From positions 1 through 64,000 of the forward strand of contig JAFIGS010000010.1 of the NCBI GenBank assembly GCA_017849615.1: DNA of 64,000 bases, read 5' to 3'. Origin of the DNA: Pseudolabrys sp. GTDB lineage: Bacteria; Pseudomonadota; Alphaproteobacteria; Rhizobiales; Xanthobacteraceae. Under the pieces are notes generated by a model that saw only the letters and a list, made by a program, of their open reading frames with translations, was not told the origin of the DNA and ran no database searches. Positions 1 through 64,000 of the stretch are shown here, one piece after another. The number at the start of each line of letters is the position of its first letter. The stretch's first letter is position 1. Made by a program: the position numbers and the translations under genes.

Positions 1-30
1 CAGGCCGACAACCCCGCAGTGGTGGATTAA
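1..30 (+). CDS. 3' end of an unidentified gene (partial)
   Basis: Frame 1 from the window edge reads QADNPAVVD and stops with TAA at 28-30. It could be the C-terminus of a gene lying mostly outside the window. Nothing in nine residues identifies it. The only support is that the frame is open to the edge and that the next small ORF starts with its own ribosome site shortly after. Confidence 0.35.
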   Translation, partial: QADNPAVVD

Positions 31-62
31 GCACTCCCTTAAACAAGGAGGGCCTGAAAGGT

Positions 63-140
63 ATGTCCACCAGGGGCTTTGCGGAGCAAACCTATAAACA
101 CCGCGCGCGGAACGCCAAAGGCTCGGCAATTCCGTGGTGA
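63..140 (+). CDS. 25-residue small protein or leader peptide
   Basis: An ATG at 63 opens 25 codons ending with TGA at 138-140. The start has a strong Shine-Dalgarno AAGGAGGG at 45-52 with ten bases of spacing, which is unusual for a chance ORF. The peptide is basic (it contains KHRARNAKG) and ends in PW. No known family was recognised. The coding sequence contains the 5' arm (103-116) of a 14-bp inverted repeat whose partner lies downstream at 199-212, so translation and RNA folding would compete. It may be a true small protein or a leader peptide of a regulatory RNA; no gene on the same strand follows within 5 kb. Confidence 0.45.
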   Translation: MSTRGFAEQTYKHRARNAKGSAIPW

Positions 141-213
141 CTTGCTCGCGTGAATCTAACTCACACATCACGCGAGGCTGCGGGGCTGTTCGGGCCCCGG
201 CGTTCCGCGCGCC
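101..213 (+). ncRNA. structured RNA with multibranch fold
   Basis: A perfect 14-bp inverted repeat (103-116 with 199-212, GCGCGCGGAACGCC and its complement) closes a domain. The domain holds two further perfect hairpins: 145-153 with 168-176 (CTCGCGTGA, 14-nt loop) and 181-186 with 194-199 (CGGGGC, 7-nt loop). Three nested perfect stems in 113 bases are far more than background even at high GC. The strand is assigned from the overlapping small ORF. It could be the structured 3' part of that small mRNA, a regulatory RNA, or a protein-binding DNA palindrome. Confidence 0.5.
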
Positions 214-300
214 CTCGTTCTTCAAGGGGTGCTGGAAATGCGAAACGGGAATGCGGCCTGCCCGGGGCCGGTAAAGAATACGGGCGATGACGCATGCCTA

Positions 301-401
301 GTCATTCCGGGACGCCCGAAGGGCGGACCCGGAATCCATACGCCGCAGCGCCGGGGATATGGATTCCGGGCTCGCTCACTTCGTTCGCGCCCCGGAATGA
401 C
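301..401. repeat. REP-like extragenic palindrome, copy A
   Basis: The element starts GTCATTCCGGG and ends CCCGGAATGAC, with inner mirrored arms CCGGAATCCATA and TATGGATTCCGG. It lies just beyond the 3' end of cheR. Related elements occur at 56816-56900, 58658-58765 and, in a shifted version, 60392-60475. Such palindromes are scattered between genes in Bradyrhizobium-like genomes. Confidence 0.75.
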
Positions 402-407
402 GACAGG

Positions 408-1286
408 CTACAACGCCCGCCGCTGCACCAGGCCCGGGCGCGCAGGCGCATCCCTGGCGGCGAGGTTCGGCGCATAAAGCCCGCGCTTGTCGGGCACCGG
501 CTTGAAGGCATGGGTCAGGCCGACCACGGTCTCGGCGGCGCCGAGCACCAGATAGCCGTCGTCGGCGATCTGCGGCGCCATGCGGTTGAGCACCTGGGTC
601 TTGGTCGGCTGGTCGAAATAGATCAGCACGTTGCGGCAGAACACGATGTCGAACTTGCCGAGCGGCGCGAAATCGTTGAGCAGATTGAGCGTGCGGAATT
701 GCACCATGGCGCGCAGATCGGAGGAGACCTGCCAGGCGTCGCCCACCTGCGTGAAATATTTGAGCAGCATCTGGATCGGCAGGCCGCGCTGCACCTCGAA
801 CTGGCTGTAGGTGCCGGCGCGGGCGCGCTCCAGTACGTCGCCGGAGAGGTCGGTGGCGAGAATGTCGATGCGGAAGCCGTTGAGCGCGCCGCCCCTGGCG
901 GACATCGCCAGCTCCCTGATCGCCATCGCCAGCGAGTAAGGCTCCTGCCCGGTCGAGGCGGCGGCGCACCAGATGCGCAAACGGCGGTCGCGGTCGCGCG
1001 CGGCGGTGAGCGCCGGCAGCATGGTGTCGCGGAAATGCTCGAACGGGATCTTGTCGCGGAAGAAAAAGGTCTCGTTGGTGGTCATCGCCTCGACGGTGTC
1101 GATAGCGAGTTCGGAGGCCGGCATCATGCGGATGCGCGTGACGAGATCGGCGAGCGAGATGAGGCCATGCTTGCGCACCACCGGCATCAGCCGGCTCTCG
1201 GCGAGATACTGCTTCTCGGCATTGAGCACGAGGCCGGAGCGCTCGTGCAGGTATCGCCGCAGGAAATCGAAATCGCCGGGGCTCAT
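408..1286 (-). CDS. cheR: CheR, chemotaxis protein methyltransferase
   Basis: This 292-residue enzyme uses S-adenosylmethionine to methylate glutamates of chemoreceptors. The N-terminal four-helix part is followed by the conserved NETFFFR (71-77) and the SAM-binding segment around [15 protein letters not shown] (106-120). RNVLIYF and LVLGAAE follow towards the C-terminus. The length is normal and no C-terminal receptor-binding pentapeptide domain is fused. Its ATG overlaps the end of cheB by four bases, so the two antagonistic adaptation enzymes are translationally coupled. It is the last gene of the cheA-W-Y-B-R operon. Confidence 0.95.
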
Positions 1287-2446
1287 GTGCGCTCCGCGGC
1301 GAACAGGCGGTTGAGTTTGGCGGCGATGTCATCCATCGGCAGCACGGCGGAAGCAAGGCCGGCGAGCGCGACCTGCCCCGGCATGCCCCAGACCACGCTG
1401 GAGGCTTCGTCCTGCGCCAGCACATGGCCGCCGGCATGGACGATGTCATGCGCGCCGGCGAGGCCGTCATGGCCCATGCCGGTCAGCACCAGCGCCAGCG
1501 CGCGCGGGCCCCAGACCTGCGCGGCGCTGGAGAACAGCGGGTCCACCGCCGGCTTGCAGAAATTGACCGGCGCGGTGTTGGTGATCTCGATGACGGGCGT
1601 TTGGCCGCGCTGTGCGACGATCATGTGGCGCCCGCCCGGCGCCATGAAGATGGTGCCGGGGACGATCTCCTCGCCATGCACCGCCTCGCGCGCCGGGTGT
1701 TTCGACAGCCGGCTCAGATGCTCGGCGAGGATCGCGGTGAAGGTCGGCGGCATGTGCTGGGTGATGAGCACCGGCACGCGGTCGATCACGGCGCCGATTT
1801 CGGCCACCAGTTTGTTCAGCGCCTGCGGGCCGCCGGTCGAGGCGCCGATGAGGAGAACGCGCGGCGCGGTGGCCGGCATCGGCCGCAGCACGATCGGCGT
1901 TTCCGGTGCGTGATAGTGATGGAGGCTTCTGGCCTGCGGTGCGATCGGCGACGCGTCGGCGGCATGAGCAAGGCCGGCGGTTTTGTTGCGGCGGCCGAGC
2001 TGGCGGATTTTCTCGATCAGCTCGCGGCGGAATTCCGGCGCCGCGCCGACATCGCTCTGGCTCGATGGTTTAGGGATGTAGTCGGTGGCGCCCAGCGACA
2101 ATGCGCGCAGGCTGATCTCGGCGTTCCGCCGCGTCAGCGTCGAGGCCATGATGACGGTGACGCCGGGGCATTTGGCGAGCAGTTGCGGCAGCGCCGTGAT
2201 GCCGTCGAGCTCCGGCATGTCCACGTCGAGGATGACCACGTCCGGGCGGATGCGCTCGATCTGCTCGACCGCCTCGCGGCCGTTGCGCAGCGAGGCGACC
2301 AGCGCCATGTCCGGCTCGGCCTCGATCCAGCGCGCGAACAGGCCGCGCACCACGATGGCGTCGTCGGCGATCATGACGCGCAGGCGCGGCGCGTTGGCCG
2401 CGGCCGGGGCGGTCTGGAGAGCCGCGAGGGTCATCGTGTTCGGCAC
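1283..2446 (-). CDS. cheB: CheB, receptor glutamate methylesterase/deamidase
   Basis: This 387-residue response regulator removes methyl groups from chemoreceptors once phosphorylated by CheA. The N-terminal receiver has D28/D29, phospho-acceptor D74 in VILDVDMPE and K126. A variable linker (about 140-190) leads to the esterase domain with S203 in GASTGGPQ, H231 in TQHMPP and D327 in TGMGHDG. All three catalytic residues are present. It sits between cheY and cheR, 22 bases after cheY, and shares a four-base overlap with cheR. M5 is an alternative start. Confidence 0.95.
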
Positions 2447-2468
2447 GGGCGGGCTCTTCCTGGCGGCG

Positions 2469-2834
2469 TCAGATCAGTCCGACTTCCTGAAACTTCGCCT
2501 CGACGATCTCCTTGTCGAACGGCTTCATGATGTACTCGTTGGCGCCGGCGTGCAGCGCGCGCGCGATGTGCGCGACGTCGTTCTCCGTGGTGCAGAACAC
2601 CACCTTCGGCCCGTCGCCGCCAGGCAGCCGGCGCAGGCTGCGCAGGAATTCGAAGCCGTCCATCTTCGGCATGTTCCAGTCGAGCAGGATGGCCTCGGGC
2701 AGTTTGCGCTTGCACAGGTCGAGCGCCTGCTCGCCGTCCTCGGCTTCCTCGATGGTGAATTCGAGGCCTTCCAGAATGCGGCGCGCCACCTTGCGGATGA
2801 CGCTGGAGTCGTCGACGACCAGACAGGTTTTCAT
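2469..2834 (-). CDS. cheY: CheY-type single-domain response regulator
   Basis: This 121-residue receiver domain has acidic pair D8/D9, phospho-acceptor D52 in [12 protein letters not shown]82/T83 and K104 in MKPFD. The length is that of a stand-alone CheY. It would be phosphorylated by the CheA encoded two genes upstream and control a motor or another output. No flagellar or pilus gene is in the window, so the output cannot be read from context. Confidence 0.93.
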
Positions 2835-2883
2835 GGTTTCATCCTCGTCATCTTGTTGCGATTATGGTTGGCGGTGCGTTTTG

Positions 2884-3339
2884 TCATGCGGCGGCGGCCC
2901 GCGGCGCGATATCGAGTACGCGGTCGACGTCGAGCACCAGCAGCAGGCGGTGCTCGAGGCGATAGATGCCGGTCGAAACAGCGGCGAGCTTGGGGTCGAG
3001 GTTCACCGGGTTGCGCTCGAAATCGGCGGCGTCGAGGCTCATCACCTCGCCGACCTGGTCGATCATCAGCCCGTAGGATTCGCCCTTGCGCTCGACGCCG
3101 ATGGCCATGGCGGAGGGCGCGCGGCGCTCAAGGCCAAGGCGCTGGCACAGGTCGAGCAAGGTCACGATGCGGCCGCGCAGATTGAGAATGCCGGCGATCT
3201 CCGGCGGCGCCAGCGGCACGCGCGTGATGCGCTCGGGCAGGAAGACGTCCTGCACCCGCCCGATCGGCAGGCCGAACAGTTCGCCGCCCACCATGGCGGT
3301 GACGTAGTCGTTGAAGGTGTTCTCGGTGCCGTGTGTCAT
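2884..3339 (-). CDS. cheW: CheW, chemotaxis coupling protein
   Basis: This 151-residue single CheW domain links receptors to the kinase CheA. Family hallmarks are GGELFGLPIGRVQDVF near the start, NLRGRIVTLLDL in the middle and YGLMIDQVGEV after it. It lies directly downstream of cheA with an 8-base gap and upstream of cheY, so it belongs to the same transcript. Length and motifs are ordinary. Confidence 0.93.
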   Translation of the reverse strand: MTHGTENTFNDYVTAMVGGELFGLPIGRVQDVFLPERITRVPLAPPEIAGILNLRGRIVTLLDLCQRLGLERRAPSAMAIGVERKGESYGLMIDQVGEVMSLDAADFERNPVNLDPKLAAVSTGIYRLEHRLLLVLDVDRVLDIAPRAAAA

Positions 3340-3347
3340 CTGGGTGC

Positions 3348-5945
3348 CTATGCCGCGTCAACGCCGGCCTGCTCCATCAGCGCGGCGATGAGGCCCTGGC
3401 GATCGAACTTGGCGACGTAGTCGTGCAAACCGGCGCGACGGCCGCGCTCGATCAGCTCGGGCGAAACCTGCGACGACAGCGCGATCACCGGCGTCGCGGC
3501 GCTGCGCGGATCCGCGCGCAACGCTTCGGCAAGTTCGAAGCCGTCCATGTCGGGCATGTCGATGTCCGTGACGACGCTGTCGAACGACTTGCCTTCCTCG
3601 ATCAGCTTGAGCGCTTCTTTGGCGGATCCGGCGGCGGTTACGGCGTAGCCGGCCGCCTGCAGCACCGGGAGCAGCATGTTGCGGAAGAACGGCGAGTCAT
3701 CGACCAGCAGGATGCTGCGCTGGCGCTCGCGCCGCGTGCCGTCCTTGCGGCGGAACCAGTCCTCGAAAGCGAGCGGCAGGAAATGCGCCACGTCAACGAT
3801 CTCGGTCGCCTGCCCCTTGATGACGGCGGAGCCGATCACGCCGGCATTGCCGCTGCTGACCTGGATGTCGAGCCGGTCCTCGACGATATCGACGATCTCG
3901 TCGACGACCAGCGCCATCGAGCGCACGCCGTCGGAGAACACCAGAAGCGGCTGCGCGCCTTCGCTGCGCACCGGCTTCTCCGTCATGCTGACAAGCGGCA
4001 TCAACTGGCCGCGGTACTGCACCATGTGACGCCCGTTCGACAGTTCGATCTTGCGGGCGTCGATTTCCTCGAGCCGCGTGATCAGCGACAGCGGCACGGC
4101 CTTGGGCTGGCTCGATCCGGCGCGGAACAGCAGCAGCGAGGTGGTGTCGTCGGCGGCTTCCTCCGCGCGCTGGGTGTGCCCGCGCTCGGCCGTGGCGGCA
4201 TGCGTCGCGGCCGCCGAACCGAGCGAGCGGGCGACGCCGTTCGGATCGATGATCATGATCACCGCGCCGTCGCCGAGAATGGTATTGCCGGAGAACATCG
4301 GAATGTCGCGCAGTTTGCTCGACATCGGCTTGACCACGATTTCCTCGGTGTGGAACACGCTGTCGACGACGATGCCGAAGGTCTGGCTGCCGACCTGCGT
4401 GACGACGATATAGGCCCCGTCGCTGACGTCCTTGCCTTCGATCTCCAGCAGACTGGACAAGCGCGCCAGCGGCAGCAGCTTATCGCGCAGGCGCAGCACC
4501 GCGGTATCCTTGATCCACTCGATGCGCTGATCGCCGCCCTTGCGCACGCGCACCAGCTCGATCACCGACAATTGCGGAATGGCGAAGCGGCTGCCGCCGA
4601 CCTCGACGATCAGCGCGGCGATGATCGCCAGCGTCAGCGGAATCTTGATGATGAAGCTGACGCCCTGCCCGGCCACGGACTTGACGTCGATGGTGCCGCC
4701 GATCTGGTCGATGTTGTTGCGCACCACGTCCATGCCGACGCCGCGGCCGGACACGCTGGTCACTTCCTGCGCGGTCGAAAAACCGGCGGCGAAGATGAAC
4801 TTGTGAATCTGCGCGTCGGACAGTTTCTCGGCCTCGGCTTCAGAGACCAGCCCCTGCGCGATCGCTTTCGCCTTGATGCGGGCCGTGTTCAGGCCGCGGC
4901 CGTCATCGGACACCAGAATGATGATGTGGCCACCCTCGTGATAGGCCGACAGGCGGATATGGCCCTGCGGCGCCTTGCCGGCGGCCCGGCGCTCGGCGGC
5001 GTTTTCGAGGCCATGATCCGCCGAATTGCGCAGCATGTGCGTCAACGGATCCTTGATCTGGTCGAGCACCTGGCGGTCGAGTTCTGTTTCCGCGCCCTGC
5101 AGTTCGAGTTCGATCTGCTTGCCGAGATCGTGCGCGAGATCGCGCACGATGCGGGGGAATTTCTGCCAGGCACTGCCGATCGGCTGCATGCGCGTCTTCA
5201 TGACGCCTTCCTGCAACTCGGCGGTGACATTCGACAGGCGCTGCAGCGGCGTCTTGAATTCGGAATCGTCGTGGCGGCGAACGATTTCGAGAAGCTGGTT
5301 GCGCGTGAGCACCAGTTCCGAGACCATCGTCATCAGGTGCTCGATGGTATCGACCGTAACACGGATCGATTGCGCCGAAGTTTTGACCGCTTCTTCTTCC
5401 TTCACCGCCTCCTGCGCCACAGGCTTGGCAGCCTTGGCCGGGCGCGGATCGACCGGTGTTTCCTGGAAGGCGCGTTCGAGTTCCTCGAGCGACACTTCAC
5501 CCGGGCGCAAGGGCCGGCCGAGTGTCCGCTCCGTTGTCGCGATAGCAATCTGCTCGGGTTTTCCCGCACGCTCGGCGATGCGCTGCAGGTCGGCGATCAG
5601 ATCGCTGTCGGAGCCTTCCGGCTCGCGCTGGTCGCGGTCGAGCGCCGCGAGGATTTCCTTGATACGGTCGATCGTTGCGAGAATGACCGTAACGGCTTCA
5701 TGCGTCGCCGGCATGCCGTCGCGGAACTTGCCCATCACCGTCTCGGCGGCATGCGCCAGGGTCTCGAGGCGCGGCAGACCTAGAAACCCGCAGGTCCCCT
5801 TGATCGTGTGAACGAGGCGGAAAATGTTGGCGAGAATGCGCGCATTATTCGGGTCCTGCTCGAAACGAACGAGCTCGATATCGACCACGTCGAGACTCTC
5901 ATTGGTCTCGGTGACGAATTCCCGCAGCAGATCGTCCATGAACAC
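3348..5945 (-). CDS. cheA: CheA hybrid histidine kinase with C-terminal receiver
   Basis: This 865-residue kinase starts with an Hpt domain (H46 in RLVHTIKGTCGF). A linker without an obvious CheY-binding P2 domain follows, then the dimerisation and ATPase domains (MLRNSADHGLE, DDGRGL, GRGVGMDVVRNNI). One CheW-like domain and a second CheW-like stretch (around SLLLFRAGS) precede a complete receiver at 743-865 (D749/D750, D794, K846). The fused receiver means phosphate can pass to CheY, CheB or its own C-terminus, which often acts as a sink. It is the first gene of the operon; a CtrA box lies 112 bases upstream. Confidence 0.95.
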   Translation of the reverse strand: MFMDDLLREFVTETNESLDVVDIELVRFEQDPNNARILANIFRLVHTIKGTCGFLGLPRLETLAHAAETVMGKFRDGMPATHEAVTVILATIDRIKEILAALDRDQREPEGSDSDLIADLQRIAERAGKPEQIAIATTERTLGRPLRPGEVSLEELERAFQETPVDPRPAKAAKPVAQEAVKEEEAVKTSAQSIRVTVDTIEHLMTMVSELVLTRNQLLEIVRRHDDSEFKTPLQRLSNVTAELQEGVMKTRMQPIGSAWQKFPRIVRDLAHDLGKQIELELQGAETELDRQVLDQIKDPLTHMLRNSADHGLENAAERRAAGKAPQGHIRLSAYHEGGHIIILVSDDGRGLNTARIKAKAIAQGLVSEAEAEKLSDAQIHKFIFAAGFSTAQEVTSVSGRGVGMDVVRNNIDQIGGTIDVKSVAGQGVSFIIKIPLTLAIIAALIVEVGGSRFAIPQLSVIELVRVRKGGDQRIEWIKDTAVLRLRDKLLPLARLSSLLEIEGKDVSDGAYIVVTQVGSQTFGIVVDSVFHTEEIVVKPMSSKLRDIPMFSGNTILGDGAVIMIIDPNGVARSLGSAAATHAATAERGHTQRAEEAADDTTSLLLFRAGSSQPKAVPLSLITRLEEIDARKIELSNGRHMVQYRGQLMPLVSMTEKPVRSEGAQPLLVFSDGVRSMALVVDEIVDIVEDRLDIQVSSGNAGVIGSAVIKGQATEIVDVAHFLPLAFEDWFRRKDGTRRERQRSILLVDDSPFFRNMLLPVLQAAGYAVTAAGSAKEALKLIEEGKSFDSVVTDIDMPDMDGFELAEALRADPRSAATPVIALSSQVSPELIERGRRAGLHDYVAKFDRQGLIAALMEQAGVDAA

Positions 5946-6056
5946 AGGCCTTCATCGACGGGCGGTCAGCCCGTGCGCCACTCCCCGTCGGAAGCGACGG
6001 CAGTGTGGGCGATGAAGGGTTTAATTTTGGTTGCAAAACTCTAAATACGCGCGGCG

Positions 6057-6071
6057 TTAAGGCTTCATTAA
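6057..6071. promoter_or_regulatory. CtrA-type binding site upstream of cheA
   Basis: TTAAGGCTTCATTAA is an exact full CtrA box (TTAA-N7-TTAA). It lies in the 189-base gap between chpT and cheA, 112 bases before the cheA start, where it could drive or repress the chemotaxis operon. CtrA is the alphaproteobacterial cell-cycle and motility regulator phosphorylated through ChpT, whose gene is the next one upstream. Nothing else is apparent in the gap. Confidence 0.55.
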
Positions 6072-6134
6072 CCGCATCAAACGGCCCCAAAACGCCTCTC
6101 CGGCTTCATTAAATCTAAGCCGGGGCTCAACGCC

Positions 6135-6770
6135 CTAAGCGGCGCTGACAACGACGGCATCGCCGTTCATGGCCACGCCGGATTTGAGGCCGCAGGCCTG
6201 CGCCAGCAGGTAGGTGTAGTACGGCTGGATCTTGTGCGCATCGACACCGTCAGGCCCGACCTCGCCGGCCAGCAGCGGCGGCACCGCCGCCAGCACCTTG
6301 GCATTGGTCCCGGTCGAGGTGACCTTGAAGCCCATGGCGTCGCCCTCGCCGACCGGATCGACCGCGATCTGACCGCCGCGCGGGATCGCCTGGCTGGCGA
6401 TCAGCACCATGTTGAGCAGCAGCTTGACCCGGTTCTTGCCCATCAGCACGCGCGGAATATTCCAGGCGATCCTGGTCTTGTCGTCCTCGAGAAAGCCGCG
6501 GGAAATCTTCTCGGCATCGCCGGTGTCGATCTGCGAGCCGGCCGACCCGGCAGCGCCGAAAGCGATACGGCAGAACTGCAGCTTGGCCGAGGCGGTGTTG
6601 GCGCTTTTCCTGATCAGCTCGAGCGCGAATTCGCGGGTCTCCTCGTCCTTGTCCTCGGCCAGCACTTCCAGACCGTTGACGATGGCGCCGACCGGGCTGA
6701 TCAGGTCGTGGCAGACCCGCGAGCACAGCAAGGCCGCAAGGTCGAGCGCTTCGATAGATGAACCGGACAT
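6135..6770 (-). CDS. chpT: ChpT, histidine phosphotransferase of the CtrA pathway
   Basis: This 211-residue protein resembles a degenerate histidine kinase. The helical hairpin carries the phospho-histidine H21 in SRVCHDLISPVGAIVNGLE, followed by a C-terminal ATPase-like fold lacking nucleotide-binding boxes. In Caulobacter and Brucella ChpT passes phosphate from CckA to CtrA and CpdR. The start has GGAGG seven bases upstream. The cheA operon follows in the same direction. The upstream neighbour is divergent. Confidence 0.9.
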   Translation of the reverse strand: MSGSSIEALDLAALLCSRVCHDLISPVGAIVNGLEVLAEDKDEETREFALELIRKSANTASAKLQFCRIAFGAAGSAGSQIDTGDAEKISRGFLEDDKTRIAWNIPRVLMGKNRVKLLLNMVLIASQAIPRGGQIAVDPVGEGDAMGFKVTSTGTNAKVLAAVPPLLAGEVGPDGVDAHKIQPYYTYLLAQACGLKSGVAMNGDAVVVSAA

Positions 6771-6914
6771 GTGACGGCCTCCGCGCGAGAGTTTCTAATC
6801 GGGACGGCCGAATCGCTGTCGCATCGGCGCTGGCTGCGTGATACACCGCACATCCGCGACCGCCAAGGACGCAGAAAAGCCCGTCGATTTAGGTTTAAAG
6901 ACGCGATCAGGCCT

Positions 6915-7751
6915 GTGCAGGACATCTCGCCGCAGCAAGCCCAGGAGATCATCGGGGACCTCACCGCCATCGCCGCCCGCGCCAGCGCCGCGACTTTGGC
7001 CGTGCCCTTCTCGGCGATCGAACAGCGTACCAAGAACGATTTGTCGCCGGTGACTGCCGCCGATGAGGCCGCGGAGGCCATCATACTTGACGGTCTGGCG
7101 CTGCTTTGCCCCGGCGTGCCGGTGGTCGCGGAAGAGAGCGTCGCCGGCGGCCGCATCCCGGCCTCCTTGGACGGCAGTTTTTTCTGTGTCGATCCGCTGG
7201 ACGGCACCAAGGAATTCCTCGCCGGACGCGACGAGTTCACCGTCAATATTGCGCTGATCACGAAGGGCGAAGCCATTGCCGGTGTCATCGCCGCGCCGGC
7301 GCAGGGCCTGCTGTGGCGCGGCGTGACCGGTTTCTCTGCCGAGCGGCTGCGGCTCAAGCTGTCGGGCGGCGTCGCCGAAGCTTGCGAGCCGGCCGCGATC
7401 CATACCCGGCCGGCGCCGGCACGGCTCACGGTCGCGACGTCGCGCACGCATCTCGACGATGTGACGGAAGCCTTCATCGCCCGGCTGCCGGTCGGGAAGC
7501 GTTACATGTGCGGCTCGTCGGTGAAATTCTGCCAGTTGGCCGAAGGCCGGGCGGACATCTACCCGCGCTTTTCCCCGACCAGCGATTGGGACATCGCCGC
7601 CGGCGTCGCCATCCTGACGGCGGCGGGCGGCGCCGCTCAGGCGCCGGCAGGCGGCCCGCTCCGCTTCGGCAACCGCGCCGGCAAATTCCATGTGCCCGGC
7701 TTCATCGCGGTGGGCGATCCCGCGGGCCTGCCTGCGCTACGCGGGGTCTGA
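6915..7751 (+). CDS. cysQ: CysQ, 3'(2'),5'-bisphosphate nucleotidase
   Basis: This inositol-monophosphatase-family enzyme hydrolyses PAP to AMP, protecting sulfate assimilation and RNA turnover. Metal-site motifs are VAEESVAGG, VDPLDGTKEFL and SDWDIAAGVAIL. The frame is open from a GTG at 6771, but that would abut the divergent chpT start and add 48 residues with no family similarity. The GTG at 6915 (VQDISPQQAQE) gives the normal length of about 278 residues, so it is preferred. No strong ribosome site marks either start. Confidence 0.85.
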   Translation: MQDISPQQAQEIIGDLTAIAARASAATLAVPFSAIEQRTKNDLSPVTAADEAAEAIILDGLALLCPGVPVVAEESVAGGRIPASLDGSFFCVDPLDGTKEFLAGRDEFTVNIALITKGEAIAGVIAAPAQGLLWRGVTGFSAERLRLKLSGGVAEACEPAAIHTRPAPARLTVATSRTHLDDVTEAFIARLPVGKRYMCGSSVKFCQLAEGRADIYPRFSPTSDWDIAAGVAILTAAGGAAQAPAGGPLRFGNRAGKFHVPGFIAVGDPAGLPALRGV

Positions 7752-7755
7752 AACG

Positions 7756-8256
7756 TCAGCGCGAGATCAGATAGGATACCGAAGGCCATTTCTGCCGGGC
7801 GCGCTCGATGATGCGCTCCGGGTCGGCCAGGAATTCGGCGCGCGCGGCATCGTCATAGAATAAATAAAGACGCTCGCCCGCGATCGCCCAAATCAATGGA
7901 TGACCGGGTACGGCGGTGTCGCGGCCGATCGCTACCGGATCGAAGCCGCCGAATTGCGGGCCGTAAACCTCCGGCTGGTCGGCGAAAGCGGCGCGGTTGC
8001 CCTCGTTCTCGAAACGCCAGATCACGCCCGCGACCCTGAGTTCAAGCTCCGGCCGGCCCTGCGCCGCCCGGCCGCGCGAGAAGTAAGCGACCGGGTCGAA
8101 GCCGCTGACGGCAAGTCCGCTGGCCGGATCGACCACAACCCGCTCCAGCGGCCCGGCGGCGTTGGCGTGCGGACCGCCCAGGACGAGGATGGCCCCCGCC
8201 GCCACTATTGCGGCCGAAAACCACCACCGCTTTTTTTGCTGCCGTGCTGCCGTCAT
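7756..8256 (-). CDS. YHS-domain protein, membrane-anchored or secreted
   Basis: From the ATG at 8256 the protein has 166 residues. A basic start and hydrophobic segment (WWFSAAIVAAGAILVL) form a signal peptide or anchor. The YHS-like motif GLAVSGFDPVAYFSRG follows, then a domain with aromatic and acidic residues to the end. Such proteins are often periplasmic and possibly metal-related, but the function is unknown. The frame remains open to 8301, with other possible ATGs at 8271 and 8301. It ends four bases from the convergent cysQ. Confidence 0.7.
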   Translation of the reverse strand: MTAARQQKKRWWFSAAIVAAGAILVLGGPHANAAGPLERVVVDPASGLAVSGFDPVAYFSRGRAAQGRPELELRVAGVIWRFENEGNRAAFADQPEVYGPQFGGFDPVAIGRDTAVPGHPLIWAIAGERLYLFYDDAARAEFLADPERIIERARQKWPSVSYLISR

Positions 8257-8374
8257 AGTTCCAAGGGACATAAGGTCGATTCGACTGCGCTTCCGGGACA
8301 CCTTAGGCCCCCGGCGTGAGCGTGACGTTAAATGCCTTCAACCGGGCCAGGCGGCCCTTGCCATGGAGCCTTCG

Positions 8375-8986
8375 ATGCGCGCCTCGTTCCGGTCTGCAGC
8401 CCTGAGCTTCTGCCTGCTTTTCCCCGGTCTGGCCCAGGCCCAGACTGGCGCGCCTCCGCCGCAGCAGGTTCAGCCGGCCCCTCAGCAGCAACAGCAGCGC
8501 GGCGGCACCTTTACCGTCGATGAAATCGTCAGCACCGGCCACCAGTTCTTCGGCACGGTCTCACGCGGGCTCGCCCAGGTGGTGGAAACGGCGGTCGGCC
8601 GCTGGGGCCAGCCGAACGGCTACATCCTCGGCCAGGAGGGCTCCGGCGCTTTCATTGTCGGCCTGCGCTATGGCGACGGCACCCTCTATACCAAGAATGC
8701 CGGCGACCTGCGGGTGTTCTGGGAAGGCCCGTCCATCGGCTTCGACACCGGCGGCGAAGGCGCCCGGACCATGATGCTGGTCTACAACCTGCCATCGACC
8801 GACGCGATCTACCAGCGTTTTGGCGGCGTCGACGGCTCGGCCTATTTCATCGGCGGCTTCGGCATGACGGCGCTGACCGCCAATAATATCGTCCTGGTGC
8901 CGATCCGCTCCGGCGTCGGGCTCCGCCTTGGGGCCAATATCGGCTATTTGAAATTTACCCCGAAGGCGACCTGGAATCCCTTCTGA
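8375..8986 (+). CDS. eipA: EipA family (DUF1134) envelope integrity protein
   Basis: The 203-residue product has a classic signal peptide (RASFRSAALSFCLLFPGLAQAQ), a Gln/Pro-rich linker, and the DUF1134 domain beginning GGTFTVDEIVSTGHQFFG and ending in KATWNPF. Brucella EipA is a periplasmic protein required for envelope integrity. The ATG at 8375 is chosen because GGAG lies six bases upstream and gives a clean signal peptide; an ATG at 8363 is also in frame. It is divergent from the YHS gene. Confidence 0.85.
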   Translation: MRASFRSAALSFCLLFPGLAQAQTGAPPPQQVQPAPQQQQQRGGTFTVDEIVSTGHQFFGTVSRGLAQVVETAVGRWGQPNGYILGQEGSGAFIVGLRYGDGTLYTKNAGDLRVFWEGPSIGFDTGGEGARTMMLVYNLPSTDAIYQRFGGVDGSAYFIGGFGMTALTANNIVLVPIRSGVGLRLGANIGYLKFTPKATWNPF

Positions 8987-9187
8987 TCCAGCTCGGCCTT
9001 GGCGCCGCGCGGAGTTTATTAACATCCCCGATGCTAAGTCCGGCGCGCTCCAAAAGGCGCGCCGGCGTTAAGGACGCGCGCCGCGGTTTAGGTTAATCTG
9101 TAGCATTGCTCGCATCCCGCTGCCGCCGGTGTCATGGTCGGCTCGGGGATAAGGCGGGCGAGGCGTTGTGTTCGGAGGCGTCGTTCC

Positions 9188-10483
9188 ATGATTGAACCGA
9201 TCATGTTTTTCGGGATCGGGTTTTTCGTCGCGGCCTTGGTTGGCCTCGTCGTCGTCCCGCTGGTGCATAACCGCGCCGTGCGCCTCACCATGCATCGCCT
9301 CGAGGCCGCGACGCCTCTGTCGATGGCCGAGATCCAGGCCGACAAGGATCAGCTCCGCGCCGAATTCGCCATGTCCACGCGCCGTCTCGAGGTCGCGGTC
9401 GAGGGCCTGCGCACCAAGAGCACCAGCCAGCTCGCCGAACTCGGCAAGAAGGGCGACGCCATCAACCGGCTGAAGATCGAACTCGGCGAGAAGACCGCCA
9501 CCATTTTCGCGCTCGAAGCGCGCGACAAGGCGCTGCGCGACCAGTTGCGCGTGACCGAGGAGGAATTCGCGGTCAAGACCAGCGCCATGCTGGATGCCCA
9601 GCGCGCCCTCACCGAAAAGGAGGCCGAGGTCGCCCGCGTGCTCGCCTCGTTCGACGAGCAGTCGAGCATCAATGAGGCGCAGAAGGTCGAACTCGTCGCG
9701 CTCAAGACCCAGGTCGACGCGCTCAAGGGCCGCGTCGATGAGGCCAACAACGAATTGCGCATCGTCGAGGACCGCCGCGACGCCGAACGCGTCGAACTCA
9801 AGGCGGCGACGCAGGAGCTCACCGAAGAGCGCGGCAAGGTCGAGAATCTCGGCCGTCGCGTCGGCGAGCTCGAGCACGCCTTGGTCGCCCAGACCACCGA
9901 AGCCGAAATCCTCGGCCGCCGCGCCGCCGACATGGAAAACCGCCTTGGCGAACAGATGCGTCTTCTCGCCGAGAGCGATGCCGCGCTCAAGCAGATGCGG
10001 GGCGAGATGGAAGTCGCGCGCAAGACCGAAAGCGATTTGCGCGCCGCCGTCGCCGAGCTCGACGCCCGGGCCAGCGCCGCGACCCAGCAGCTGCGCGCCG
10101 AGAACGCCCAGCTTCTCGCCGAGAACGAGCGCACCAAGGACGAGCGCGACCGCGCCTTGCGCGATCTGAGCACGCTCAAGCGCGAGACCGAGGAAAACTG
10201 GAACGCCGAGCGCATCGAGAATTCGCTGATGCGCGAGCGCATCAACGATGTCGCCGCGGAGATCGCGCGCCTGTCCTCGGCGCTGGAAGGCCCCAACTCG
10301 CCGATCGACGCCATCCTCGCCGCCGAAACCGCGCGCGACCGCGCCGCCCAGGCGGGACAGCCGGACGCCGGAAGCGGCCACGGCGAAGCCGCGCCGGCGG
10401 GCGGCAATCTTGCCGAACGAATCCGGGCCTTGCAGACCCAGGCCACGCGTCATGCAGCCGAGGAGCAGAAGGTCCCGAACTGA
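9188..10483 (+). CDS. membrane-anchored long coiled-coil protein
   Basis: This 431-residue protein has one N-terminal transmembrane helix (FFGIGFFVAALVGLVVVPLV). About 340 residues of near-continuous coiled coil follow, rich in Glu, Arg, Ala and Leu, with a short Ala/Gly/Gln tail. The start at 9188 has GGAGG nine bases upstream, whereas the longer frame from 9134 lacks one. It resembles uncharacterised Hyphomicrobiales proteins sometimes named after chromosome-segregation coiled coils, but no enzymatic domain is present. An opposite-strand open frame of over 500 codons is a GC artefact. Confidence 0.8.
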   Translation: MIEPIMFFGIGFFVAALVGLVVVPLVHNRAVRLTMHRLEAATPLSMAEIQADKDQLRAEFAMSTRRLEVAVEGLRTKSTSQLAELGKKGDAINRLKIELGEKTATIFALEARDKALRDQLRVTEEEFAVKTSAMLDAQRALTEKEAEVARVLASFDEQSSINEAQKVELVALKTQVDALKGRVDEANNELRIVEDRRDAERVELKAATQELTEERGKVENLGRRVGELEHALVAQTTEAEILGRRAADMENRLGEQMRLLAESDAALKQMRGEMEVARKTESDLRAAVAELDARASAATQQLRAENAQLLAENERTKDERDRALRDLSTLKRETEENWNAERIENSLMRERINDVAAEIARLSSALEGPNSPIDAILAAETARDRAAQAGQPDAGSGHGEAAPAGGNLAERIRALQTQATRHAAEEQKVPN

Positions 10484-10561
10484 CGCAATGGCGGCGAACG
10501 TGGCCTTGGCTGCCGCCGCACCCTGTTTGGCAAGCGATTCCAGCGATTTGCGCTGCTTCGC

Positions 10562-10590
10562 TTGACACCCCCGCACCGCCTTCCTTATAT
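10562..10590 (+). promoter_or_regulatory. sigma-70-type promoter of tRNA-Val
   Basis: TTGACA at 10562-10567, a 17-base spacer and TTATAT at 10585-10590 form a near-consensus housekeeping promoter. Position fits a transcription start about ten bases before the mature tRNA end at 10608. Confidence 0.7.
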
Positions 10591-10607
10591 CGCCCGGCTG
10601 AATGGCC

Positions 10608-10682
10608 GGGCGGTTAGCTCAGCGGGAGAGCACACCCTTCACACGGGTGGGGTCATAGGTTCAATCCCTATACCGCCCACCA
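10608..10682 (+). tRNA. tRNA-Val (anticodon CAC)
   Basis: The acceptor GGGCGGT pairs with ACCGCCC, followed by discriminator A and an encoded CCA at 10680-10682. The anticodon arm CACCC-TTCACAC-GGGTG gives anticodon CAC, and the T arm contains GGTTCAATCCC-type sequence. It is intact and cognate for GUG codons. Confidence 0.93.
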
Positions 10683-10706
10683 TTGGCGCCATGACGATGT
10701 TGCCCC

Positions 10707-10732
10707 AAGCCCGCGCGAGCGGGCTTTTTATT
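10707..10732 (+). terminator. rho-independent terminator after tRNA-Val
   Basis: AAGCCCGC and GCGGGCTT form an 8-bp stem around GCGA, followed by TTTTATTTT. It lies 25 bases after the tRNA. Confidence 0.85.
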
Positions 10733-10856
10733 TTGCATCGTTCGCGTCGACACGAATGTCGCCACTCTCCACAGGCACGCCACAGCCGGGTTGCCCAGGC
10801 TCGCTGCGGGGGCGATAAGCACCGCCCGCTGAATCGTCCTACCCCGAGTGTCGTCC

Positions 10857-13211
10857 ATGTCCGAACCGATCTTCCGCCGCATCGCCACCGAATTGTCCGT
10901 TCGCGTCGAACAGGTGCAGGCGACGGTGGAACTGCTCGACGGCGGCGCCACGGTTCCGTTCGTGGCGCGCTATCGCAAGGAAGCGACCGGCGGGCTGGAC
11001 GACGCGCAGCTGCGCACGCTCGACGAACGGCTGAAGTATCTGCGCGAGTTCGAAGAACGGCGCGAGGCCATCCTCAAATCGGTGCGCGAGCAGGGCAAAC
11101 TCGATGCCGCGCTTGAGGCGCAGATCATGGCCGCCGATAACAAGGGCCGCCTCGAGGATATCTACCTGCCCTACAAGCCGAAACGGCGCACCAAGGCCGA
11201 GATCGCCAAGGAGGCCGGGCTCGAGCCGCTAGCCGACCTCCTCCTGTCGGAGCCGCAGACCGATCCGCAGACGGCCGCAGCGTCCTACGTCAATGCCGAC
11301 AAGCAGGTCGCCGATATTGCCGCCGCGCTCGATGGCGCCCGCTCGATTCTGGTCGAGCGCTTCGGCGAGGACGCCGATCTCGTCGGCGCCCTGCGCGAGG
11401 CGCTGTGGACGCAAGGCCGCCTTGTGTCGAAGATGCGCGACGGCAAGGCCGAAGCCGGCGCGAAATTCTCCGACTATTTCGACTATGCCGAATCCTTCAC
11501 CAAGCTGCCGTCGCACCGCATCCTGGCGCTGTTCCGCGGCGAGAAGGAAGACGTGCTGAGCCTGCAGTTCGAAGACGAGCCGGTGCCCTCCCCGGCGGGC
11601 GTGCCCAACGCCTACGAGCTCAAGATCATGCACCGCTTCAACGTGTCGGATCGCGGCCGGCCGGCCGACCGCTGGCTCTTGGAGACCGTGCGCTGGGCCT
11701 GGCGCACCAAGATCCGCGCCCACATGAATATCGACATCCGCCTGCGCCTCTGGAACGCCGCCGAGGAAGAAGCGGTGCGTGTCTTCGCCGCGAACCTGCG
11801 CGATCTGCTGCTCGCCGCGCCGGCCGGACCGCGCGCCACGCTGGGCCTCGATCCCGGCTATCGCACCGGCGTCAAGGTCGCCGTCGTGGACGCCACCGGA
11901 CAGGTGGTCGCAACCAGCGTCATCTATCCGCACGAGCCGCAGCGCCAGTGGAACGAGGCGCTCGCCATCCTCGGCAAGCTCGCCGTGACGCACAACGTCG
12001 AACTCATTGCCATCGGCAACGGCACCGCCTCGCGGGAGACCGACAAGCTGGCGAGCGAACTCGTCAAGCTGCTCGGGCCGGAGCGCAAATTGTCCAAGAT
12101 CGTGGTGTCGGAAGCCGGCGCCTCGGTCTACTCGGCGTCAGAATTCGCGTCGCAGGAGCTGCCGAGCCTCGACGTGACCTTGCGCGGCGCGGTGTCGATC
12201 GCCCGCCGGCTCCAGGACCCGCTGGCCGAACTCGTCAAGATCGATCCGAAGTCGATCGGCGTCGGCCAGTACCAGCACGACCTGTCCCAGCACAAGCTGG
12301 CGCGCGCGCTCGACGCCGTGGTCGAGGACTGCGTGAACGCGGTCGGCGTCGATCTCAACACCGCGTCGGGGCCGCTGCTCGCCCGCGTCGCCGGCATCGG
12401 CTCGACGCTGGCGGACAACATCGTCACCCATCGCAACAACAACGGCGCATTCCGTTCGCGCAAGGCGTTGCTCGATGTGCCGCGTCTTGGGGCCAAGGCG
12501 TTCGAGCAATGCGCCGGCTTCCTGCGCATCCGCAATGGCGACGATCCGATCGACGCCTCCGGCGTGCATCCGGAATCCTACCCGGTGGTGCGCCGCATCC
12601 TCGAAGCGACCAAAAGCAACATCCAGGTGCTCATCGGCAACGCCGCCGAGCTGCGCAAGCTGTCGCCCAAGGACTTCACCGACGACACCTTCGGCCTGCC
12701 GACCGTCACCGACATCCTGCGCGAACTGGAAAAGCCCGGCCGCGATCCACGTCCTGCATTCAAGGCGGCCGAGTTCAAGGAAGGCGTCGAGACCCTGAAG
12801 GACCTCAAGCCGGGCATGATCCTCGAAGGCGCGGTGACCAATGTCGCCGCCTTCGGCGCCTTCGTCGATATCGGCGTGCACCAGGACGGGCTGGTCCACA
12901 TTTCGGCGATGTCGCGCACCTTCATCAAGGATCCGCGCGAGGTGGCCAAGCCCGGCGACATCGTGAAGGTAAAGGTGCTGGAGGTCGATGTCGGCCGGAA
13001 ACGCATCGCGCTGAGCCTGCGCCTCGACGACGAGCCCGGCGCCGACCGGCCCAAAGGCGGCAATGGCAGTGGATTGGGCGCCAGGCCGTCCGAGCGCAAC
13101 GACAAGGCGATGCGGAATTTCACCGCGCGCAAGCCCGCCGAGTCCACCGGCGGCGGCGCGCTGGCGGAAGCCATGCGCCGCGCGGCGGAAAAGAATACAC
13201 CGCGGCGCTAA
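10857..13211 (+). CDS. tex: Tex, S1-domain RNA-binding transcription accessory protein
   Basis: This 784-residue protein has the Tex order: N-terminal helical part, YqgF/RNase H-like domain ([17 protein letters not shown]), helix-hairpin-helix ([20 protein letters not shown]) and an S1 domain ([18 protein letters not shown] to KRIALSLR). A lysine/arginine-rich tail follows. Tex binds nucleic acid and affects transcription and stress responses. The ATG at 10857 is preferred over a GTG three codons earlier. Its stop overlaps the stop of the convergent xthA remnant. Confidence 0.93.
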
Positions 13212-13327
13212 CGCCGCGCCTTGCGCGTGCGCCTAACGCTCTTCGATTTCTTCTTCGGGCCGAGCTCGATCCACACCGGCGCGTGATCGCTGGCCTCCGG
13301 CCTGCCGCGAACGGCCGGGTCGACGCC
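13208..13327 (-). pseudogene. 3' remnant of exodeoxyribonuclease III (xthA)
   Basis: The minus strand encodes GVDPAVRGRPEASDHAPVWIEL and a basic tail before TAG. This matches the typical C-terminus of ExoIII (VRG...SDHAPVW-E-L, carrying the catalytic His of the SDH motif). Upstream of GVD the similarity stops: no other ExoIII motif can be read, and the sequence runs into the AI-2E permease region. Only about 40 codons remain, so the gene is broken. Its stop overlaps that of tex, suggesting the original tail-to-tail order survived. A functional copy may exist elsewhere. Confidence 0.65.
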
Positions 13328-13399
13328 GCCGCTTCGCTGCTCCGGTGCTCCGGTGCTCATGGCACCGACAACTGCGGTTGCTAATCCCGGTTCCGGACG

Positions 13400-14605
13400 G
13401 TGCAACCAATCGCCGCCCTCGCCGTTGTTCCGACCGGAACGCCGGCTCCCGACGTACCGGCGTCACCAGCCGGTCCGGCAAGGCCGGCCATCCTTTGGGG
13501 GCATGACTTGGACAATCGCTCGACTGACGGCGACTCGGTACAACGTGGCGCGACGACGGCCTTCGCCGCTGTTGCCGATTCCAGTCGCTGGGGGCTGGCC
13601 GCACAGGTCTCGGTCTGCGGTATATTCTTCATCGTGTTCATTGCCGCCCTCGATCTGGCGCGGCCTATTCTGCTTCCAGCCACCTTCGCCCTCGTGGTCG
13701 GCCTGATGCTGGGGCCGCTGGCGGCACGCGGCGACCGTGCCGGCGTGCCGTCATTGGTCACGGCCATGGTGTTGTGGCTGCTGGTGATTCTGGTCTGCAA
13801 CGGCGTCATCATGCTGCTGTCGGCGCCGGTGATCGACTGGCTCGGCCAAGCCCCGGAAATCGGCCGCGTCCTCAAGGAGCGCCTGCATTTCCTCGACGGC
13901 CCGTGGTCGGCCCTGCAGGACGTGCGCCGCGCGATCTCCCCGGGCGATTCCAACAAGGGCCTGGGCATCGACGTGATGAATTTCGTGTCGCCGATCTTCT
14001 CCTTTGCGACTCCGGCGCTGGGGCAAACCGTCATTTTCTTCGGCACGCTGTTCTTCGTGCTGCTCGGACGGTCGGAACTGCGCCGCGCTCTGGTGGTCGG
14101 CTTCAAGGATCAGAAGGTGCGTCTGCGCACCCTCAAGATCTGGAATAACATCGAGCAGCAGCTCACCAGCTATTTGAGTGTGGTCACGGTCATCAATTTC
14201 GTGGTCGGCCTCGCCGCGGGCGTGATCGCCTACGCGGTCGGGCTGCCCAACGCGCTAGCCTGGGGCGTGCTGGCCATGATCCTCAATTTCATTCCGTATC
14301 TCGGCGCCATCATCATGGAGCTCATTCTGCTCGCCGTCGGGCTCGTCACCTTTCCCACGCTGACGCATGCGCTTGCCGCGCCGGCGCTCTACCTCGCCTT
14401 CACCACGCTCGAGGGCCATTTCATCACGCCCAGCATCATGGGCCGGCGCCTGACCTTGTCGCCGCTCATCGTGTTTCTGGCGCTGGTGTTCTGGACCTGG
14501 CTGTGGGGGCCGGCCGGCGCATTCCTCGCCGTGCCGCTCCTGATCGTGGGCCTGGTCGCCCTTAACCACATCTCGCCGAAACAGACGCCCACCTTGCCGG
14601 GCTGA
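13400..14605 (+). CDS. AI-2E family (PerM/TqsA-like) membrane protein
   Basis: The frame encodes 401 residues with about eight hydrophobic segments. Examples are VSVCGIFFIVFIAALDLA near residue 75, SLVTAMVLWLLVILVCN, and the paired C-terminal helices in LSPLIVFLALVFWTWLWG. The GPAGAFLAVPLL motif near the end is typical of the family. These permeases export small molecules, substrate unknown here. The true start is uncertain: the GTG at 13400 lacks a clear ribosome site, and a TTG at 13508 with GGGGG upstream would remove 36 low-complexity residues. The upstream side abuts the xthA remnant, so the N-terminus may be rearranged. Confidence 0.85.
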   Translation: MQPIAALAVVPTGTPAPDVPASPAGPARPAILWGHDLDNRSTDGDSVQRGATTAFAAVADSSRWGLAAQVSVCGIFFIVFIAALDLARPILLPATFALVVGLMLGPLAARGDRAGVPSLVTAMVLWLLVILVCNGVIMLLSAPVIDWLGQAPEIGRVLKERLHFLDGPWSALQDVRRAISPGDSNKGLGIDVMNFVSPIFSFATPALGQTVIFFGTLFFVLLGRSELRRALVVGFKDQKVRLRTLKIWNNIEQQLTSYLSVVTVINFVVGLAAGVIAYAVGLPNALAWGVLAMILNFIPYLGAIIMELILLAVGLVTFPTLTHALAAPALYLAFTTLEGHFITPSIMGRRLTLSPLIVFLALVFWTWLWGPAGAFLAVPLLIVGLVALNHISPKQTPTLPG

Positions 14606-14679
14606 CGCCGCCTGTGGAACCAGCCTGCCAGGGCGCGCGTTAGGCCTGCACATCCGCACCATCAGTCCTGAGGGTAATC

Positions 14680-15027
14680 ATGTCCACGCGCAGCAAAATC
14701 GCCTCCTCCACCAGCGACGAAATCGAGGCCATCAAGGATCTGATGTCCGACCTCGAAAAGCGCTTGCAGCGCCTTGGTGGCTCGGCCAAGAGCGAAGTCG
14801 CGGGCGGCGCCAGCGATATTTCCGATTTCGTCAACGATGCCCTCAGCGGCATCATGGGCCGCGTGCGCAACAACGCCCAGTCGGTGACCGACAGCGTCGC
14901 GGACAAGGCGAGCGAGATCGGCGGCGACGCGGTCAAGAAGATCGTCAGCGAAGTCGAAACCCGGCCGCTCACCATGCTGGCCATTGCCGCCGGCATCGGT
15001 TTCCTGTTCGGCGTAGCGCGTCGCTGA
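14680..15027 (+). CDS. DUF883/ElaB-YqjD-like small membrane protein
   Basis: This 115-residue protein is amphipathic helix for most of its length (EIEAIKDLMSDLEKRLQ onwards) and ends with a single C-terminal hydrophobic helix (PLTMLAIAAGIGFLFGVARR). That is the layout of ElaB/YqjD proteins, which in E. coli tether ribosomes or respond to stress at the inner membrane. It is followed ten bases later by another small membrane protein gene, so the two are likely cotranscribed. Confidence 0.75.
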   Translation: MSTRSKIASSTSDEIEAIKDLMSDLEKRLQRLGGSAKSEVAGGASDISDFVNDALSGIMGRVRNNAQSVTDSVADKASEIGGDAVKKIVSEVETRPLTMLAIAAGIGFLFGVARR

Positions 15028-15037
15028 CGGGCGCGCC

Positions 15038-15421
15038 ATGCGACTGACCAACATCGCCGAAAGTGCCATCAACGCCATGATCGCGCGCTATCTCAAGCGC
15101 GCGATCCTTGTGGCGCTGGTCGGCATTTTCGGCATTGTCACGCTTTACTACCTCAGCGCCGCCGGCCTGATGGCCCTGGCGCTGACCTACGGGCCGCTCT
15201 ACGCATACCTGATCATGGCCGGCATCTATGCGGTAGCCGGCCTGATCGCGCTGACGGCCTTCTACGCGATGCGCAGTCGCCCGGCCGTTCGTCAGAATGC
15301 GGTGGGCGATGCCGCTGCGGCCTCGATGAGCCCGCGCAATATGCAGATCGCCATGCTGGTGGAAGCCGTGATGCTCGGTTATTCGCTGGCGCGCAAGTCC
15401 GGCAACAAGAGCATCATTTAA
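15038..15421 (+). CDS. small two-helix membrane protein (holin-superfamily-like)
   Basis: This 127-residue protein has two strong transmembrane helices (LVALVGIFGIVTLYYLSAAGL and LIMAGIYAVAGLIALTAFYAM) and a polar C-terminal tail. The arrangement resembles DUF1469/phage-holin-like companions of ElaB/YqjD proteins, which agrees with its neighbour. No catalytic residues are visible. It ends three bases before the convergent DUF971 gene. Confidence 0.7.
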   Translation: MRLTNIAESAINAMIARYLKRAILVALVGIFGIVTLYYLSAAGLMALALTYGPLYAYLIMAGIYAVAGLIALTAFYAMRSRPAVRQNAVGDAAAASMSPRNMQIAMLVEAVMLGYSLARKSGNKSII

Positions 15422-15424
15422 GCG

Positions 15425-15805
15425 CTAGCGTTTCGCCGGCTCGCGAGACAGACCCTTGGCGGCCAGTTCGTCCAGATAGCCCTGCCATACCGCAGCCTGA
15501 TCGCGGCCGAGCCGGTACAGGTTCGACCAGTCGAAAATGCCGGTCGAATGCATGTCGTCGAACACGAGCCGCACCGCGTAATTGCCGACCTGCAACACTT
15601 CGATGATCTCGACATTGCGCTTGCCGGGCACCGTCACGCGCTCGCTCGGCGAATGGCCCTGCACTTCCGCGCTGGGGCTGTTGACGCGCAGATATTCCGC
15701 CGGCAGGTTGAAACGCGCGCCGTCGTCATAGGCCACGGTCAGCGTCCTGCGGTCCTTGTGCAGGCGCAATTCGGTCGGCCAGGGGGCGTTTGCCGTTTTG
15801 GTCAT
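15425..15805 (-). CDS. DUF971 family protein
   Basis: The 126-residue protein matches DUF971 throughout: PTELRLHKDRRTLTVAYDDG at the start, LPAEYLRVNSPSAEVQGH, then YAVRLVFDDMHSTGIFDWSNLYRLG. This fold also occurs at the N-terminus of gamma-butyrobetaine hydroxylase and is linked to iron-sulfur protein assembly in some bacteria. It is complete, monocistronic and divergent from kdgK. Confidence 0.85.
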   Translation of the reverse strand: MTKTANAPWPTELRLHKDRRTLTVAYDDGARFNLPAEYLRVNSPSAEVQGHSPSERVTVPGKRNVEIIEVLQVGNYAVRLVFDDMHSTGIFDWSNLYRLGRDQAAVWQGYLDELAAKGLSREPAKR

Positions 15806-15886
15806 GACGCCCTTCTAATCGTCCGCGCCCCGTCGCACAATTCCTGATATAGAACCGGGCGCGAACAGACCGGAGCCGGACGAGGC

Positions 15887-16822
15887 ATGGGGGAACGGAT
15901 CGACATACTGTCCATGGGCGAGCCCATGGTCGAATTCAATCAGACCCGCGAGGGTGGCGGCGATACGTTCCTGCGCGGCTGCGGCGGCGACTCCTCCAAC
16001 TTCGCCGTGGCGGCGGCGCGCCAGGGCGCGCGAACGGGCTACATCTCGGCGATCGGCGCCGACACCAACGGCGCGCTGCTGCGCCAGCTCTGGACAAGCG
16101 AAGGCATCGACGACAGCCACGTGCGCACATCGCCGGACGCACCGACCGGCGTCTATTTCGTCAGCCATGGCGCGGACGGCCACCAGTTCGATTTCTGCAG
16201 GACCGGCTCGGCGGCGAGCCGCTACAGCGCCTCCGATCTGCCGCTCGATGCCATCGCGCAGGCCAAGGTGTTGCACCTGTCCGGGATATCGCTCGGCATT
16301 TCCGCCACCGCCTGCGATGCCTGTTACAAAGCGATCGAGCATGCGCGGGGAAACGGCGTCACGGTATCGTTCGACACCAATCTGCGCCGCAAGCTGTGGC
16401 CGCTCGGCCGCGCGCGGGCCACGATCTGGGATGTGACGTCGCTCGCCGACATCTGCCTGCCCAGTTATGACGACGTCGTTCAGCTATCCGACCTCAAAGA
16501 CCCCGATCAGATCGTGGACCGCTGCCTGGCGGCCGGCGCGCGCATCGTGGCGCTCAAGCTCGGCGCCGAGGGCACGCTGGTGGCGGATCGCCATCGCCGC
16601 GTGCGCATCGCGCCCTATCCCTGCGACGTCGTCGATGCCACCGGCGCCGGCGATACGTTCGGCGGCGCCTTCGTCGCCCGGATCGTCGCCGGCGACGATA
16701 TCGAACAGGCCGGCCATTATGCCGCCGCGGCCGCCGCGCTCTCGACCGAAGGTTATGGCGCCGTGACGCCGATCCCGACCGCGGACAAGGTCCGTGCCCT
16801 GCTGGAGCGCCGCCGTGGTTGA
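15887..16822 (+). CDS. kdgK: 2-keto-3-deoxygluconate kinase (PfkB family)
   Basis: This 311-residue PfkB-type sugar kinase has the [17 protein letters not shown]-terminal signature and the C-terminal ATP/anion-hole motif [13 protein letters not shown] with catalytic D after GAG. KDG kinase is the likeliest substrate assignment because eda lies two genes downstream: KDG is phosphorylated to KDPG, which Eda cleaves. The 3' end overlaps mgsA by eight bases. The substrate could instead be a related sugar acid. Confidence 0.85.
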
Positions 16823-17207
16823 AAAACTCAGGATCGCGCTCATCGCGCACGATGCGCAGAAGGCCGCGATGGCCGACTGGGCGCACACGCATGAAGCCCG
16901 GCTGTCCCGATGCGCGCTGGTCGCCACCGGCAATACCGGCCTGCAACTGATGACGCGTTGCCCTTCGCTCGCGGTCGATCGGCTGCTCAGCGGCCCCCTG
17001 GGCGGCGACCAGCAGATCGGCGCGCGCATCGTCGAAGGCAAGGTCGATGCCCTGATCTTCTTCATCGATCCCCTGTCGGCGCATCCGCACGACGTCGACG
17101 TCAAGGCACTCGTGCGCGTCGCCGTGCTGAGCAATATCCTGTTCGCGCTGAACCGCACCACCGCCGATACGGTGCTCTTAAGCCTGATGCCGGAGACCGG
17201 CCGATGA
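16815..17207 (+). CDS. mgsA: methylglyoxal synthase
   Basis: This 130-residue enzyme converts dihydroxyacetone phosphate to methylglyoxal and phosphate. Conserved features are [10 protein letters not shown] (H12, D13), [20 protein letters not shown] with catalytic D65, and [15 protein letters not shown] with H92. It lacks the C-terminal extension of E. coli MgsA. The GTG at 16815 has GGAG seven bases upstream inside the kdgK 3' end, and its TGA overlaps the eda start, so all three genes are translationally coupled. Confidence 0.92.
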
Positions 17208-17857
17208 AGGTCAATACATCCTCGGAGGGCGCACGCGCATTGCTGGCGCTGGCGCCGGTCATTCCGGTCATCACCATCGACAGGGCGGCGGACGCCGTGC
17301 CGCTGGCGCAGGCCCTGGTGCGCGGCGGCCTGCCCGCCATCGAAATCACTTTGCGCACCGACGCCGCCATCGGCGCGGCCAAGGCGATCATCGCAGACGT
17401 CCAGGAGGCCATCGTAGGCCTCGGCACGGTGCTGACGCCGGCCGATCTCGAGCGCGCCGCCGACATCGGCGCGGCCTTCGCCATCAGCCCCGGTTGCTCG
17501 CCAGATCTGCTGCGCGCGGCCGCCGCCGGCGACTTGCCTTATGCGCCGGGCATCCAGACGGCATCCGAGCTGATGGCCTGCGTCAACGCCGGCTTCGATG
17601 TGGTGAAGTTCTTTCCCGCCGCGCCGGCCGGCGGCCTCGCCGCGTTGAACGCGCTGGCCGGTCCCTTTCCCTCGGTCAGCTATTGCCCGACCGGCGGCAT
17701 TGGCGAGGTCAACGCTTCCGACTGGCTGGCACATCCTAAAGTCATTGCGGTCGGCGGCTCCTGGATCGCGCCGCCGGCGGCGATCAGGGATGGCGCCTGG
17801 GATGCGATCGAGAGCCGCGCCCGCGCGGCGAGCGGGCTGCGTCAAGCGCGTGGCTGA
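17204..17857 (+). CDS. eda: KDPG/KHG aldolase
   Basis: This 217-residue aldolase cleaves 2-keto-3-deoxy-6-phosphogluconate to pyruvate and glyceraldehyde-3-phosphate. E48 lies in AIEITLRTD, the Schiff-base lysine is K135 in [10 protein letters not shown], and PTGGI is near the phosphate site. The ATG overlaps the mgsA stop. Together with kdgK this is a KDG to pyruvate branch. No edd or regulator gene is nearby. Confidence 0.9.
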
Positions 17858-17887
17858 TTAGAAGATCGGCCGGAGAAGAACGAGGCT

Positions 17888-18030
17888 CCGCGAGGGGACT
17901 CGAACCCCTGTTTTCGCCGTGGTTGCGCGCTCGGGTACCGCCGAGCGCCCTCTTTCGGCAACTGGATTGCTCGTTTTAGAGACGAGGCCGGAAAACAGCA
18001 TTACACAGCTCTAGGAGCGGCCGATGACGC
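17888..18030 (-). other. tRNA-like sequence sharing 29 nt with tRNA-Glu
   Basis: Positions 17893-17921 are identical to the T arm, variable loop and 3' anticodon stem of the intact tRNA-Glu at 41051-41126. Read on the minus strand, a 5-bp stem with loop CTCTAAA (17970-17986, a CUA anticodon position) comes first. A long extra arm (GTTGC/GCAAC enclosing an 8-bp GCGCTCGG stem, 17922-17962) follows, then the T arm. The acceptor strand CGCGGAGC finds no full partner and no CCA follows. It is probably a rearranged tRNA-Glu remnant or old attachment site; a functional unusual tRNA is possible but unsupported. The rest of the gap to 18224 shows no gene. Confidence 0.45.
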
Positions 18031-18224
18031 TAGGATGCCGATAACCTGACCGTCTTCTCCTTCGGTCAGGCGCAAGTACTCGCGCGCGAGCAATGCCATC
18101 GAGCCGCAGCTTGCCGTGGGGGCTACGCCGGTATGACTTGAACCTGCGATCAAGCCCTACGATCACGTTGGTTGAATTCCGTTTGTCGGTTCTGCGGTCA
18201 CTGCGTGGTCAGTGTCTCAGACTG

Positions 18225-19007
18225 CTAAACCATTCCCAAAAGGCCGTAAACCTCGCGCGTATAGGCAGCGAATTCAGCGCCGGTCTTGTCCGCGAGGCTA
18301 CGCGGCTCCGGCAGCGACACCGGAATGCGCGCCGCCATGCGCGCCGGCCGCGCGGTCAGCACGACGATCTGGGTGGCGAGGAACACCGCTTCCGAGATGC
18401 TGTGCGTGACGAACAGAATGGTCTTGCCGCTCTCACGCCAGATGCGGTGCAGCTCCACATTCATGCGTTCTCGCGTCAGCGCATCCAGCGCGCCGAACGG
18501 TTCATCCATTAGGATCAGCTTCGGATCGTGAATGAAGGCGCGCGCGATCGAAACGCGCTGCTGCATGCCGCCGGACAATTCGTAAGGCCGGCGATCCTCG
18601 AAGCCGGCGAGGCCGACCATGGCCAGCAGGTCCTTCGCCCGCTCGCGCGATGCCTTCACCGGCAGGCCGAGAATTTCCGCCGGCAGCAGCACGTTTTCCA
18701 GAATGGTGCGCCAGCGCAGCAGCAGCGCCTGCTGAAACACCATGCCGATGTCCCGCGCGGGATCGAACGGTGTTTCGAGATTGCCGAGTCTTACCTCACC
18801 CTCGTCCTGCTGATGCAGCTTGGCGAGGATCTTCAGCAGCGTACTTTTTCCGCAACCGGACGGCCCGACCAGCGCGACAAACTCTCCGGCGGCGACGTCA
18901 AAGGTGACTTCGGAAACAGCGAGGAATTCCTTGCCGTCGACCTGATACGACTTGCGCACCTTGTCGAGGTGGATGAAGGCCTGTGTCTGCGTCACATCAA
19001 GACTCAT
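18225..19007 (-). CDS. NitT/TauT-type ABC transporter ATPase
   Basis: The 260-residue ATPase has Walker A (VGPSGCGKSTLLK), Q-loop (MVFQQALLL), signature (YELSGGMQQRVSIARA), Walker B (LILMDEPFGALDA) and H-loop (LFVTHSISEAVFL), as in SsuB/TauB importers of sulfonates, nitrate or aromatic acids. Its ATG overlaps the stop of the permease gene. It is the last gene of the five-gene operon starting at 23699. The matching binding protein is likely the gene at 28181. Confidence 0.92.
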   Translation of the reverse strand: MSLDVTQTQAFIHLDKVRKSYQVDGKEFLAVSEVTFDVAAGEFVALVGPSGCGKSTLLKILAKLHQQDEGEVRLGNLETPFDPARDIGMVFQQALLLRWRTILENVLLPAEILGLPVKASRERAKDLLAMVGLAGFEDRRPYELSGGMQQRVSIARAFIHDPKLILMDEPFGALDALTRERMNVELHRIWRESGKTILFVTHSISEAVFLATQIVVLTARPARMAARIPVSLPEPRSLADKTGAEFAAYTREVYGLLGMV

Positions 19008-19849
19008 CACGACACCCTCGCATCGGCAGTGAGGAAATAGCGTTCGGCCAAGGCCACGCAACCATAGAGCAGCACGCCGACAAGCGTGATCAACGCAAGG
19101 CCCGCGAACATGCCGGCCGTGTCCATGGTCGATTGCAGGCTCATCATGACGTAGCCGAGGCCGCGCTCCGAACCGATGAATTCGCCGACGATGGCGCCAG
19201 CCACCGCCAGCACCGACGACACGCGCATGCCGGAGAAGATGTAGGGCAAGGCGCTCGGCAACTGGATCTTGATGAAGACCTGCATCCGCGAGGCCTGCAG
19301 CACGCGAACGAGATCGATCAGATCGGGCTCGACCTCGCGCAGGCCGCGGCCGGTATTGATGACCATCGGGAAGAAACAAATGGCAAACGTAATCAGCACA
19401 TTCGGGCCGACGCCATAGCCGAGCCAGACGATGAACAAGGGCGCCATCGCCACCTTCGGGATCATGTTCAATGTCACGAGCAACGGCATCGCGGCGCGGC
19501 TGCTGGTGCGCGACCAGCTGAAGATGACAGCCAGCGCAATGCCGACCGCGCTCGCCAGCAGGAAGCCGCCGAACACTTCGATGGCCGTCACAAACGTGTG
19601 GCGCGGCCACTGATAACGCGCATTGGACAGGGCATCGAGCGCGTCGAATGGCGACGGCAGGATGAAGCGCGGCACGCGCGTCGACGCCACCCACCAGGCC
19701 GCGACCAGCAGCAGATGCGACAGCACCGCCATCCAGTAGGCGGACCACCATGACAGCACGCGGAACGCGAAGGTCTTCGCCCCGCCGGCTTGCGCTACCG
19801 GCAGGCTCACGGCCTGTTCCGCTTCCGTCTGTTGACCGGGACTATCCAT
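19007..19849 (-). CDS. NitT/TauT-type ABC transporter permease
   Basis: This 280-residue inner-membrane protein has about six transmembrane helices and the BPD-transporter EAA-like loop LIDLVRVLQASRMQVFIKIQLPSALP, which contacts the ATPase. It is homologous in layout to SsuC/TauC. It overlaps the ATPase gene by a few bases and follows the epimerase-like gene after 55 bases. Substrate is unknown; the catabolic enzymes in the same operon suggest an organic acid or amide nutrient. Confidence 0.9.
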   Translation of the reverse strand: MDSPGQQTEAEQAVSLPVAQAGGAKTFAFRVLSWWSAYWMAVLSHLLLVAAWWVASTRVPRFILPSPFDALDALSNARYQWPRHTFVTAIEVFGGFLLASAVGIALAVIFSWSRTSSRAAMPLLVTLNMIPKVAMAPLFIVWLGYGVGPNVLITFAICFFPMVINTGRGLREVEPDLIDLVRVLQASRMQVFIKIQLPSALPYIFSGMRVSSVLAVAGAIVGEFIGSERGLGYVMMSLQSTMDTAGMFAGLALITLVGVLLYGCVALAERYFLTADARVS

Positions 19850-19904
19850 ACGTCTTTTCCAAAGCGGACGATTTCAACAAAGGCACTGCCACGGCGTCAC
19901 GCAA

Positions 19905-20933
19905 TTAATACGTACCCGAGCGTACCTCGAAATGCGTCGCTTTGCCGTAGCTGCCCATGTCGCGCGCCAGCCAGTCGGCGGTCCAGTCCACCATCCTGCT
20001 AACGGGAACTTCCGGATAGCCGTACAGGCCTTCCGCCAAATTGGTGTCGGCGATCCAGGCTGTCGGCCGCTCCTCGCCCTGCAAGATCGGTGCCTTGCCG
20101 AAACGTTCGCCGAACGCCAGCGCCAGCGCGCGGATGCTGAGCGTTTCCGGCCCGGTAATGTTGAACGGCCGGGTCGGCACGGCGCCATGGCGCAAGGTGC
20201 GCAGCGACTGGGCGCAGGCATCGCCCTGCCAGATGACATTGACATGGCCCATGGCGAGATCGATCGGCTCGCCGCGCAGCACCTTGGCGCCGATGTCGTG
20301 CAGCACGCCGTAGCGCATGTCGATGGCGTAGCTCAGGCGGATGATGGAGCCCGGCGTGTTATGCTGCAGCGAGAAGTGGCGGAACATGCGCTCGCGGCCG
20401 ACGCAGGACATGGCGTATTCGCCCGGCGGCCCGAGTTCGTCGCTTTCCTTCGAGCCGCCATGCAGCACCGGCGCGAAAGGATAGACGCAGATCGTCGAAT
20501 AGACGACGAAGCGGCTGGTCGAGAAATGATCGGCGACCATGCCGGGCACATAGGCATTCATCGCCCAGGTAAGATCCTCACTGCCTGCCGAACCGAACTT
20601 GCGGCCGGCCATGAAGACGATGTTCTTCACCTTCGGCAATTTGGCAATGTCGGCGGGCTTGAGCAAATCGGCGCTGATGGTCTCGACGCCGTTCGTTTCG
20701 AGATACGACTTCACCTCGTTGTCGCTGAACCGCGCGACGCCGATGACGCGACGGTTCGGCACCGCGCGCTTGGCCATGCGCGCCAGAGTCGGGCCCATCT
20801 TGCCACCGACGCCGACGACCATGATGTCGCCGTCCACCGCTTCGAGGTCGCGGATCAGCGCCTCAGACGGGCGCGACATGAACTCGTCCAGCATCTCTTC
20901 ACTGTCGAAACGGGATGGAATACCGCCGGTCAT
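19905..20933 (-). CDS. NAD(P)-dependent epimerase/dehydratase family protein
   Basis: The 342-residue protein has a Rossmann glycine motif (VVGVGGKMGPTLARMA, about 40-55), a strand/helix pattern typical of extended SDR enzymes, and VVYSTICVYPF. The family's YxxxK catalytic pair is only loosely recognisable (YAMSCVGRE), so the reaction is uncertain. It shares a four-base overlap with the upstream alcohol dehydrogenase gene. The context suggests a redox or epimerisation step in the locus's unknown pathway. Confidence 0.78.
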   Translation of the reverse strand: MTGGIPSRFDSEEMLDEFMSRPSEALIRDLEAVDGDIMVVGVGGKMGPTLARMAKRAVPNRRVIGVARFSDNEVKSYLETNGVETISADLLKPADIAKLPKVKNIVFMAGRKFGSAGSEDLTWAMNAYVPGMVADHFSTSRFVVYSTICVYPFAPVLHGGSKESDELGPPGEYAMSCVGRERMFRHFSLQHNTPGSIIRLSYAIDMRYGVLHDIGAKVLRGEPIDLAMGHVNVIWQGDACAQSLRTLRHGAVPTRPFNITGPETLSIRALALAFGERFGKAPILQGEERPTAWIADTNLAEGLYGYPEVPVSRMVDWTADWLARDMGSYGKATHFEVRSGTY

Positions 20934-22084
20934 GTCATTTCTCCGATCATTTCGCTGTCGAATACGGATTCGAGCAGGCTCATTGCATCTGTCTGTGTCA
21001 GCGGGACCGGATTGGTCCGCGCACTGAAATCATCAATCGCCATCGCTGCCATGCGCGGCAACACGGCGCGCGTGACGCCCATCGCGGACAGTGTCGTCGG
21101 CAGGCCGATGGCACGGGTGAAGCGCGTGAACCACGAAGGCAGGTCGTCATCGGGCTCAAGGCCGAGCGCAACGCGAATGCGCGCATACTTGTCTTTCCCG
21201 GCCGCCGCGTTGAAGGCCAGCACCGGCGGCAGCAAAACTGCATTCAGCGTACCGTGATGCAGAATGGGATCGCGCAAGGTGCCGAGTGCGTGGCTGAGCG
21301 CATGCACAGCGCCGAGACCCTTCTGGAACGCCAGCCCGCCCTGCAGCGACGCCATCATCATGTGCCAGCGCGCCTCGATATCGTTGCCATCCTTGCAGGC
21401 CTTGCGCAGCCAGGTCGCGGCGCGCGCCAGACCGTCAAGCGCGATCGCATCGGCCGGCGGATTGATGCGCGGCGACAGCAAGGTTTCAACGCAATGCGCG
21501 ACGGCATCCATGCCACTTCCCGCGGTCATGCTGGGCGGCAGCCCTGTGGTCAGCAAAGGATCGCAGATCGCCACACGCGGCACCAGATGCGGACTGACCA
21601 CGGCGCGCTTGCGGCCATCATTCATGACGATGACGGTGGCGCGGCCGACTTCGCTGCCGGTGCCTGACGTGGTCGGGATGGCGATGATCGGGGCGACCGA
21701 TGATGTGATCGATTCGCCGCCGCCGACCGCGGCATAGCGCACCAGTTCGCCCGGATGCGTCGCCTTCAGCGCCACGCCTTTGGCAAGATCGATCGGCGAG
21801 CCGCCGCCGAAAGCGACGACGCCATCGCAATCAGCCTCGCGATACTGGCGCACGGCGCCATCGATCGCGGCTTCCGTCGGGTTCGGCGGCGTATCGGCAT
21901 AAAGCCGTTGCGGCGGCAGCGTGCCCATGACGTCGCTCAGACCATCCAAAAATCCCACCTTGACGATGCCCTGATCGGTAACGACCAGCGGCCGCGTGAC
22001 GCCGGTCGCGTCGAGATGATGGCGCAAAGTCTTCAGCGCGCCATTCTCGAAACAGATCGTCGTCAGATAGGAAATGACCGCCAT
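20930..22084 (-). CDS. iron-containing alcohol dehydrogenase
   Basis: This 384-residue group III dehydrogenase has the NAD-binding GGGSPIDLAKG, the PTTSGTGSEVG motif, and metal ligands in GMDAVAHCVE (Asp, His), GAVHALSHALG and HHGTLNAVLLP. Such enzymes reduce aldehydes or maleylacetate, or oxidise short alcohols. It lies seven bases after the FAD oxidoreductase gene and overlaps the next gene, so it is part of the minus-strand operon. The exact substrate cannot be inferred. Confidence 0.88.
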   Translation of the reverse strand: MAVISYLTTICFENGALKTLRHHLDATGVTRPLVVTDQGIVKVGFLDGLSDVMGTLPPQRLYADTPPNPTEAAIDGAVRQYREADCDGVVAFGGGSPIDLAKGVALKATHPGELVRYAAVGGGESITSSVAPIIAIPTTSGTGSEVGRATVIVMNDGRKRAVVSPHLVPRVAICDPLLTTGLPPSMTAGSGMDAVAHCVETLLSPRINPPADAIALDGLARAATWLRKACKDGNDIEARWHMMMASLQGGLAFQKGLGAVHALSHALGTLRDPILHHGTLNAVLLPPVLAFNAAAGKDKYARIRVALGLEPDDDLPSWFTRFTRAIGLPTTLSAMGVTRAVLPRMAAMAIDDFSARTNPVPLTQTDAMSLLESVFDSEMIGEMT

Positions 22085-22091
22085 CAGTTGC

Positions 22092-23699
22092 TCACAACGC
22101 CGCCAGACGATCGGCGATCGGCTTCGGCGCCCAGTCCGCCTTGAGGCCGAGATCGGCCAGGATCACCTGCGCGGCGTTGTAGCCCGGCAGGCCGGTGATG
22201 TTGCCGCCCGGATGGCTGCTGGAACCGCACAGATAAAGGCCCGAGACGTGACCGCGATAGTGACCGGCGCCGCGGAACGGACGGTCGTAACCGATCTGCC
22301 CGTTGGTGAAGGCGCCAATCAGCAGATCGCCCTCGCGCATGTTGGGCAGGCTGCGTTCGACATCGAGCGCCGAGCGCGTGAACGAGCCCATCACCGCGTC
22401 GGCGAGGTTCGGCGCATGCTGCTTCCACAGATCGAGCATGTCGCTGCCATGCTGATCGCGCGCGGCATCCCAGTTGCGGGCATCGCCATTGAGGCGGTAC
22501 GGCAGCTTCTCCCACATGAAGGCGGTGTGCTTGCCGGCTGGTGCCTGCGACGGATCGAAGATAGTCGGCGTCGCGCCCCACATCACCGTCGGCGGAATGG
22601 TGCCGGCTTCGTGATGGCGCACGATCTCGGGATACTGATCGACATGGTCGAGACCCATGATGACCATGAACGCATGATCGAGTTCAGGACGCTTTTCGGC
22701 CAGCTTGTATTTCGGCGCTTCACTGAGATTGAGGTTCAGGCCGAACAAGGGCGCGATGAGATTGTACTGGAATTTCTCGACCTGCTCGCGATAGGCGCGC
22801 GGCAGGTAAGCCTCGTCGATGAGATCGAGGAAAGTCTGATGCGGATTGAGCGACGACGCCACGAAGCTGCGGGCGCGGATGATCTCACCGCTCTGCGTCT
22901 CGACGCCGACGGCGCGACCGTTCTCGATGACGATGCGCTTCGGCTGCGTCAGCACGCGTAGCTTGCCGCCCGCCTCGCGCACCGCGTTTTCCAGTGCTCG
23001 GCCGAGGGCCGCGGTGCCGCCGCGCGTCATCTGCGCCTTGGCCGGGCTCGCCAGCAATGCTGCGATGTGATGACCGAAGCCTTTCACGCGAAGATCGACT
23101 TCGCGCAGACCGTTGAAGAACAGAAGGCCCGCCTGAATGACCGGATTTTCGAATTCTTGATGGACGAATTCGAGCGGCGACAGCGCGCTGACTTCGAGCA
23201 GGCGGCGGCCGGTGGCCGACTTCTGCAACAGGGTGCGGCGCTCGTCGGGATGCAACGGCGGCGACTTTGCTTCGTGCGCGAGAATGTTCTGCACGACCGG
23301 CACGAATTCCTCGTGCCAGCGCGTCAACGTTTCGGCATCGCGCTTTGAGAATTCGGCGAAGGAGGCGACGGTCTTCTTGAAGTCCGTCCACCATTGCAGC
23401 GCGCGGCCATCGCTGGTCAGCAGCGCGACATTGAGCTCGGGCTCGATATAGGACGCGCCGTGGCGCACCAGTTCGAGGTCCTCGTACCAGGGCATTGCCG
23501 TGATGGCACGCTGGAAGAAGGCGTGCGTGTTGTGCAGGAAGCCGGGAAAGCGCGGGTCTTCCATGGTGGCGGCGCCGCCACCAACATGATCGGCGCGGTC
23601 AACAACAATAACATCAAGGCCTGCCCTGGCGAGATAGGCATGAAGGATGAGGCCGTTGTGGCCGCCACCGATGATGATGCCGTCATAGACTTCGCTCAT
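22092..23699 (-). CDS. phytoene-desaturase-like FAD oxidoreductase
   Basis: Starting at the ATG at 23699 the protein has 535 residues. The N-terminal FAD-binding motif IIIGGGHNGLILHAYLARAGLDVIVVD and the C-terminal GLYLCGSSSHPGGNITGLPGYNAA are diagnostic of the NAD(P)/FAD-dependent phytoene dehydrogenase-like (CrtI/Pyr_redox) group. No carotenoid genes are nearby, so it more likely acts in the local catabolic pathway. The frame extends to 23798 without similarity. It heads a five-gene operon whose promoter region holds operator 1. Confidence 0.85.
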   Translation of the reverse strand: MSEVYDGIIIGGGHNGLILHAYLARAGLDVIVVDRADHVGGGAATMEDPRFPGFLHNTHAFFQRAITAMPWYEDLELVRHGASYIEPELNVALLTSDGRALQWWTDFKKTVASFAEFSKRDAETLTRWHEEFVPVVQNILAHEAKSPPLHPDERRTLLQKSATGRRLLEVSALSPLEFVHQEFENPVIQAGLLFFNGLREVDLRVKGFGHHIAALLASPAKAQMTRGGTAALGRALENAVREAGGKLRVLTQPKRIVIENGRAVGVETQSGEIIRARSFVASSLNPHQTFLDLIDEAYLPRAYREQVEKFQYNLIAPLFGLNLNLSEAPKYKLAEKRPELDHAFMVIMGLDHVDQYPEIVRHHEAGTIPPTVMWGATPTIFDPSQAPAGKHTAFMWEKLPYRLNGDARNWDAARDQHGSDMLDLWKQHAPNLADAVMGSFTRSALDVERSLPNMREGDLLIGAFTNGQIGYDRPFRGAGHYRGHVSGLYLCGSSSHPGGNITGLPGYNAAQVILADLGLKADWAPKPIADRLAAL

Positions 23700-23825
23700 C
23701 CCGCCCACCTTCCAACACTCAATTCCGCGATCCGGTCCGGAAAATCGCTTTCGAACCGCCCGGAAATGTGCGCGACCGCTCAACTGCGGCCTGTTCACAA
23801 CGCTAGCTTTGGCTTCGCTATTTTG

Positions 23826-23841
23826 TCAACTATCTAGTTGG
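23826..23841. promoter_or_regulatory. TetR-type operator 1 (divergent promoter, left)
   Basis: TCAACTATCTAGTTGG matches TCAAC-N6-GTTGA with one change, and overlaps GTCAAC-N10-GTTGAC (23825-23846). It lies in the 229-base divergent region, 127 bases before the minus-strand operon start. The same 16-bp pattern occurs at 23899 and 28143, always at promoters of this locus. Confidence 0.65.
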
Positions 23842-23898
23842 TTGACGTAATTACAAACTTCATTTTTCCTTGACAACAACAGGCTCGCGCGCCCAGTG

Positions 23899-23914
23899 TC
23901 AACCAAATAGTTGA
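23899..23914. promoter_or_regulatory. TetR-type operator 2 (divergent promoter, right)
   Basis: TCAACCAAATAGTTGA has perfect TCAAC/GTTGA half-sites six bases apart. It ends fifteen bases before the start codon of the DapA-like gene, where binding would block transcription of that operon, which also encodes the TetR protein. Confidence 0.7.
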
Positions 23915-23928
23915 TACGGGAACACGCC

Positions 23929-24990
23929 ATGCCGCTCACCATTGCCGACCTGCCGGACGACATGCGCGCCCGCATCAGGGACGGCCTTGCCATCCCCGCG
24001 CATCCGCTGGCTCTGACCGCCGACCGCAAACTCGATCAACGGCGGCAGAAGGCGCTGACACGTTATTATGTTGATGCCGGTGTTGGTGGCCTCGCCGTCG
24101 GCGTTCACACCACGCAGTTCGCGATCCGCGACGTCGGCCTCTACAAGCCCGTGCTTGAAATGGCGATGGAAACGGCCACAACATGGGCTCAGCGCCCGGT
24201 GGCGATGATTGCCGGCGTTGTCGGCAAGACCGAACAAGCGGTGAAGGAAGCAGAAACGGCCGCCGGTATCGGCTATCACGCCGCCCTGCTCGGCGTCGCG
24301 GCCCTGCGCGGCGCCAGCGAGGACGAACTGATCGAGCACTGCCGCCGCGTCGCCGCCGTCATTCCGGTGTTTGGCTTCTATCTGCAGAAAGCGGTCGGCG
24401 GCACCCCGCTGTCGGAGAATTTCTGGCGCCGCTTTGCCGAGATCCACAATGTCATCGGCATCAAGATCGCGCCGTTCAACCGCTACAATACGCTCGACGT
24501 CGTGCGCGGTGTCGTCGCCGCCCGCGCCGAGGATCGCGTCACGCTCTACACCGGCAATGACGATCACATCGTGCTGGACCTGTTAACGCCCTTCACCGTG
24601 CGCCGCGGCAGCGAGACCGTCGACATGCGCATCAAGGGCGGCCTGCTCGGCCACTGGAGCGTCTGGACCAAGGCCGCGGTCGAGGTGTTCGAACGCTGCA
24701 AGCGCGCCGCCAATGGCGCACCGGTCAGCGCCGAGATGCTGGCGCTGGATTCGAAAGTCACCGCCTGCAATCAGGCGGTGTTCGATGTCGCCAATGATTT
24801 CCACGGCGTCATCGCCGGCTGCCATGAAATCCTTAGGCGCCAAGGACTGCTTGAGGGTATATGGTGTCTCGACCCCCACGAGGGACTGGGGGCCGGCCAA
24901 GGCGACGCGATTACGCGCATGGCACAAGAATTTCCGGAACTCACGGATGATGCTTTCGTCGCGGCCAACCTATCGCGTTGGCTCGGCTGA
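23929..24990 (+). CDS. dihydrodipicolinate synthase (DapA) family protein
   Basis: This 353-residue protein has the features of a class I aldolase/lyase of the DHDPS/NAL family. GGLAVGVHTTQF is equivalent to the GTTGE region, GFYLQKAV is the Tyr region, and IGIKIAPFNRYNT supplies a Schiff-base lysine in the IKI motif. Family members cleave or condense pyruvate-containing substrates. It is too divergent for a biosynthetic DapA. A start at 23929 is preferred to 23911 since the extra residues fall in the operator. It heads the plus-strand operon. Confidence 0.8.
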   Translation: MPLTIADLPDDMRARIRDGLAIPAHPLALTADRKLDQRRQKALTRYYVDAGVGGLAVGVHTTQFAIRDVGLYKPVLEMAMETATTWAQRPVAMIAGVVGKTEQAVKEAETAAGIGYHAALLGVAALRGASEDELIEHCRRVAAVIPVFGFYLQKAVGGTPLSENFWRRFAEIHNVIGIKIAPFNRYNTLDVVRGVVAARAEDRVTLYTGNDDHIVLDLLTPFTVRRGSETVDMRIKGGLLGHWSVWTKAAVEVFERCKRAANGAPVSAEMLALDSKVTACNQAVFDVANDFHGVIAGCHEILRRQGLLEGIWCLDPHEGLGAGQGDAITRMAQEFPELTDDAFVAANLSRWLG

Positions 24991-25014
24991 AGACGCAGCG
25001 AGACAACAGCCACT

Positions 25015-25743
25015 ATGGCAAAGACAGCGACCAAGGCGACGGCAAAGACAACCGTCAGGAAGACCAAGAAACGCTCGCGCAGCGCGCCGGCGACCGCGGC
25101 GAAAGAGGACAATGCGTCCCGCCGCACTCTGATCGAAGCGGCGAAAAAGGAATTCGCGCGCAACGGTCTGTTCGGCAGCCGTGTCGACGAAATCGCCAAG
25201 GCGGCGAAGATCAACAAGCAGCTGATTTATTATTACTTCGGCGAGAAGGATAATCTCTATCTCGCAGTGCTCGAGGACGTCTACACCGACATCCGCGCCC
25301 ACGAGAACGCGCTCGATCTCGGCTCGCTCGATCCGGTCGCGGCAATGGAAAAACTGGTCGGCTTCACCTTCGATTACGTGATGGACAACCGCGCCTTCGT
25401 TCAGCTTCTCACCAATGAGAACATGATGGAGGCCAAGCACGTCAAGCGTTCGAAGGTGATCAAGTCGACGCATACGCCGATTGTCGATCTGGTCAGCCAG
25501 ACCCTGTCGCGCGGCGAGGCCTCCGGCGTGTTCCGCCCGGGCATCGCCCCGGTACAGCTTTACATTTCGATCGCCGCGCTATGCTTCTTTTACAGCGCCA
25601 ACATCCACACACTCGGCATTCTGTTTGACCGCGACTTCCGCAGCAAGAGCGAGATGGCGGAACGCCGCGCCCATGTCATCGACTTCGTCATGGGCTCGCT
25701 GATCGGCGGCAAGATGTTGGGAAAAATTCACTCGCGGTCCTGA
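25015..25743 (+). CDS. TetR-family transcriptional regulator
   Basis: The 242-residue protein has a Lys/Arg/Thr-rich N-terminal tail of about 30 residues, then a TetR HTH (RRTLIEAAKKEFARNGLFGSR...INKQLIYYYFGEKDNLYLAVLEDVY). A helical ligand-binding domain with MDNRAFVQLLTNENM follows. It is encoded 24 bases after the DapA-like gene, inside the locus whose three promoters share a TCAAC-N6-GTTGA site, so it is the obvious candidate to bind them and to sense the pathway substrate. Confidence 0.9.
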   Translation: MAKTATKATAKTTVRKTKKRSRSAPATAAKEDNASRRTLIEAAKKEFARNGLFGSRVDEIAKAAKINKQLIYYYFGEKDNLYLAVLEDVYTDIRAHENALDLGSLDPVAAMEKLVGFTFDYVMDNRAFVQLLTNENMMEAKHVKRSKVIKSTHTPIVDLVSQTLSRGEASGVFRPGIAPVQLYISIAALCFFYSANIHTLGILFDRDFRSKSEMAERRAHVIDFVMGSLIGGKMLGKIHSRS

Positions 25744-25753
25744 AGCATTTGCT

Positions 25754-26596
25754 ATGCAGATCATCGCGCTCACCGACGCCGACATTGCGGCCTGCATGGC
25801 GCTGTCCACCGAAGCCGGCTGGAATCAGAACGAGGCCGACTGGCGCCGCATCATGGGCAGCGGCGAGGCCCATGGCCTGCGTGACGGGGACCCGCTGATC
25901 GCGTCATCGGCCATCCTGCCCTATGGCACCGCCTTCGGCTGGATCTGCATGATCCTCGTCACCGCCAGCGCCCAGCGCCGTGGCCATGCCATGCGGCTGA
26001 TGAAAGACTGCATCGATCGGCTCGAGCAGCGCGGCTCCGTCGCCGGTCTCGACGCCACGCCGGCTGGACGCTCGGTCTACGTTCAACTTGGCTTCAATGA
26101 CATCTTTCCGATCACGCGCTTCTATGCCGGGCGGCCATCCGCCGATGACAGGCCGTGCGCCGGCCTCACCATCACGCCGCTATCGGCCGCCGACTGGCCG
26201 GACGTGCTGGCGCTCGACGCAACATCGTTCGGCAGCGACCGCGTCGCGCTTCTCAAGGCTTTGCAGGCCGACCGACCCAATCTTGCTTTCGTCGCGCGAC
26301 GTGGTGGCGCGTTCGCCGGCTTTTCGCTCGGACGCAGCGGACGCTTCACCACACATATCGGCCCGGTCGTTGCCGATAAGCAGAACGCCGCCTGCGCTTT
26401 GATCAACGCCGCGCTGCGCACCATCACCGGTCCCGTCAGCATCGACGTGCCGGATCATCAACCCGAACTTGTTGCATGGTTGGAGCGAAACGGATGTAGT
26501 AAACAACGTGGCTTCACGCGCATGTTGCGTGGACGCAAGATCGCCTTCGGCAATCCGCAACTGACCATGGCCATTACCGGCCCGGAATTCGGCTGA
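25754..26596 (+). CDS. GNAT-family N-acetyltransferase
   Basis: The 280-residue protein carries an N-terminal acetyltransferase core (ITALTDADIAACMALSTEAGW...GWICMILVTASAQRRGHAMRLMKDC), where VTASAQRRGHA is the acetyl-CoA binding R/Q-x-x-G-x-A loop. A second GNAT-like C-terminal half (LTITPLSAADWPDVLALDATSFG...) follows, which is the common two-domain form (YitI-like). The substrate is unknown. It starts eleven bases after the TetR gene in the same operon. Confidence 0.85.
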   Translation: MQIIALTDADIAACMALSTEAGWNQNEADWRRIMGSGEAHGLRDGDPLIASSAILPYGTAFGWICMILVTASAQRRGHAMRLMKDCIDRLEQRGSVAGLDATPAGRSVYVQLGFNDIFPITRFYAGRPSADDRPCAGLTITPLSAADWPDVLALDATSFGSDRVALLKALQADRPNLAFVARRGGAFAGFSLGRSGRFTTHIGPVVADKQNAACALINAALRTITGPVSIDVPDHQPELVAWLERNGCSKQRGFTRMLRGRKIAFGNPQLTMAITGPEFG

Positions 26597-26608
26597 AAAG
26601 GCTGCCAT

Positions 26609-27976
<1,368 letters not shown>

Positions 27977-28142
27977 CTTTTCGGTTTTCATTGACGGGTT
28001 TTCTTCACACGAACCAGTGCCCACCTCGCTTGAAAACGCTTTTCGCGCCCTTTCGAGTGCCGCCATTCTGGCGCGCGAGCCTGAAAAATCACCGCCGGAC
28101 GGGCCAAATACCTATTGAGCCGGCCCGGGTCTTGATGCAAAA

Positions 28143-28158
28143 TCAACCAACTAGTTGA
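28143..28158. promoter_or_regulatory. TetR-type operator 3 (binding-protein promoter)
   Basis: TCAACCAACTAGTTGA has the same half-sites and spacing as operator 2, differing at one base. It ends 22 bases before the ABC binding-protein start. This links that separate transcription unit to the TetR-controlled locus. Confidence 0.7.
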
Positions 28159-28180
28159 TCCATAACCGGGGAGCCCGAGA

Positions 28181-29152
28181 ATGATCCGCTTCAAATCCGC
28201 GATTTTGGCCGCCGCCATGCTGCTGCCGGGCGCGACTTATGCCGCCGCTCAGAACGTCGCCATCACGTTGAACTGGACCATCGGCGCCGACCATGCGCCA
28301 ATCTACTGGGCGCAGCAGCGCGGCCTCTATAAGGCCGCCGGCATCGACCTGAACATCGAGATCGGCAAAGGTTCCGCCTATGCGGCGCAGCGCGCCGCGA
28401 TCAACGCCTCGCAGTTCGGCATCGTCGACATGCCCACCGCCATGCAGGCCCGCGCTACCGGTGCCGACATCGTCGCCGCTTTCGTCATCTACGATCAGTC
28501 GCCCTATACGATCTACTGGAAGAAGAGCAGCGGCATCGCCACCATCAAGGATCTGCCGGGCAAGAAGATCGGCACGCCACCGGCCGACGCCGCGCGCCTG
28601 ATGTGGCCGGCGATCGCCAAAACCGCCGGCATCGATGCAAACTCGGTGAGCTGGGTGAACCTCGCGCCGGATGCCAAGTTCGCCGCGCTGCAGTCGGGCA
28701 CGATCGACGTAACGACGAACTTCTATAACCTGCACTTCGCCGCCGAGCGCCTGTTCGGGGCCGACTTGGGTTTCCTCCGCCTGTCGTCGATCGGCTTCAA
28801 CCCCTATGGCAACTCGATCTTCGTCAACGGCGCCTGGGCCGCCGCCAATCCGGACGTGACCAAGAAGTTTATCCAGATCACGCAGAAGGCCTATGCCGAT
28901 TGCGTCAAGACGCCGAAGCCGTGCCTCGAGTCGATCGTCAAGGCCGCGAGCCAGAATCCGGCCGACGTGGAGAAGTCATGGGTTCTGACCGCCGAGCTGA
29001 TGAAGGCGCCGGGCAATGATGTGTTCGGCAGCTTCAAAGACGACCGTGTCGCCAAGGACTACGACCTCGTCACCACGATCTTCCAGACCAAGCCCTATGA
29101 CTACAAGACGATCTTCACCAACAAGTATCTCGACGCTGCGCTGAAGAACTAA
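28181..29152 (+). CDS. NitT/TauT-type ABC substrate-binding protein
   Basis: The 323-residue protein has a signal peptide (FKSAILAAAMLLPGATYAAAQ). The NMT1/THI5-like fold follows: VAITLNWTIGADHAPIYWAQQRGLYKAAGIDL, then IVDMPTAMQARATGADIVAAF and the domain-closing segments. It is periplasmic and would feed the permease/ATPase pair at 18225-19849, which shares its predicted operator. A strong terminator follows at 29170. Confidence 0.9.
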   Translation: MIRFKSAILAAAMLLPGATYAAAQNVAITLNWTIGADHAPIYWAQQRGLYKAAGIDLNIEIGKGSAYAAQRAAINASQFGIVDMPTAMQARATGADIVAAFVIYDQSPYTIYWKKSSGIATIKDLPGKKIGTPPADAARLMWPAIAKTAGIDANSVSWVNLAPDAKFAALQSGTIDVTTNFYNLHFAAERLFGADLGFLRLSSIGFNPYGNSIFVNGAWAAANPDVTKKFIQITQKAYADCVKTPKPCLESIVKAASQNPADVEKSWVLTAELMKAPGNDVFGSFKDDRVAKDYDLVTTIFQTKPYDYKTIFTNKYLDAALKN

Positions 29153-29169
29153 AAGCTTGCCACAAATAG

Positions 29170-29203
29170 AAATGGCGGGTCTTTTACAGACCCGCCATTT
29201 TTT
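29170..29203 (+). terminator. rho-independent terminator after binding protein
   Basis: AAATGGCGGGTC pairs with GACCCGCCATTT across a 7-base loop, a 12-bp perfect stem ending in a T run. It is 18 bases after the stop codon. Confidence 0.9.
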
Positions 29204-29511
29204 CGTCCGCGCGACCGCTTTGCCGCATTAAGACCTCATGCCTGATTTCAGGTTGATCGACGGAATGATTTCCAGCTTATCCAGCGTGGTGGGCGCATCC
29301 TTTGCTTTTAATTTTTTTGCCTTTTTAGACTCGTATTCGTCACGGCTGTGAGAATCCACTATGGCGGGATTGGGATGCCTTCCACGACAGCGTCTAGGGT
29401 CGTTGAGCGAGGACTTGCACGCGGTCGCTGCGAACCGTGCAAGATCGCGTACATCCATTCCGTACGGCGCTAACCCTTACGGGCAAGAATGTGGTAAGTC
29501 ATTGAAATCGT
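29204..29511. other. gap with one doubtful small ORF
   Basis: The 308 bases left of the island hold no confident gene. A minus-strand frame of 76 codons (29228-29458) ends in a lysine-rich stretch and LEIIPSINLKSGMRS, but it has no recognised family and no convincing ribosome site. It could be a small hypothetical gene. Confidence 0.25.
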
Positions 29512-29527
29512 TGGCGCTCCCTAGGGG
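29512..29527. repeat. attL core
   Basis: TGGCGCTCCCTAGGGG is identical to the last 16 nt of tRNA-Glu (with CCA) at 41051-41066. The next base differs. It marks the left recombination junction. Confidence 0.85.
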
Positions 29528-29563
29528 GCTAACGCTTCCGTTTGCAATCAGTACTTTAGCGCG

Positions 29564-29623
29564 TAGTGGGACAGTGATCTTTCTCGTTCGGTTACTGCGC
29601 TTTCCGGCGGCATTGTCCCACTA
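29564..29623. repeat. candidate integrase arm sites, left end
   Basis: TAGTGGGACA (29564-29573) and TGTCCCACTA (29614-29623) form a perfect 10-bp inverted repeat 40 bases apart, beginning 37 bases inside attL. The core TGTCCCACT recurs once at 40980-40988, 62 bases inside attR. Repeats on both sides of a tyrosine-integrase core are typical arm-type binding sites. Confidence 0.6.
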
Positions 29624-29716
29624 GCACCGGCCCGATCGCATCGTCGTCACGCCGCCCCCGCGCCCCCCGCCGGGCGGCGCGGATTTTAAATTTTGAGAGC
29701 ATCAGCGAGTGTTGTC

Positions 29717-29914
29717 ATGGCCGATCAGCCAATCGACCCAGGCCGTCTGGATGCCTGGATTAGGGACATGCGAGCGCAGCTGAATCGCATCGACAAGGCG
29801 CTCCAGCCGCCCGAGGGGCGGCCAACTGCGCACCGCCGGACCCTTTATCGGAAGCGTCGGCGGCAAGCGGCCAGCGAGGCCCTGAGGCCCGCGCGCTATA
29901 CGATGACGCAATGA
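29717..29914 (+). CDS. small hypothetical protein of the island
   Basis: A 65-residue basic protein (MADQPIDPGRLDAWIRDMRAQLNRIDKAL...) with a likely coiled or helical first half and an Arg/Lys-rich second half. No family was recognised. The ribosome site is weak. Its last codons run into the TGACGCA repeat array, so the 3' end may be constrained by that array. Confidence 0.4.
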   Translation: MADQPIDPGRLDAWIRDMRAQLNRIDKALQPPEGRPTAHRRTLYRKRRRQAASEALRPARYTMTQ

Positions 29915-30180
29915 CGCGTCAATGACGCATCAATTTCGATGTGTCATTGCCAAAACTCCAACCCAGTCATAAGGATAACTGCGTCCATGACGCAATGACG
30001 CATCATTTGCTCGCGCGTACTTAAGAAGAATGGGGAGCGGGGTGCCCGGAGGCTCTTCTTATACGTATAGAATAAAATGATCCGTCATTGCGTCATAGAG
30101 CAGTATAAAGAATTGATATAGAACAACAAAAGACAATGACGCATTATTTTCCAATGCGTCAAAGATGCGTCATTGCGTCA
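29904..30180. repeat. TGACGCA heptamer (iteron-like) array
   Basis: TGACGCA occurs at 29904, 29923, 29988, 29996 and 30137, and its complement TGCGTCA at 30089, 30155, 30166 and 30174. A palindromic TGACGCGTCA sits at 29912. Four tandem pairs have an exact 8-base period: two forward on the left (29904/29912, 29988/29996) and two reversed on the right (30081 with one mismatch/30089, 30166/30174). The middle (30060-30135) is AT-rich. This could be a replication origin, a packaging site or a multi-site operator. Apart from the last codons of the preceding ORF, no coding sequence is apparent from 29904 to 30311. Confidence 0.8.
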
Positions 30181-30235
30181 TTGACTGACCTGATGGCTAG
30201 AGCGGCCCACACCGACGCCAAAGAAATCCTGCAAA

Positions 30236-30252
30236 GGGGTCGCGCTATATAG
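30236..30252. promoter_or_regulatory. 17-bp repeated promoter-like motif, copy 1
   Basis: GGGGTCGCGCTATATAG is identical to 35138-35154. It lies 59 bases before the gpW-like start; the second copy lies 76 bases before another island gene. Both are followed about 20 bases later by GGCAT. This is likely an island-specific promoter or activator site. Confidence 0.55.
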
Positions 30253-30311
30253 GCCACCCGCTTACTCAGGCATCATCGAGTTGATGGCTCGCCGACGGGA
30301 AGCTACGCCAC

Positions 30312-30521
30312 ATGGCCTATACGCAAACTCATATCGACGCTCTGAAAGAGGCAATCGCCACCGGCGCGCTTGAGGTCGAATTCGGCACCGGCACGGAACG
30401 CCGCCGTATCAAGTATCGCTCCTTGGCGGAAATGCGCTCGACGCTTGCCGACATGATCTTCGAAGTGTCACCGCAATCGAGACCGATATTGGTGACTTTC
30501 GCTGAATTCACCCGAGATTGA
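30312..30521 (+). CDS. gpW-like head-tail joining protein
   Basis: The 69-residue protein (YTQTHIDALKEAIATGALEVEFGTG...RIKYRSLAEMRSTLADMI) has the helix, beta-hairpin, helix layout and the YRSL(A/D)EMR signature of small gpW-family connectors. These normally sit between terminase and portal genes and seal the filled head for the tail. Here neither neighbour is present; the next gene is a tape-measure protein. GGGAAG lies upstream of the ATG. Confidence 0.65.
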   Translation: MAYTQTHIDALKEAIATGALEVEFGTGTERRRIKYRSLAEMRSTLADMIFEVSPQSRPILVTFAEFTRD

Positions 30522-30626
30522 AGGCCAGCCAGGCAGCGTCAACGTGTCGGGTCCTTCCCCACCCCCGCCCCCTGCGGTGCTAAGCCGCCCCGGATTCCTT
30601 CCAGTTGGGCTGTTCGAAAACTTTGG

Positions 30627-30739
30627 TTGTCAGAGTTGTCAGCCATTGACAGACGGTTGTCAGCTTAAGTGGCTGATCGGCTTACAAAAACTCCTAGTTA
30701 GCTTTTTTTGAAGAGCGCTGCGGCTGTCAATGTTGACAG
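30627..30739. repeat. TTGWCAG heptamer array upstream of tape-measure gene
   Basis: TTGTCAG or TTGACAG starts at 30627, 30636, 30646 and 30657, spaced 9-11 bases, so on one helix face. A perfect palindrome CTGTCAATGTTGACAG at 30724-30739 has two more in inverted orientation. The array ends 30 bases before the tape-measure start. The motif differs from the TGACGCA array, implying a second DNA-binding protein. Confidence 0.7.
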
Positions 30740-30769
30740 ACCCCGCGCGTCACGCCCGGAGACACCAAC

Positions 30770-32995
30770 ATGGCCAGCCGTATTCTCGACGCCGAAGCAC
30801 GCATTTCCGCGCGGGACAATACCGGCGGCGCCTTCGACAGCGTTGCCAACAAGGTAAATCGCGTGACGCGCGCCGTGCAGGCTCTGTCGCGCGATCTCGA
30901 CAAGCATATGGCGTCCGCTGGCAAGGCCAGTTCGATCGATGTGCTGGCGTCCCGGCTCGATCGCGTTGGTAACACTGCTTCGCGCGTTGGCCGCAACATG
31001 ACTTACGGCCTGACGTTGCCGGCGGCATTCGCAGCGCGTTCCGTCCTGCACAATATTCATGATTTCGAACTGGCGTCGAACAAGCTCAAGGCGTTCGGCG
31101 ATCTTAACGAGGAGGAGATCAAGCGCGCCCGCGGCCTGGCGCAGAAATACGGCTCCAAATATGCGTTCGGTCCGACCGGCGTGCTGCAGGGCATGGTCGA
31201 GGAGATCAAGGCCGGTTTCGAGCCGCGTCACCTTGAGGCCATTCAGGAGCCGTTGCTCGATTTCGCGACGCTCGCCGAAATCGATGTGCCGAAAGCGGCC
31301 GAACTGGCTATTTTCTCGCTGTCGTCGTTTGGCATGATGTACGACAAGACCGGGCGCATGCTCGGCGATGCCGAGATCAACAAGAACCTGCGCGAAATGA
31401 TCGACCTGTTCGCGATCCTCAACAAGGTCGCGCCCGGCTCGATCGGCCAGATCGCCGAGACGTTCAAGTATTCCGCGCCGGCGGCGGCGCAGCTTAATTT
31501 GCCCAAGGAACAACTCGGCGCGATGACGGCCGTTCTCAATCAGGCCGGTATTCTCGGCCCCGAGGCCGGCGTCGCCCTGCGGTCCATGTTGGTCCGCTTC
31601 CTCAAGCCCACAAAAGGCGCTCGCGCTGCGATGAGCGCGGTCGGTATGCGTCTTGGCGATTATGTCGAAATCAACCCGGACCGCCTCAATTCGGAAAACG
31701 TACTTTCGGCCATCGAGAACTTCACCGGCACGGTCGGAACCGGTAAGGACAAGAAGTCGATTTCGGTCGGTCGGCAGTCTGAAATAACCCGCGAAGCATT
31801 CAAGAAGAAAATCGAGGCGCTTGGCGGCCTTGACGGGGACGAATATTTCAAGGGCCTTGTCGGCACCATTCAGCACACCATCGGTGGCGGGCTGGCCGAT
31901 GCGTCTGTCGCGACCGAACTTGCTGGGCGTATTCTTGGCACGGCGGTCGAAAAAATCGACGTGAGTAAGTTTCTTAAGGACGTGGCGACGAAGGCGCCGA
32001 ACATGGCTGCCTTCATGGCCAATTTTATGGATCAGCGACAGGCCGTTCGTCTTGCAAACCTCAATCAGGCGCGCGTGATGACCATGCTTATGGACATGGA
32101 AATGGAATTCGCTGCAGCCCGACGGAGCGGAGTACCCGTTTCCCGACGCCAAGCCGGCGATGTGAACAGCGGCTTCATCGATTCGGAAAACCGTTTGCGC
32201 GGTTCTTACCAGGGGATGATCCAATCGCTCGGCGAGTCCGGCGTCACCGATGCCGCCGCCGAATCGATGGACAAGATCGCCGGCGCCTTCCGGACGATCG
32301 GCGGCACCAATCCCGAAATCCTCAAATGGTCGACTTACGCGGTCGCGGCTGCGGCCGTAATCGGTCCGCTGACGTGGGCGCTCGGCAAGTTGGCATCGTC
32401 CGGCGCCGCCGTTGTGCGCGCGGCCGGATGGATTGCCGCCGCGCCCGGCGCGGCTGCTACCGGCGCTGTGATCGGCGGCGCGCTCGGTGCGCAGGCGATC
32501 AAGAACGCCGCCGAGCCCTTTGTCGATGCGGCAAAGGGCAAGAACTGGACGCCGCGCGACGCGGAAGCGATCAAGCTTCTGGAACAGGACCTTGCCGAAG
32601 CCGAACGCCGTGCCGCGCAGGCCCGCGCCAACTCGAAGGTGTCCGGCCTCGGCGATACGCTTGCCGCGCCGTTCGATGGCCAGGCACAGGACCTGCGCAA
32701 CCGCATCCGGACCGGTTACGACCAGTTCAATGCGCAGACCGGTCGCTTGAGCGAGGCGACGCGCGACGAAATCATGCGCCGTGCGGAAGCGGATGTCGCC
32801 GGCGCCGGCCGCAAGGTCGAACTGGAAGGCATGGTGCGGATCGAGAATAAGGTCACAGTTGAGGCGGGGCCAGATTTCTGGACCCGCGTCAAATCTCTCG
32901 TGTTCCCGTCATTCGGCCATGGTGTGCGAAGTGAAGGCACGACCGGATCAACCGGCACGGCCATGCCCGAAGCATCGCCATACAGTAGCCCCTGA
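30770..32995 (+). CDS. phage tail tape-measure protein
   Basis: The 741-residue protein starts with RILDAEARISARDNTGGAFDSVANKVNRV, as TP901-type tape-measure proteins do. The helical core includes TMP motifs (PTGVLQGMVEEIKAGFE, APGSIGQIAETFKYSAPAAAQL, LGAMTAVLNQAGILGPEAGVALRSM). Hydrophobic segments follow at about 520-575 (VAAAAVIGPLTWALGKLA, TGAVIGGALGAQAIK). The length predicts a short to medium tail. No other tail gene follows, which is unexpected for a complete phage. Confidence 0.85.
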   Translation: MASRILDAEARISARDNTGGAFDSVANKVNRVTRAVQALSRDLDKHMASAGKASSIDVLASRLDRVGNTASRVGRNMTYGLTLPAAFAARSVLHNIHDFELASNKLKAFGDLNEEEIKRARGLAQKYGSKYAFGPTGVLQGMVEEIKAGFEPRHLEAIQEPLLDFATLAEIDVPKAAELAIFSLSSFGMMYDKTGRMLGDAEINKNLREMIDLFAILNKVAPGSIGQIAETFKYSAPAAAQLNLPKEQLGAMTAVLNQAGILGPEAGVALRSMLVRFLKPTKGARAAMSAVGMRLGDYVEINPDRLNSENVLSAIENFTGTVGTGKDKKSISVGRQSEITREAFKKKIEALGGLDGDEYFKGLVGTIQHTIGGGLADASVATELAGRILGTAVEKIDVSKFLKDVATKAPNMAAFMANFMDQRQAVRLANLNQARVMTMLMDMEMEFAAARRSGVPVSRRQAGDVNSGFIDSENRLRGSYQGMIQSLGESGVTDAAAESMDKIAGAFRTIGGTNPEILKWSTYAVAAAAVIGPLTWALGKLASSGAAVVRAAGWIAAAPGAAATGAVIGGALGAQAIKNAAEPFVDAAKGKNWTPRDAEAIKLLEQDLAEAERRAAQARANSKVSGLGDTLAAPFDGQAQDLRNRIRTGYDQFNAQTGRLSEATRDEIMRRAEADVAGAGRKVELEGMVRIENKVTVEAGPDFWTRVKSLVFPSFGHGVRSEGTTGSTGTAMPEASPYSSP

Positions 32996-33007
32996 GAGGA
33001 GAATTGA

Positions 33008-33280
33008 ATGGACCCCCACATCAATCGACTATTGGCGCTACAAGCGACTGATCGGTTTCTGATCGAGTTGGCCTATCGTTCGGTGCTTGCGGTCATACCC
33101 CCCGAGCAGCGGGCCGCACTCCTCAGCGATATGCGCTCCGCGCGCTCCCGCGTAACAACGACTCGCGTCGTGGGTGCCGACAACAACGCATCGATCAAAG
33201 CCGAAATCGAGACGATGGTCGAGGTGGACGTGCAAGCGTTCGCTGACCGCATCGAAAGTACTTCCGGCCTAAGAAACTAA
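33008..33280 (+). CDS. hypothetical island protein, 90 residues
   Basis: It starts twelve bases after the tape-measure stop with AGAGGAG six bases upstream, so it is translated in the same operon. The sequence (MDPHINRLLALQATDRFLIELAYRSVL...) has a helical start and an acidic C-terminal half. No family was recognised. The position after the tape measure would suit a small tail or chaperone protein. Confidence 0.6.
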   Translation: MDPHINRLLALQATDRFLIELAYRSVLAVIPPEQRAALLSDMRSARSRVTTTRVVGADNNASIKAEIETMVEVDVQAFADRIESTSGLRN

Positions 33281-33435
33281 CGAGTTCTTTCCCCCGCCCC
33301 TGCGCGCCTGGCGCGCTCGGTCGGCGCCATCCTTCGCTGTTCGGCCTCATGATCCTCTCGCGCCGCCAGCCGCGCCATCGCGCGGGCGAGCGCCAGGACC
33401 GCGGGATCGGGCGGCGGACGGGAATCTGCGGTCAT
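33277..33435 (-). CDS. small hypothetical protein on the opposite strand
   Basis: A 52-codon minus-strand frame reads MTADSRPPPDPAVLALARAM and continues with a charged Ala/Arg/Glu helix. Short proteins of the pattern DPAVLALARA-x-A are recurrent in rhizobial mobile regions, as far as I recall. It overlaps the previous gene's stop by four bases, tail to tail. No strong ribosome site is visible. Confidence 0.4.
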   Translation of the reverse strand: MTADSRPPPDPAVLALARAMARLAAREDHEAEQRRMAPTERARRAGAGERTR

Positions 33436-33467
33436 GGTGCAAATCTAGCCATCGCTACCGGTGCTGC

Positions 33468-33647
33468 CAAAGTTGCGAAAATCGCAAACTTGCCGCCATT
33501 GGCGGCGGCTGATTCTCGATGTAACTTTCGGATTGGGCCTAGAAACCCGGACCTGAGTGACGGCTACCGCTTGGCGGCGGTTGTCGAAATGCGCCGTGAG
33601 CCTTGGCGGGCTCTATGCGCACGGTCGCGCCTTGGCGGGCGCGCCAA
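33468..33647 (+). other. hairpin cluster with constant TTGGCG loop
   Basis: Three hairpins share the hexaloop TTGGCG on different stems: ACCGC/GCGGT (33566-33581), GAGCC/GGCTC (33598-33613) and CGCGCC/GGCGCG (33626-33643). Before them lie GCCGCC-ATT-GGCGGC (33492-33506) and an imperfect dyad around TTGCGA-AAA-TCGCAA (33473-33487). This fills most of the 242-base gap before the basic peptide gene. The identical loops on varying stems suggest protein-bound RNA hairpins, although repeated DNA operators are an alternative. Confidence 0.6.
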
Positions 33648-33677
33648 CCTGGCCATTTTGGCCGGGAGGGCGCTGCC

Positions 33678-33794
33678 ATGTCCAGCCGAAAGGTAAAAGC
33701 GCGCCGCCAGTCTCTCAGGCTGGTTTCTAGCTCCCGGCTGCCGGTCCGCCACCGGCCAGGCCCTAGAAAGCCGAACTTGAGAGCGATCCCATGA
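33678..33794 (+). CDS. 38-residue arginine-rich peptide
   Basis: The ATG at 33678 has GGGAGGG seven bases upstream, and the TGA overlaps the next ATG at 33791, so it is well placed for translation and coupling. The peptide MSSRKVKARRQSLRLVSSSR plus a basic, proline-containing tail has about 13 Arg/Lys in 38 residues. It looks like an RNA-binding arginine-rich motif or a DNA-condensing peptide. No family was recognised. Confidence 0.55.
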   Translation: MSSRKVKARRQSLRLVSSSRLPVRHRPGPRKPNLRAIP

Positions 33795-34369
33795 CCATGA
33801 CCGAGAACCGGTGCGACACTGCCGCGCCCGCGCATCCCGCGCGGCCAGTGTTGGAGTATCCGATGTCGCTGCAAAACTACTTTCCGCAAAGCCACCTCGA
33901 CGCCGCTTTAATACAGCTCGGCGATCACTTCCTCGATCTGCGCATGCAGAGCCTCGCGGCTTCCAGCCGCAACGAAGCCAATTGCGAACGTCTCGCCGAT
34001 CTTCGGCGCAAGCATCCCGCAGCCGCGCGCAACCGAGCGCTCGACGACAGGCTAGCGACCGAGACTGGCGTCGTCGCCTCGGAAGCGGAGATTGATCGCC
34101 TTAGCGCCGAAGAAGATGCGATCATCGAGCAGATCATTGCAGCCCCACCGCGGACGATCGAAGGGCTTTGCGTCAAGGCGATCATCTTGGAGCATGTGCA
34201 CGAACTCTATTGCCGCGGCGCCGGCGATGAAGGCTATGAGACGCAAATGGTTCGATCACTCGCGCGCGCCGCCATATCGCTCGCCGGCATTCCGACCGAG
34301 CCGCGGCAGCAGATCGAGGCCGTCATGCGCGCATCGGCGCATCCCTCTGGTCAGATGATCGCCGCCTGA
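33791..34369 (+). CDS. hypothetical island protein, 192 residues
   Basis: It is translationally coupled to the basic peptide gene. The protein is mainly alpha-helical and polar: RNRALDDRLATETGVVASEAEIDRLSAEEDAIIEQI, then PRTIEGLCVKAIILEHVHELYCRG and SLARAAISLAGI. There is no signal peptide, membrane helix or catalytic motif. Similar-looking proteins occur in rhizobial phage-like regions as far as I can tell, with no known function. M25 is an alternative start. Confidence 0.6.
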   Translation: MTMTENRCDTAAPAHPARPVLEYPMSLQNYFPQSHLDAALIQLGDHFLDLRMQSLAASSRNEANCERLADLRRKHPAAARNRALDDRLATETGVVASEAEIDRLSAEEDAIIEQIIAAPPRTIEGLCVKAIILEHVHELYCRGAGDEGYETQMVRSLARAAISLAGIPTEPRQQIEAVMRASAHPSGQMIAA

Positions 34370-34571
34370 CCGGCGAATCGCACGCGCAAATATCAGCGCC
34401 CGGCGGCCGTCCCGCCGGGCGACTGGCCGTACACCTGTGCAACGCCCGCAAATTTATTTTGTTGGTCTCGTAAAAACTTATTGGCGCTTTCGCGCTCAGA
34501 AGCCGCAGCCCCCCTTGCCTGCGGCCTTCGCCCTTTGCGATGTCGGCTTAAACCTTAACCCGAGGCTGCCC

Positions 34572-35135
34572 ATGCCCCGTTCAAGACGCCCGGCGACGTT
34601 TCGACATGCGATGTTTATCAAGGCATGGCATCTCGATCTCGCCGCGGACGTTCTCAATAACGGTGCGCTGCGACGTTCAAAGCAAGACCAGCTCTGCAAC
34701 GCGATCGCGTACTACTGCTTCCTGAAATCGATCGCCCTCGAAAGCGCGGAGATGACCGCATCGCCGCATCTTGTGAAAGTCGATTCCAGCATCGATCTCA
34801 GCAAGATCGGCGCGGGCATGGATCGCCATGCCGACGCCGTGCGTCAAGTCATGACATTGGACACTATCATCGGCGACAAGGTAGCCAAGGCGATCAAAGC
34901 GCACTTTATCGAAGGTCAGCACATTAAGGTCGCCGGCCTATGTCTGCAGGGGTTGCGTCACGATCCAAACGCAGTCGGCTTTGCGTTTCAGTGGGAAGTC
35001 CAGCGGGCAGCCAAAGAACTTTTCATTAAGTTCAACAGCTACGCCTCGGATCACGAATTCCACTCGGATTTCATCCGGTCCGACTCGCTCGGTCTGTTCC
35101 TGAAAATGAACAACCGGGTCAGAAAATTCGCATAA
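34572..35135 (+). CDS. hypothetical island protein, 187 residues
   Basis: The ATG at 34572 has GAGG six bases upstream. The frame is open from 34437, but the extra 45 residues look non-coding. The product begins with a basic stretch (PRSRRPATFRHAMFIKAWHLDLA) and is helical after that, with ASPHLVKVDSSIDLSKIGAGMDRHADAVRQ in the middle. It resembles no family I recognise. It ends just before copy 2 of the 17-bp promoter-like repeat. Confidence 0.5.
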   Translation: MPRSRRPATFRHAMFIKAWHLDLAADVLNNGALRRSKQDQLCNAIAYYCFLKSIALESAEMTASPHLVKVDSSIDLSKIGAGMDRHADAVRQVMTLDTIIGDKVAKAIKAHFIEGQHIKVAGLCLQGLRHDPNAVGFAFQWEVQRAAKELFIKFNSYASDHEFHSDFIRSDSLGLFLKMNNRVRKFA

Positions 35136-35137
35136 GT

Positions 35138-35154
35138 GGGGTCGCGCTATATAG
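35138..35154. promoter_or_regulatory. 17-bp repeated promoter-like motif, copy 2
   Basis: GGGGTCGCGCTATATAG is identical to 30236-30252 and is followed by GGCAT at a similar distance. It lies 76 bases upstream of the gene at 35231 and would start transcription of the capsid operon. Confidence 0.55.
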
Positions 35155-35230
35155 CCGCGTACCCTATTCCGGCATTGTACCGATTTGCGCCTCGGCGCTT
35201 TCCCCGCCCTAAATCCACAGGAGTTTAAAC

Positions 35231-35839
35231 ATGGCTCTCCCCAGAGCAATGATCAGCCTCGCCGATCTGGCTCGGCTGAGCCAGATGTCGCTTGCCGAAC
35301 TCACCGCGTTCGCCGAACGGCCGGTGCCCGGCCATCCATTCAAGTCCGGCACTTATTATCTCGATGGCCCCTCGCCCGCCGGCAAGTTCGGCTATCTCGC
35401 CGCACTGCGAATCGAGGTCGCGCGGCAACTTTCGGATGATGGCTGGCTGCCTTTCTCCGCGGCGATGGACGCCGTGATCTACACTGGCGCCCTGTCGGCC
35501 TATAGCGGCGATCTGCCCGCGCCGCGCTTCGCGCCGGATCAGGACTATTGGGTCGCCGTATTAGGCGCACGCACAAACTGGGGCGCGCAGCCGCGAGAAG
35601 GCTGGCCGGCTACTGGCTTTGGCCCTGGCGAGGTTTGGACGCAAGGCCACTTCGACGGCACTTACGATGTCGTCGTCGGCGCGATCAAATCGCGCATCAT
35701 CCGCGACACGATGGCGGCCGATGCGGACGGCAACGAGCCCGACGATTTCGCGCGCGTGCTGCTGGCCAACGTTTCGGCCGCCGATCGCCGATTGCGCAAA
35801 CGCGCCGCGGCGCTCGGCATCAATCTCGGCGACGCCTGA
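35231..35839 (+). CDS. hypothetical protein upstream of capsid gene
   Basis: This 202-residue protein has AGGAG seven bases before its ATG. The first 60 residues (ISLADLARLSQMSLAELTAFAERPVPGHPF) are helical with an HTH-like pattern, and the rest is mixed with many aromatic residues (FAPDQDYWVAVLGARTNW). It precedes the capsid fusion gene by 17 bases. It may be a regulator or a morphogenesis helper; no family was recognised. Confidence 0.6.
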   Translation: MALPRAMISLADLARLSQMSLAELTAFAERPVPGHPFKSGTYYLDGPSPAGKFGYLAALRIEVARQLSDDGWLPFSAAMDAVIYTGALSAYSGDLPAPRFAPDQDYWVAVLGARTNWGAQPREGWPATGFGPGEVWTQGHFDGTYDVVVGAIKSRIIRDTMAADADGNEPDDFARVLLANVSAADRRLRKRAAALGINLGDA

Positions 35840-35856
35840 CAGATAGAGGGACCTTC

Positions 35857-37773
35857 ATGACCAAGCCTGCCCAACGGCGCCGGACCAAACCGGCGCCGCA
35901 AACTTTTGTGCGCCGTGCCGAGGTGCGCGGCTCATCCTTCCATGCGGCGACCGGATCATTCTCCGCCGTTATCGCCACCGAAACGCCGGTGCGCCGGCGC
36001 GGCTACGACGGCGATTACTTGGAAGTTCTATCGCTCGCGCCTGGCGCCGTCCGCATGCAGCGGCTCACGTCCGGCGCCGCACCGTTGCTCGACTCGCATC
36101 GCGCCGGCTCAACGCACGACCAGATCGGCATCGTCACCGACGCGCGTATCGAAAGCGGGCGCCTCATCGCCGAAGGTCGTCTCTCTGCGCGCGACGATGT
36201 GAAGCCGATCGCTTCCGATCTCGCTGGTGGCACGCCGCCGAATGTCAGCGTCGGCTATCGCGTTTACGCGAGCGAGGAAAGCCGATCGAAGGACGGCGTC
36301 CTGATCGTCACGCGCACGGATTGGGAACCGTTTGAGATGAGTTTCGTGCCGATCCCGGCCGATCCGAAAACTTTTATCCGCAGCCTGAAAGGTAATGATA
36401 TGGACGACGATATCATCGAACACGACGATACGACGATCGAGGAAAGTCGCTCGACTGAAATCGAGACGCGCTCCGCACCCAAACGCAGGATGTCCGATCG
36501 CGACGCTCGCGTTGCTTACGAAATTTGTGCAAGCCAGAACATCCCGGGCGACTTTGCGCGCGGCCTTATCGACGACGGCCGCTCGCTCGATGAATTCCGT
36601 TCGGCCGTGTTCGATCGGCTCGCCGATCAGGCTAACCGCACGAAAACCGGCGGAGTCCGCGAACCCGGCACCGGCAACAATTTCTCCAATCCGGAATTTC
36701 TCAGCCGCTCGATCGAAGATGCGCTCTACGCGCGCATGACCGGCGCCGCGCCGGAAGGTGCTGCCCGTGAACTTGTCGGCCGTTCGCTGATCGACCTCGG
36801 CGCCATGATCATGGAATCCCGCGGCGAACGCGTCTCCTGGGCGCGGCGGTCTGCGATTGCCGATCAGATGTTGATGACTCGTTCGGATATGGGCGGGCAT
36901 CACACGACCAGCGACTTCCCGATCCTGCTTGCTAGCGCCGGCAACCGTGTGCTGCTCGACTCGTTCAAGGTGGCCGAGTGCCCCCTCAAGGCCATCGCCC
37001 GCCGCCGCAATGCGGCCGACTTTCGCGCCATCTCCATGCTGCGGCTGAGCGAAGCGCCGCGGCTCGATAAAGTCGGCGAAAGCGGAGAAGTCAAATACGG
37101 CACGCGGTCGGAAACCAAGGAAGGCTTCAAGGTCGAGACCTTTGCCAAGATATTCGGCATCTCGCGCAACGCCCTGATCAACGACGACCTCGGCGCTTTC
37201 GCGGACTCCCATCGGGCGTGGGGCCGTGCTGCCGCGGAAACGGAAGCAGAGTTGCTCGTTTCGCTGTTCACCGCCAATGGCGGCAATGGCGTCAACCTGG
37301 ACGATGGCAATCCGCTGTACTCGACCGCGCGCGGCAACAAGGCGGCCGCAGCTTCGGTCATCGACCTCGCCAATTTCTCGCTTGCGCGCCAGGCGATGCG
37401 GGAGCGCAAGGGCCTCGACGGCAAATCGCCGATCAGCGTGACGGCGAAGCACCTCGTTGTCGGCCCCGCGAAAGAGACCGAAGCCGAAGTCTTGGCGACG
37501 GCGATCAACGCGGCGAAACTCTCCGATGTCAACCCGTTTGGCGGCAGGGTGACCGTTCACGTCGAACCGCGCTTTCCGGGCAACGCCTGGCGCCTGTTCG
37601 CCGACCCGGCCGAGGCCGATGTCGTGACGATCGGATATCTCGACGGCAACATCGGGCCTAAGGTCGATGTGCGCGAAGGCTGGTCGACGCTCGGCGTGGA
37701 ATTCCGCTGTGTGCTGGATTTCGGCTGCGGCATCAGCGACTGGCGCGGCACGCATCTGAACGCCGGCGCTTAA
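35857..37773 (+). CDS. prohead protease-major capsid fusion protein
   Basis: The 638-residue protein joins an S78-type prohead protease (about 1-185: VEVLSLAPGAVRM-like strand, LLDSHRAGSTHDQIGIV with the catalytic His, PPNVSVGYRVY with the Ser, WEPFEMSFVPIPADP) to a capsid protein. The capsid half has a charged scaffold-like linker, then ARRSAIADQMLMTRSDMGGHHTTSDFPILL and the Mu gpT-like fold to the end. Such fusions self-process to a HK97-fold shell. GAGGG lies upstream of the ATG. No portal or terminase accompanies it. Confidence 0.85.
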   Translation: MTKPAQRRRTKPAPQTFVRRAEVRGSSFHAATGSFSAVIATETPVRRRGYDGDYLEVLSLAPGAVRMQRLTSGAAPLLDSHRAGSTHDQIGIVTDARIESGRLIAEGRLSARDDVKPIASDLAGGTPPNVSVGYRVYASEESRSKDGVLIVTRTDWEPFEMSFVPIPADPKTFIRSLKGNDMDDDIIEHDDTTIEESRSTEIETRSAPKRRMSDRDARVAYEICASQNIPGDFARGLIDDGRSLDEFRSAVFDRLADQANRTKTGGVREPGTGNNFSNPEFLSRSIEDALYARMTGAAPEGAARELVGRSLIDLGAMIMESRGERVSWARRSAIADQMLMTRSDMGGHHTTSDFPILLASAGNRVLLDSFKVAECPLKAIARRRNAADFRAISMLRLSEAPRLDKVGESGEVKYGTRSETKEGFKVETFAKIFGISRNALINDDLGAFADSHRAWGRAAAETEAELLVSLFTANGGNGVNLDDGNPLYSTARGNKAAAASVIDLANFSLARQAMRERKGLDGKSPISVTAKHLVVGPAKETEAEVLATAINAAKLSDVNPFGGRVTVHVEPRFPGNAWRLFADPAEADVVTIGYLDGNIGPKVDVREGWSTLGVEFRCVLDFGCGISDWRGTHLNAGA

Positions 37774-37780
37774 GACAATT

Positions 37781-37856
37781 TACCGGTGGGGTGTTCCTGA
37801 GGGCGTCGCGGCCACGTCCAACAACAGCAAGTTCACCTCCCTGCCCCCCACCGGTA
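37781..37856. repeat. 11-bp inverted repeat between capsid and HTH genes
   Basis: TACCGGTGGGG (37781-37791) is perfectly complementary to CCCCACCGGTA (37846-37856), 54 bases apart, eight bases after the capsid stop. It may fold the 3' end of the capsid mRNA or bind a regulator of the integrase genes. There is no T run, so it is not a standard terminator. Confidence 0.5.
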
Positions 37857-37897
37857 CCCTGCACGCGACGGCGCGGGGACGAGACAGTGGGGTTAAG

Positions 37898-38197
37898 GTG
37901 AGCGCCGGCCGCACCAATTTTTCATTGCGATACGCGCATTCCATGACGACACCAACCGCCACAGCGCCGGCGCGCGAGCCAAAAAGCGCGCTACCACCAT
38001 CGTTGCCGCCGCGCGGCTTGTCGCGCGCGCAAGCGGCCGAATATGTCGGCGTCGGCGCGACCTTGTTCGATCAGCTTGTGAAGGACGGGCGGATGCCGCC
38101 TGCGAAGCGAATCAACGGCCGGACGGTTTGGGATCGGCGCCGGCTTGACGAAGCGTTCGAGGCCCTTGACGATGGCACCGGGAACCCTTGGGACTAG
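37898..38197 (+). CDS. HTH protein, AlpA/excisionase-like
   Basis: The frame encodes 99 residues with a low-complexity Ala/Pro N-terminus and a MerR-like winged HTH (RGLSRAQAAEYVGVGATLFDQLVKDGRMPPAKRINGRTVWDRRRLDEAF), the type used by excisionases and AlpA regulators. It overlaps the integrase reading frame's upstream end and is next to it, as excisionase genes often are. The GTG at 37898 has a weak ribosome site; an ATG at 37943 is an alternative. Confidence 0.75.
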   Translation: MSAGRTNFSLRYAHSMTTPTATAPAREPKSALPPSLPPRGLSRAQAAEYVGVGATLFDQLVKDGRMPPAKRINGRTVWDRRRLDEAFEALDDGTGNPWD

Positions 38198-38199
38198 GG

Positions 38200-39222
38200 A
38201 TGCGCATTCGGCTGAAATATCTCAGTGAGGACGTTGACCGCCACGGCAACGTGCGCTGCTACGTCCGCATGGCCGGCAGGCCAAAAGTGCGCCTCCGCAA
38301 GATGCCCGGCACGCCGGAATTCATGGAGGAGTATCGCGCAGCGGTCGTGGCGGCCGAGACAGCGCCCCGCCAGGCGCGCGTGATGGCGCGGGGCTCGTTC
38401 GGCTATTTGTGCCGGCTGTACTATGGAAGCGCAACCTTCAAGGCTCTTGACAAGAGCACCCAAGATTGGCGTCGGCGCGCGCTCGATGAAGTGTGCACGG
38501 CGCACGCCGACAAGCCCGTCGCTCTCATGCGCGCGCGGCACGTCCGCAAGCTTCGCGACGAAAAGGCCGATGCGCCATCGGTCGCCAATACACGATTGAA
38601 AGCGCTGCGCGCTCTGTTCCGCTGGGCCATTGAGGCCGACGAGATCGACAGCAATCCGGCGCGCGACGTTCACCTCATCCGGTACGCGACACAGGGCTAT
38701 CACTCATGGACGCTAGATGAGGTCGCGGCATTCGAGGCAAAGCACCCGATCGGCAGCAAGGCGCGCCTGGCGCTTGCGATATTGCTCTACACCGCCTGCC
38801 GGCGAGAGGACGCCGCCCGGCTCGGCCCGCAGCACATCCGCGGCAACCGCTTACGCTACACGCAGGCGAAGAACGAACACCGCAGCCCGGTGGCGATGGA
38901 TATTCCGGTCCACCCGGATCTTCGCATCGCGATCGACGCGACGCCGAGAGACCACCTAACGTTCCTCGCGACCGAGTACGGCAAGCCCTTTACCCCTGCC
39001 GGCTTCGGAAATTGGTTTCGGGACCGGTGCAATGAGGCCGGCCTGCCTCACTGCACCGCGCATGGCCTTCGCAAAGCGACGGCTGCGCGTCTCGCTGAGC
39101 GCGGCGCGACAGCTCACGAGATCATGGCGATCACCGGCCATAAGACGCTGGAGGAGGTCGAACGATACACGCGCGCCGCTCGGCAATCTCGCCTAGCAGA
39201 CTCAGCGATGGCAAAGCTATGA
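38200..39222 (+). CDS. int: tyrosine-type site-specific integrase
   Basis: This 340-residue recombinase has an N-terminal arm-binding part, a core-binding helical domain, and the catalytic residues R201 (YTACRREDAARL), H288-x-x-R291 (HGLRKAT), H314 (TGHKTLEEV) and Y323 (RYTRAA). It likely integrates the island at the 3' end of tRNA-Glu. The ATG at 38200 follows an AGGG site. Two cargo genes separate it from attR, and its stop overlaps the protease start by four bases. Confidence 0.93.
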   Translation: MRIRLKYLSEDVDRHGNVRCYVRMAGRPKVRLRKMPGTPEFMEEYRAAVVAAETAPRQARVMARGSFGYLCRLYYGSATFKALDKSTQDWRRRALDEVCTAHADKPVALMRARHVRKLRDEKADAPSVANTRLKALRALFRWAIEADEIDSNPARDVHLIRYATQGYHSWTLDEVAAFEAKHPIGSKARLALAILLYTACRREDAARLGPQHIRGNRLRYTQAKNEHRSPVAMDIPVHPDLRIAIDATPRDHLTFLATEYGKPFTPAGFGNWFRDRCNEAGLPHCTAHGLRKATAARLAERGATAHEIMAITGHKTLEEVERYTRAARQSRLADSAMAKL

Positions 39223-40283
39223 ATCAGATCGCAGTATTGAAGTCGGTCTGGAAGAAGGATGACGCCGGACGTTGGGCCATCCATGGCATGAAAGGCGTCG
39301 ACCTGAAGCCACGCGAAGGCTTCGAGCGGGACTATTTCAAGATAGAAGATGAGATGGTCATGCTTACTGACCGTCCCGGACCAGTAATGCGGGATTTATT
39401 CTCTACGTTTGGTCTTACTGAATTTATAATTCGACAAAGCATCGTTCCTATCGTTGCTTGGAACGAGGGCGATCAAGGAATGAGATGCATCGGAACTGGA
39501 TTTTTCATAAGCGCCTCCGGACTCCTAATGACAGCTGCTCATGTCATTAGAGACCCGATAGATGACCAATACGCCGACTTTACCAAGATCGGCGAGAAAA
39601 CTATCAGGTTCGACAAATCCTTAAAAATGGGAGTTCTGATTCCCACCAACCCAGCGATGCGAAACGCGCCGGCTGAAATATTCAATGCTCCAGATGAAAT
39701 TCGGGAGGCCCTCTCAATTATCGCACCCATCGAATGGGCTACAAATTGGGGGCAAGAGGTCGTTGGGCCTTTATTTCACATGAAGCCTGAATACAAACTC
39801 GACCTCGATATCGCAGTTTGCAAAATCGCGGCCAACCAAATTGGAGGCTCATACCAGCCACTAAATATTGGTCAGCACGATCTCAGGGTTGGCGATCGCG
39901 CGGTCGCAATCGGATATGCGGAGATGAAGAATATCCAGTTCGGCGACCAGGAGGCTTACGAGCCATCGCTTGTTGTGTCCGTCGGCTCGGTAACTAACGT
40001 GTATCCGGACAATATCACAAAGAAGGAAGCCACCACACCTGGCCCGTGTTTCGAATTTGACGCTAGAATTCCGGGAAAAATGAGCGGCGCACCGATTCTT
40101 GTTGGGTCAGGAATCGTTACAAAAGGAGTTGTAAGCCGAAGCTGGCAAGATGAGCGACGCGCGAGCGGCGGCCTTATTGCTCCCATGATGGGTCTGAACC
40201 TAGCCAATGGCAAAAGCCTCCTTCAACTCATGGAGGACGGCTCGGAAGGAATAGCTAGACTAATGGGAGCAGATCGCCTGTGA
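39219..40283 (+). CDS. trypsin-like serine protease, island cargo
   Basis: The 354-residue protein has a chymotrypsin-fold core with an intact triad: H108 in GTGFFISASGLLMTAAHVI, D197 in LDLDIAVCKI and S289 in PGKMSGAPILVGSG. There is no signal peptide, so it should act in the cytoplasm. About 85 N-terminal residues precede the core. The base composition is AT-richer than the phage genes. It overlaps int by four bases and is followed by a membrane protein gene 14 bases later. Intracellular trypsin-like proteases are common effectors of phage-defence systems; that role here is inference. Confidence 0.8.
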   Translation: MNQIAVLKSVWKKDDAGRWAIHGMKGVDLKPREGFERDYFKIEDEMVMLTDRPGPVMRDLFSTFGLTEFIIRQSIVPIVAWNEGDQGMRCIGTGFFISASGLLMTAAHVIRDPIDDQYADFTKIGEKTIRFDKSLKMGVLIPTNPAMRNAPAEIFNAPDEIREALSIIAPIEWATNWGQEVVGPLFHMKPEYKLDLDIAVCKIAANQIGGSYQPLNIGQHDLRVGDRAVAIGYAEMKNIQFGDQEAYEPSLVVSVGSVTNVYPDNITKKEATTPGPCFEFDARIPGKMSGAPILVGSGIVTKGVVSRSWQDERRASGGLIAPMMGLNLANGKSLLQLMEDGSEGIARLMGADRL

Positions 40284-40297
40284 AGCGACCATAAAAA

Positions 40298-40804
40298 ATG
40301 CAAACTTTAGATAAAGACGATTTTCGAACGATTCTTGAAGATGCGCGGGCGCGCCACGCCGCGGTAGTTGCGCTCATTTACTTCAACGATACGCAGGCTA
40401 TGAACCTCTTGCGCCTCTATCTGACGGTTGGAGTTGCGACGCTCTCAGGCGCGATCGCGGCGCTCACAAAAGACACTGTGATCCCTATCGCGACGGGCTG
40501 GGCGCTCGCGGCAACTACCGGTGTTATGCTCTTTGGATCGATACTGTGTCTTTTGGCGATGGCATCAGGAACAATCAACTTGCCTGGCCGTGACGCAGAT
40601 TTTTGGCTGTGGGGCTTAGACCCACAAGTGGAAAAGACCGACGTTCTCAAGCGCTATCTGGAGAACCTTAAAGAGAAAGCGGAAACTAATCGTGGCCTCA
40701 CCGAGCGCAGCGGCATAGCGCTGAAGTACGCCAAATATTGCGTCGTGGCAGCGATCATCGCTGCCGCGTGTGCCGGCGCACTTGCGCTTCGCCTTAAGAG
40801 CTAG
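40298..40804 (+). CDS. membrane protein paired with the protease
   Basis: This 168-residue protein has a helical N-terminal cytoplasmic segment, two adjacent transmembrane helices (about 38-57 and 62-90), a charged helical stretch (DPQVEKTDVLKRYLENLKEKAETNRG) and a third helix near the end (146-165). The layout recalls SLATT/2TM effectors of nucleotide-signalling defence systems, but the similarity is only architectural. It begins 14 bases after the protease stop, suggesting a two-gene unit. Confidence 0.7.
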   Translation: MQTLDKDDFRTILEDARARHAAVVALIYFNDTQAMNLLRLYLTVGVATLSGAIAALTKDTVIPIATGWALAATTGVMLFGSILCLLAMASGTINLPGRDADFWLWGLDPQVEKTDVLKRYLENLKEKAETNRGLTERSGIALKYAKYCVVAAIIAAACAGALALRLKS

Positions 40805-40979
40805 CGCGGCGAAGGCCGCGGCGTCTCCGATTTCCGATGATCGGTATCGGTCGGGGGCGGTGGCGGCGGTGGCCTATCGTTCGATTGACTCATGTCGAAT
40901 CTCCACCATCGAATATCCCGCGACAGTTGCGAAAGGTCGAGTCCTTCTCGCTGTCGGTGGACAAATGGCGAAAATCGAC

Positions 40980-40988
40980 TGTCCCACT
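40980..40988. repeat. candidate integrase arm site, right end
   Basis: TGTCCCACT matches the two left-end copies. It lies 62 bases inside attR. The 176 bases between the membrane protein gene and this site show no gene. Confidence 0.5.
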
Positions 40989-41050
40989 GTAATGCCGGGT
41001 GGAACATAACTTTGATTTTATCAAGTGAAATCAAAGCTGAATTTTCGGGC

Positions 41051-41066
41051 TGGCGCTCCCTAGGGG
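41051..41066. repeat. attR core within tRNA-Glu
   Basis: The 16 bases are the 3' terminal part of the tRNA-Glu gene and equal attL at 29512-29527. Integration leaves the tRNA intact, as is usual for elements that target tRNA 3' ends. Confidence 0.85.
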
Positions 41067-41126
41067 ACTCGAACCCCTGTTTTCGCCGTGAGAGGGCGAC
41101 GTCCTGGGCCGCTAGACGAAGGGAGC
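41051..41126 (-). tRNA. tRNA-Glu (anticodon CTC)
   Basis: Read on the minus strand, GCTCCCT pairs with AGGGAGC, followed by G and an encoded CCA. The anticodon arm TCGCC-CTCTCAC-GGCGA gives anticodon CTC, and the T arm is AGGGG-TTCGAGT-CCCCT. It is intact and serves as the island's integration site. Confidence 0.93.
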
Positions 41127-41204
41127 TTTAGCCAGGAAGCCCCCGAGATAGCCGCGATCGGCCGCCAGCGCAAGCGCCGCGCAGGGCTTGCTTTTCGGGC
41201 AGGC

Positions 41205-41564
41205 TCAGGGTTGCGGCGTCAGCCGCAGGCGGCCGAGCGGGCGCAGCGTATCGGGGTCGTAGGTGCGCAATTCGGTCGCGCCGCCGGCCTCGATGGTCAC
41301 GAGAATCTGCGCCTCGCCGATCGCGGTGCCGACCACGCGGGCGCCGGGCGGCAGTCGGTCGATGGCCTCGACGAGCGTGCGCGGCGCGCCGGTCCCGGCC
41401 GCCGGGCTGTCTCCCGTTTGGTAGACCTTGTAACCGATGACGCCGAACACGGCGGCCATGCCGACCACCAGCGTCGCCGACGAGATCATCATCAGCCGGC
41501 GCACCTTGGCGACGGCGGCTTCCTGCTCGGGCGTCAGCGGCTTTTCGGCGTCGGTATCGGACAT
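41205..41564 (-). CDS. small single-span membrane protein
   Basis: This 119-residue protein has a short acidic cytoplasmic start, one transmembrane helix (MMISSATLVVGMAAVFGVIGYKVY, about 26-49) and a soluble C-terminal domain with RLPPGARVVGTAIGEAQILVTIE. It is a conserved type next to rluD in Hyphomicrobiales as far as I recall, with unknown function. The ATG at 41564, with GAAGGTG upstream, is preferred to a GTG two codons earlier. It is divergent from rluD with about 48 bases between. Confidence 0.7.
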   Translation of the reverse strand: MSDTDAEKPLTPEQEAAVAKVRRLMMISSATLVVGMAAVFGVIGYKVYQTGDSPAAGTGAPRTLVEAIDRLPPGARVVGTAIGEAQILVTIEAGGATELRTYDPDTLRPLGRLRLTPQP

Positions 41565-41612
41565 CGGCACCTTCGGGTTCAGGATCGAACCGGTTCTCTG
41601 TATACAGATGGC

Positions 41613-42626
41613 ATGGACTTAAGCACCGAAACCGTCAACGTCGCCGCCGAGGATGCCGGCGCGCGGCTCGATCGCCTGCTCGCGGCGCGCATTCCGGCGC
41701 TGTCGCGCTCGCGGCTCAAGGCCCTGATCCTTGACGGTCAGGTCAGCATCCAGCCTGCCAGCGGCAAAATCGTGCAGGCGGCGCGCACCATCCTTGATCC
41801 GTCGGCGGAGGTCAAATCCGGCGACGTCATCACGGTGACGTTGCCGCCGCCGGAAGATGCCCGGCCCGCCGGCGAGGATATCCCGCTCGCCATCGTCTAC
41901 GAGGATGATGACCTCATCGTCATCGACAAGCCGGCCGGCCTCGTCGTGCATCCGGCCGCCGGCCACGCCACGGGCACCCTGGTGAACGCGCTGATCGCGC
42001 ATTGCGGCGACAGCCTGTCCGGCATCGGCGGCGTCAGGCGCCCCGGCATCGTGCACCGCCTCGACAAGGACACCACGGGGCTGATGGGGGTCGCCAAGAA
42101 CGATCGCGCCCACACGGCGCTGGCGCAGCAGTTCGCCGACAAGCTCGAAAGCGGCCTCGAGCGCGGCTATCTGGCGCTGGTCTGGGGCGCGCCGGAGCGG
42201 ACGCGCGGCACCATCGACGCGCCGCTCGACCGTCATCCCTCGGCGCGGGAGAAGCAGGCGGTGCGCAAAGGCGGCCGCGACGCGATCACGCACTGGGAAC
42301 TGCGCGAGAGCTTTCATGATGCCGACGGCAAACCGGTCGCCAGCCTGATCGAGTGCCTGCTCGAAACCGGCCGCACCCACCAGATCCGCGTCCATCTTGC
42401 CCATATCGGCCATCCGATCCTCGGCGACGAGACCTACGGCACCGGCTTCAAGACCAAGGCCGCCCGGCTGTCGCCGCCCGCCCGCGCCGCGCTGTCCGCG
42501 CTGGCGCGGCAGGCGCTGCATGCGGCCATCCTCGGCTTCACACATCCCGTGTCGGGGCAGCGTCTCGAGTTCGAGGCGCCCTTGCCGCCCGACATGACCC
42601 GGCTCGCCGCCGCCCTGCGGGGCTGA
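41613..42626 (+). CDS. rluD: RluD-type 23S rRNA pseudouridine synthase
   Basis: This 337-residue enzyme has an N-terminal S4-like RNA-binding domain ([28 protein letters not shown]) and the catalytic domain with D in [18 protein letters not shown]. Other hallmarks are [16 protein letters not shown] and [22 protein letters not shown]. RluD modifies helix 69 of 23S rRNA. It precedes rpoH, an order frequent in rhizobia. The paralogue RluC cannot be strictly excluded. Confidence 0.9.
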
Positions 42627-43006
42627 TCCAGCCCTTGAATTGCCGGGGTGCGACATTATCTCCTGTCTCGTGAGCACTCCCACATCTGTGAATCCATTCA
42701 GAAAGGCCCGTTCCGCCCGGAACGGCGCGCCCGATTGCGGCGTTACCGTGTTGACGACGCCGGCCAATGGCCCCGCGCCAACTGCGGCGGTCGAAAAATA
42801 AGACGATAGAACAACGGTTTAGCCCCGCGATAAGGGGTCACGGGGTCGTGACGGCGCAATGCTTGGCGTCATCCGTCCTGAACCGTTATGCTGCACGTGC
42901 GTCCGTTGGAGAGAGCGGACGTTTCTTGGATGCGCACCGTCGGCTCGGGGAGCGGCGGTGACAACCGCCCGCCGATCCGTCGGGGGCATTTTATAGGAGG
43001 GCGCTT
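42627..43006 (+). promoter_or_regulatory. rpoH upstream region
   Basis: These 380 bases carry no convincing gene. A 6-bp hairpin CGTCCG/CGGACG lies at 42900-42921. A very strong ribosome site AGGAGGG (42995-43001) stands five bases before rpoH, preceded by an AT-rich stretch. The region probably holds the rpoH promoter and a structured leader; no sigma consensus could be assigned. Confidence 0.4.
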
Positions 43007-43930
43007 ATGGCCCGTTCTGCTGCAATCCCGGCACTCAATGCCGAATCTGGTCTGTCACGTTACCTCGAGGAAATCCGCCGGTTCCCGATGCTGGAACCGC
43101 AGCAGGAGTACATGCTCGCCCGAAGCTGGCGCGAGCACGGGGATCGTGAAGCCGCCCACAAGCTCGTCACCAGCCATCTGCGACTCGTGGCCAAGATCGC
43201 CATGGGCTATCGCGGCTACGGCCTGCCGATCTCGGAAGTCGTTTCCGAGGGCAATGTCGGCCTGATGCAGGCGGTGAAGCGCTTCGAGCCCGAAAAGGGC
43301 TTCCGCCTCGCGACTTATGCGATGTGGTGGATCAAGGCCGCGATCCAGGAGTACATCCTGCGTTCGTGGTCGCTGGTTAAGATGGGCACGACCGCCAATC
43401 AAAAGAAGCTGTTCTTCAACCTGCGCAAGGCCAAGAGCAAGATCTCGGCGCTGGAAGAAGGCGATCTTCGTCCCGAACACGTCAAGACGATCGCAACCCA
43501 ACTCGGCGTCACCGAGCAGGATGTGGTCGATATGAACCGCCGCCTCGGCGGCGATGCTTCGCTCAACGCTTCGATCCGCGACGACGGCGAATCGGGCGAA
43601 TGGCAGGACTGGCTGGTGGACAATTCGCCGAGCCAGGCGACCATTCTCGAGGACTCCGAGGAGAGCAGCAACCGCCACAAGGCGCTGATCGGCGCGCTCG
43701 ACGTGCTCAACGAACGTGAGCGGCGCATCTTCGAGGCGCGCCGCCTCGCCGACGACCCGGTGACGCTCGAAGAGCTCGCCGCCGAGTTCGGCGTGTCGCG
43801 CGAGCGCGTGCGCCAGATCGAAGTGCGCGCGTTCGAGAAGGTGCAAAAGGCGGTGAAGAACTCGATCTCCGCCCTCGAAACCCCGGCGGTCGGCGCGCAG
43901 GCGCAGGTGACCTCCGCGGCGATGCACTGA
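43007..43930 (+). CDS. rpoH: RNA polymerase sigma-32 factor
   Basis: The 307-residue heat-shock sigma factor has region 1.2/2 (LSRYLEEIRRFPMLEPQQEY; GNVGLMQAVKRFEPEKGFRLATYAMWWIKAAIQEYILRSWSLVK). The RpoH box QKKLFFNLRKAKSKI used for chaperone-controlled degradation follows, then region 4.2 HTH (TLEELAAEFGVSRERVRQIEVRAFEKV). It directs heat-shock genes. A strong terminator follows at 43954. Confidence 0.95.
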   Translation: MARSAAIPALNAESGLSRYLEEIRRFPMLEPQQEYMLARSWREHGDREAAHKLVTSHLRLVAKIAMGYRGYGLPISEVVSEGNVGLMQAVKRFEPEKGFRLATYAMWWIKAAIQEYILRSWSLVKMGTTANQKKLFFNLRKAKSKISALEEGDLRPEHVKTIATQLGVTEQDVVDMNRRLGGDASLNASIRDDGESGEWQDWLVDNSPSQATILEDSEESSNRHKALIGALDVLNERERRIFEARRLADDPVTLEELAAEFGVSRERVRQIEVRAFEKVQKAVKNSISALETPAVGAQAQVTSAAMH

Positions 43931-43953
43931 CCGTCATCGCGCAAACGACATCG

Positions 43954-43984
43954 AAGGCCGGGCCGCAAGCCCGGCCTTTTTGTT
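43954..43984 (+). terminator. rho-independent terminator of rpoH
   Basis: AAGGCCGGGC pairs with GCCCGGCCTT over a CGCAA loop and is followed by TTTTGTTT. It lies 24 bases after the stop. Confidence 0.92.
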
Positions 43985-44070
43985 TGCGGGCGGCGTGACG
44001 CCGCGGATGGCGGCGCCCACGGAACTTTTGCGGTTCCCCGAGATTGTCGGCGGGAAGCCGGAGGAACCGC

Positions 44071-44415
44071 ATGAAGACCCCGAAAGTGCTGAACGATGTC
44101 GAGCAGGAAGCGGCGCGGCAGCTCAATGCGCTGACGCGCGCCGTGAAGAAGCAGTATCGCCGTTTGGTATCGACCGGATCGCGCCCGAAGCCGCAAACCG
44201 CGGAACGGCGTTATCTCAAGGCCGCGGAAGAAACCATCGCCAGCGCCGAAAAGATCATCAACCGGCTGAAGCCGCGCATTGCGGCGGCCAAGCGTTCTCT
44301 GGGCATCTCCCCCGGCAAGGCCAAGCGTAAGGTCAAGCGCAAGACGGCGCGGGCGGCGGCCAAGCGCGCGACGGTGCAAAAGCGGGCCGCACGATCCCGC
44401 AAGAAGAAGCTTTAG
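44071..44415 (+). CDS. lysine/arginine-rich histone H1-like protein
   Basis: This 114-residue protein has a helical first half (VLNDVEQEAARQLNALTRAVKKQYRRL). The basic C-terminal tail is composed of KAKRKVKRKTARAAAKRA-type repeats, like bacterial H1-like DNA-binding proteins. GGAGG lies upstream of the ATG at 44071. It stands alone between the rpoH terminator and a convergent gene. It could instead bind RNA or a polyphosphate/PHA granule (phasin-associated proteins have similar tails). Confidence 0.7.
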   Translation: MKTPKVLNDVEQEAARQLNALTRAVKKQYRRLVSTGSRPKPQTAERRYLKAAEETIASAEKIINRLKPRIAAAKRSLGISPGKAKRKVKRKTARAAAKRATVQKRAARSRKKKL

Positions 44416-44442
44416 AGCAAGCCGCCTCGCGCGCCGGACAAG

Positions 44443-44862
44443 TCAGTTCTTCAACTTGTCCCGCTTCTCGGCTTCAAGCGCCTCGAAGGTCGGCATGTTC
44501 GGGCAGTAATCCTGCCAGTGCGTGTCGCCGGGATCGGCCTTGAGTTCGTGCAGGCACTGCCTCTTGTCGGCGCAGAGCGAGCACACGCGTTGCAGATCAT
44601 GCAGCACGCCCGGCTCGCTGTGCGCGATCTCCTCTTCATCGAGACCGAGACTGGCCATGCGCCGATACATCGGATAGGCGGCCGCCGCCCCTTTGTGACG
44701 GACTTCCTCGAGTTCGGGAACGCTGACGCCCATGTCGGACGCGATCTTGGCGGCTTCGTCACCGCCGACGCTTGTCGACAAAGGCGCCGCTGTCAGATCG
44801 CGCCACCACTGCGCAAGCCGCTGCAGCGGCGATCGAATGGCTTCGGGAGACGTCGGGGACAT
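44443..44862 (-). CDS. DUF6455 family protein
   Basis: The 139-residue protein has the C-terminal cysteine pattern CSLCADKRQCLHEL followed by DYCPNMPTFEAL, typical of DUF6455. The four cysteines may bind a metal or an iron-sulfur cluster. The middle is helical, with no signal peptide in the chosen form (start at 44862). The frame continues to 44922 without similarity. The function is unknown. Confidence 0.75.
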   Translation of the reverse strand: MSPTSPEAIRSPLQRLAQWWRDLTAAPLSTSVGGDEAAKIASDMGVSVPELEEVRHKGAAAAYPMYRRMASLGLDEEEIAHSEPGVLHDLQRVCSLCADKRQCLHELKADPGDTHWQDYCPNMPTFEALEAEKRDKLKN

Positions 44863-45120
44863 CGCAGGCCTCGCATGGCGAAACTGTATTTCGTACAGTG
44901 GCCAGCCGGTTGCCCGCAGCATTGATGAAAATCAAACAACGGCGCTCGCATACCGGGAATTGACGGCCAGCGGCGCTTGCGCGCGAAAACGTGAAGGCCG
45001 CGCGCCGCCTCCCGTGGTACTCTGGTCTCAAGGCTCGTGGCAGGACCGCAGCCAGACAGACAATTTGGCAAGGGTCGGAAACGTGCCACGGCAGCCTCAA
45101 CCCAGAGACGGGAGGCGCCT

Positions 45121-46008
45121 ATGGCTCATTCTCACCTCATCGCCGGAGCAACCGGCAGTGCGGCCGTGCCGACCATTCGCAAAATCGGACTGGCCGATCT
45201 GAAGGACGCGTTGTCGCGCGGCGCTGACGACTTCCTTGCCATGCCGACGCACGCGATCTTCCTGTGCGTGATCTATCCGCTGATCGGCCTCATCGCCGCG
45301 CGCCTCGCCTTTGGCTACTCGGTGCTGCCTTTGCTCTATCCCCTCGCCACCGGCTTCGCGCTGGTCGGGCCATTGGCCGCCATCGGCCTTTACGAACTCA
45401 GCCGGCGGCGTGAGCAGGGCCTCGACGTTTCGGCGAGCGACGCGTTCAACGTGCTGCGCTCGTCGTCGATCGGCGCCATCGTCGCGCTGGGTCTGCTCCT
45501 GGTCGTCATCTTCGCGTTATGGATGGGCGTGGCCAATGCGATCTATATCGACAACTTCGGCTACAAGCCGCCGGCCTCGGCGGGCGCGTTCATCCATGAG
45601 GTGCTCACGACCGAAGCGGGCTGGAATCTGATCGTGGTCGGCAATGCGGTGGGGCTGATCTTCGCCGCGGTTGCGCTGACGCTCAGCGCCGTGTCGTTCC
45701 CCATGCTGCTCGATCGCGACATCGGCGCCGCCGGCGCATTGCTGACATCGATTCGCGCCGTCGCCGCCAACCCGCTGGTGATGGCGGCATGGGGCCTCAT
45801 CGTCGCGGCGCTGCTGCTGATCGGCTCGCTGCCGTTCTTCATCGGCCTGACGGTGGTGCTGCCGATCCTCGGCCATGCCACATGGCATCTCTATCGCAAG
45901 CTGGTGGTCGCCGACGGCACACCGGCGCCGACCTATCGCGACGACAGCGAGCGGATCAGGCGTCCCGCCGCGGACTTCCCGGCGGCGCTGTTTCCGTGGC
46001 GGAAATAG
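45121..46008 (+). CDS. DUF2189 integral membrane protein
   Basis: The 295-residue protein has about six transmembrane helices, starting IRKIGLADLKDALSRGADDFLAMP before the first, as in the DUF2189 family found beside respiratory genes in many alphaproteobacteria. GGGAGG precedes the ATG at 45121. The function is unknown; a role in the inner membrane is clear from the hydropathy. A bidirectional terminator follows. Confidence 0.85.
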   Translation: MAHSHLIAGATGSAAVPTIRKIGLADLKDALSRGADDFLAMPTHAIFLCVIYPLIGLIAARLAFGYSVLPLLYPLATGFALVGPLAAIGLYELSRRREQGLDVSASDAFNVLRSSSIGAIVALGLLLVVIFALWMGVANAIYIDNFGYKPPASAGAFIHEVLTTEAGWNLIVVGNAVGLIFAAVALTLSAVSFPMLLDRDIGAAGALLTSIRAVAANPLVMAAWGLIVAALLLIGSLPFFIGLTVVLPILGHATWHLYRKLVVADGTPAPTYRDDSERIRRPAADFPAALFPWRK

Positions 46009-46012
46009 AGAC

Positions 46013-46038
46013 AAGGCGGGGCTTCGGCCCCGCCTTTC
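46013..46038. terminator. bidirectional terminator
   Basis: AAGGCGGGGC-TTCG-GCCCCGCCTT is a 10-bp perfect hairpin between the convergent DUF2189 and aapJ-like genes. A pyrimidine-rich tail follows on the plus strand. Confidence 0.8.
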
Positions 46039-46059
46039 TCACTCAGCGAAAATATGCGA

Positions 46060-47076
46060 CTAGCGCATCGGCGGCGCGAAGATCAGGCCGCCGTCTTTCC
46101 AGAGCTTGTTGTAGCCCCGCTCCAAGCCGATCGGCAGGATGTTGCGGTCGTAGCTTTCGCCATAATTGCCGACCTGCTCGACGACGCTGACTGCCCATTC
46201 CCGTCGCAAGCCGAGCATGGCGCCAAGATCTTCCAGCTTCCCAACGAAACGCTGAATGTTGGGGTTGCTGCTGCCGGCCGCCTCTCCGACATTCTTCGAG
46301 TTGATGCCGAGCTCTTCGGCCTGGATCATCGCAAAGAAGCTCCAGCGAACGACATTGGCCCAGGCGTCATCACCCGAACGCACCGAAGGCGACAACGGCT
46401 CCGTGGAAATGATGTCGGGCAACACGACGTGCGCTTTCGGATTCGGGGCGGTGGAGCGCGTCGCGGCCAGTTGCGAGCGGTCGTTGATCAGCGCGTCGCA
46501 ACGGCCGGTGAAGTAGGCCTGCGCGACGTTGTCGGCGTTCTCGAAAGCCACCGTCTGATACTTGAGGCCGCGGCTGCGGAAGAAGTCGGCCAGATTGCGC
46601 TCGGTATCCGTGCCGGCGATGAGGCATATGCTGGCACCGTCGAGGTCGCGTGCCGTCTTGATACTGGACGAGGCTTTCACCATGAAGCCCTGGCCGTCAT
46701 AGAAATTCGTGCCGATGAAATTGATTCCGAGCTTGGTGTTGCGCGACAGGGTCCAGGTCGCATTGCGAGCCAGCACGTCGATATCGCCGCTCTGAAGGGC
46801 GGTGAAGCGGTCCTTGGCCGAGAGCGGCACGTACTTCACCTTGCCCGCATCGCCGAATACCGCCGCGGCCACGGCGCGACAGATGTCGACATCGAAGCCT
46901 TGCCATTGGCCGGATTTGTCGGGCAGCGAAAACCCGGCAAACCCAGGATTGACGCCGCAGTTCAGGACGCCGCGCGCCTTCACCGTTTCGAGACGCGACG
47001 ATTGCGCCAAAGACAAAGCCGGATACGCCGACAGAATTGCAGTGGCGGCGACCGCAATAACGCTACTCAACTTCAT
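46060..47076 (-). CDS. aapJ: general L-amino-acid ABC binding protein (AapJ-like)
   Basis: This 338-residue periplasmic protein has a signal peptide (SSVIAVAATAILSAYPALSLAQ) and the AapJ/BztA signature: RLETVKARGVLNCGVNPGFAGFSLPDKSGQWQGFDVDICRAVAAAVFGD, RNATWTLSRNTKLGINF and WANVVRWSFFAMIQAEELG. No permease or ATPase gene is nearby, so it probably works with components elsewhere or is a paralogue serving the substrate of the neighbouring aminotransferase. GAGGGG lies before the ATG. Confidence 0.87.
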   Translation of the reverse strand: MKLSSVIAVAATAILSAYPALSLAQSSRLETVKARGVLNCGVNPGFAGFSLPDKSGQWQGFDVDICRAVAAAVFGDAGKVKYVPLSAKDRFTALQSGDIDVLARNATWTLSRNTKLGINFIGTNFYDGQGFMVKASSSIKTARDLDGASICLIAGTDTERNLADFFRSRGLKYQTVAFENADNVAQAYFTGRCDALINDRSQLAATRSTAPNPKAHVVLPDIISTEPLSPSVRSGDDAWANVVRWSFFAMIQAEELGINSKNVGEAAGSSNPNIQRFVGKLEDLGAMLGLRREWAVSVVEQVGNYGESYDRNILPIGLERGYNKLWKDGGLIFAPPMR

Positions 47077-47137
47077 GACCGTTACCCCTCTTTACTGACA
47101 GACTTGACTGACACGCGGAACGGTCCGGCTCCGCCGC

Positions 47138-48493
47138 CTAGTTGAACGATGCCCCCGGCGTGATGTTACGTTTGGGCGCGGTCTGCTCGATCGCCTTACC
47201 GATGAGGTCCATGGCGGCGTCGATCTGATCCGGCGTTGTCGTGGCGGGCGGCACGAAGCGCAGTACCGAGCCGCCGCGGCGCAGCGAGAAGATCAGGCCG
47301 TTGTCGAAGCAATATTTTCCGATGGCGCGGCCTTCGTCGGTCGCGGGCTCCTTGCCCTGCCGGTCGCGCACGAGCTCGACGCCGGTGAGCTGGCCGCGAC
47401 CGCGCACGTCGCCGATCATTTCGTAGCGTTGCTGCAGGGCCTCGAGGCGCGCGCGCATATGCGCGCCGATTCGGCGGGCCCTGTCGATGACGTTGTCCTG
47501 CGCGATGACGTCGAGGCTTGCGGTGCCGGCCGCGCAAATGAGCGGGTCGTTGGCGTGCGAGTGCGTCGCCGCGTAGCCTTCGCGCACCACCTTATCCTCG
47601 ATCTCCGCCGTGGTGGTGACGGCGCTGATGCCGACGCCGCCGCCGAAATGCTTGGCCACCGTAACGATATCCGGCACGATTCCTTCGCTTTCGAAGCCGA
47701 ACATCTGTCCGAGCTTGCCGAGACCGGTCTGCTCCTCGTCGACGATGAGCAGCATGTCGCGCTGGTGACAGAGCTGCTGCAGCTCTTTGAGCCAGCCGGG
47801 CGGCGGCTCGATCACGCCGCCGGCGCTGAACAGCGGCTCGGTGATGACGGCGGCGGGCTTGCCAGTGGTCTGCGCGTCGAGAAGATCGAAGCTCACCTTG
47901 AGGCAAGCGAACTTGCAACTCGGAAAGGTCTGGTTGAGCGGGCAGCGGTAGCAATAAGGCGCGACGATCGCGTATGTACCGCCCGGCAGATGGCCATGGC
48001 CGGCGTGCCAACCGGAAAAGGTCACAGCGCGCGTTGCGTCGGACAAGCCATGAAAGCTGATATGCGGGCTCGCGATTTCGAAGCCGCCGGTATACTTGCG
48101 GGCGATCATCATCGCCATTTCATTGGCATCGGCGCCCGATTCGCCGAACAGCGATTTCTGCAGCGGCTTCGGCATGATCTGGCCGAGACGGCTTGCGAGC
48201 TCGATTTCCTTGACGTTGTAGTGGCTGGAATGGGCGTGCAGCAGCGTGTCGCAGGCGCCCTTGATGGCCGCGGTGATGATCGGATGATTGTGTCCGAGCG
48301 CCGAGCACATCTGGCCGGAGTTGAAGTCGAGATACTCCTTTCCGGTGACGTCCCAGACCACCGAGTCCTTGCCGCGCTCGAAGACGGGCCCCTCATTGGT
48401 CTTCTTGTCCATGCGCGCACGGAAGGAATATTGCGCGGCATCGCCCAGCAGGGCGGCTTCACGAGAGGCAGCGGAATTGGACGCTTCTGACAT
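47138..48493 (-). CDS. class III aminotransferase, dialkylglycine-decarboxylase-like
   Basis: The 451-residue PLP enzyme has SGADANEMAMMIARKYTG, EPLFSAGGVIEPPPGWL, LLIVDEEQTGLGKLG (the Asp that binds PLP) and the Schiff-base lysine in VTVAKHFGGGVG. The motif order and wording follow 2,2-dialkylglycine decarboxylase more than ornithine or GABA aminotransferases. A cysteine-rich insert (YCYRCPLNQTFPSCKFACLK) near residue 190 is uncommon and could bind metal. It lies between a GntR gene and an amino-acid binding-protein gene. Confidence 0.83.
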   Translation of the reverse strand: MSEASNSAASREAALLGDAAQYSFRARMDKKTNEGPVFERGKDSVVWDVTGKEYLDFNSGQMCSALGHNHPIITAAIKGACDTLLHAHSSHYNVKEIELASRLGQIMPKPLQKSLFGESGADANEMAMMIARKYTGGFEIASPHISFHGLSDATRAVTFSGWHAGHGHLPGGTYAIVAPYCYRCPLNQTFPSCKFACLKVSFDLLDAQTTGKPAAVITEPLFSAGGVIEPPPGWLKELQQLCHQRDMLLIVDEEQTGLGKLGQMFGFESEGIVPDIVTVAKHFGGGVGISAVTTTAEIEDKVVREGYAATHSHANDPLICAAGTASLDVIAQDNVIDRARRIGAHMRARLEALQQRYEMIGDVRGRGQLTGVELVRDRQGKEPATDEGRAIGKYCFDNGLIFSLRRGGSVLRFVPPATTTPDQIDAAMDLIGKAIEQTAPKRNITPGASFN

Positions 48494-48504
48494 GGATCGA
48501 TCTT

Positions 48505-49200
48505 TCAGGACTGGGAACGCGGGACGCTCGAACGCTTGCTGAAGGAGACGACGTGACTTTCGAGCGCAGCAAGCGCACTCAGAAGATGGCTCTCGATCGA
48601 GAAGGCGGCCGCCGTCGGGTCGCGGCGCGTCACCGCGTCCAGGATGACACGGTGTTCCTTCAGCGATTGCTTGATACGGCCGGGGATATTCCAGAGGATG
48701 CTGCCCGGAAAAAGATTCCAGGCTTGGTCGATCATGTCGACGAGGATCGGATTGCCGCCGGCGGCGTAGAGGATGTAACGGAATTCATGATCGGCATCTT
48801 GAGCGACCGGTATGTCGCCGGCCTTGATCGTGTCCGTCATCCGCTGCAGTTGCTCTTTCATGCGCCGGATGTCGTCGCCGGATATCTTGGCGGTGCCGAG
48901 CCGCGCCGCTTCGGTCTCGAGCAGCGCGCGGACGCGATAGACGTTGCGCAGCCGGTCGAGGTCGAGTTCGGCGACACGAACGGAGCGATGGCTTTCCTGC
49001 ACGAGCACGCCGCGCGCCAACAGCTCGAGCACCGCTTCGCGCACCGGCGTCGAGCCGAGGCCGAGATCCTGCACCAACTGAACCTGCCGCAGCTCCTGCC
49101 CGGGCGCGTACCGACCGGAGCGAATGGCCGCGCCAAGCTGGTCGATCGCCACTTCGCGCTTGGTCTTGAACCGGCCGCTGCCGCCTGAAATCGCCGTCAT
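48505..49200 (-). CDS. GntR/FadR-family regulator
   Basis: The 231-residue protein has an N-terminal winged HTH (REVAIDQLGAAIRSGRYAPGQELRQVQLVQDLGLGSTPVREAVLELLARGVL) and an all-helical FCD ligand domain. Conserved residues there (DADHEFRYILYAAGGN and LKEHRVILDAV) make up the metal/ligand site. It lies twelve bases upstream of the aminotransferase gene and would control the three-gene operon. The start at 49200 is chosen because the frame's earlier ATG falls in the operator-like palindrome. Confidence 0.85.
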   Translation of the reverse strand: MTAISGGSGRFKTKREVAIDQLGAAIRSGRYAPGQELRQVQLVQDLGLGSTPVREAVLELLARGVLVQESHRSVRVAELDLDRLRNVYRVRALLETEAARLGTAKISGDDIRRMKEQLQRMTDTIKAGDIPVAQDADHEFRYILYAAGGNPILVDMIDQAWNLFPGSILWNIPGRIKQSLKEHRVILDAVTRRDPTAAAFSIESHLLSALAALESHVVSFSKRSSVPRSQS

Positions 49201-49248
49201 CTGTCTGAACAACCTTCGTTCGCCGGCCCTATGCCCGTTGCCGACCAT

Positions 49249-49260
49249 ATTTTATAAAAT
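49249..49260. promoter_or_regulatory. AT-rich palindrome upstream of GntR gene
   Basis: ATTTTATAAAAT is a perfect 12-bp palindrome in an AT-rich promoter stretch (49247-49285) that contrasts with the GC-rich surroundings. Its place 49 bases before the GntR gene suggests an operator or the core promoter of the operon. Confidence 0.4.
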
Positions 49261-49331
49261 GTAAAATGCAAATTGTATTATGTCAAATGTGCAGCTGCGG
49301 CGGCGCCGGTGCTCGACGTTTGCAGACAGCA

Positions 49332-49366
49332 AAAAGCCGCCCGCGGCGTAGCCGGGAGCGGCTTTT
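49332..49366 (-). terminator. terminator of the purA transcript
   Basis: AAAAGCCGC and GCGGCTTTT form a 9-bp outer stem; on the minus strand it is followed by T residues. It lies downstream of the membrane-protein gene ending at 49442. Confidence 0.7.
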
Positions 49367-49441
49367 AAAGGGATGAGATCTGGCTGGAAGGGACCTAGCT
49401 GAAGGGCGTGGCCGGAACGCCGTCGCTGCTAAACGGTCGGG

Positions 49442-50878
49442 CTATTCGCCCCAAGCGCGGAAGGATTCTTCGAAGGCGCGGCCGCCGGGGGTGCCCTTCT
49501 CGATGGCGAGGATCGCGCGCTTGCCGCTGGTATAGACGACCGGGATGTCGAACCAGTCGCGCTCCTTGAGGAGTTGGATGTTGCGTTCCTTGTCCACCTG
49601 GATCGACGACAGGCCGATCAGGAAGTAGTTGTTGGTCACCTTCACCGAGAGCCCGGCGAGCGGCACGCCGCGCGCTTCCTCGTTCTGCTTCATCAGCAGA
49701 CCCGGCACGTTGCCGATGCCGCCTTCCGAGAAATCGGCGGGCAGCGTGAACATGACTTCGATGGTGTGGCTGGCCGGCAGCGCCTTGTCGGTATTCCGCC
49801 GCAGCGACCACGTCATGCGCATGCGGCGCTCGGGGATTTCGACGTCGGCGCGGATCGCCAGTTCGGGCGCAAGTCCGGCGCCGGGCGACACGGTCTCGGT
49901 GCGCCACACCGCCGAGCCGACATAGCGCTTGCCCTGCGGATCGGACGGATCCTCGTCGTAGAGCACCACCTTCTGCGCCACCGCGGCGGCGGGCGCCGCG
50001 GCGGACTGCGCCGTCGAATCGTTGGTGGCGCCGATGCGGTCGGTGATCTTGGGCCGGCCGGCCGGCGTTTCCGACGTCGCCGAGGGCGGCGTGGCCGGTG
50101 TCGGCTGCGAACTCGCCGTCATGTTGCGATAGGTGCCGACGATGGTGTCGCGCTGCCAGTAACCCAGCACCCCGACCACGCCGAGCACCAGCAACACCAC
50201 CGCGGCCTTGATCAAACCACCGTAGGAACGGGCCGGACGCTGGTAGGCGGCATCCTCGTCGGTCGGCTCCGGCGACAACGGCGCGCTGCGGCGCGATCGG
50301 GGAAACGGCTTTACCGCCGGCTCCGCGGTGGCCGGCGGATAGGCATCGGCCTGATGCGTATCCGGCTCGGCCGGCTGCCGTTGCTCGACGTCCTCGGCCG
50401 GCTCGAAATAGTGCGGCGCCGGCTCGACCGGCTGCTCGTCGGGAATGTCCTGGACGTCGCGGTGGAAGTCTTCGTGCGCCCTGTGCCGGCTATCCGCCGG
50501 GCTGGACGCGTCATGGTCGTCGGCATCGTCGAAGGCACGGCGCGCCGCGCGATTGGCCTCGGCGCTGGCGCTTCCCAGTCCCTCGGCCTCGACCGCGGTA
50601 CCGTGAAAATCCTGCAAGCCGTGGGTGGGCTGAGAATCTTCTTCCGCCCCTTCCGAAGCCGCCTGCTTTGCCGACTCATCGGCCTCCAGCCGGCGGATCG
50701 CATCCTCCAGCGCCAGGCGCTCGCCCGTGATCTCCGATTCATCGAGCTTGGGCTCGACACCGCGGAGTTGATTGACCAGCGCGGTTCGCGCGCGCTCGTA
50801 CAACTCACGGCGGTTTTCACCCGTGTTGGTGTCGAGGCCGGCGACGGCGCGGGCAATCAGGGGGTAGTAATCGGCCAT
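49442..50878 (-). CDS. membrane protein encoded downstream of purA
   Basis: This 478-residue protein has a conserved N-terminal helical cap (MADYYPLIARAVAGLDTNTGENRRELYERARTALVNQL), a long acidic and Pro-rich linker (about 75-215), one transmembrane helix (GLIKAAVVLLVLGVVGVLGYW) and a C-terminal globular domain (about 310-478). Such proteins recur after purA in Hyphomicrobiales. The function is not known. The gene is 61 bases after purA and probably cotranscribed. Confidence 0.75.
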   Translation of the reverse strand: MADYYPLIARAVAGLDTNTGENRRELYERARTALVNQLRGVEPKLDESEITGERLALEDAIRRLEADESAKQAASEGAEEDSQPTHGLQDFHGTAVEAEGLGSASAEANRAARRAFDDADDHDASSPADSRHRAHEDFHRDVQDIPDEQPVEPAPHYFEPAEDVEQRQPAEPDTHQADAYPPATAEPAVKPFPRSRRSAPLSPEPTDEDAAYQRPARSYGGLIKAAVVLLVLGVVGVLGYWQRDTIVGTYRNMTASSQPTPATPPSATSETPAGRPKITDRIGATNDSTAQSAAAPAAAVAQKVVLYDEDPSDPQGKRYVGSAVWRTETVSPGAGLAPELAIRADVEIPERRMRMTWSLRRNTDKALPASHTIEVMFTLPADFSEGGIGNVPGLLMKQNEEARGVPLAGLSVKVTNNYFLIGLSSIQVDKERNIQLLKERDWFDIPVVYTSGKRAILAIEKGTPGGRAFEESFRAWGE

Positions 50879-50939
50879 TGGCGCTTAAGGAAACCTGTTT
50901 TGCGAGTATTGTGAGGCGCGGATTGTCGTCCTTCAGCCG

Positions 50940-52229
50940 TTAGGTCTCGAACGGGTTCTTCATCAGGATCGTATCGTCCCGCTCCGGGCTGGTAGACAAC
51001 AGAGTCACGGGACAGCCGATTAGTTCCTCGATTCGGCGCACGTATTTTATCGCCTGCGCGGGCAGTTGTGCCCACGATCGGGCGCCCGCAGTTGGTTCTT
51101 TCCAGCCGTCGATAGTCTCGTAGACCGGCTCGACCGCCGCCTGGGCATGCTCGCCGGCGGGCAGATAGTCTATATCCCGGCCATCGAGCTTGTAGCCGAC
51201 GCAGACCTTAATCTCGTCGAGGCCGTCCAGGATGTCGAGCTTGGTCAGGGCGATGCCGTCGATGCCGCAGGTCGAGACGGTTTGCCGCACCAGCACGGCA
51301 TCGAACCAGCCGCAGCGCCGCGCCCGCCCGGTGACGGTGCCGAACTCGCGGCCGCGCTCGCCGAGCGTCTTGCCGATGTCGTTGTCCATCTGATCGGTCG
51401 GGAACGGCCCGTCGCCGACGCGGGTGGTGTAGGCCTTGGTGATCCCGAGGACGTAGTCGATGGCGTTGGGGCCGAGGCCGGCGCCGGTCGCGGCCTGGCC
51501 GGCGACCGTGTTCGACGAGGTCACGTAAGGATAGGTGCCGTGGTCGATGTCCAGCAGCGCGCCCTGGGCACCCTCGAACAGGATGCGGCGGCCTTCGCGG
51601 CGCTTGGCATCGAGCAGACGCCACACCGAGTCCATGTAGGGCAGCACTTTCGGCGCGATGGCGGCGAGGTGGTCGTAAAGCTCCTTCGGCGCGATCTCGG
51701 CCATGCCGTTGCCGCGGCGCAGCGCATTGTGGTGCGCCAGCAGCCGCTCGATCTTGCCGCCGAGCATCGGCAAATCGGCGAGGTCCATGAAGCGGATGGC
51801 GCGACGGCCGACCTTGTCCTCATAGGCCGGGCCGATGCCGCGCTTGGTGGTGCCGATGCGCGCCGACGAATTCTCGCGGATGGCCTCGAGCTCGCGATGC
51901 AGCGGCAGGATCAGCACGGCGTTTTCCGCGATGCGCAGATTGTCGGGCGTGACCTTCACGCCCTGCGCGCCGAGGGTGTCGATTTCCTTGAGCAGGGCTT
52001 CCGGGTCGATGACGACGCCGTTGCCGATCACGGACAGCTTACCTTCGCGCACCACGCCGGACGGCAGCAGCGACAATTTGTAGGTGGCGTTGCCGATGAC
52101 CAGGGTATGGCCGGCATTGTGGCCACCCTGGAAGCGGACGACAACGTCCGCCTGCTGCGACAGCCAGTCGACGATCTTACCCTTGCCCTCGTCGCCCCAC
52201 TGCGACCCGACCACCACGACATTCGCCAT
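50940..52229 (-). CDS. purA: adenylosuccinate synthetase
   Basis: This 429-residue enzyme makes adenylosuccinate from IMP, aspartate and GTP in AMP synthesis. Motifs are [17 protein letters not shown] with catalytic Asp, GGHNAGHT with catalytic His, [14 protein letters not shown], and [26 protein letters not shown] follows. The length is normal. Confidence 0.97.
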
Positions 52230-52399
52230 GAAAATTTCATCTCCGCGTCAGCGCCTGGACACTGACGCCGGGCGGTGCCGGTCAGGTCCACCCTCGGATA
52301 AAGGATGGAGGCCCCGGAGGCAAGGCAAACCGGCTTGGAGAATGCTTCCGGGACGGCTTGTTTCGCCTGAGTTTTCAACAGGCTAACGCTTCCCAGCCT

Positions 52400-54310
52400 T
52401 CAGGGCTCTAGCACGTAGCGGCCCGGCGCATCGGCGAAGCTGCCGTAGCCGCCGTCGATAGCCGGTGGCGGCACCCAGGCGCCCGAGCGGGCGGTGAGCC
52501 AGGCGAGCCAGTCCGGCCACCACGAGCCGGAAACCTGACCCACCGTCATGAACCAAGTGTCCGGATCGACGTGCGGGGCGTCCCCAGCAGCGGTGGTGAC
52601 CCGGTAGTGCAGCCCCGTACGGTGGCGGTCCGACACGATGCCGACATTGTGACCGCCGGACGCCAGCAGATACGTCACCTCGGTCTCGGTCAGCCGGTGG
52701 ATCTTGAAGGTCGAGCGCCACGGCGCGACGTGGTCGCGCTCGGTGCCCACGGCGAAAATCGGCACCCGGATATCGGCCAGCGACACCGGCCGCTCGCCGA
52801 CCGTATAGCGGCCCTCCGCGAGGTCGTTGTTCAAAAACAGCTTGTGCAGATACTCGCTGTGCATGCGATAGGGCATGCGCGTCGCGTCGGCGTTCCAGGC
52901 CATCAGGTCGCTCATCGGCTCGCGCTCGCCCATGAGGTAGTTGCGCGTCAGATACGACCAGACCAGATCGTTCGAGCGCAGCATCTGGAAGGCGCCGGCC
53001 ATCTGCGTGGTGTCGAGAAAGCCCTGCTCCCACATCATGTCGTCGAGGAAGGCGAGCTGGCTCTCGCTGATGAACAGCATCATCTCGCCGGCTTCGGTGA
53101 AATCGGTCTGCGCCGCGAGCAAGGTCACCGTCTGCAGACGGTCGTCGTGATCGCGCGCCATCGCCGCCGCCGCGATCGACAGCAAGGTGCCGCCGAGACA
53201 ATAACCGACGGCATGCACCTTGCGCCCCGGCTCGATCTCGCCGATGCGGTCGAGCGCCGCCATCACGCCGAGCGTGCGGTAATCCTCCATGTCGAGGTCG
53301 CGATCGTCGGCGTCCGGGTTTTTCCACGAGATCATGTAGACGGTGAAGCCCTTCGACGTGAGATACTTCACCATCGAATTGTGCGGCGACAGATCGAGAA
53401 TGTAATACTTCATGATCCAGGCCGGCACGATGAGGATCGGCTCCGGCCGCACCTGATCGGTCGCCGGTGCGTACTGGATGAGTTCGATAAGCCGGTTGCG
53501 ATAGACGACCTTGCCCGGCGTCACTGCGACATCGCGGCCGACAATGAAGTTCTCGGTGCCGACCGGCTTCTTGCCGCTCTGCTTGCGCTCCCAGTCCTGC
53601 AGGAAATTCTGAAACCCGGCGGCGAGATTCTGCCCGCCGGTCTCGATCGTCTTGCGCATGATCTCGGGATTGGTCAGCGGAAAGTTCGACGGCGCGAACA
53701 TGTCGAGCACCTGGCGCGAGGCGAACTCCACCATCTTCTCGTGCTGCTTGCTGACGCCGCGCAGGCCCGTGGTGGCGTTGTGCCACCATTGCTGATTGAG
53801 CAGGAACGCCTGCGACATCACATTGTACGGCCACTTCTGCCAGTCCGCGCCGTCGAAGCGATGATCCTGCGGCAGCGGCTTGATGCAGGGCTCGCACGGC
53901 TCGCCCTTGATCGCGCCCGTCGAGGCGTATTGCGCGAGGCGCGCCGACTTGCGCATCGCCTTGTCGATCAGTTGCAGGCGCTTGCCGGGCTGGCTGGCGA
54001 GATGAATGGCCCAGTCCAGATAGGCCTCGGTCAATGCCGTCGGCGACAGGCCCATGGTGAGGCGCGCAATGGCGGCGTGCTGGGCGCGGTCGATGACATC
54101 GCCGAAGGCGGTGACGGCATAGGCGTCGCGCCGGTCGGGCGACTCGGGCGGCTCGAAATCGTCGGGCTCGGGCGCGGCCCCGCCCGGCGCGGCGGGAAGC
54201 TGCGCCGCCGGCAGCACGGCCGGCACGGGATGCTGGAACGGCACCGGCGGAGCGGCGGCGGCGTCCGCCGCGGCCGCGTCCATCACCGTCGGGAATGCTG
54301 ACTGGTCCAT
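52400..54310 (-). CDS. phaC: polyhydroxyalkanoate synthase (class I PhaC-like)
   Basis: The 636-residue alpha/beta-hydrolase has the PhaC lipase-like box GYCLGG with the nucleophilic Cys, the catalytic Asp in GTERDHVAPW and His in SGGHNVGIVS. An Ala/Pro-rich N-terminal extension of about 60 residues precedes the conserved part. The enzyme polymerises hydroxyacyl-CoA to storage granules. No phaA/B or phasin gene is adjacent. A TGACCTAGGTCA palindrome lies 40 bases upstream. Confidence 0.9.
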   Translation of the reverse strand: MDQSAFPTVMDAAAADAAAAPPVPFQHPVPAVLPAAQLPAAPGGAAPEPDDFEPPESPDRRDAYAVTAFGDVIDRAQHAAIARLTMGLSPTALTEAYLDWAIHLASQPGKRLQLIDKAMRKSARLAQYASTGAIKGEPCEPCIKPLPQDHRFDGADWQKWPYNVMSQAFLLNQQWWHNATTGLRGVSKQHEKMVEFASRQVLDMFAPSNFPLTNPEIMRKTIETGGQNLAAGFQNFLQDWERKQSGKKPVGTENFIVGRDVAVTPGKVVYRNRLIELIQYAPATDQVRPEPILIVPAWIMKYYILDLSPHNSMVKYLTSKGFTVYMISWKNPDADDRDLDMEDYRTLGVMAALDRIGEIEPGRKVHAVGYCLGGTLLSIAAAAMARDHDDRLQTVTLLAAQTDFTEAGEMMLFISESQLAFLDDMMWEQGFLDTTQMAGAFQMLRSNDLVWSYLTRNYLMGEREPMSDLMAWNADATRMPYRMHSEYLHKLFLNNDLAEGRYTVGERPVSLADIRVPIFAVGTERDHVAPWRSTFKIHRLTETEVTYLLASGGHNVGIVSDRHRTGLHYRVTTAAGDAPHVDPDTWFMTVGQVSGSWWPDWLAWLTARSGAWVPPPAIDGGYGSFADAPGRYVLEP

Positions 54311-54349
54311 GGCGTCAATATTCTAGGTCAACCCGGCCGCGCTGTCCCA

Positions 54350-54361
54350 TGACCTAGGTCA
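54350..54361. promoter_or_regulatory. palindromic operator candidate upstream of phaC
   Basis: TGACCTAGGTCA is a perfect 12-bp palindrome; a partial copy (TTCTAGGTCA) lies at 54321-54330, nearer the phaC start. Their placement at the promoter suggests binding of a dimeric regulator. The remaining gap to 54632 is AT-richer and shows no gene. Confidence 0.45.
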
Positions 54362-54632
54362 AAGTGACGAATGGCTCCGCACATTGTTGGACTTCCGAGT
54401 ACCGACGACGATTTAGACCATCCGCCCCAACTAGGCGCAAACCCTGAGCCGCTCTGTCCGGCACCGGCCGGCTGCGGACGAAGTATCAAGATAGCTTGGA
54501 TGCATGCCCGGTGTGAGCGCGCTTCGAGCTGCGAGGAAACCGCCACTTACGCGCAGGCATCAGGCAACCCCCGATTGATGAGCCACCATTCTTCCAGTAC
54601 GCTAATAGGGCGCCATACGAGCATCGAATCCA

Positions 54633-55382
54633 ATGGACCACAATTCGATACCCAATCTGATCGAGCTTGTACTGCGCCATAGTGCCGCCGATCAGAGCGA
54701 CGAAATCTCCATTCGTGTTGAGCTAAGAATCGCACCAACCGAACTGGACGGCCCAGAGAACACAACTTTCAAAGTTGCACTTAAGCGCGCGTGGTTAGAT
54801 CTCGACCTTTCGGGATTGGACGTTGTGCCCGGCACACGCCTCGGCGAACCCACCACACCCAATGAGATTCTTGCCGAGAAAAAAATAACGGAAGAGGTCG
54901 TGAGAAACCGTGCAGACGGCGGGCAAGCGACACTTGGCATTTCGGCTAACCCCAAGTCGATTGCCGCTGACGTTGCCGTCAAGGTGGAGGCCAATAAGCG
55001 GATTGAAACAAAAAAGTCCCTTGCCTCATCCGCCTCCGATTCGGCCACCCACATGCGAGTCAAGGCAAGAGGCGGCCTCATGTGGGAAATCACCGAGCCC
55101 CTAGACAATTCGGCGCTCGACGCCACCTACCTAAATAATGACGCTCTCTGCAACGCAACTCCTACGAAAGGCGCAAATGCAAAATTCATCTCTCTCATCG
55201 CCTTAGCTAAGCAACGCGATATAATTTTGGAAGCAAGCAAGAACAGCCGCCTTCTTTCTTTTTTTAGTCCTAATCACGAAAAGTTACTGAAAGTACTTAT
55301 AGCAAAATCCTTGGCAGTCGAAGGGGACAAGTACAATGGCGTCCTGAAGTTATCGGCATCGGAGAGCACCGTTGAAGAATAA
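54633..55382 (+). CDS. unknown protein of AT-rich cassette, 249 residues
   Basis: The first gene of a two-gene unit with base use unlike its neighbours. The N-terminal part is beta-rich (EISIRVELRIAPTELDGPENTTFKVALKRAWLDLDLSG), the middle (about 90-130) is helical and Lys/Ala-rich, and a C-terminal region contains LMWEITEPLDNSALDATYL. No signal peptide, membrane helix or catalytic motif is visible and no family was recognised. The next gene starts inside its last codons. Confidence 0.6.
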   Translation: MDHNSIPNLIELVLRHSAADQSDEISIRVELRIAPTELDGPENTTFKVALKRAWLDLDLSGLDVVPGTRLGEPTTPNEILAEKKITEEVVRNRADGGQATLGISANPKSIAADVAVKVEANKRIETKKSLASSASDSATHMRVKARGGLMWEITEPLDNSALDATYLNNDALCNATPTKGANAKFISLIALAKQRDIILEASKNSRLLSFFSPNHEKLLKVLIAKSLAVEGDKYNGVLKLSASESTVEE

Positions 55383-56466
55383 CGCCACGCTTGCAGACCG
55401 AATTCCCGCCGACACCCTGAGTCTGGCTCTATCTTTCGTCAATTTTCCCAATTGCAATTTTTCAGATCAAGTTGCCTTCTTGGGCTTAAATCCAAAGACC
55501 GATTTCCAGAATTCCGACCTTACCCATATTGACTTTTCTAACTCGGACATCTGCGGATATAATTTCACGGGATCGGACTTGCGCGGCGCCGTTGGCATCA
55601 ATGTTAGATGGGACGACACAACCATTTTTGATCAAGCCGACACGGCCGGATCGTTGTTCTCGTATAGCCTTTCTCAGAAGACACTCCTTGCCGACAATCC
55701 GCAAGTCGCCGACAAAATAAAACGGATCGCAAAGGAGCATTGGACACGAGCAATTCTAGACGTCCGCGATATTCTCGCCGAAAATAACACCCTCGCCGTC
55801 CAAACGGCTCAAGCAGTTTTCGATCTGTCCGCAGATTATGTCGTAAAATCAAACATACTCTATTTCATGAGACTCTCAAGCGGAAGGCCTAATGAGCACA
55901 GAGACTTCATACTAAATGCGCTCGCGAGACATTCAGAAGATCCTAGCATCATCGTATCTTCTCTTCGCGTACTAACCGCCCTCTATCGCAATGACCGAGA
56001 TGCCCAAAACATCTTTCTTTCCGCGCTTGAGCATCCAAACGAGAAAGTACGACTCACGGCATTAAGTGGCTTGCTTTCGACAGCCGGCGGCAAATCGCGA
56101 TCAGAACAATTCTTGGACCAAGTAATCGCTCTAAACGACAGCAGCTTGCGAAGACGCTTTGTCTATACGGTCGCAAAGTCTGCAGGTAAGAAATACTTGG
56201 GCGCTGTAATAGACGACGAATTCAACAACGCTATAGATTTTCTACAGCCCTTAACTCATAGGAAGCTCAGCAGAATGGCTGAGAATTCCTTGCGACGAGA
56301 AAAGTTTGAGATGCTTTCACAGGCACGGAAAAATTTTGACTTACTTGCCGCCACTGCTGTCGACGAAAAACTCATCTCTGCGAGAGCCCGCGAATTTCAT
56401 CGCTTAATAACCGAGCTTCGGACGGCATACAAAATACCATTTCGGTTCGATGAAGTAAAAAAATGA
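55372..56466 (+). CDS. pentapeptide-repeat plus HEAT-like protein
   Basis: The 364-residue protein starts at TTG 55372 with GGAGAG five bases upstream and overlaps the previous gene by 11 bases. Residues about 43-75 form pentapeptide repeats (TDFQNSDLTHIDFSNSDICG, then YNFTGSDLRGA). From about 120 on it is helical repeats of HEAT type (HPNEKVRLTALSGLLSTAGG). Pentapeptide repeats mimic DNA or mediate binding, and HEAT repeats serve as sensors. The combination and the transferred cassette suggest a defence or immunity role, which is inference. Confidence 0.65.
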   Translation: MKNNATLADRIPADTLSLALSFVNFPNCNFSDQVAFLGLNPKTDFQNSDLTHIDFSNSDICGYNFTGSDLRGAVGINVRWDDTTIFDQADTAGSLFSYSLSQKTLLADNPQVADKIKRIAKEHWTRAILDVRDILAENNTLAVQTAQAVFDLSADYVVKSNILYFMRLSSGRPNEHRDFILNALARHSEDPSIIVSSLRVLTALYRNDRDAQNIFLSALEHPNEKVRLTALSGLLSTAGGKSRSEQFLDQVIALNDSSLRRRFVYTVAKSAGKKYLGAVIDDEFNNAIDFLQPLTHRKLSRMAENSLRREKFEMLSQARKNFDLLAATAVDEKLISARAREFHRLITELRTAYKIPFRFDEVKK

Positions 56467-56476
56467 CATCATCGTA

Positions 56477-56506
56477 CCGGATCACGTCGCGGTAATAATC
56501 AGCCAT
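56477..56506 (-). pseudogene. hicA toxin gene, first ten codons only
   Basis: On the minus strand, two bases after the DUF1902 stop, ATGGCTGATTATTACCGC... encodes MADYYRDVIR, the standard start of HicA toxins that follow DUF1902 genes. After codon ten the sequence switches to the AT-rich cassette and no HicA motif (G-S-H) follows. The toxin gene has been truncated at about 56476. Confidence 0.6.
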
Positions 56507-56508
56507 CG

Positions 56509-56739
56509 CTACTCGGCCGCATCGATGCGGTCGCTCGCCCGCGCAACGATCTCGATCGAGGCGGGCCGGTCCACTGTCCCGCTCTCTTCAAGGAGATCGA
56601 GAATCATGCCCGGCAATTTCGCGCGGAGTTCCTCAATCGACTCGGCCTCGGTCACGAGGCCGCGCAGATCGGTCGTGGTCGCGACCCAGACGGAAGCCTC
56701 AGGATCCCAGTCGGCGTGAATGACGATCGGTCGTGCCAA
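56509..56739 (-). CDS. DUF1902 protein, HicB-like antitoxin (orphan)
   Basis: This 76-residue protein (IVIHADWDPEASVWVATTTDLRGLVTEAESIEELRAKLPGMILDLLEE) is a DUF1902 domain, a HicB-like fold that normally neutralises the HicA toxin encoded next. It starts with TTG. The partner gene downstream is cut to ten codons, so it is now an orphan. Confidence 0.85.
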   Translation of the reverse strand: MARPIVIHADWDPEASVWVATTTDLRGLVTEAESIEELRAKLPGMILDLLEESGTVDRPASIEIVARASDRIDAAE

Positions 56740-56815
56740 ATGCGCACCTGTCGAACGGCTACGGTCTGGCCACTATAGCACACTGGCGGCCGGTGGCGCC
56801 GAGCATGGGCGGTTA

Positions 56816-56900
56816 TCATCCCGGGGCGCGCCGCAGGCGCTTTCGCGAGCGTCCCGGAATGAACGGACGAAGGCTGGATTCCCGCTTCCGCGGGAATGAG
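56816..56900. repeat. REP-like extragenic palindrome, copy B
   Basis: TCATCCCGGGGCGCGCC...GTCCCGGAATGA followed by GGCTGGATTCCCGCTTCCGCGGGAATGAG, a mosaic of two palindromic units. It lies beyond the 3' end of the DUF4139 gene and is related to copies A and C. Confidence 0.65.
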
Positions 56901-56911
56901 CTGAGTTTGCC

Positions 56912-58555
56912 CTACCCCGCCGGCGACAGCACCACCGTCTTGTCCTTCGGCCATTTCACGCGCCAGCCGAGCTTGATGTCGCGGGCTTCGCCGGGCGCCG
57001 CCTCGAAGGCCCATTCGAGCACGCCGCGGCGGTCGCGCAGATCGCGCGACGTCGGCGGCGTCGTTACGGGTAGCATCTCGACGACGATGTCGGCCGCCTC
57101 GCTGACCGGGACCTGGTCTTCGATGCTGACCTTGACCGGGAAACCGTGGCCGTTGCGCACCGTGACCTTGAACTCGCGCTCGTCGGTCTTCGACGAGCCG
57201 ATGATGCCGGCGTTGCCTTCCAGCTTGCGCGCCACGGTGCGCGTGATCTTCACCTGATCGTCGGCGCCGAAGCCGAGCCGCACATGCTCGTCCTTCGGCG
57301 TCAGCGCCACCTGCGAGCGGCCGACATAAAGGCCATCGCGATAGAGCGCGACGCGGCCCGGCAGCAACGGCGTTTCCTCGGCATTGCGGAAACCGGCCTC
57401 CAGAAACGCGGTGACATCGAGCGCGGGCACGGCCCGCACGATCAGCTCCGGTGCGATGGACGTGCTGGCGAGACGAAAGCTCCTCGCGCCCTGCTGCGCC
57501 TTCATGCTGACGCGGCCCGGCACGCGGAACACGGCCTGGAAGCCGCCGGCCTCGAAGGCCGCTTCCTGCTCGCGCGCCGGCATCGCCTCGGGCGCCGCCC
57601 GGCTCGGCGCGCTGGCCAGCATGTCGCGCTTTTCGTAGGCGGCCGCGGCAGGCGGCGGTGGCGGCACGAGAAACTGGGCCAGCAGCGGCCGCAGCTCCGG
57701 CGCATTGCCGCCCTTTGCGGTGCGCGCGGTCGACACCGCGAGCGCGACCTCGCTCCAGTCCTCGCCGGTCGCCTGCACCACTTCGGCGCGGCGGACGAGT
57801 TCGAGAGCGGGCTTGCCGCCCTTGGCGCCGGTGTCGAGCCGCGCGTCATAGACCGGCACCCAGCGCGCGTCGCGCACGACATAGGTGACGCGCAAGGTCG
57901 CGCGCGCGGCCTCGCCGGCGACGACGCCGATGCGCAGATCGACCTTGCGCGGCGGATTGGCGCGGCGCTCGCTTTCGAGCCTCGCCAGTTCGCGATCGAT
58001 ATCGCGCTGCTTTACTTTGGCTTCGCGCACCGCGCCGTCCGCGGCGGCGACTTCCTCGGCCACCGCGGCAAAGGCCTCGCGCCATTCGGCGATCGGGCGC
58101 GCGCGATCCTTGTCGCCAAGAGCGGCGGGCGAATTCTGCGCGAAACTTTCGGCGAACTGGCGGCGCGCCTGCGCCGCCGCGATGGCGCCGTCGAGCCCGG
58201 CGCGCTGGTCACCCAGCTTCTCGATGCGCTGATCGATCTCGGGCAGATTGGCCGGCGGCGCAGCGCGCGGCACGGCGGCATCGATGGCGCCGATGGTCAG
58301 GCCGGCGCCCTCGCCTTCGACGCGCAGCGACGACGGATCGAGCGACAAAGGAAAGTCGCGCGCCAGCACGGTGTGATCGCCGACGGCAAGATCGATCGTG
58401 ATGAGGCGCGTCACCGTGGCGCCGTCGGGATAGACCGTCACGTTGTCGATGCGCGAGGACGTTTCGAGCTCGGCGGCAAAAACCGGAGCGGCGAAGCTGG
58501 CGGCGATGGCGATGGACGCCATGACGCGGCGCGGCGACAGAAGCAGGCAATGCAT
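56912..58555 (-). CDS. DUF4139 (mucoidy-inhibitor-like) secreted protein
   Basis: From 58555 the protein has 547 residues. GGGAGG lies five bases before the start, and a signal peptide (LLLSPRRVMASIAIAASFAAPVFAAE) follows. The N-terminal DUF4140-like strand region comes next (SRIDNVTVYPDGATVTRLITIDL), then a coiled coil about 150-215 and the C-terminal DUF4139 beta domain ending in LGWRVKWPKDKTVVLSPAG. Family members are periplasmic or surface proteins with unknown biochemistry. The frame runs upstream into REP copy C without meaning. Confidence 0.82.
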   Translation of the reverse strand: MHCLLLSPRRVMASIAIAASFAAPVFAAELETSSRIDNVTVYPDGATVTRLITIDLAVGDHTVLARDFPLSLDPSSLRVEGEGAGLTIGAIDAAVPRAAPPANLPEIDQRIEKLGDQRAGLDGAIAAAQARRQFAESFAQNSPAALGDKDRARPIAEWREAFAAVAEEVAAADGAVREAKVKQRDIDRELARLESERRANPPRKVDLRIGVVAGEAARATLRVTYVVRDARWVPVYDARLDTGAKGGKPALELVRRAEVVQATGEDWSEVALAVSTARTAKGGNAPELRPLLAQFLVPPPPPAAAAYEKRDMLASAPSRAAPEAMPAREQEAAFEAGGFQAVFRVPGRVSMKAQQGARSFRLASTSIAPELIVRAVPALDVTAFLEAGFRNAEETPLLPGRVALYRDGLYVGRSQVALTPKDEHVRLGFGADDQVKITRTVARKLEGNAGIIGSSKTDEREFKVTVRNGHGFPVKVSIEDQVPVSEAADIVVEMLPVTTPPTSRDLRDRRGVLEWAFEAAPGEARDIKLGWRVKWPKDKTVVLSPAG

Positions 58556-58657
58556 GGGAGCCTCCCGAGGAAATCGATGCCGGAAGGATGATGGAGATTG
58601 GGGTTTCCCTGTGGCCGCTTTCTTGCGGGATAAGGGCGCGGCGTGAAAACCGCTTCT

Positions 58658-58765
58658 GTCATTCCGGGGCGCGCCAAAGGCGCGAGCCCGGAATCCAGAT
58701 CCGCCATCAGGAGTCATCGCTGGATTCCGGGTTCGCTCGCTTTCGCAAGCGAACCCGGAATGACG
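58658..58765. repeat. REP-like extragenic palindrome, copy C
   Basis: It starts GTCATTCCGGGGCGCGCC and ends AACCCGGAATGACG, with inner arms GAATCCAG and CTGGATTC. It lies between the serA stop and the DUF4139 start and is closest to copy A. Confidence 0.75.
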
Positions 58766-58788
58766 CCTGAAGGAAACGCCGCGCTCCG

Positions 58789-60372
58789 TTAGAAGTGCAA
58801 GGCCCGTGCGCTCTGTACCTGCGGCAGGGCGCGGACCCTAGCCATCACGTCGTCCGGCAGATCGCCGTCGATCTCGATCAGCGCGATGGCATTGCCGCCC
58901 GGCGACTCGCGGCCGACATGGAAGGTAGCGATGTTGATGTTCGCCTCGCCGAGCGTGCCGGAGAAACTGCCGATAAAGCCCGGCTTGTCGAGGTTGGTGA
59001 TGTAGACCATGGACGGCGCGAATTCCGCGTCCATGCGGATGCCCTTGATGTTGACGATGCGCGGGCGCCCGTCGGCGAACACGGTGCCAGAGACGTGGCG
59101 GGTCTGGCGCTCGGTGACGAGCGTGACGGTGATGAGGCTGTCGTAATCGCCCGCGACCTGCCGCGTGGTCTCCTCGATGATCATGCCGCGTTCCTTGGCG
59201 ATGACCGGAGCCGAGACGACATTGACGTCGCCGAGCATCGGCCGCAGCAGGCCGGCCAGCGCCGCCGAGGTGAGCGCGCGGGTGTTCATCTGCGCCACCG
59301 CGCCCTCGTAGGCGATCTGCACCTTGGAAATGCCGGTCTCGGTGAGCTGGCCGGCGAAGGAGCCAAGCTTCTCGGCGAGTTCGACGAAAGGCTTGAGCTT
59401 GGGCGCTTCTTCCGCGGTGATCGAGGGGAAGTTGATGGCGTTGGTGATGGCGCCGGTCATCAGATAGTCGGCCATCTGCTCGGCGACCTGCAGCGCGACG
59501 TTCTCCTGCGCTTCCGTGGTCGAGGCGCCCAGATGCGGCGTGCAGATGACGTTGGGGTGGCCGAACAGCACGTTCTCGGTGGCGGGCTCGGTCACGAACA
59601 CGTCGAAGGCGGCGCCGGCGACGTGGCCGGAATCGAGCGCGGCGCGCAGCGCGTTCTCATCGACCAGACCGCCGCGGGCGCAGTTGATGATGCGCACGCC
59701 CTTCTTGGTCTTGTTGATGGCGCTGGCGTCGATGACGTTCTTGGTCTTGTCGGTGAGCGGCGTGTGCAGGGTGATGAAATCGGCGCGCTTGAGGAGATCG
59801 TCCAGTTCGACCTTCTCGACGCCGATATCGACCGCGCGTTCCGGCGACAGGAACGGATCGAAGGCGATGACCTTCATCTTCAGGCCGAGGGCGCGGTCGG
59901 CGACGATCGAGCCGATATTGCCGCAGCCGATGACGCCGAGCGTCTTGGCGGTGATTTCGACGCCCATGAACTTGTTCTTTTCCCACTTGCCGGCCTGGGT
60001 GGAGCGGTCGGCTTCCGGGATCTGGCGGGCGAGCGCGAGCATCAGCGAGATGGCGTGCTCGGCGGTGGTGATCGAATTGCCGAAGGGCGTGTTCATCACG
60101 ATGATGCCCTTGGCGGTCGCGGCCGGGATATCGACATTGTCGACGCCGATGCCGGCGCGGCCGATCACCTTCAGGTTTTTGGCGTTCTCGAGAATCTTCG
60201 GCGTCACCTTGGTGGCCGAGCGGATGGCGAGGCCGTCATAATTGCCGATGATCTCGGCGAGCTTGTCCTTGTCCTTGCCAAGGGCGGGCTGGAAATCGAC
60301 CTCGACGCCGCGATCCTTGAAAATCTGGATGGCGGCGGGAGACAGAGCGTCGGAGATGAGAACTTTGGGCAT
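58789..60372 (-). CDS. serA: D-3-phosphoglycerate dehydrogenase
   Basis: The 527-residue enzyme oxidises 3-phosphoglycerate in serine synthesis. It has GRAGIGVDNVDIPAA, the NAD motif LGVIGCGNIGSIVADRA, INCARGGLVDENAL, and HLGASTTEAQENVA with the catalytic His. The intervening domain is followed by a C-terminal ACT domain (VYITNLDKPGFIGSFSGTLG onwards) for allosteric control. It follows serC with a 142-base gap that holds REP copy D. Confidence 0.96.
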   Translation of the reverse strand: MPKVLISDALSPAAIQIFKDRGVEVDFQPALGKDKDKLAEIIGNYDGLAIRSATKVTPKILENAKNLKVIGRAGIGVDNVDIPAATAKGIIVMNTPFGNSITTAEHAISLMLALARQIPEADRSTQAGKWEKNKFMGVEITAKTLGVIGCGNIGSIVADRALGLKMKVIAFDPFLSPERAVDIGVEKVELDDLLKRADFITLHTPLTDKTKNVIDASAINKTKKGVRIINCARGGLVDENALRAALDSGHVAGAAFDVFVTEPATENVLFGHPNVICTPHLGASTTEAQENVALQVAEQMADYLMTGAITNAINFPSITAEEAPKLKPFVELAEKLGSFAGQLTETGISKVQIAYEGAVAQMNTRALTSAALAGLLRPMLGDVNVVSAPVIAKERGMIIEETTRQVAGDYDSLITVTLVTERQTRHVSGTVFADGRPRIVNIKGIRMDAEFAPSMVYITNLDKPGFIGSFSGTLGEANINIATFHVGRESPGGNAIALIEIDGDLPDDVMARVRALPQVQSARALHF

Positions 60373-60391
60373 GTGTTTTGTCCGGTTCTGC

Positions 60392-60475
60392 CGTCATCGT
60401 CCGCGAAGGCGGACGATCCAGCGTTGAAGCGAATGATGGGTAGAGCTGGATGCCCCGCTTTCGCGGGGCATGACG
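60392..60475. repeat. REP-like palindrome, copy D (divergent type)
   Basis: CGTCATCGTCCGCGAAGGCGGACGATCCAG and CTGGATGCCCCGCTTTCGCGGGGCATGACG are two inverted units between serC and serA. The outer CGTCAT/ATGACG and the CCAG/CTGG pair follow the plan of the other copies with different stems. It could also attenuate transcription between the two genes. Confidence 0.65.
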
Positions 60476-60514
60476 CGATGGGATATGCGCGCGGGCGCCC
60501 TTAAGCCGCCAAAA

Positions 60515-61687
60515 CTACGCGGCCTTGGCGAGCGAGGCCTTGGCCTGTTCGAAGGCCCAGTCGAGCCACGGCGTTAGGGCTTCGACGTCCCTGGTCTCGA
60601 TGGTGGCGCCGCACCAGATGCGCAGGCCCGGCGGCGCATCGCGGTAATAGGCGATGTCGTAGGCGACGCCTTCCTTCTCGAGCATCGAGGCGATGCTCTT
60701 GGCGAAGGCCGCCTGCTCGTCGAGCGAGAGCTTGGTCACGGCCGGGTCCGAGACAACAAGACACACCGAGGTGTTGGAGCGCGTCTCGGGCTTCCTGGCG
60801 AGGTTATCGATCCACGCGGTTTTGGCGACCCAGTCTGACAGCGCCTTGGCGTTGGCGTCCGAGCGCGCCTGCAGGCCCTTGAGGCCGCCGACGGACTTCG
60901 CCCAATTGAGCGCATCGAGATAATCCTCGACGCAGAGCATCGAGGGCGTGTTGATGGTCTCGCCGATGAAGACGCCGTCGATCAGCTTGCCGCCCTTGGT
61001 CAGGCGGAAGATCTTGGGCAGCGGCCAGGCGGGCTTGTAGGTTTCGAGGCGTTCGACGGCGCGCGGCGACAGGATCAGCATGCCATGCGCGCCCTCGCCG
61101 CCCAGCACCTTCTGCCAGGAGAAGGTGACGACATCGAGCTTGGCGAAGTCGAGGTTCTGCGCGAAGGCCGCCGAGGTGGCGTCGCAGATGGTGAGGCCTT
61201 CGCGATTCGCCGGGATCCAGTCGCCGTTCGGCACGCGCACGCCGGAGGTGGTGCCGTTCCAGGTGAAGACGACGTCCGACTTGAAGTCGACCTTCGACAG
61301 GTCCGGCAGTTCGCCGTAAGGCGCTTTGAGTTCGGTGACGTCTTTCAGCTTCAGCTGTTTGATGACGTCGGTGACCCAGCCTTCGCCGAAGGATTCCCAG
61401 GCCAGCATGGTGACGGGGCGTGCGCCAAGCATCGACCACAGCGCCATTTCGACGGCGCCGGTATCGGAGGCGGGCACGATGCCGATCTTGTAGTCGGCCG
61501 GAACGTTGAGGACCTCGCGCGTGAGATCGATGGCCTGCTTGAGCTTGGCCTTGCCGATCTTGGCGCGGTGGGAGCGGCCGAGAGCCGCGTCTTTAAGGGC
61601 TTGAAGGTCCCATCCGGGGCGCTTGGCGCAGGGGCCGGAGGAAAATTGCGGGTTTACCGGCCGCACGCCGGGCTTGGTCGCTGTCAT
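60515..61687 (-). CDS. serC: phosphoserine aminotransferase
   Basis: This 390-residue PLP enzyme converts 3-phosphohydroxypyruvate and glutamate to phosphoserine. It shows [12 protein letters not shown] at the start, [69 protein letters not shown] with the PLP lysine, and [19 protein letters not shown]. It is upstream of serA and cotranscribed with it. Confidence 0.95.
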
Positions 61688-61808
61688 GGCCTATCCTTCC
61701 AGATAGAAAGCCTCTCGTTGGGGAGAGGTGTCCCACTGGCGGGAATAGTCGATCGGCCCGCGCCGGTCAACTGGCACGGCATCCCACTTGCGGATGAGAG
61801 GTATGATT

Positions 61809-62648
61809 TTAGAAGCGGACGCCGACGCCGAGGCGGCCGGTGCTCAGATTGGTGCGCACGCCGTTGACCGGCGAGAACATGATGTATTCGTATTCGGCAC
61901 GCAGGAAGACGTTCTGCAGCAAGGCGACATCGATACCGACGCCGCCGAGGAAGCCGACCTGGAAGGCGTTGTTCTTGCCGTCCGAACTGGTGCCGGTCGA
62001 AGGACCGTAAGTGGTCGGCGGCGCGCCGTTGTTGGTGCCGCTGGCGGTCACCGTGGCGGTGCTCGCATAGTTGAAGCGGCCGACCGCCATGCCGACCATG
62101 GCGTAAGGCATGAACTGGCCCATCGCGTAACCGGCGCGGCCGCGCAAGGTCGTGTAATCGACCAGCCGGAGCGACGATCCCGATCTCACGGTGACGGTGT
62201 TGGTGTAGCCGTCGGACGTGTTGAAGATGCGGCTCATCGTGTCGCTGGCCGAGGCCTCGAGCGACGTGAACCGGTTGTAGGTGATATCGGCGCCGAGCAC
62301 GAGCTCTTCGATCTGCCAGTTATAGCCGATGAAGCCGCCGTACTGCCGGCTGTTGGTGCTGGTCTTGGGCAATGTCGTCCAGCGCGAGACGCCGCCCTCG
62401 TTCTCGATGGTCGTGTTGCGCAGGATATAGGCGATCTGGTTGCTGGTGCCGCTGCCGAAGTCGGCGTTCATGCTCGACAGACCGAAGGTCGCGCCGAAAT
62501 TGATGCCGTCCCAGCGCGGGCCGCTGCCGGCCGCAGCGGGCGGTTCGTACGAGCCGCGCAGCGGCCCCTCGCCCGGCCAGTCGGCCGCATGAGCCGCCGG
62601 CATCGCCAGCATCGCCAGCATCAGCGCCGCCGCGACGAGCGGCAGCAT
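61809..62648 (-). CDS. outer-membrane beta-barrel protein (Omp25/31-like)
   Basis: From 62648 the protein has 279 residues: a signal peptide (PLVAAALMLAMLAMPAAHAADW), then alternating amphipathic strands such as YGGFIGYNWQIEELVLGADITY and GRAGYAMGQFMPYAMVGMAVG, and a C-terminal GVGVRF ending in Phe for BAM recognition. A longer start at 62702 (also with GGAG) would overlap the previous gene. It belongs to the porin-like opacity family of Hyphomicrobiales. It is cotranscribed with the next gene upstream. Confidence 0.82.
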   Translation of the reverse strand: MLPLVAAALMLAMLAMPAAHAADWPGEGPLRGSYEPPAAAGSGPRWDGINFGATFGLSSMNADFGSGTSNQIAYILRNTTIENEGGVSRWTTLPKTSTNSRQYGGFIGYNWQIEELVLGADITYNRFTSLEASASDTMSRIFNTSDGYTNTVTVRSGSSLRLVDYTTLRGRAGYAMGQFMPYAMVGMAVGRFNYASTATVTASGTNNGAPPTTYGPSTGTSSDGKNNAFQVGFLGGVGIDVALLQNVFLRAEYEYIMFSPVNGVRTNLSTGRLGVGVRF

Positions 62649-62679
62649 ACGCGAAATCTTCCGGCGCGATGCGCCGTTG

Positions 62680-63420
62680 TTATCGTACCACAGGCAGGTC
62701 ATCGATACTCCAGCGCAAGCCGACGCGTACTTCGTGATTGGCGATGTTCCTGATCTTCGTCTGCCCGAAGGCATCGCTCGCGGTCGTCACATCGCCGAGT
62801 GCGAGATAGCGATAGCCGACGTCGAACTGCATGTTCGGCGCGACCTTGTAGGCAACGCCCGCCATGCCGGCCCAGGCGAAATTCCACTGGCTGTGTGCGC
62901 CGTCGCCGGAGAATGGCGGCGCCGCCGTGCTCTGATAGTCGGAGACGCGCAGCCGCGCCGCGCCGGCGCCGGCGCCGATATAGGGCGTCGCGCCGTACCA
63001 TGAGCCGAGATCGAGATAACCGTTGAACAGCGCGGTGATGCTCGACACCTTGGCGGTGGTGTCATTGGGCGCGGCGGTCGTCGCCTGGTATTTCATCGGC
63101 GAGCCGAAATCGATCGTCGCGTCGGTGCGCAGCCAGTCGGTCTTGAGGCCGACGCCGAGACCGCCGGCGAAGCTCTGACCGAGTTTTTCGGAGCCCGGCG
63201 AAGCGAAGGGCGCGGACGCCTGCGAGCCCGACGAGCGGCCCCAGCGGAAACCGAGATCGCCGCGGACGTACCAGCCGGACAAAGTCGTCGGCCGGGGCGC
63301 CACATAGGTCGGCGGCGGCAGGTCGATTGGACGGCCGCGCGGCGCATCGGCGGCGAACGCCGCCGACACGGCCACCATGAGGCCCGCACCTGTCATTGCC
63401 GACTTGATCACCGAAAACAT
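62680..63420 (-). CDS. outer-membrane beta-barrel protein
   Basis: The 246-residue protein has a signal peptide (IKSAMTGAGLMVAVSAAFAAD), a Pro-rich linker (RGRPIDLPPPTYVAPRP) and eight or so strands, including GWYVRGDLGFRWGRSS, YIGAGAGAARLRVSDYQ, NFAWAGMAGVAYKVAPNMQFDVGYRYLALG and EVRVGLRWSI. It is related to Omp25-type proteins. An exact CtrA box lies 71 bases upstream of its start. Confidence 0.85.
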   Translation of the reverse strand: MFSVIKSAMTGAGLMVAVSAAFAADAPRGRPIDLPPPTYVAPRPTTLSGWYVRGDLGFRWGRSSGSQASAPFASPGSEKLGQSFAGGLGVGLKTDWLRTDATIDFGSPMKYQATTAAPNDTTAKVSSITALFNGYLDLGSWYGATPYIGAGAGAARLRVSDYQSTAAPPFSGDGAHSQWNFAWAGMAGVAYKVAPNMQFDVGYRYLALGDVTTASDAFGQTKIRNIANHEVRVGLRWSIDDLPVVR

Positions 63421-63490
63421 CCCCGTCCCTTCGCAATCGCTTCTCGCATCGCGCCTTTCGACTGCGCCAGATGACGGCGCAGTCCGCCCG

Positions 63491-63505
63491 TTAAACCGCG
63501 CTTAA
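63491..63505. promoter_or_regulatory. CtrA-type binding site upstream of omp gene
   Basis: TTAAACCGCGCTTAA is an exact TTAA-N7-TTAA box in the gap between two outer-membrane protein genes, 71 bases before the start at 63420. A further TTAA occurs at 63535. CtrA controls outer-membrane genes in several alphaproteobacteria. Confidence 0.5.
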
Positions 63506-63549
63506 CCAAGATTTTTCACCTCGGCGGCGCGTCGTTAACTTCCCCGTCG

Positions 63550-64000
63550 CTAGCCGCGGCTCTGCAGCGGCGGCTGCATGTAGACCGGCGCCGGCGCATA
63601 GACCGGCGGCGGCGCGTAATAGGTGGGCGCAGGCCGCGAAAACGTCTCGAAGCTGTCGAGATTGACGCGCAGGCCGAGCATGATGTCGTGCGACACCAGA
63701 TTGTCGAAGGTGAACGGCCGCCCATTGGCATTGGTGCCGTTGTAAGAAACGCCGGTCCCGGTCTCGGCCTTGCCGAGATTGAGGTAGCGGTACGCGAGTT
63801 CGACGGTGAAGTTCGGCGTGACCTTGTAGGCGAGGCCGGCGTGCAGGGCCCAGGCGAAGTTCATCTTGCTGGCGCTCTGGGCCGAGTAGACGCCGCCGGT
63901 CGGCGTGTTCACGTCCATGAAGCTCGAGATCGTGTTGTACGCGAAGCCGACGCCGGCGCCGACGAACGGCGTCAGCTTGTTCCAGGTGCCGAGATCGACA
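63550..64000 (-). CDS. outer-membrane beta-barrel protein (N-terminus beyond window)
   Basis: The reading frame stays open to the right edge. Visible residues include NKLTPFVGAGVGFAYNTISS, NFAWALHAGLAYKVTPNFTVELAYRYLNLG and HDIMLGLRVNLD, the same strand pattern as the neighbour at 62680. A Pro/Tyr-rich C-terminal tail (APTYYAPPPVYAPAPVYMQPP) extends past the last strand. It is a paralogue of the two other barrel proteins; the start lies outside. Confidence 0.8.
   Translation of the reverse strand, partial: VDLGTWNKLTPFVGAGVGFAYNTISSFMDVNTPTGGVYSAQSASKMNFAWALHAGLAYKVTPNFTVELAYRYLNLGKAETGTGVSYNGTNANGRPFTFDNLVSHDIMLGLRVNLDSFETFSRPAPTYYAPPPVYAPAPVYMQPPLQSRG

Follow-up and report, generated by a model that had tools for sequence, protein, structure and literature searches.

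According to PMC6092414 (partial text), PICIs replicate from a site 3′ of their initiator gene, and the E. coli PICIs shown there always have an AT-rich region between two sets of iterons. P4, SaPIs and PLE carry an initiator of their own (PMC7145576, partial text). Both iteron origins 3′ of a Rep gene and satellites without key replication genes, such as Mulch and Flayer (PMC10690885, partial text), are already known. Origins next to primase genes are also annotated in phage records. The record of Sfi21 holds an origin of replication of 302 bp, non-coding, labelled 'phage inhibitory sequence' and overlapping the end of a putative primase gene. In the record of A2 a rep_origin overlaps the end of a putative primase that matches the Rep of phage contig L036 (see below). 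The ACGGGAG repeats of this A2 region form a mirror image about its AT-rich centre.

The window analysed here, that is, the whole stretch of 64,000 nucleotides, contains an island of 11.56 kb (29512–41069) bounded by a 19-bp direct repeat (18 positions identical) at tRNA-Glu. Its features are the following:

29512–29530, no strand: attL, left direct repeat, located by BLAST of the tRNA region against 22001–40500; 18/19 identical to the tRNA-Glu 3′ end, with an exact 16-bp core TGGCGCTCCCTAGGGG
29717–29914, + strand: smA, a 65-aa ORF whose end overlaps the first iterons; common to the G021 and L037 elements
30312–30521, + strand: 69-aa ORF between the array and the cos-like block; no Pfam match; 44% over 59 aa in L032
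30548–30665, + strand: cos-like block, GGGTCCTTCC plus TTGTCAG repeats; probable packaging site, separate from the array
30770–32995, + strand: tape-measure protein of 741 aa; 74% identity over its full length to the phage G391 counterpart
35860–37773, + strand: fused protease/major capsid protein (Pfam PF25209, PHROG 4523); start chosen within ORF 35548–37773
37898–38197, + strand: AlpA/excisionase-like HTH protein; HTH_17 below the Pfam cut-off, PHROGs transcriptional regulator and excisionase families
38188–39222, + strand: tyrosine integrase (PF00589)
41051–41069, no strand: attR, right direct repeat, in the 3′ end of tRNA-Glu(CTC), 41051–41126 on the − strand

Being small and integrated, with an integrase, a specific att site, an incomplete set of virion genes (capsid and tape measure), and an origin and cos-like block in common with L036 and G391/L040, two larger phages described below, the island resembles a phage satellite. 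The integrase and AlpA-type regulator expected of PICIs are present, the HTH match of the latter being weak in Pfam and stronger in PHROGs; an initiator of the island's own (pri/rep) was not recognised. The absence of a known replication gene from the element, pointed out in an earlier sequence-only reading of this DNA, was borne out: scans of 14 island ORFs with Pfam and PHROGs brought up no recognisable terminase, portal or replication protein. Likewise, tblastn with the Reps of L004 and L036 found nothing in the island or in the related elements L029 and L037, apart from one chance match (E 0.19) in L029, and both controls (L107 and L031) were found.

Other parts of the island deserve mention in their own right. 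Its right end (39219–40804) encodes a trypsin-like protein and a 168-aa protein (PHROG 25606), which had no match in the sister loci compared and are predicted to be cargo. A segment of about 1 kb (33312–34375) with two uncharacterised ORFs has 89% nucleotide identity to satellite L004, above that of the other segments shared with L004. An exact 17-bp repeat, GGGGTCGCGCTATATAG, occurs at 30236–30252 and 35138–35154, one copy preceding the 69-aa ORF and the other the capsid operon. Among 99 loci compared, only own-genome loci contained its 15-base core, and the repeat is possibly a shared promoter or operator.

The 277 bp at 29904–30180 hold nine exact TGACGCA/TGCGTCA heptamers, starting at 29904, 29923, 29988, 29996 and 30137 on the + strand and at 30089, 30155, 30166 and 30174 on the − strand, together with a palindromic variant, TGACGCGTCA, at 29912–29921. 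This clustering, on which the earlier reading was built, is real, since in 200 simulated 64-kb windows (first-order Markov) the densest 277 bp contained 1, 2 or 3 heptamers. An equal density elsewhere, which that reading had taken as speaking against the array, was not seen within the window, where the heptamer reached at most two per 277 bp outside the array. The tandem 15-mer TGACGCANTGACGCA is present twice in the 4.4-Mb genome, both times within the array, and its reversed control pattern has 0 copies there. The four 8-base-period pairs originally described were retained in part: those at 29988/29996 and 30166/30174 are exact, those at 29904/29912 and 30081/30089 each have one member mismatched once, and four singleton sites exist besides (29923+, 29940− with one mismatch, 30137+ and 30155−). 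Allowing one mismatch, pairs and singletons thus make an array of 12 sites that reads +++−++/−−+−−− (the slash marks the centre), with spacings of 8,11,17,48,8/85/8,48,18,11,8, a near-perfect mirror. Its parts are:

29904–29946, no strand: left outer iteron module, + + + − (29904, 29912, 29923, 29940)
29988–30002, + strand: left inner iteron pair, TGACGCAATGACGCA
30012–30043, + strand: central core CGCGCGT...TAAG...GGGG..GGGG, conserved by alignment in the arrays of L036, L040/G391, G021 and L037
About 30061–30140, no strand: AT-rich stretch, 65–72% A+T in 40-bp windows, off centre
30081–30095, − strand: right inner iteron pair, a TCCGTCA variant and TGCGTCA
30137–30180, no strand: right outer iteron module, + − − − (30137, 30155, 30166, 30174)

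The AT-rich centre of the earlier description therefore needs correction: an AT-rich stretch does lie between the halves, at 30061–30140, and is a candidate unwinding region, but the A+T content does not peak at the geometric centre, where CGCGCGT and two GGGG runs are found. CG-rich and GGGG motifs are also found between the half-arrays of RcapNL and Pan4. Non-coding iterons, their arrangement in two mirrored sets and an AT-rich or melting region, the traits of phage origins served by a P4/D5-type primase-helicase, were all found at the locus, the first iterons overlapping the end of smA.

A 17-base piece of the array was present in nine viral contigs. L036 is a 45-kb phage contig with a GpA-type terminase, and G391 is a 47.9-kb phage record (L035, L107) to which contig L040 is identical over 2762 bp. 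In L036 and G391 a homologous TGACGCA array follows a primase-helicase gene, beginning no more than 20 bp past its stop codon. The two Reps share 73% identity; the domain recognised is D5_N in L036 and, in the L040 fragment, Pox_D5. The window array aligned with the arrays of L036 and G391/L040 over about 290 bp at 70% identity, with the 12 sites in register, and the L036 spacings (8,11,18,48,8/85/8,48,18,11,8) form an exact palindrome. A position directly downstream of a cognate Rep gene is thus occupied by the arrays of L036 and G391 and not by that of the island; for this reason the latter is proposed to work like such an origin, with Rep provided in trans. Elsewhere among the contigs, L038 and L039 have arrays adjoining a VapE-type and a D5-type protein, respectively, in L041 the array is weak and close to a DUF3987 protein, and L034 and L042 contain the 17-mer just as a pair inside a coding frame. 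No named phage was matched by the array or the cos-like block in BLASTN searches.

The iterons have been preserved to a greater extent than their surroundings. In an alignment of five arrays, 72/84 iteron columns were invariant versus 59/198 other columns, a result equalled by 2 of 281 circular shifts; between the window and G021, 82/84 iteron positions (97.6%) and 125/192 spacer positions (65.1%) were identical, equalled by 1 of 275 circular shifts, both comparisons being somewhat favoured by an iteron mask drawn from the same alignment. In the island's own family, a 17-mer from the array was found in 2/391 genomes (its own and G021). In the genome contig collection the 17-mer was present in 32 stretches, of which only L073, a G021 contig, contains the array; the other 31 have at most three copies in 400 bp.

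Arrays after Rep genes were surveyed more widely. In 20/20 loci with an L004-type (DUF5906) Rep (19 viral loci matching the L004 Rep, plus L031; several are near-duplicates), the commonest 7-mer after the true Rep stop, in 5–11 copies, surpassed that of every other 560-bp window of the locus, weakly so in L014 (5 vs 4), and the arrays started −15 to +88 bp from the Rep stop. For L036, one other window, a coding repeat, exceeded the array in the 7-mer test. AmM-1, Pan4, Pthi1, RcapNL and L108 (28%-identical Rep) have arrays of other words after the primase. No array was seen after the primase of RR1-A, and the Sfi21 repeats were not above background in the 7-mer test. The window array itself is very probably a replication origin for a primase-helicase of the P4/D5 class.

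The mirrored layout was scored in 27 regions using the commonest 7-mer of each and allowing one mismatch. Inner inverted sites were present on both sides in 19 regions, on one side in three (L031, L003, L084) and on neither in five (L014, L015, L095, L083, L039), a count made without a null model on regions that were picked after the arrays had been seen and many of which are related. Left out were the near-duplicates L012, L018, L022, L024, L025 and L027, and also L041, L080, L082 and L094. The start-to-start central gap was 80–90 bp in 18/27 regions, and the spacing was exactly palindromic in L029, L036, L021 and L023, which use three different words. Tentatively, and at somewhat below even odds, P4/D5 and DUF5906 elements could share a mirrored origin grammar (outer ++−, inner ++/−−, outer +−−) in which the 7–9 bp word varies with the initiator, and satellites that wear the word, the cos-like site and even the tape measure of a helper could so drop their own initiator. 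In the open-licence literature searched (partial texts), neither the mirrored layout nor a satellite with a helper-matching tape measure was found.

Relatives of the island capsid were found in 5/43 genomes of the same genus, its own included, and in viral contigs L003 and L004, the protease/capsid protein being 50–90% identical to the versions of the sister elements; with 64–68% identity to G021 and L011, the island capsid groups with those of satellites. L004 encodes a DUF5906 helicase-like protein with relatives in L011–L013 and G024 (L031), and in these sister elements a mirrored array of another word (GTCCTAG, GGTCCAA or GGTCCTA) lies right after the stop of the L004-type Rep. By contrast, the G021 element (L029), inserted at tRNA-Val(CAC) with an exact 51-bp att repeat in copies about 10.9 kb apart, and the 12-kb contig L037 have the window's own word and no Rep match; as L037 may be a fragment, the absence of Rep from it is weak evidence. 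The conservation in sister elements anticipated by the sequence-only reading therefore extends to G021 and L037, whereas other sister satellites have kept the layout and changed the word. ORF smA had relatives in L029 (57% over 28 aa) and L037 (54% over 28 aa) by tblastn, no match in the phage records G391 and L036, which are perhaps incomplete, and no match in Pfam. As a separate observation, a 132-aa ORF just before the array of L037 (3352–3750) resembles by eye the stand-alone winged-helix end of a D5-type Rep, a likeness for which Pfam and BLAST gave no support.

The cos-like block, some 370 bp further downstream than the array, contains GGGTCC and, in most elements, TTGTCAG-like repeats; the GGGTCC box could be aligned in 10/10 elements that we had chosen. 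In L036, L040, L037 and L003 the block adjoins a terS-like gene (DUF1441, below the Pfam cut-off), and in the genus it was found in 3/43 genomes, each time within such an island. Lambda-type cos sites combine a cosQ-like GGGTCC box beside terS with TerS-binding repeats, and by analogy with them the block at 30548 is read as a putative cos site.

Similarity to the phages extends to a structural gene. Over the contig parts compared, the island and G391/L040 are 70% identical in the array, 79% in the cos-like block (on L040) and 76%, at the nucleotide level, in the tape-measure gene; the tape measures, of 741 aa in the island and 740 aa in G391, are 74% identical as proteins, and the capsids 32–36%. 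Three sister elements have tape measures of 609–696 aa with different middles, similar to that of the island at the ends only. Satellites may thus carry tape measures matched to their helpers. A scan of viral contigs with the island tape measure returned no relative; as the same scan missed that of G391, which does encode one, this silence means little. Phage L036 and element L037 have 83% identity in their arrays (282 bp) and 81% over a stretch of 1294 bp that takes in the terS-like gene. According to contig names, L036 and L037 have one metagenome number in common, as do phage G391 and satellite L004. No helper was found in the island's own genome, where the cos-like block is restricted to the island and a search with both Reps, run without a positive control, found nothing.

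The close match between the array and the origins of larger phages makes it probable that the island relies on a replication protein of theirs. Our preferred reading, with a probability of roughly 0.7, is that the array is the origin of an 11.5-kb phage-satellite-like island fired in trans by a helper phage primase-helicase of the L036/G391 kind. It draws on the layout of the array, its homology to Rep-adjacent arrays, the conservation of its iterons, the lack of a Rep match and the shared cos-like block and tape measure; use in trans is suggested by the absence of a recognised Rep, by cis elements common to island and phages, and by the upkeep of the iterons. The sequence-only reading had offered an origin served by an initiator of either the host or a helper; the helper form is well supported, by the lack of a recognised replication gene in the island and by the homology to arrays lying right after phage primase-helicase genes. 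From these features we infer Rep binding, helper dependence, replication direction and packaging as follows. The twelve TGACGCA iterons form two mirrored half-arrays, with the GC-motif core and the AT-rich stretch between them. A D5/P4-type primase-helicase would bind these iterons, open the duplex and start synthesis, perhaps bidirectionally. This initiator would come from an L036/G391-like helper phage that has these iterons in its own origin, and the replicated island DNA would then be packaged through the separate cos-like site, which also matches phages of that kind.

Homology of its tape measure to that of G391 means that the island could descend in part from a G391-like phage with loss of Rep. 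It might then be a relic of a phage or satellite that once had a D5-type Rep and keeps the origin passively, without replication either alone or with a helper. The 74% identity of the tape measures, the match of cos-like block and origin, as in a partial deletion derivative, and the failure to find a helper in its own genome fit such a history. It is nevertheless unlikely, because the array has been kept without a Rep match in the window, in L037 and in G021, an element with 64% capsid identity that is inserted at tRNA-Val instead of tRNA-Glu; because iterons are conserved far above spacers between the window and G021; and because the capsid groups with satellites, not with G391. Several island proteins have no known function, so that one of them might be an unrecognised initiator. 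The 65-aa smA, for instance, could fire the origin together with host enzymes, as it adjoins the array in 3/3 elements with this word and no Rep match and is absent from the G391 and L036 records. We consider this improbable, given that smA is too small for a helicase or primase, that no domain was found in it and that its position is taken by a D5-type Rep in the phages sharing the array.

The 'phage inhibitory sequence' label of the Sfi21 origin brings up a different role, in which the array would chiefly titrate the initiator of the helper, thereby inhibiting the phage and not replicating the island. A decoy would presumably need neither the conserved core nor the full mirrored spacing, and decoy and origin roles are compatible, so the chance that titration is the chief role appears slim. 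The sequence-only reading had further proposed a packaging site or a regulatory switch. In the RcapNL record (JQ066768.1; L083, L093) 'cohesive overhangs' are indeed placed inside the repeat region after the P4 primase; PMC8601537 gives the RcapNL genome, in the table consulted, as circularly permuted, and a separate, conserved cos-like block lies beside terS-like genes in the phages and, in the window, some 370 bp past the array. Packaging was for this reason rejected as the main reading. A regulatory operator was rejected too, the recurrent neighbour of such arrays being a Rep gene, and either role for the array now seems very improbable.

If the preferred reading, initiation in trans by a helper phage protein, holds true, a lineage that gave up its own initiator and kept a phage-matching origin would show how dependence on the replication machinery of a helper evolves. 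Comparison of iteron word, cos-like block and tape measure would then allow the helper to be predicted from sequence data. A mirrored layout whose words can be exchanged, with inner inverted sites on both sides in 19/27 chosen regions, is also a means of locating origins of this type and of matching initiators to the sites they use.

Capsid-forming PICIs are helper-dependent satellites with a capsid gene of their own; the window island differs from them in having a tape-measure gene and no recognised terminase or portal. Like the annotated origins of Sfi21 and A2, the phage arrays described here are repeat regions directly after a putative primase, mirrored in A2 around an AT-rich centre; those two origins stand beside their own primase in a full phage, whereas the present array is part of an 11.5-kb island without a recognised Rep. 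The island also differs in this respect from its sister elements L004, L011–L013 and G024 (L031), which encode an L004-type Rep. With Gram-negative PICIs and SaPIs, some of which carry a phage cos or pac sequence, the island shares an AlpA-type regulator and an integrase; PICIs encode their own pri/rep, whereas the island encodes none that was recognised and has capsid and tape-measure genes and the iteron word of larger phages (PMC6092414, partial text). Replication of the Vibrio cholerae PLE similarly requires helper-encoded functions and uses iterons, with the difference that PLE encodes its own initiator, RepA (PMC7145576, partial text). Mulch and Flayer, satellites of Streptomyces phages, similarly encode encapsidation machinery and miss key replication genes; they belong to another host phylum and no shared origin is named for them in PMC10690885 (partial text), whereas the window island has a cis element homologous to the origins of phages.
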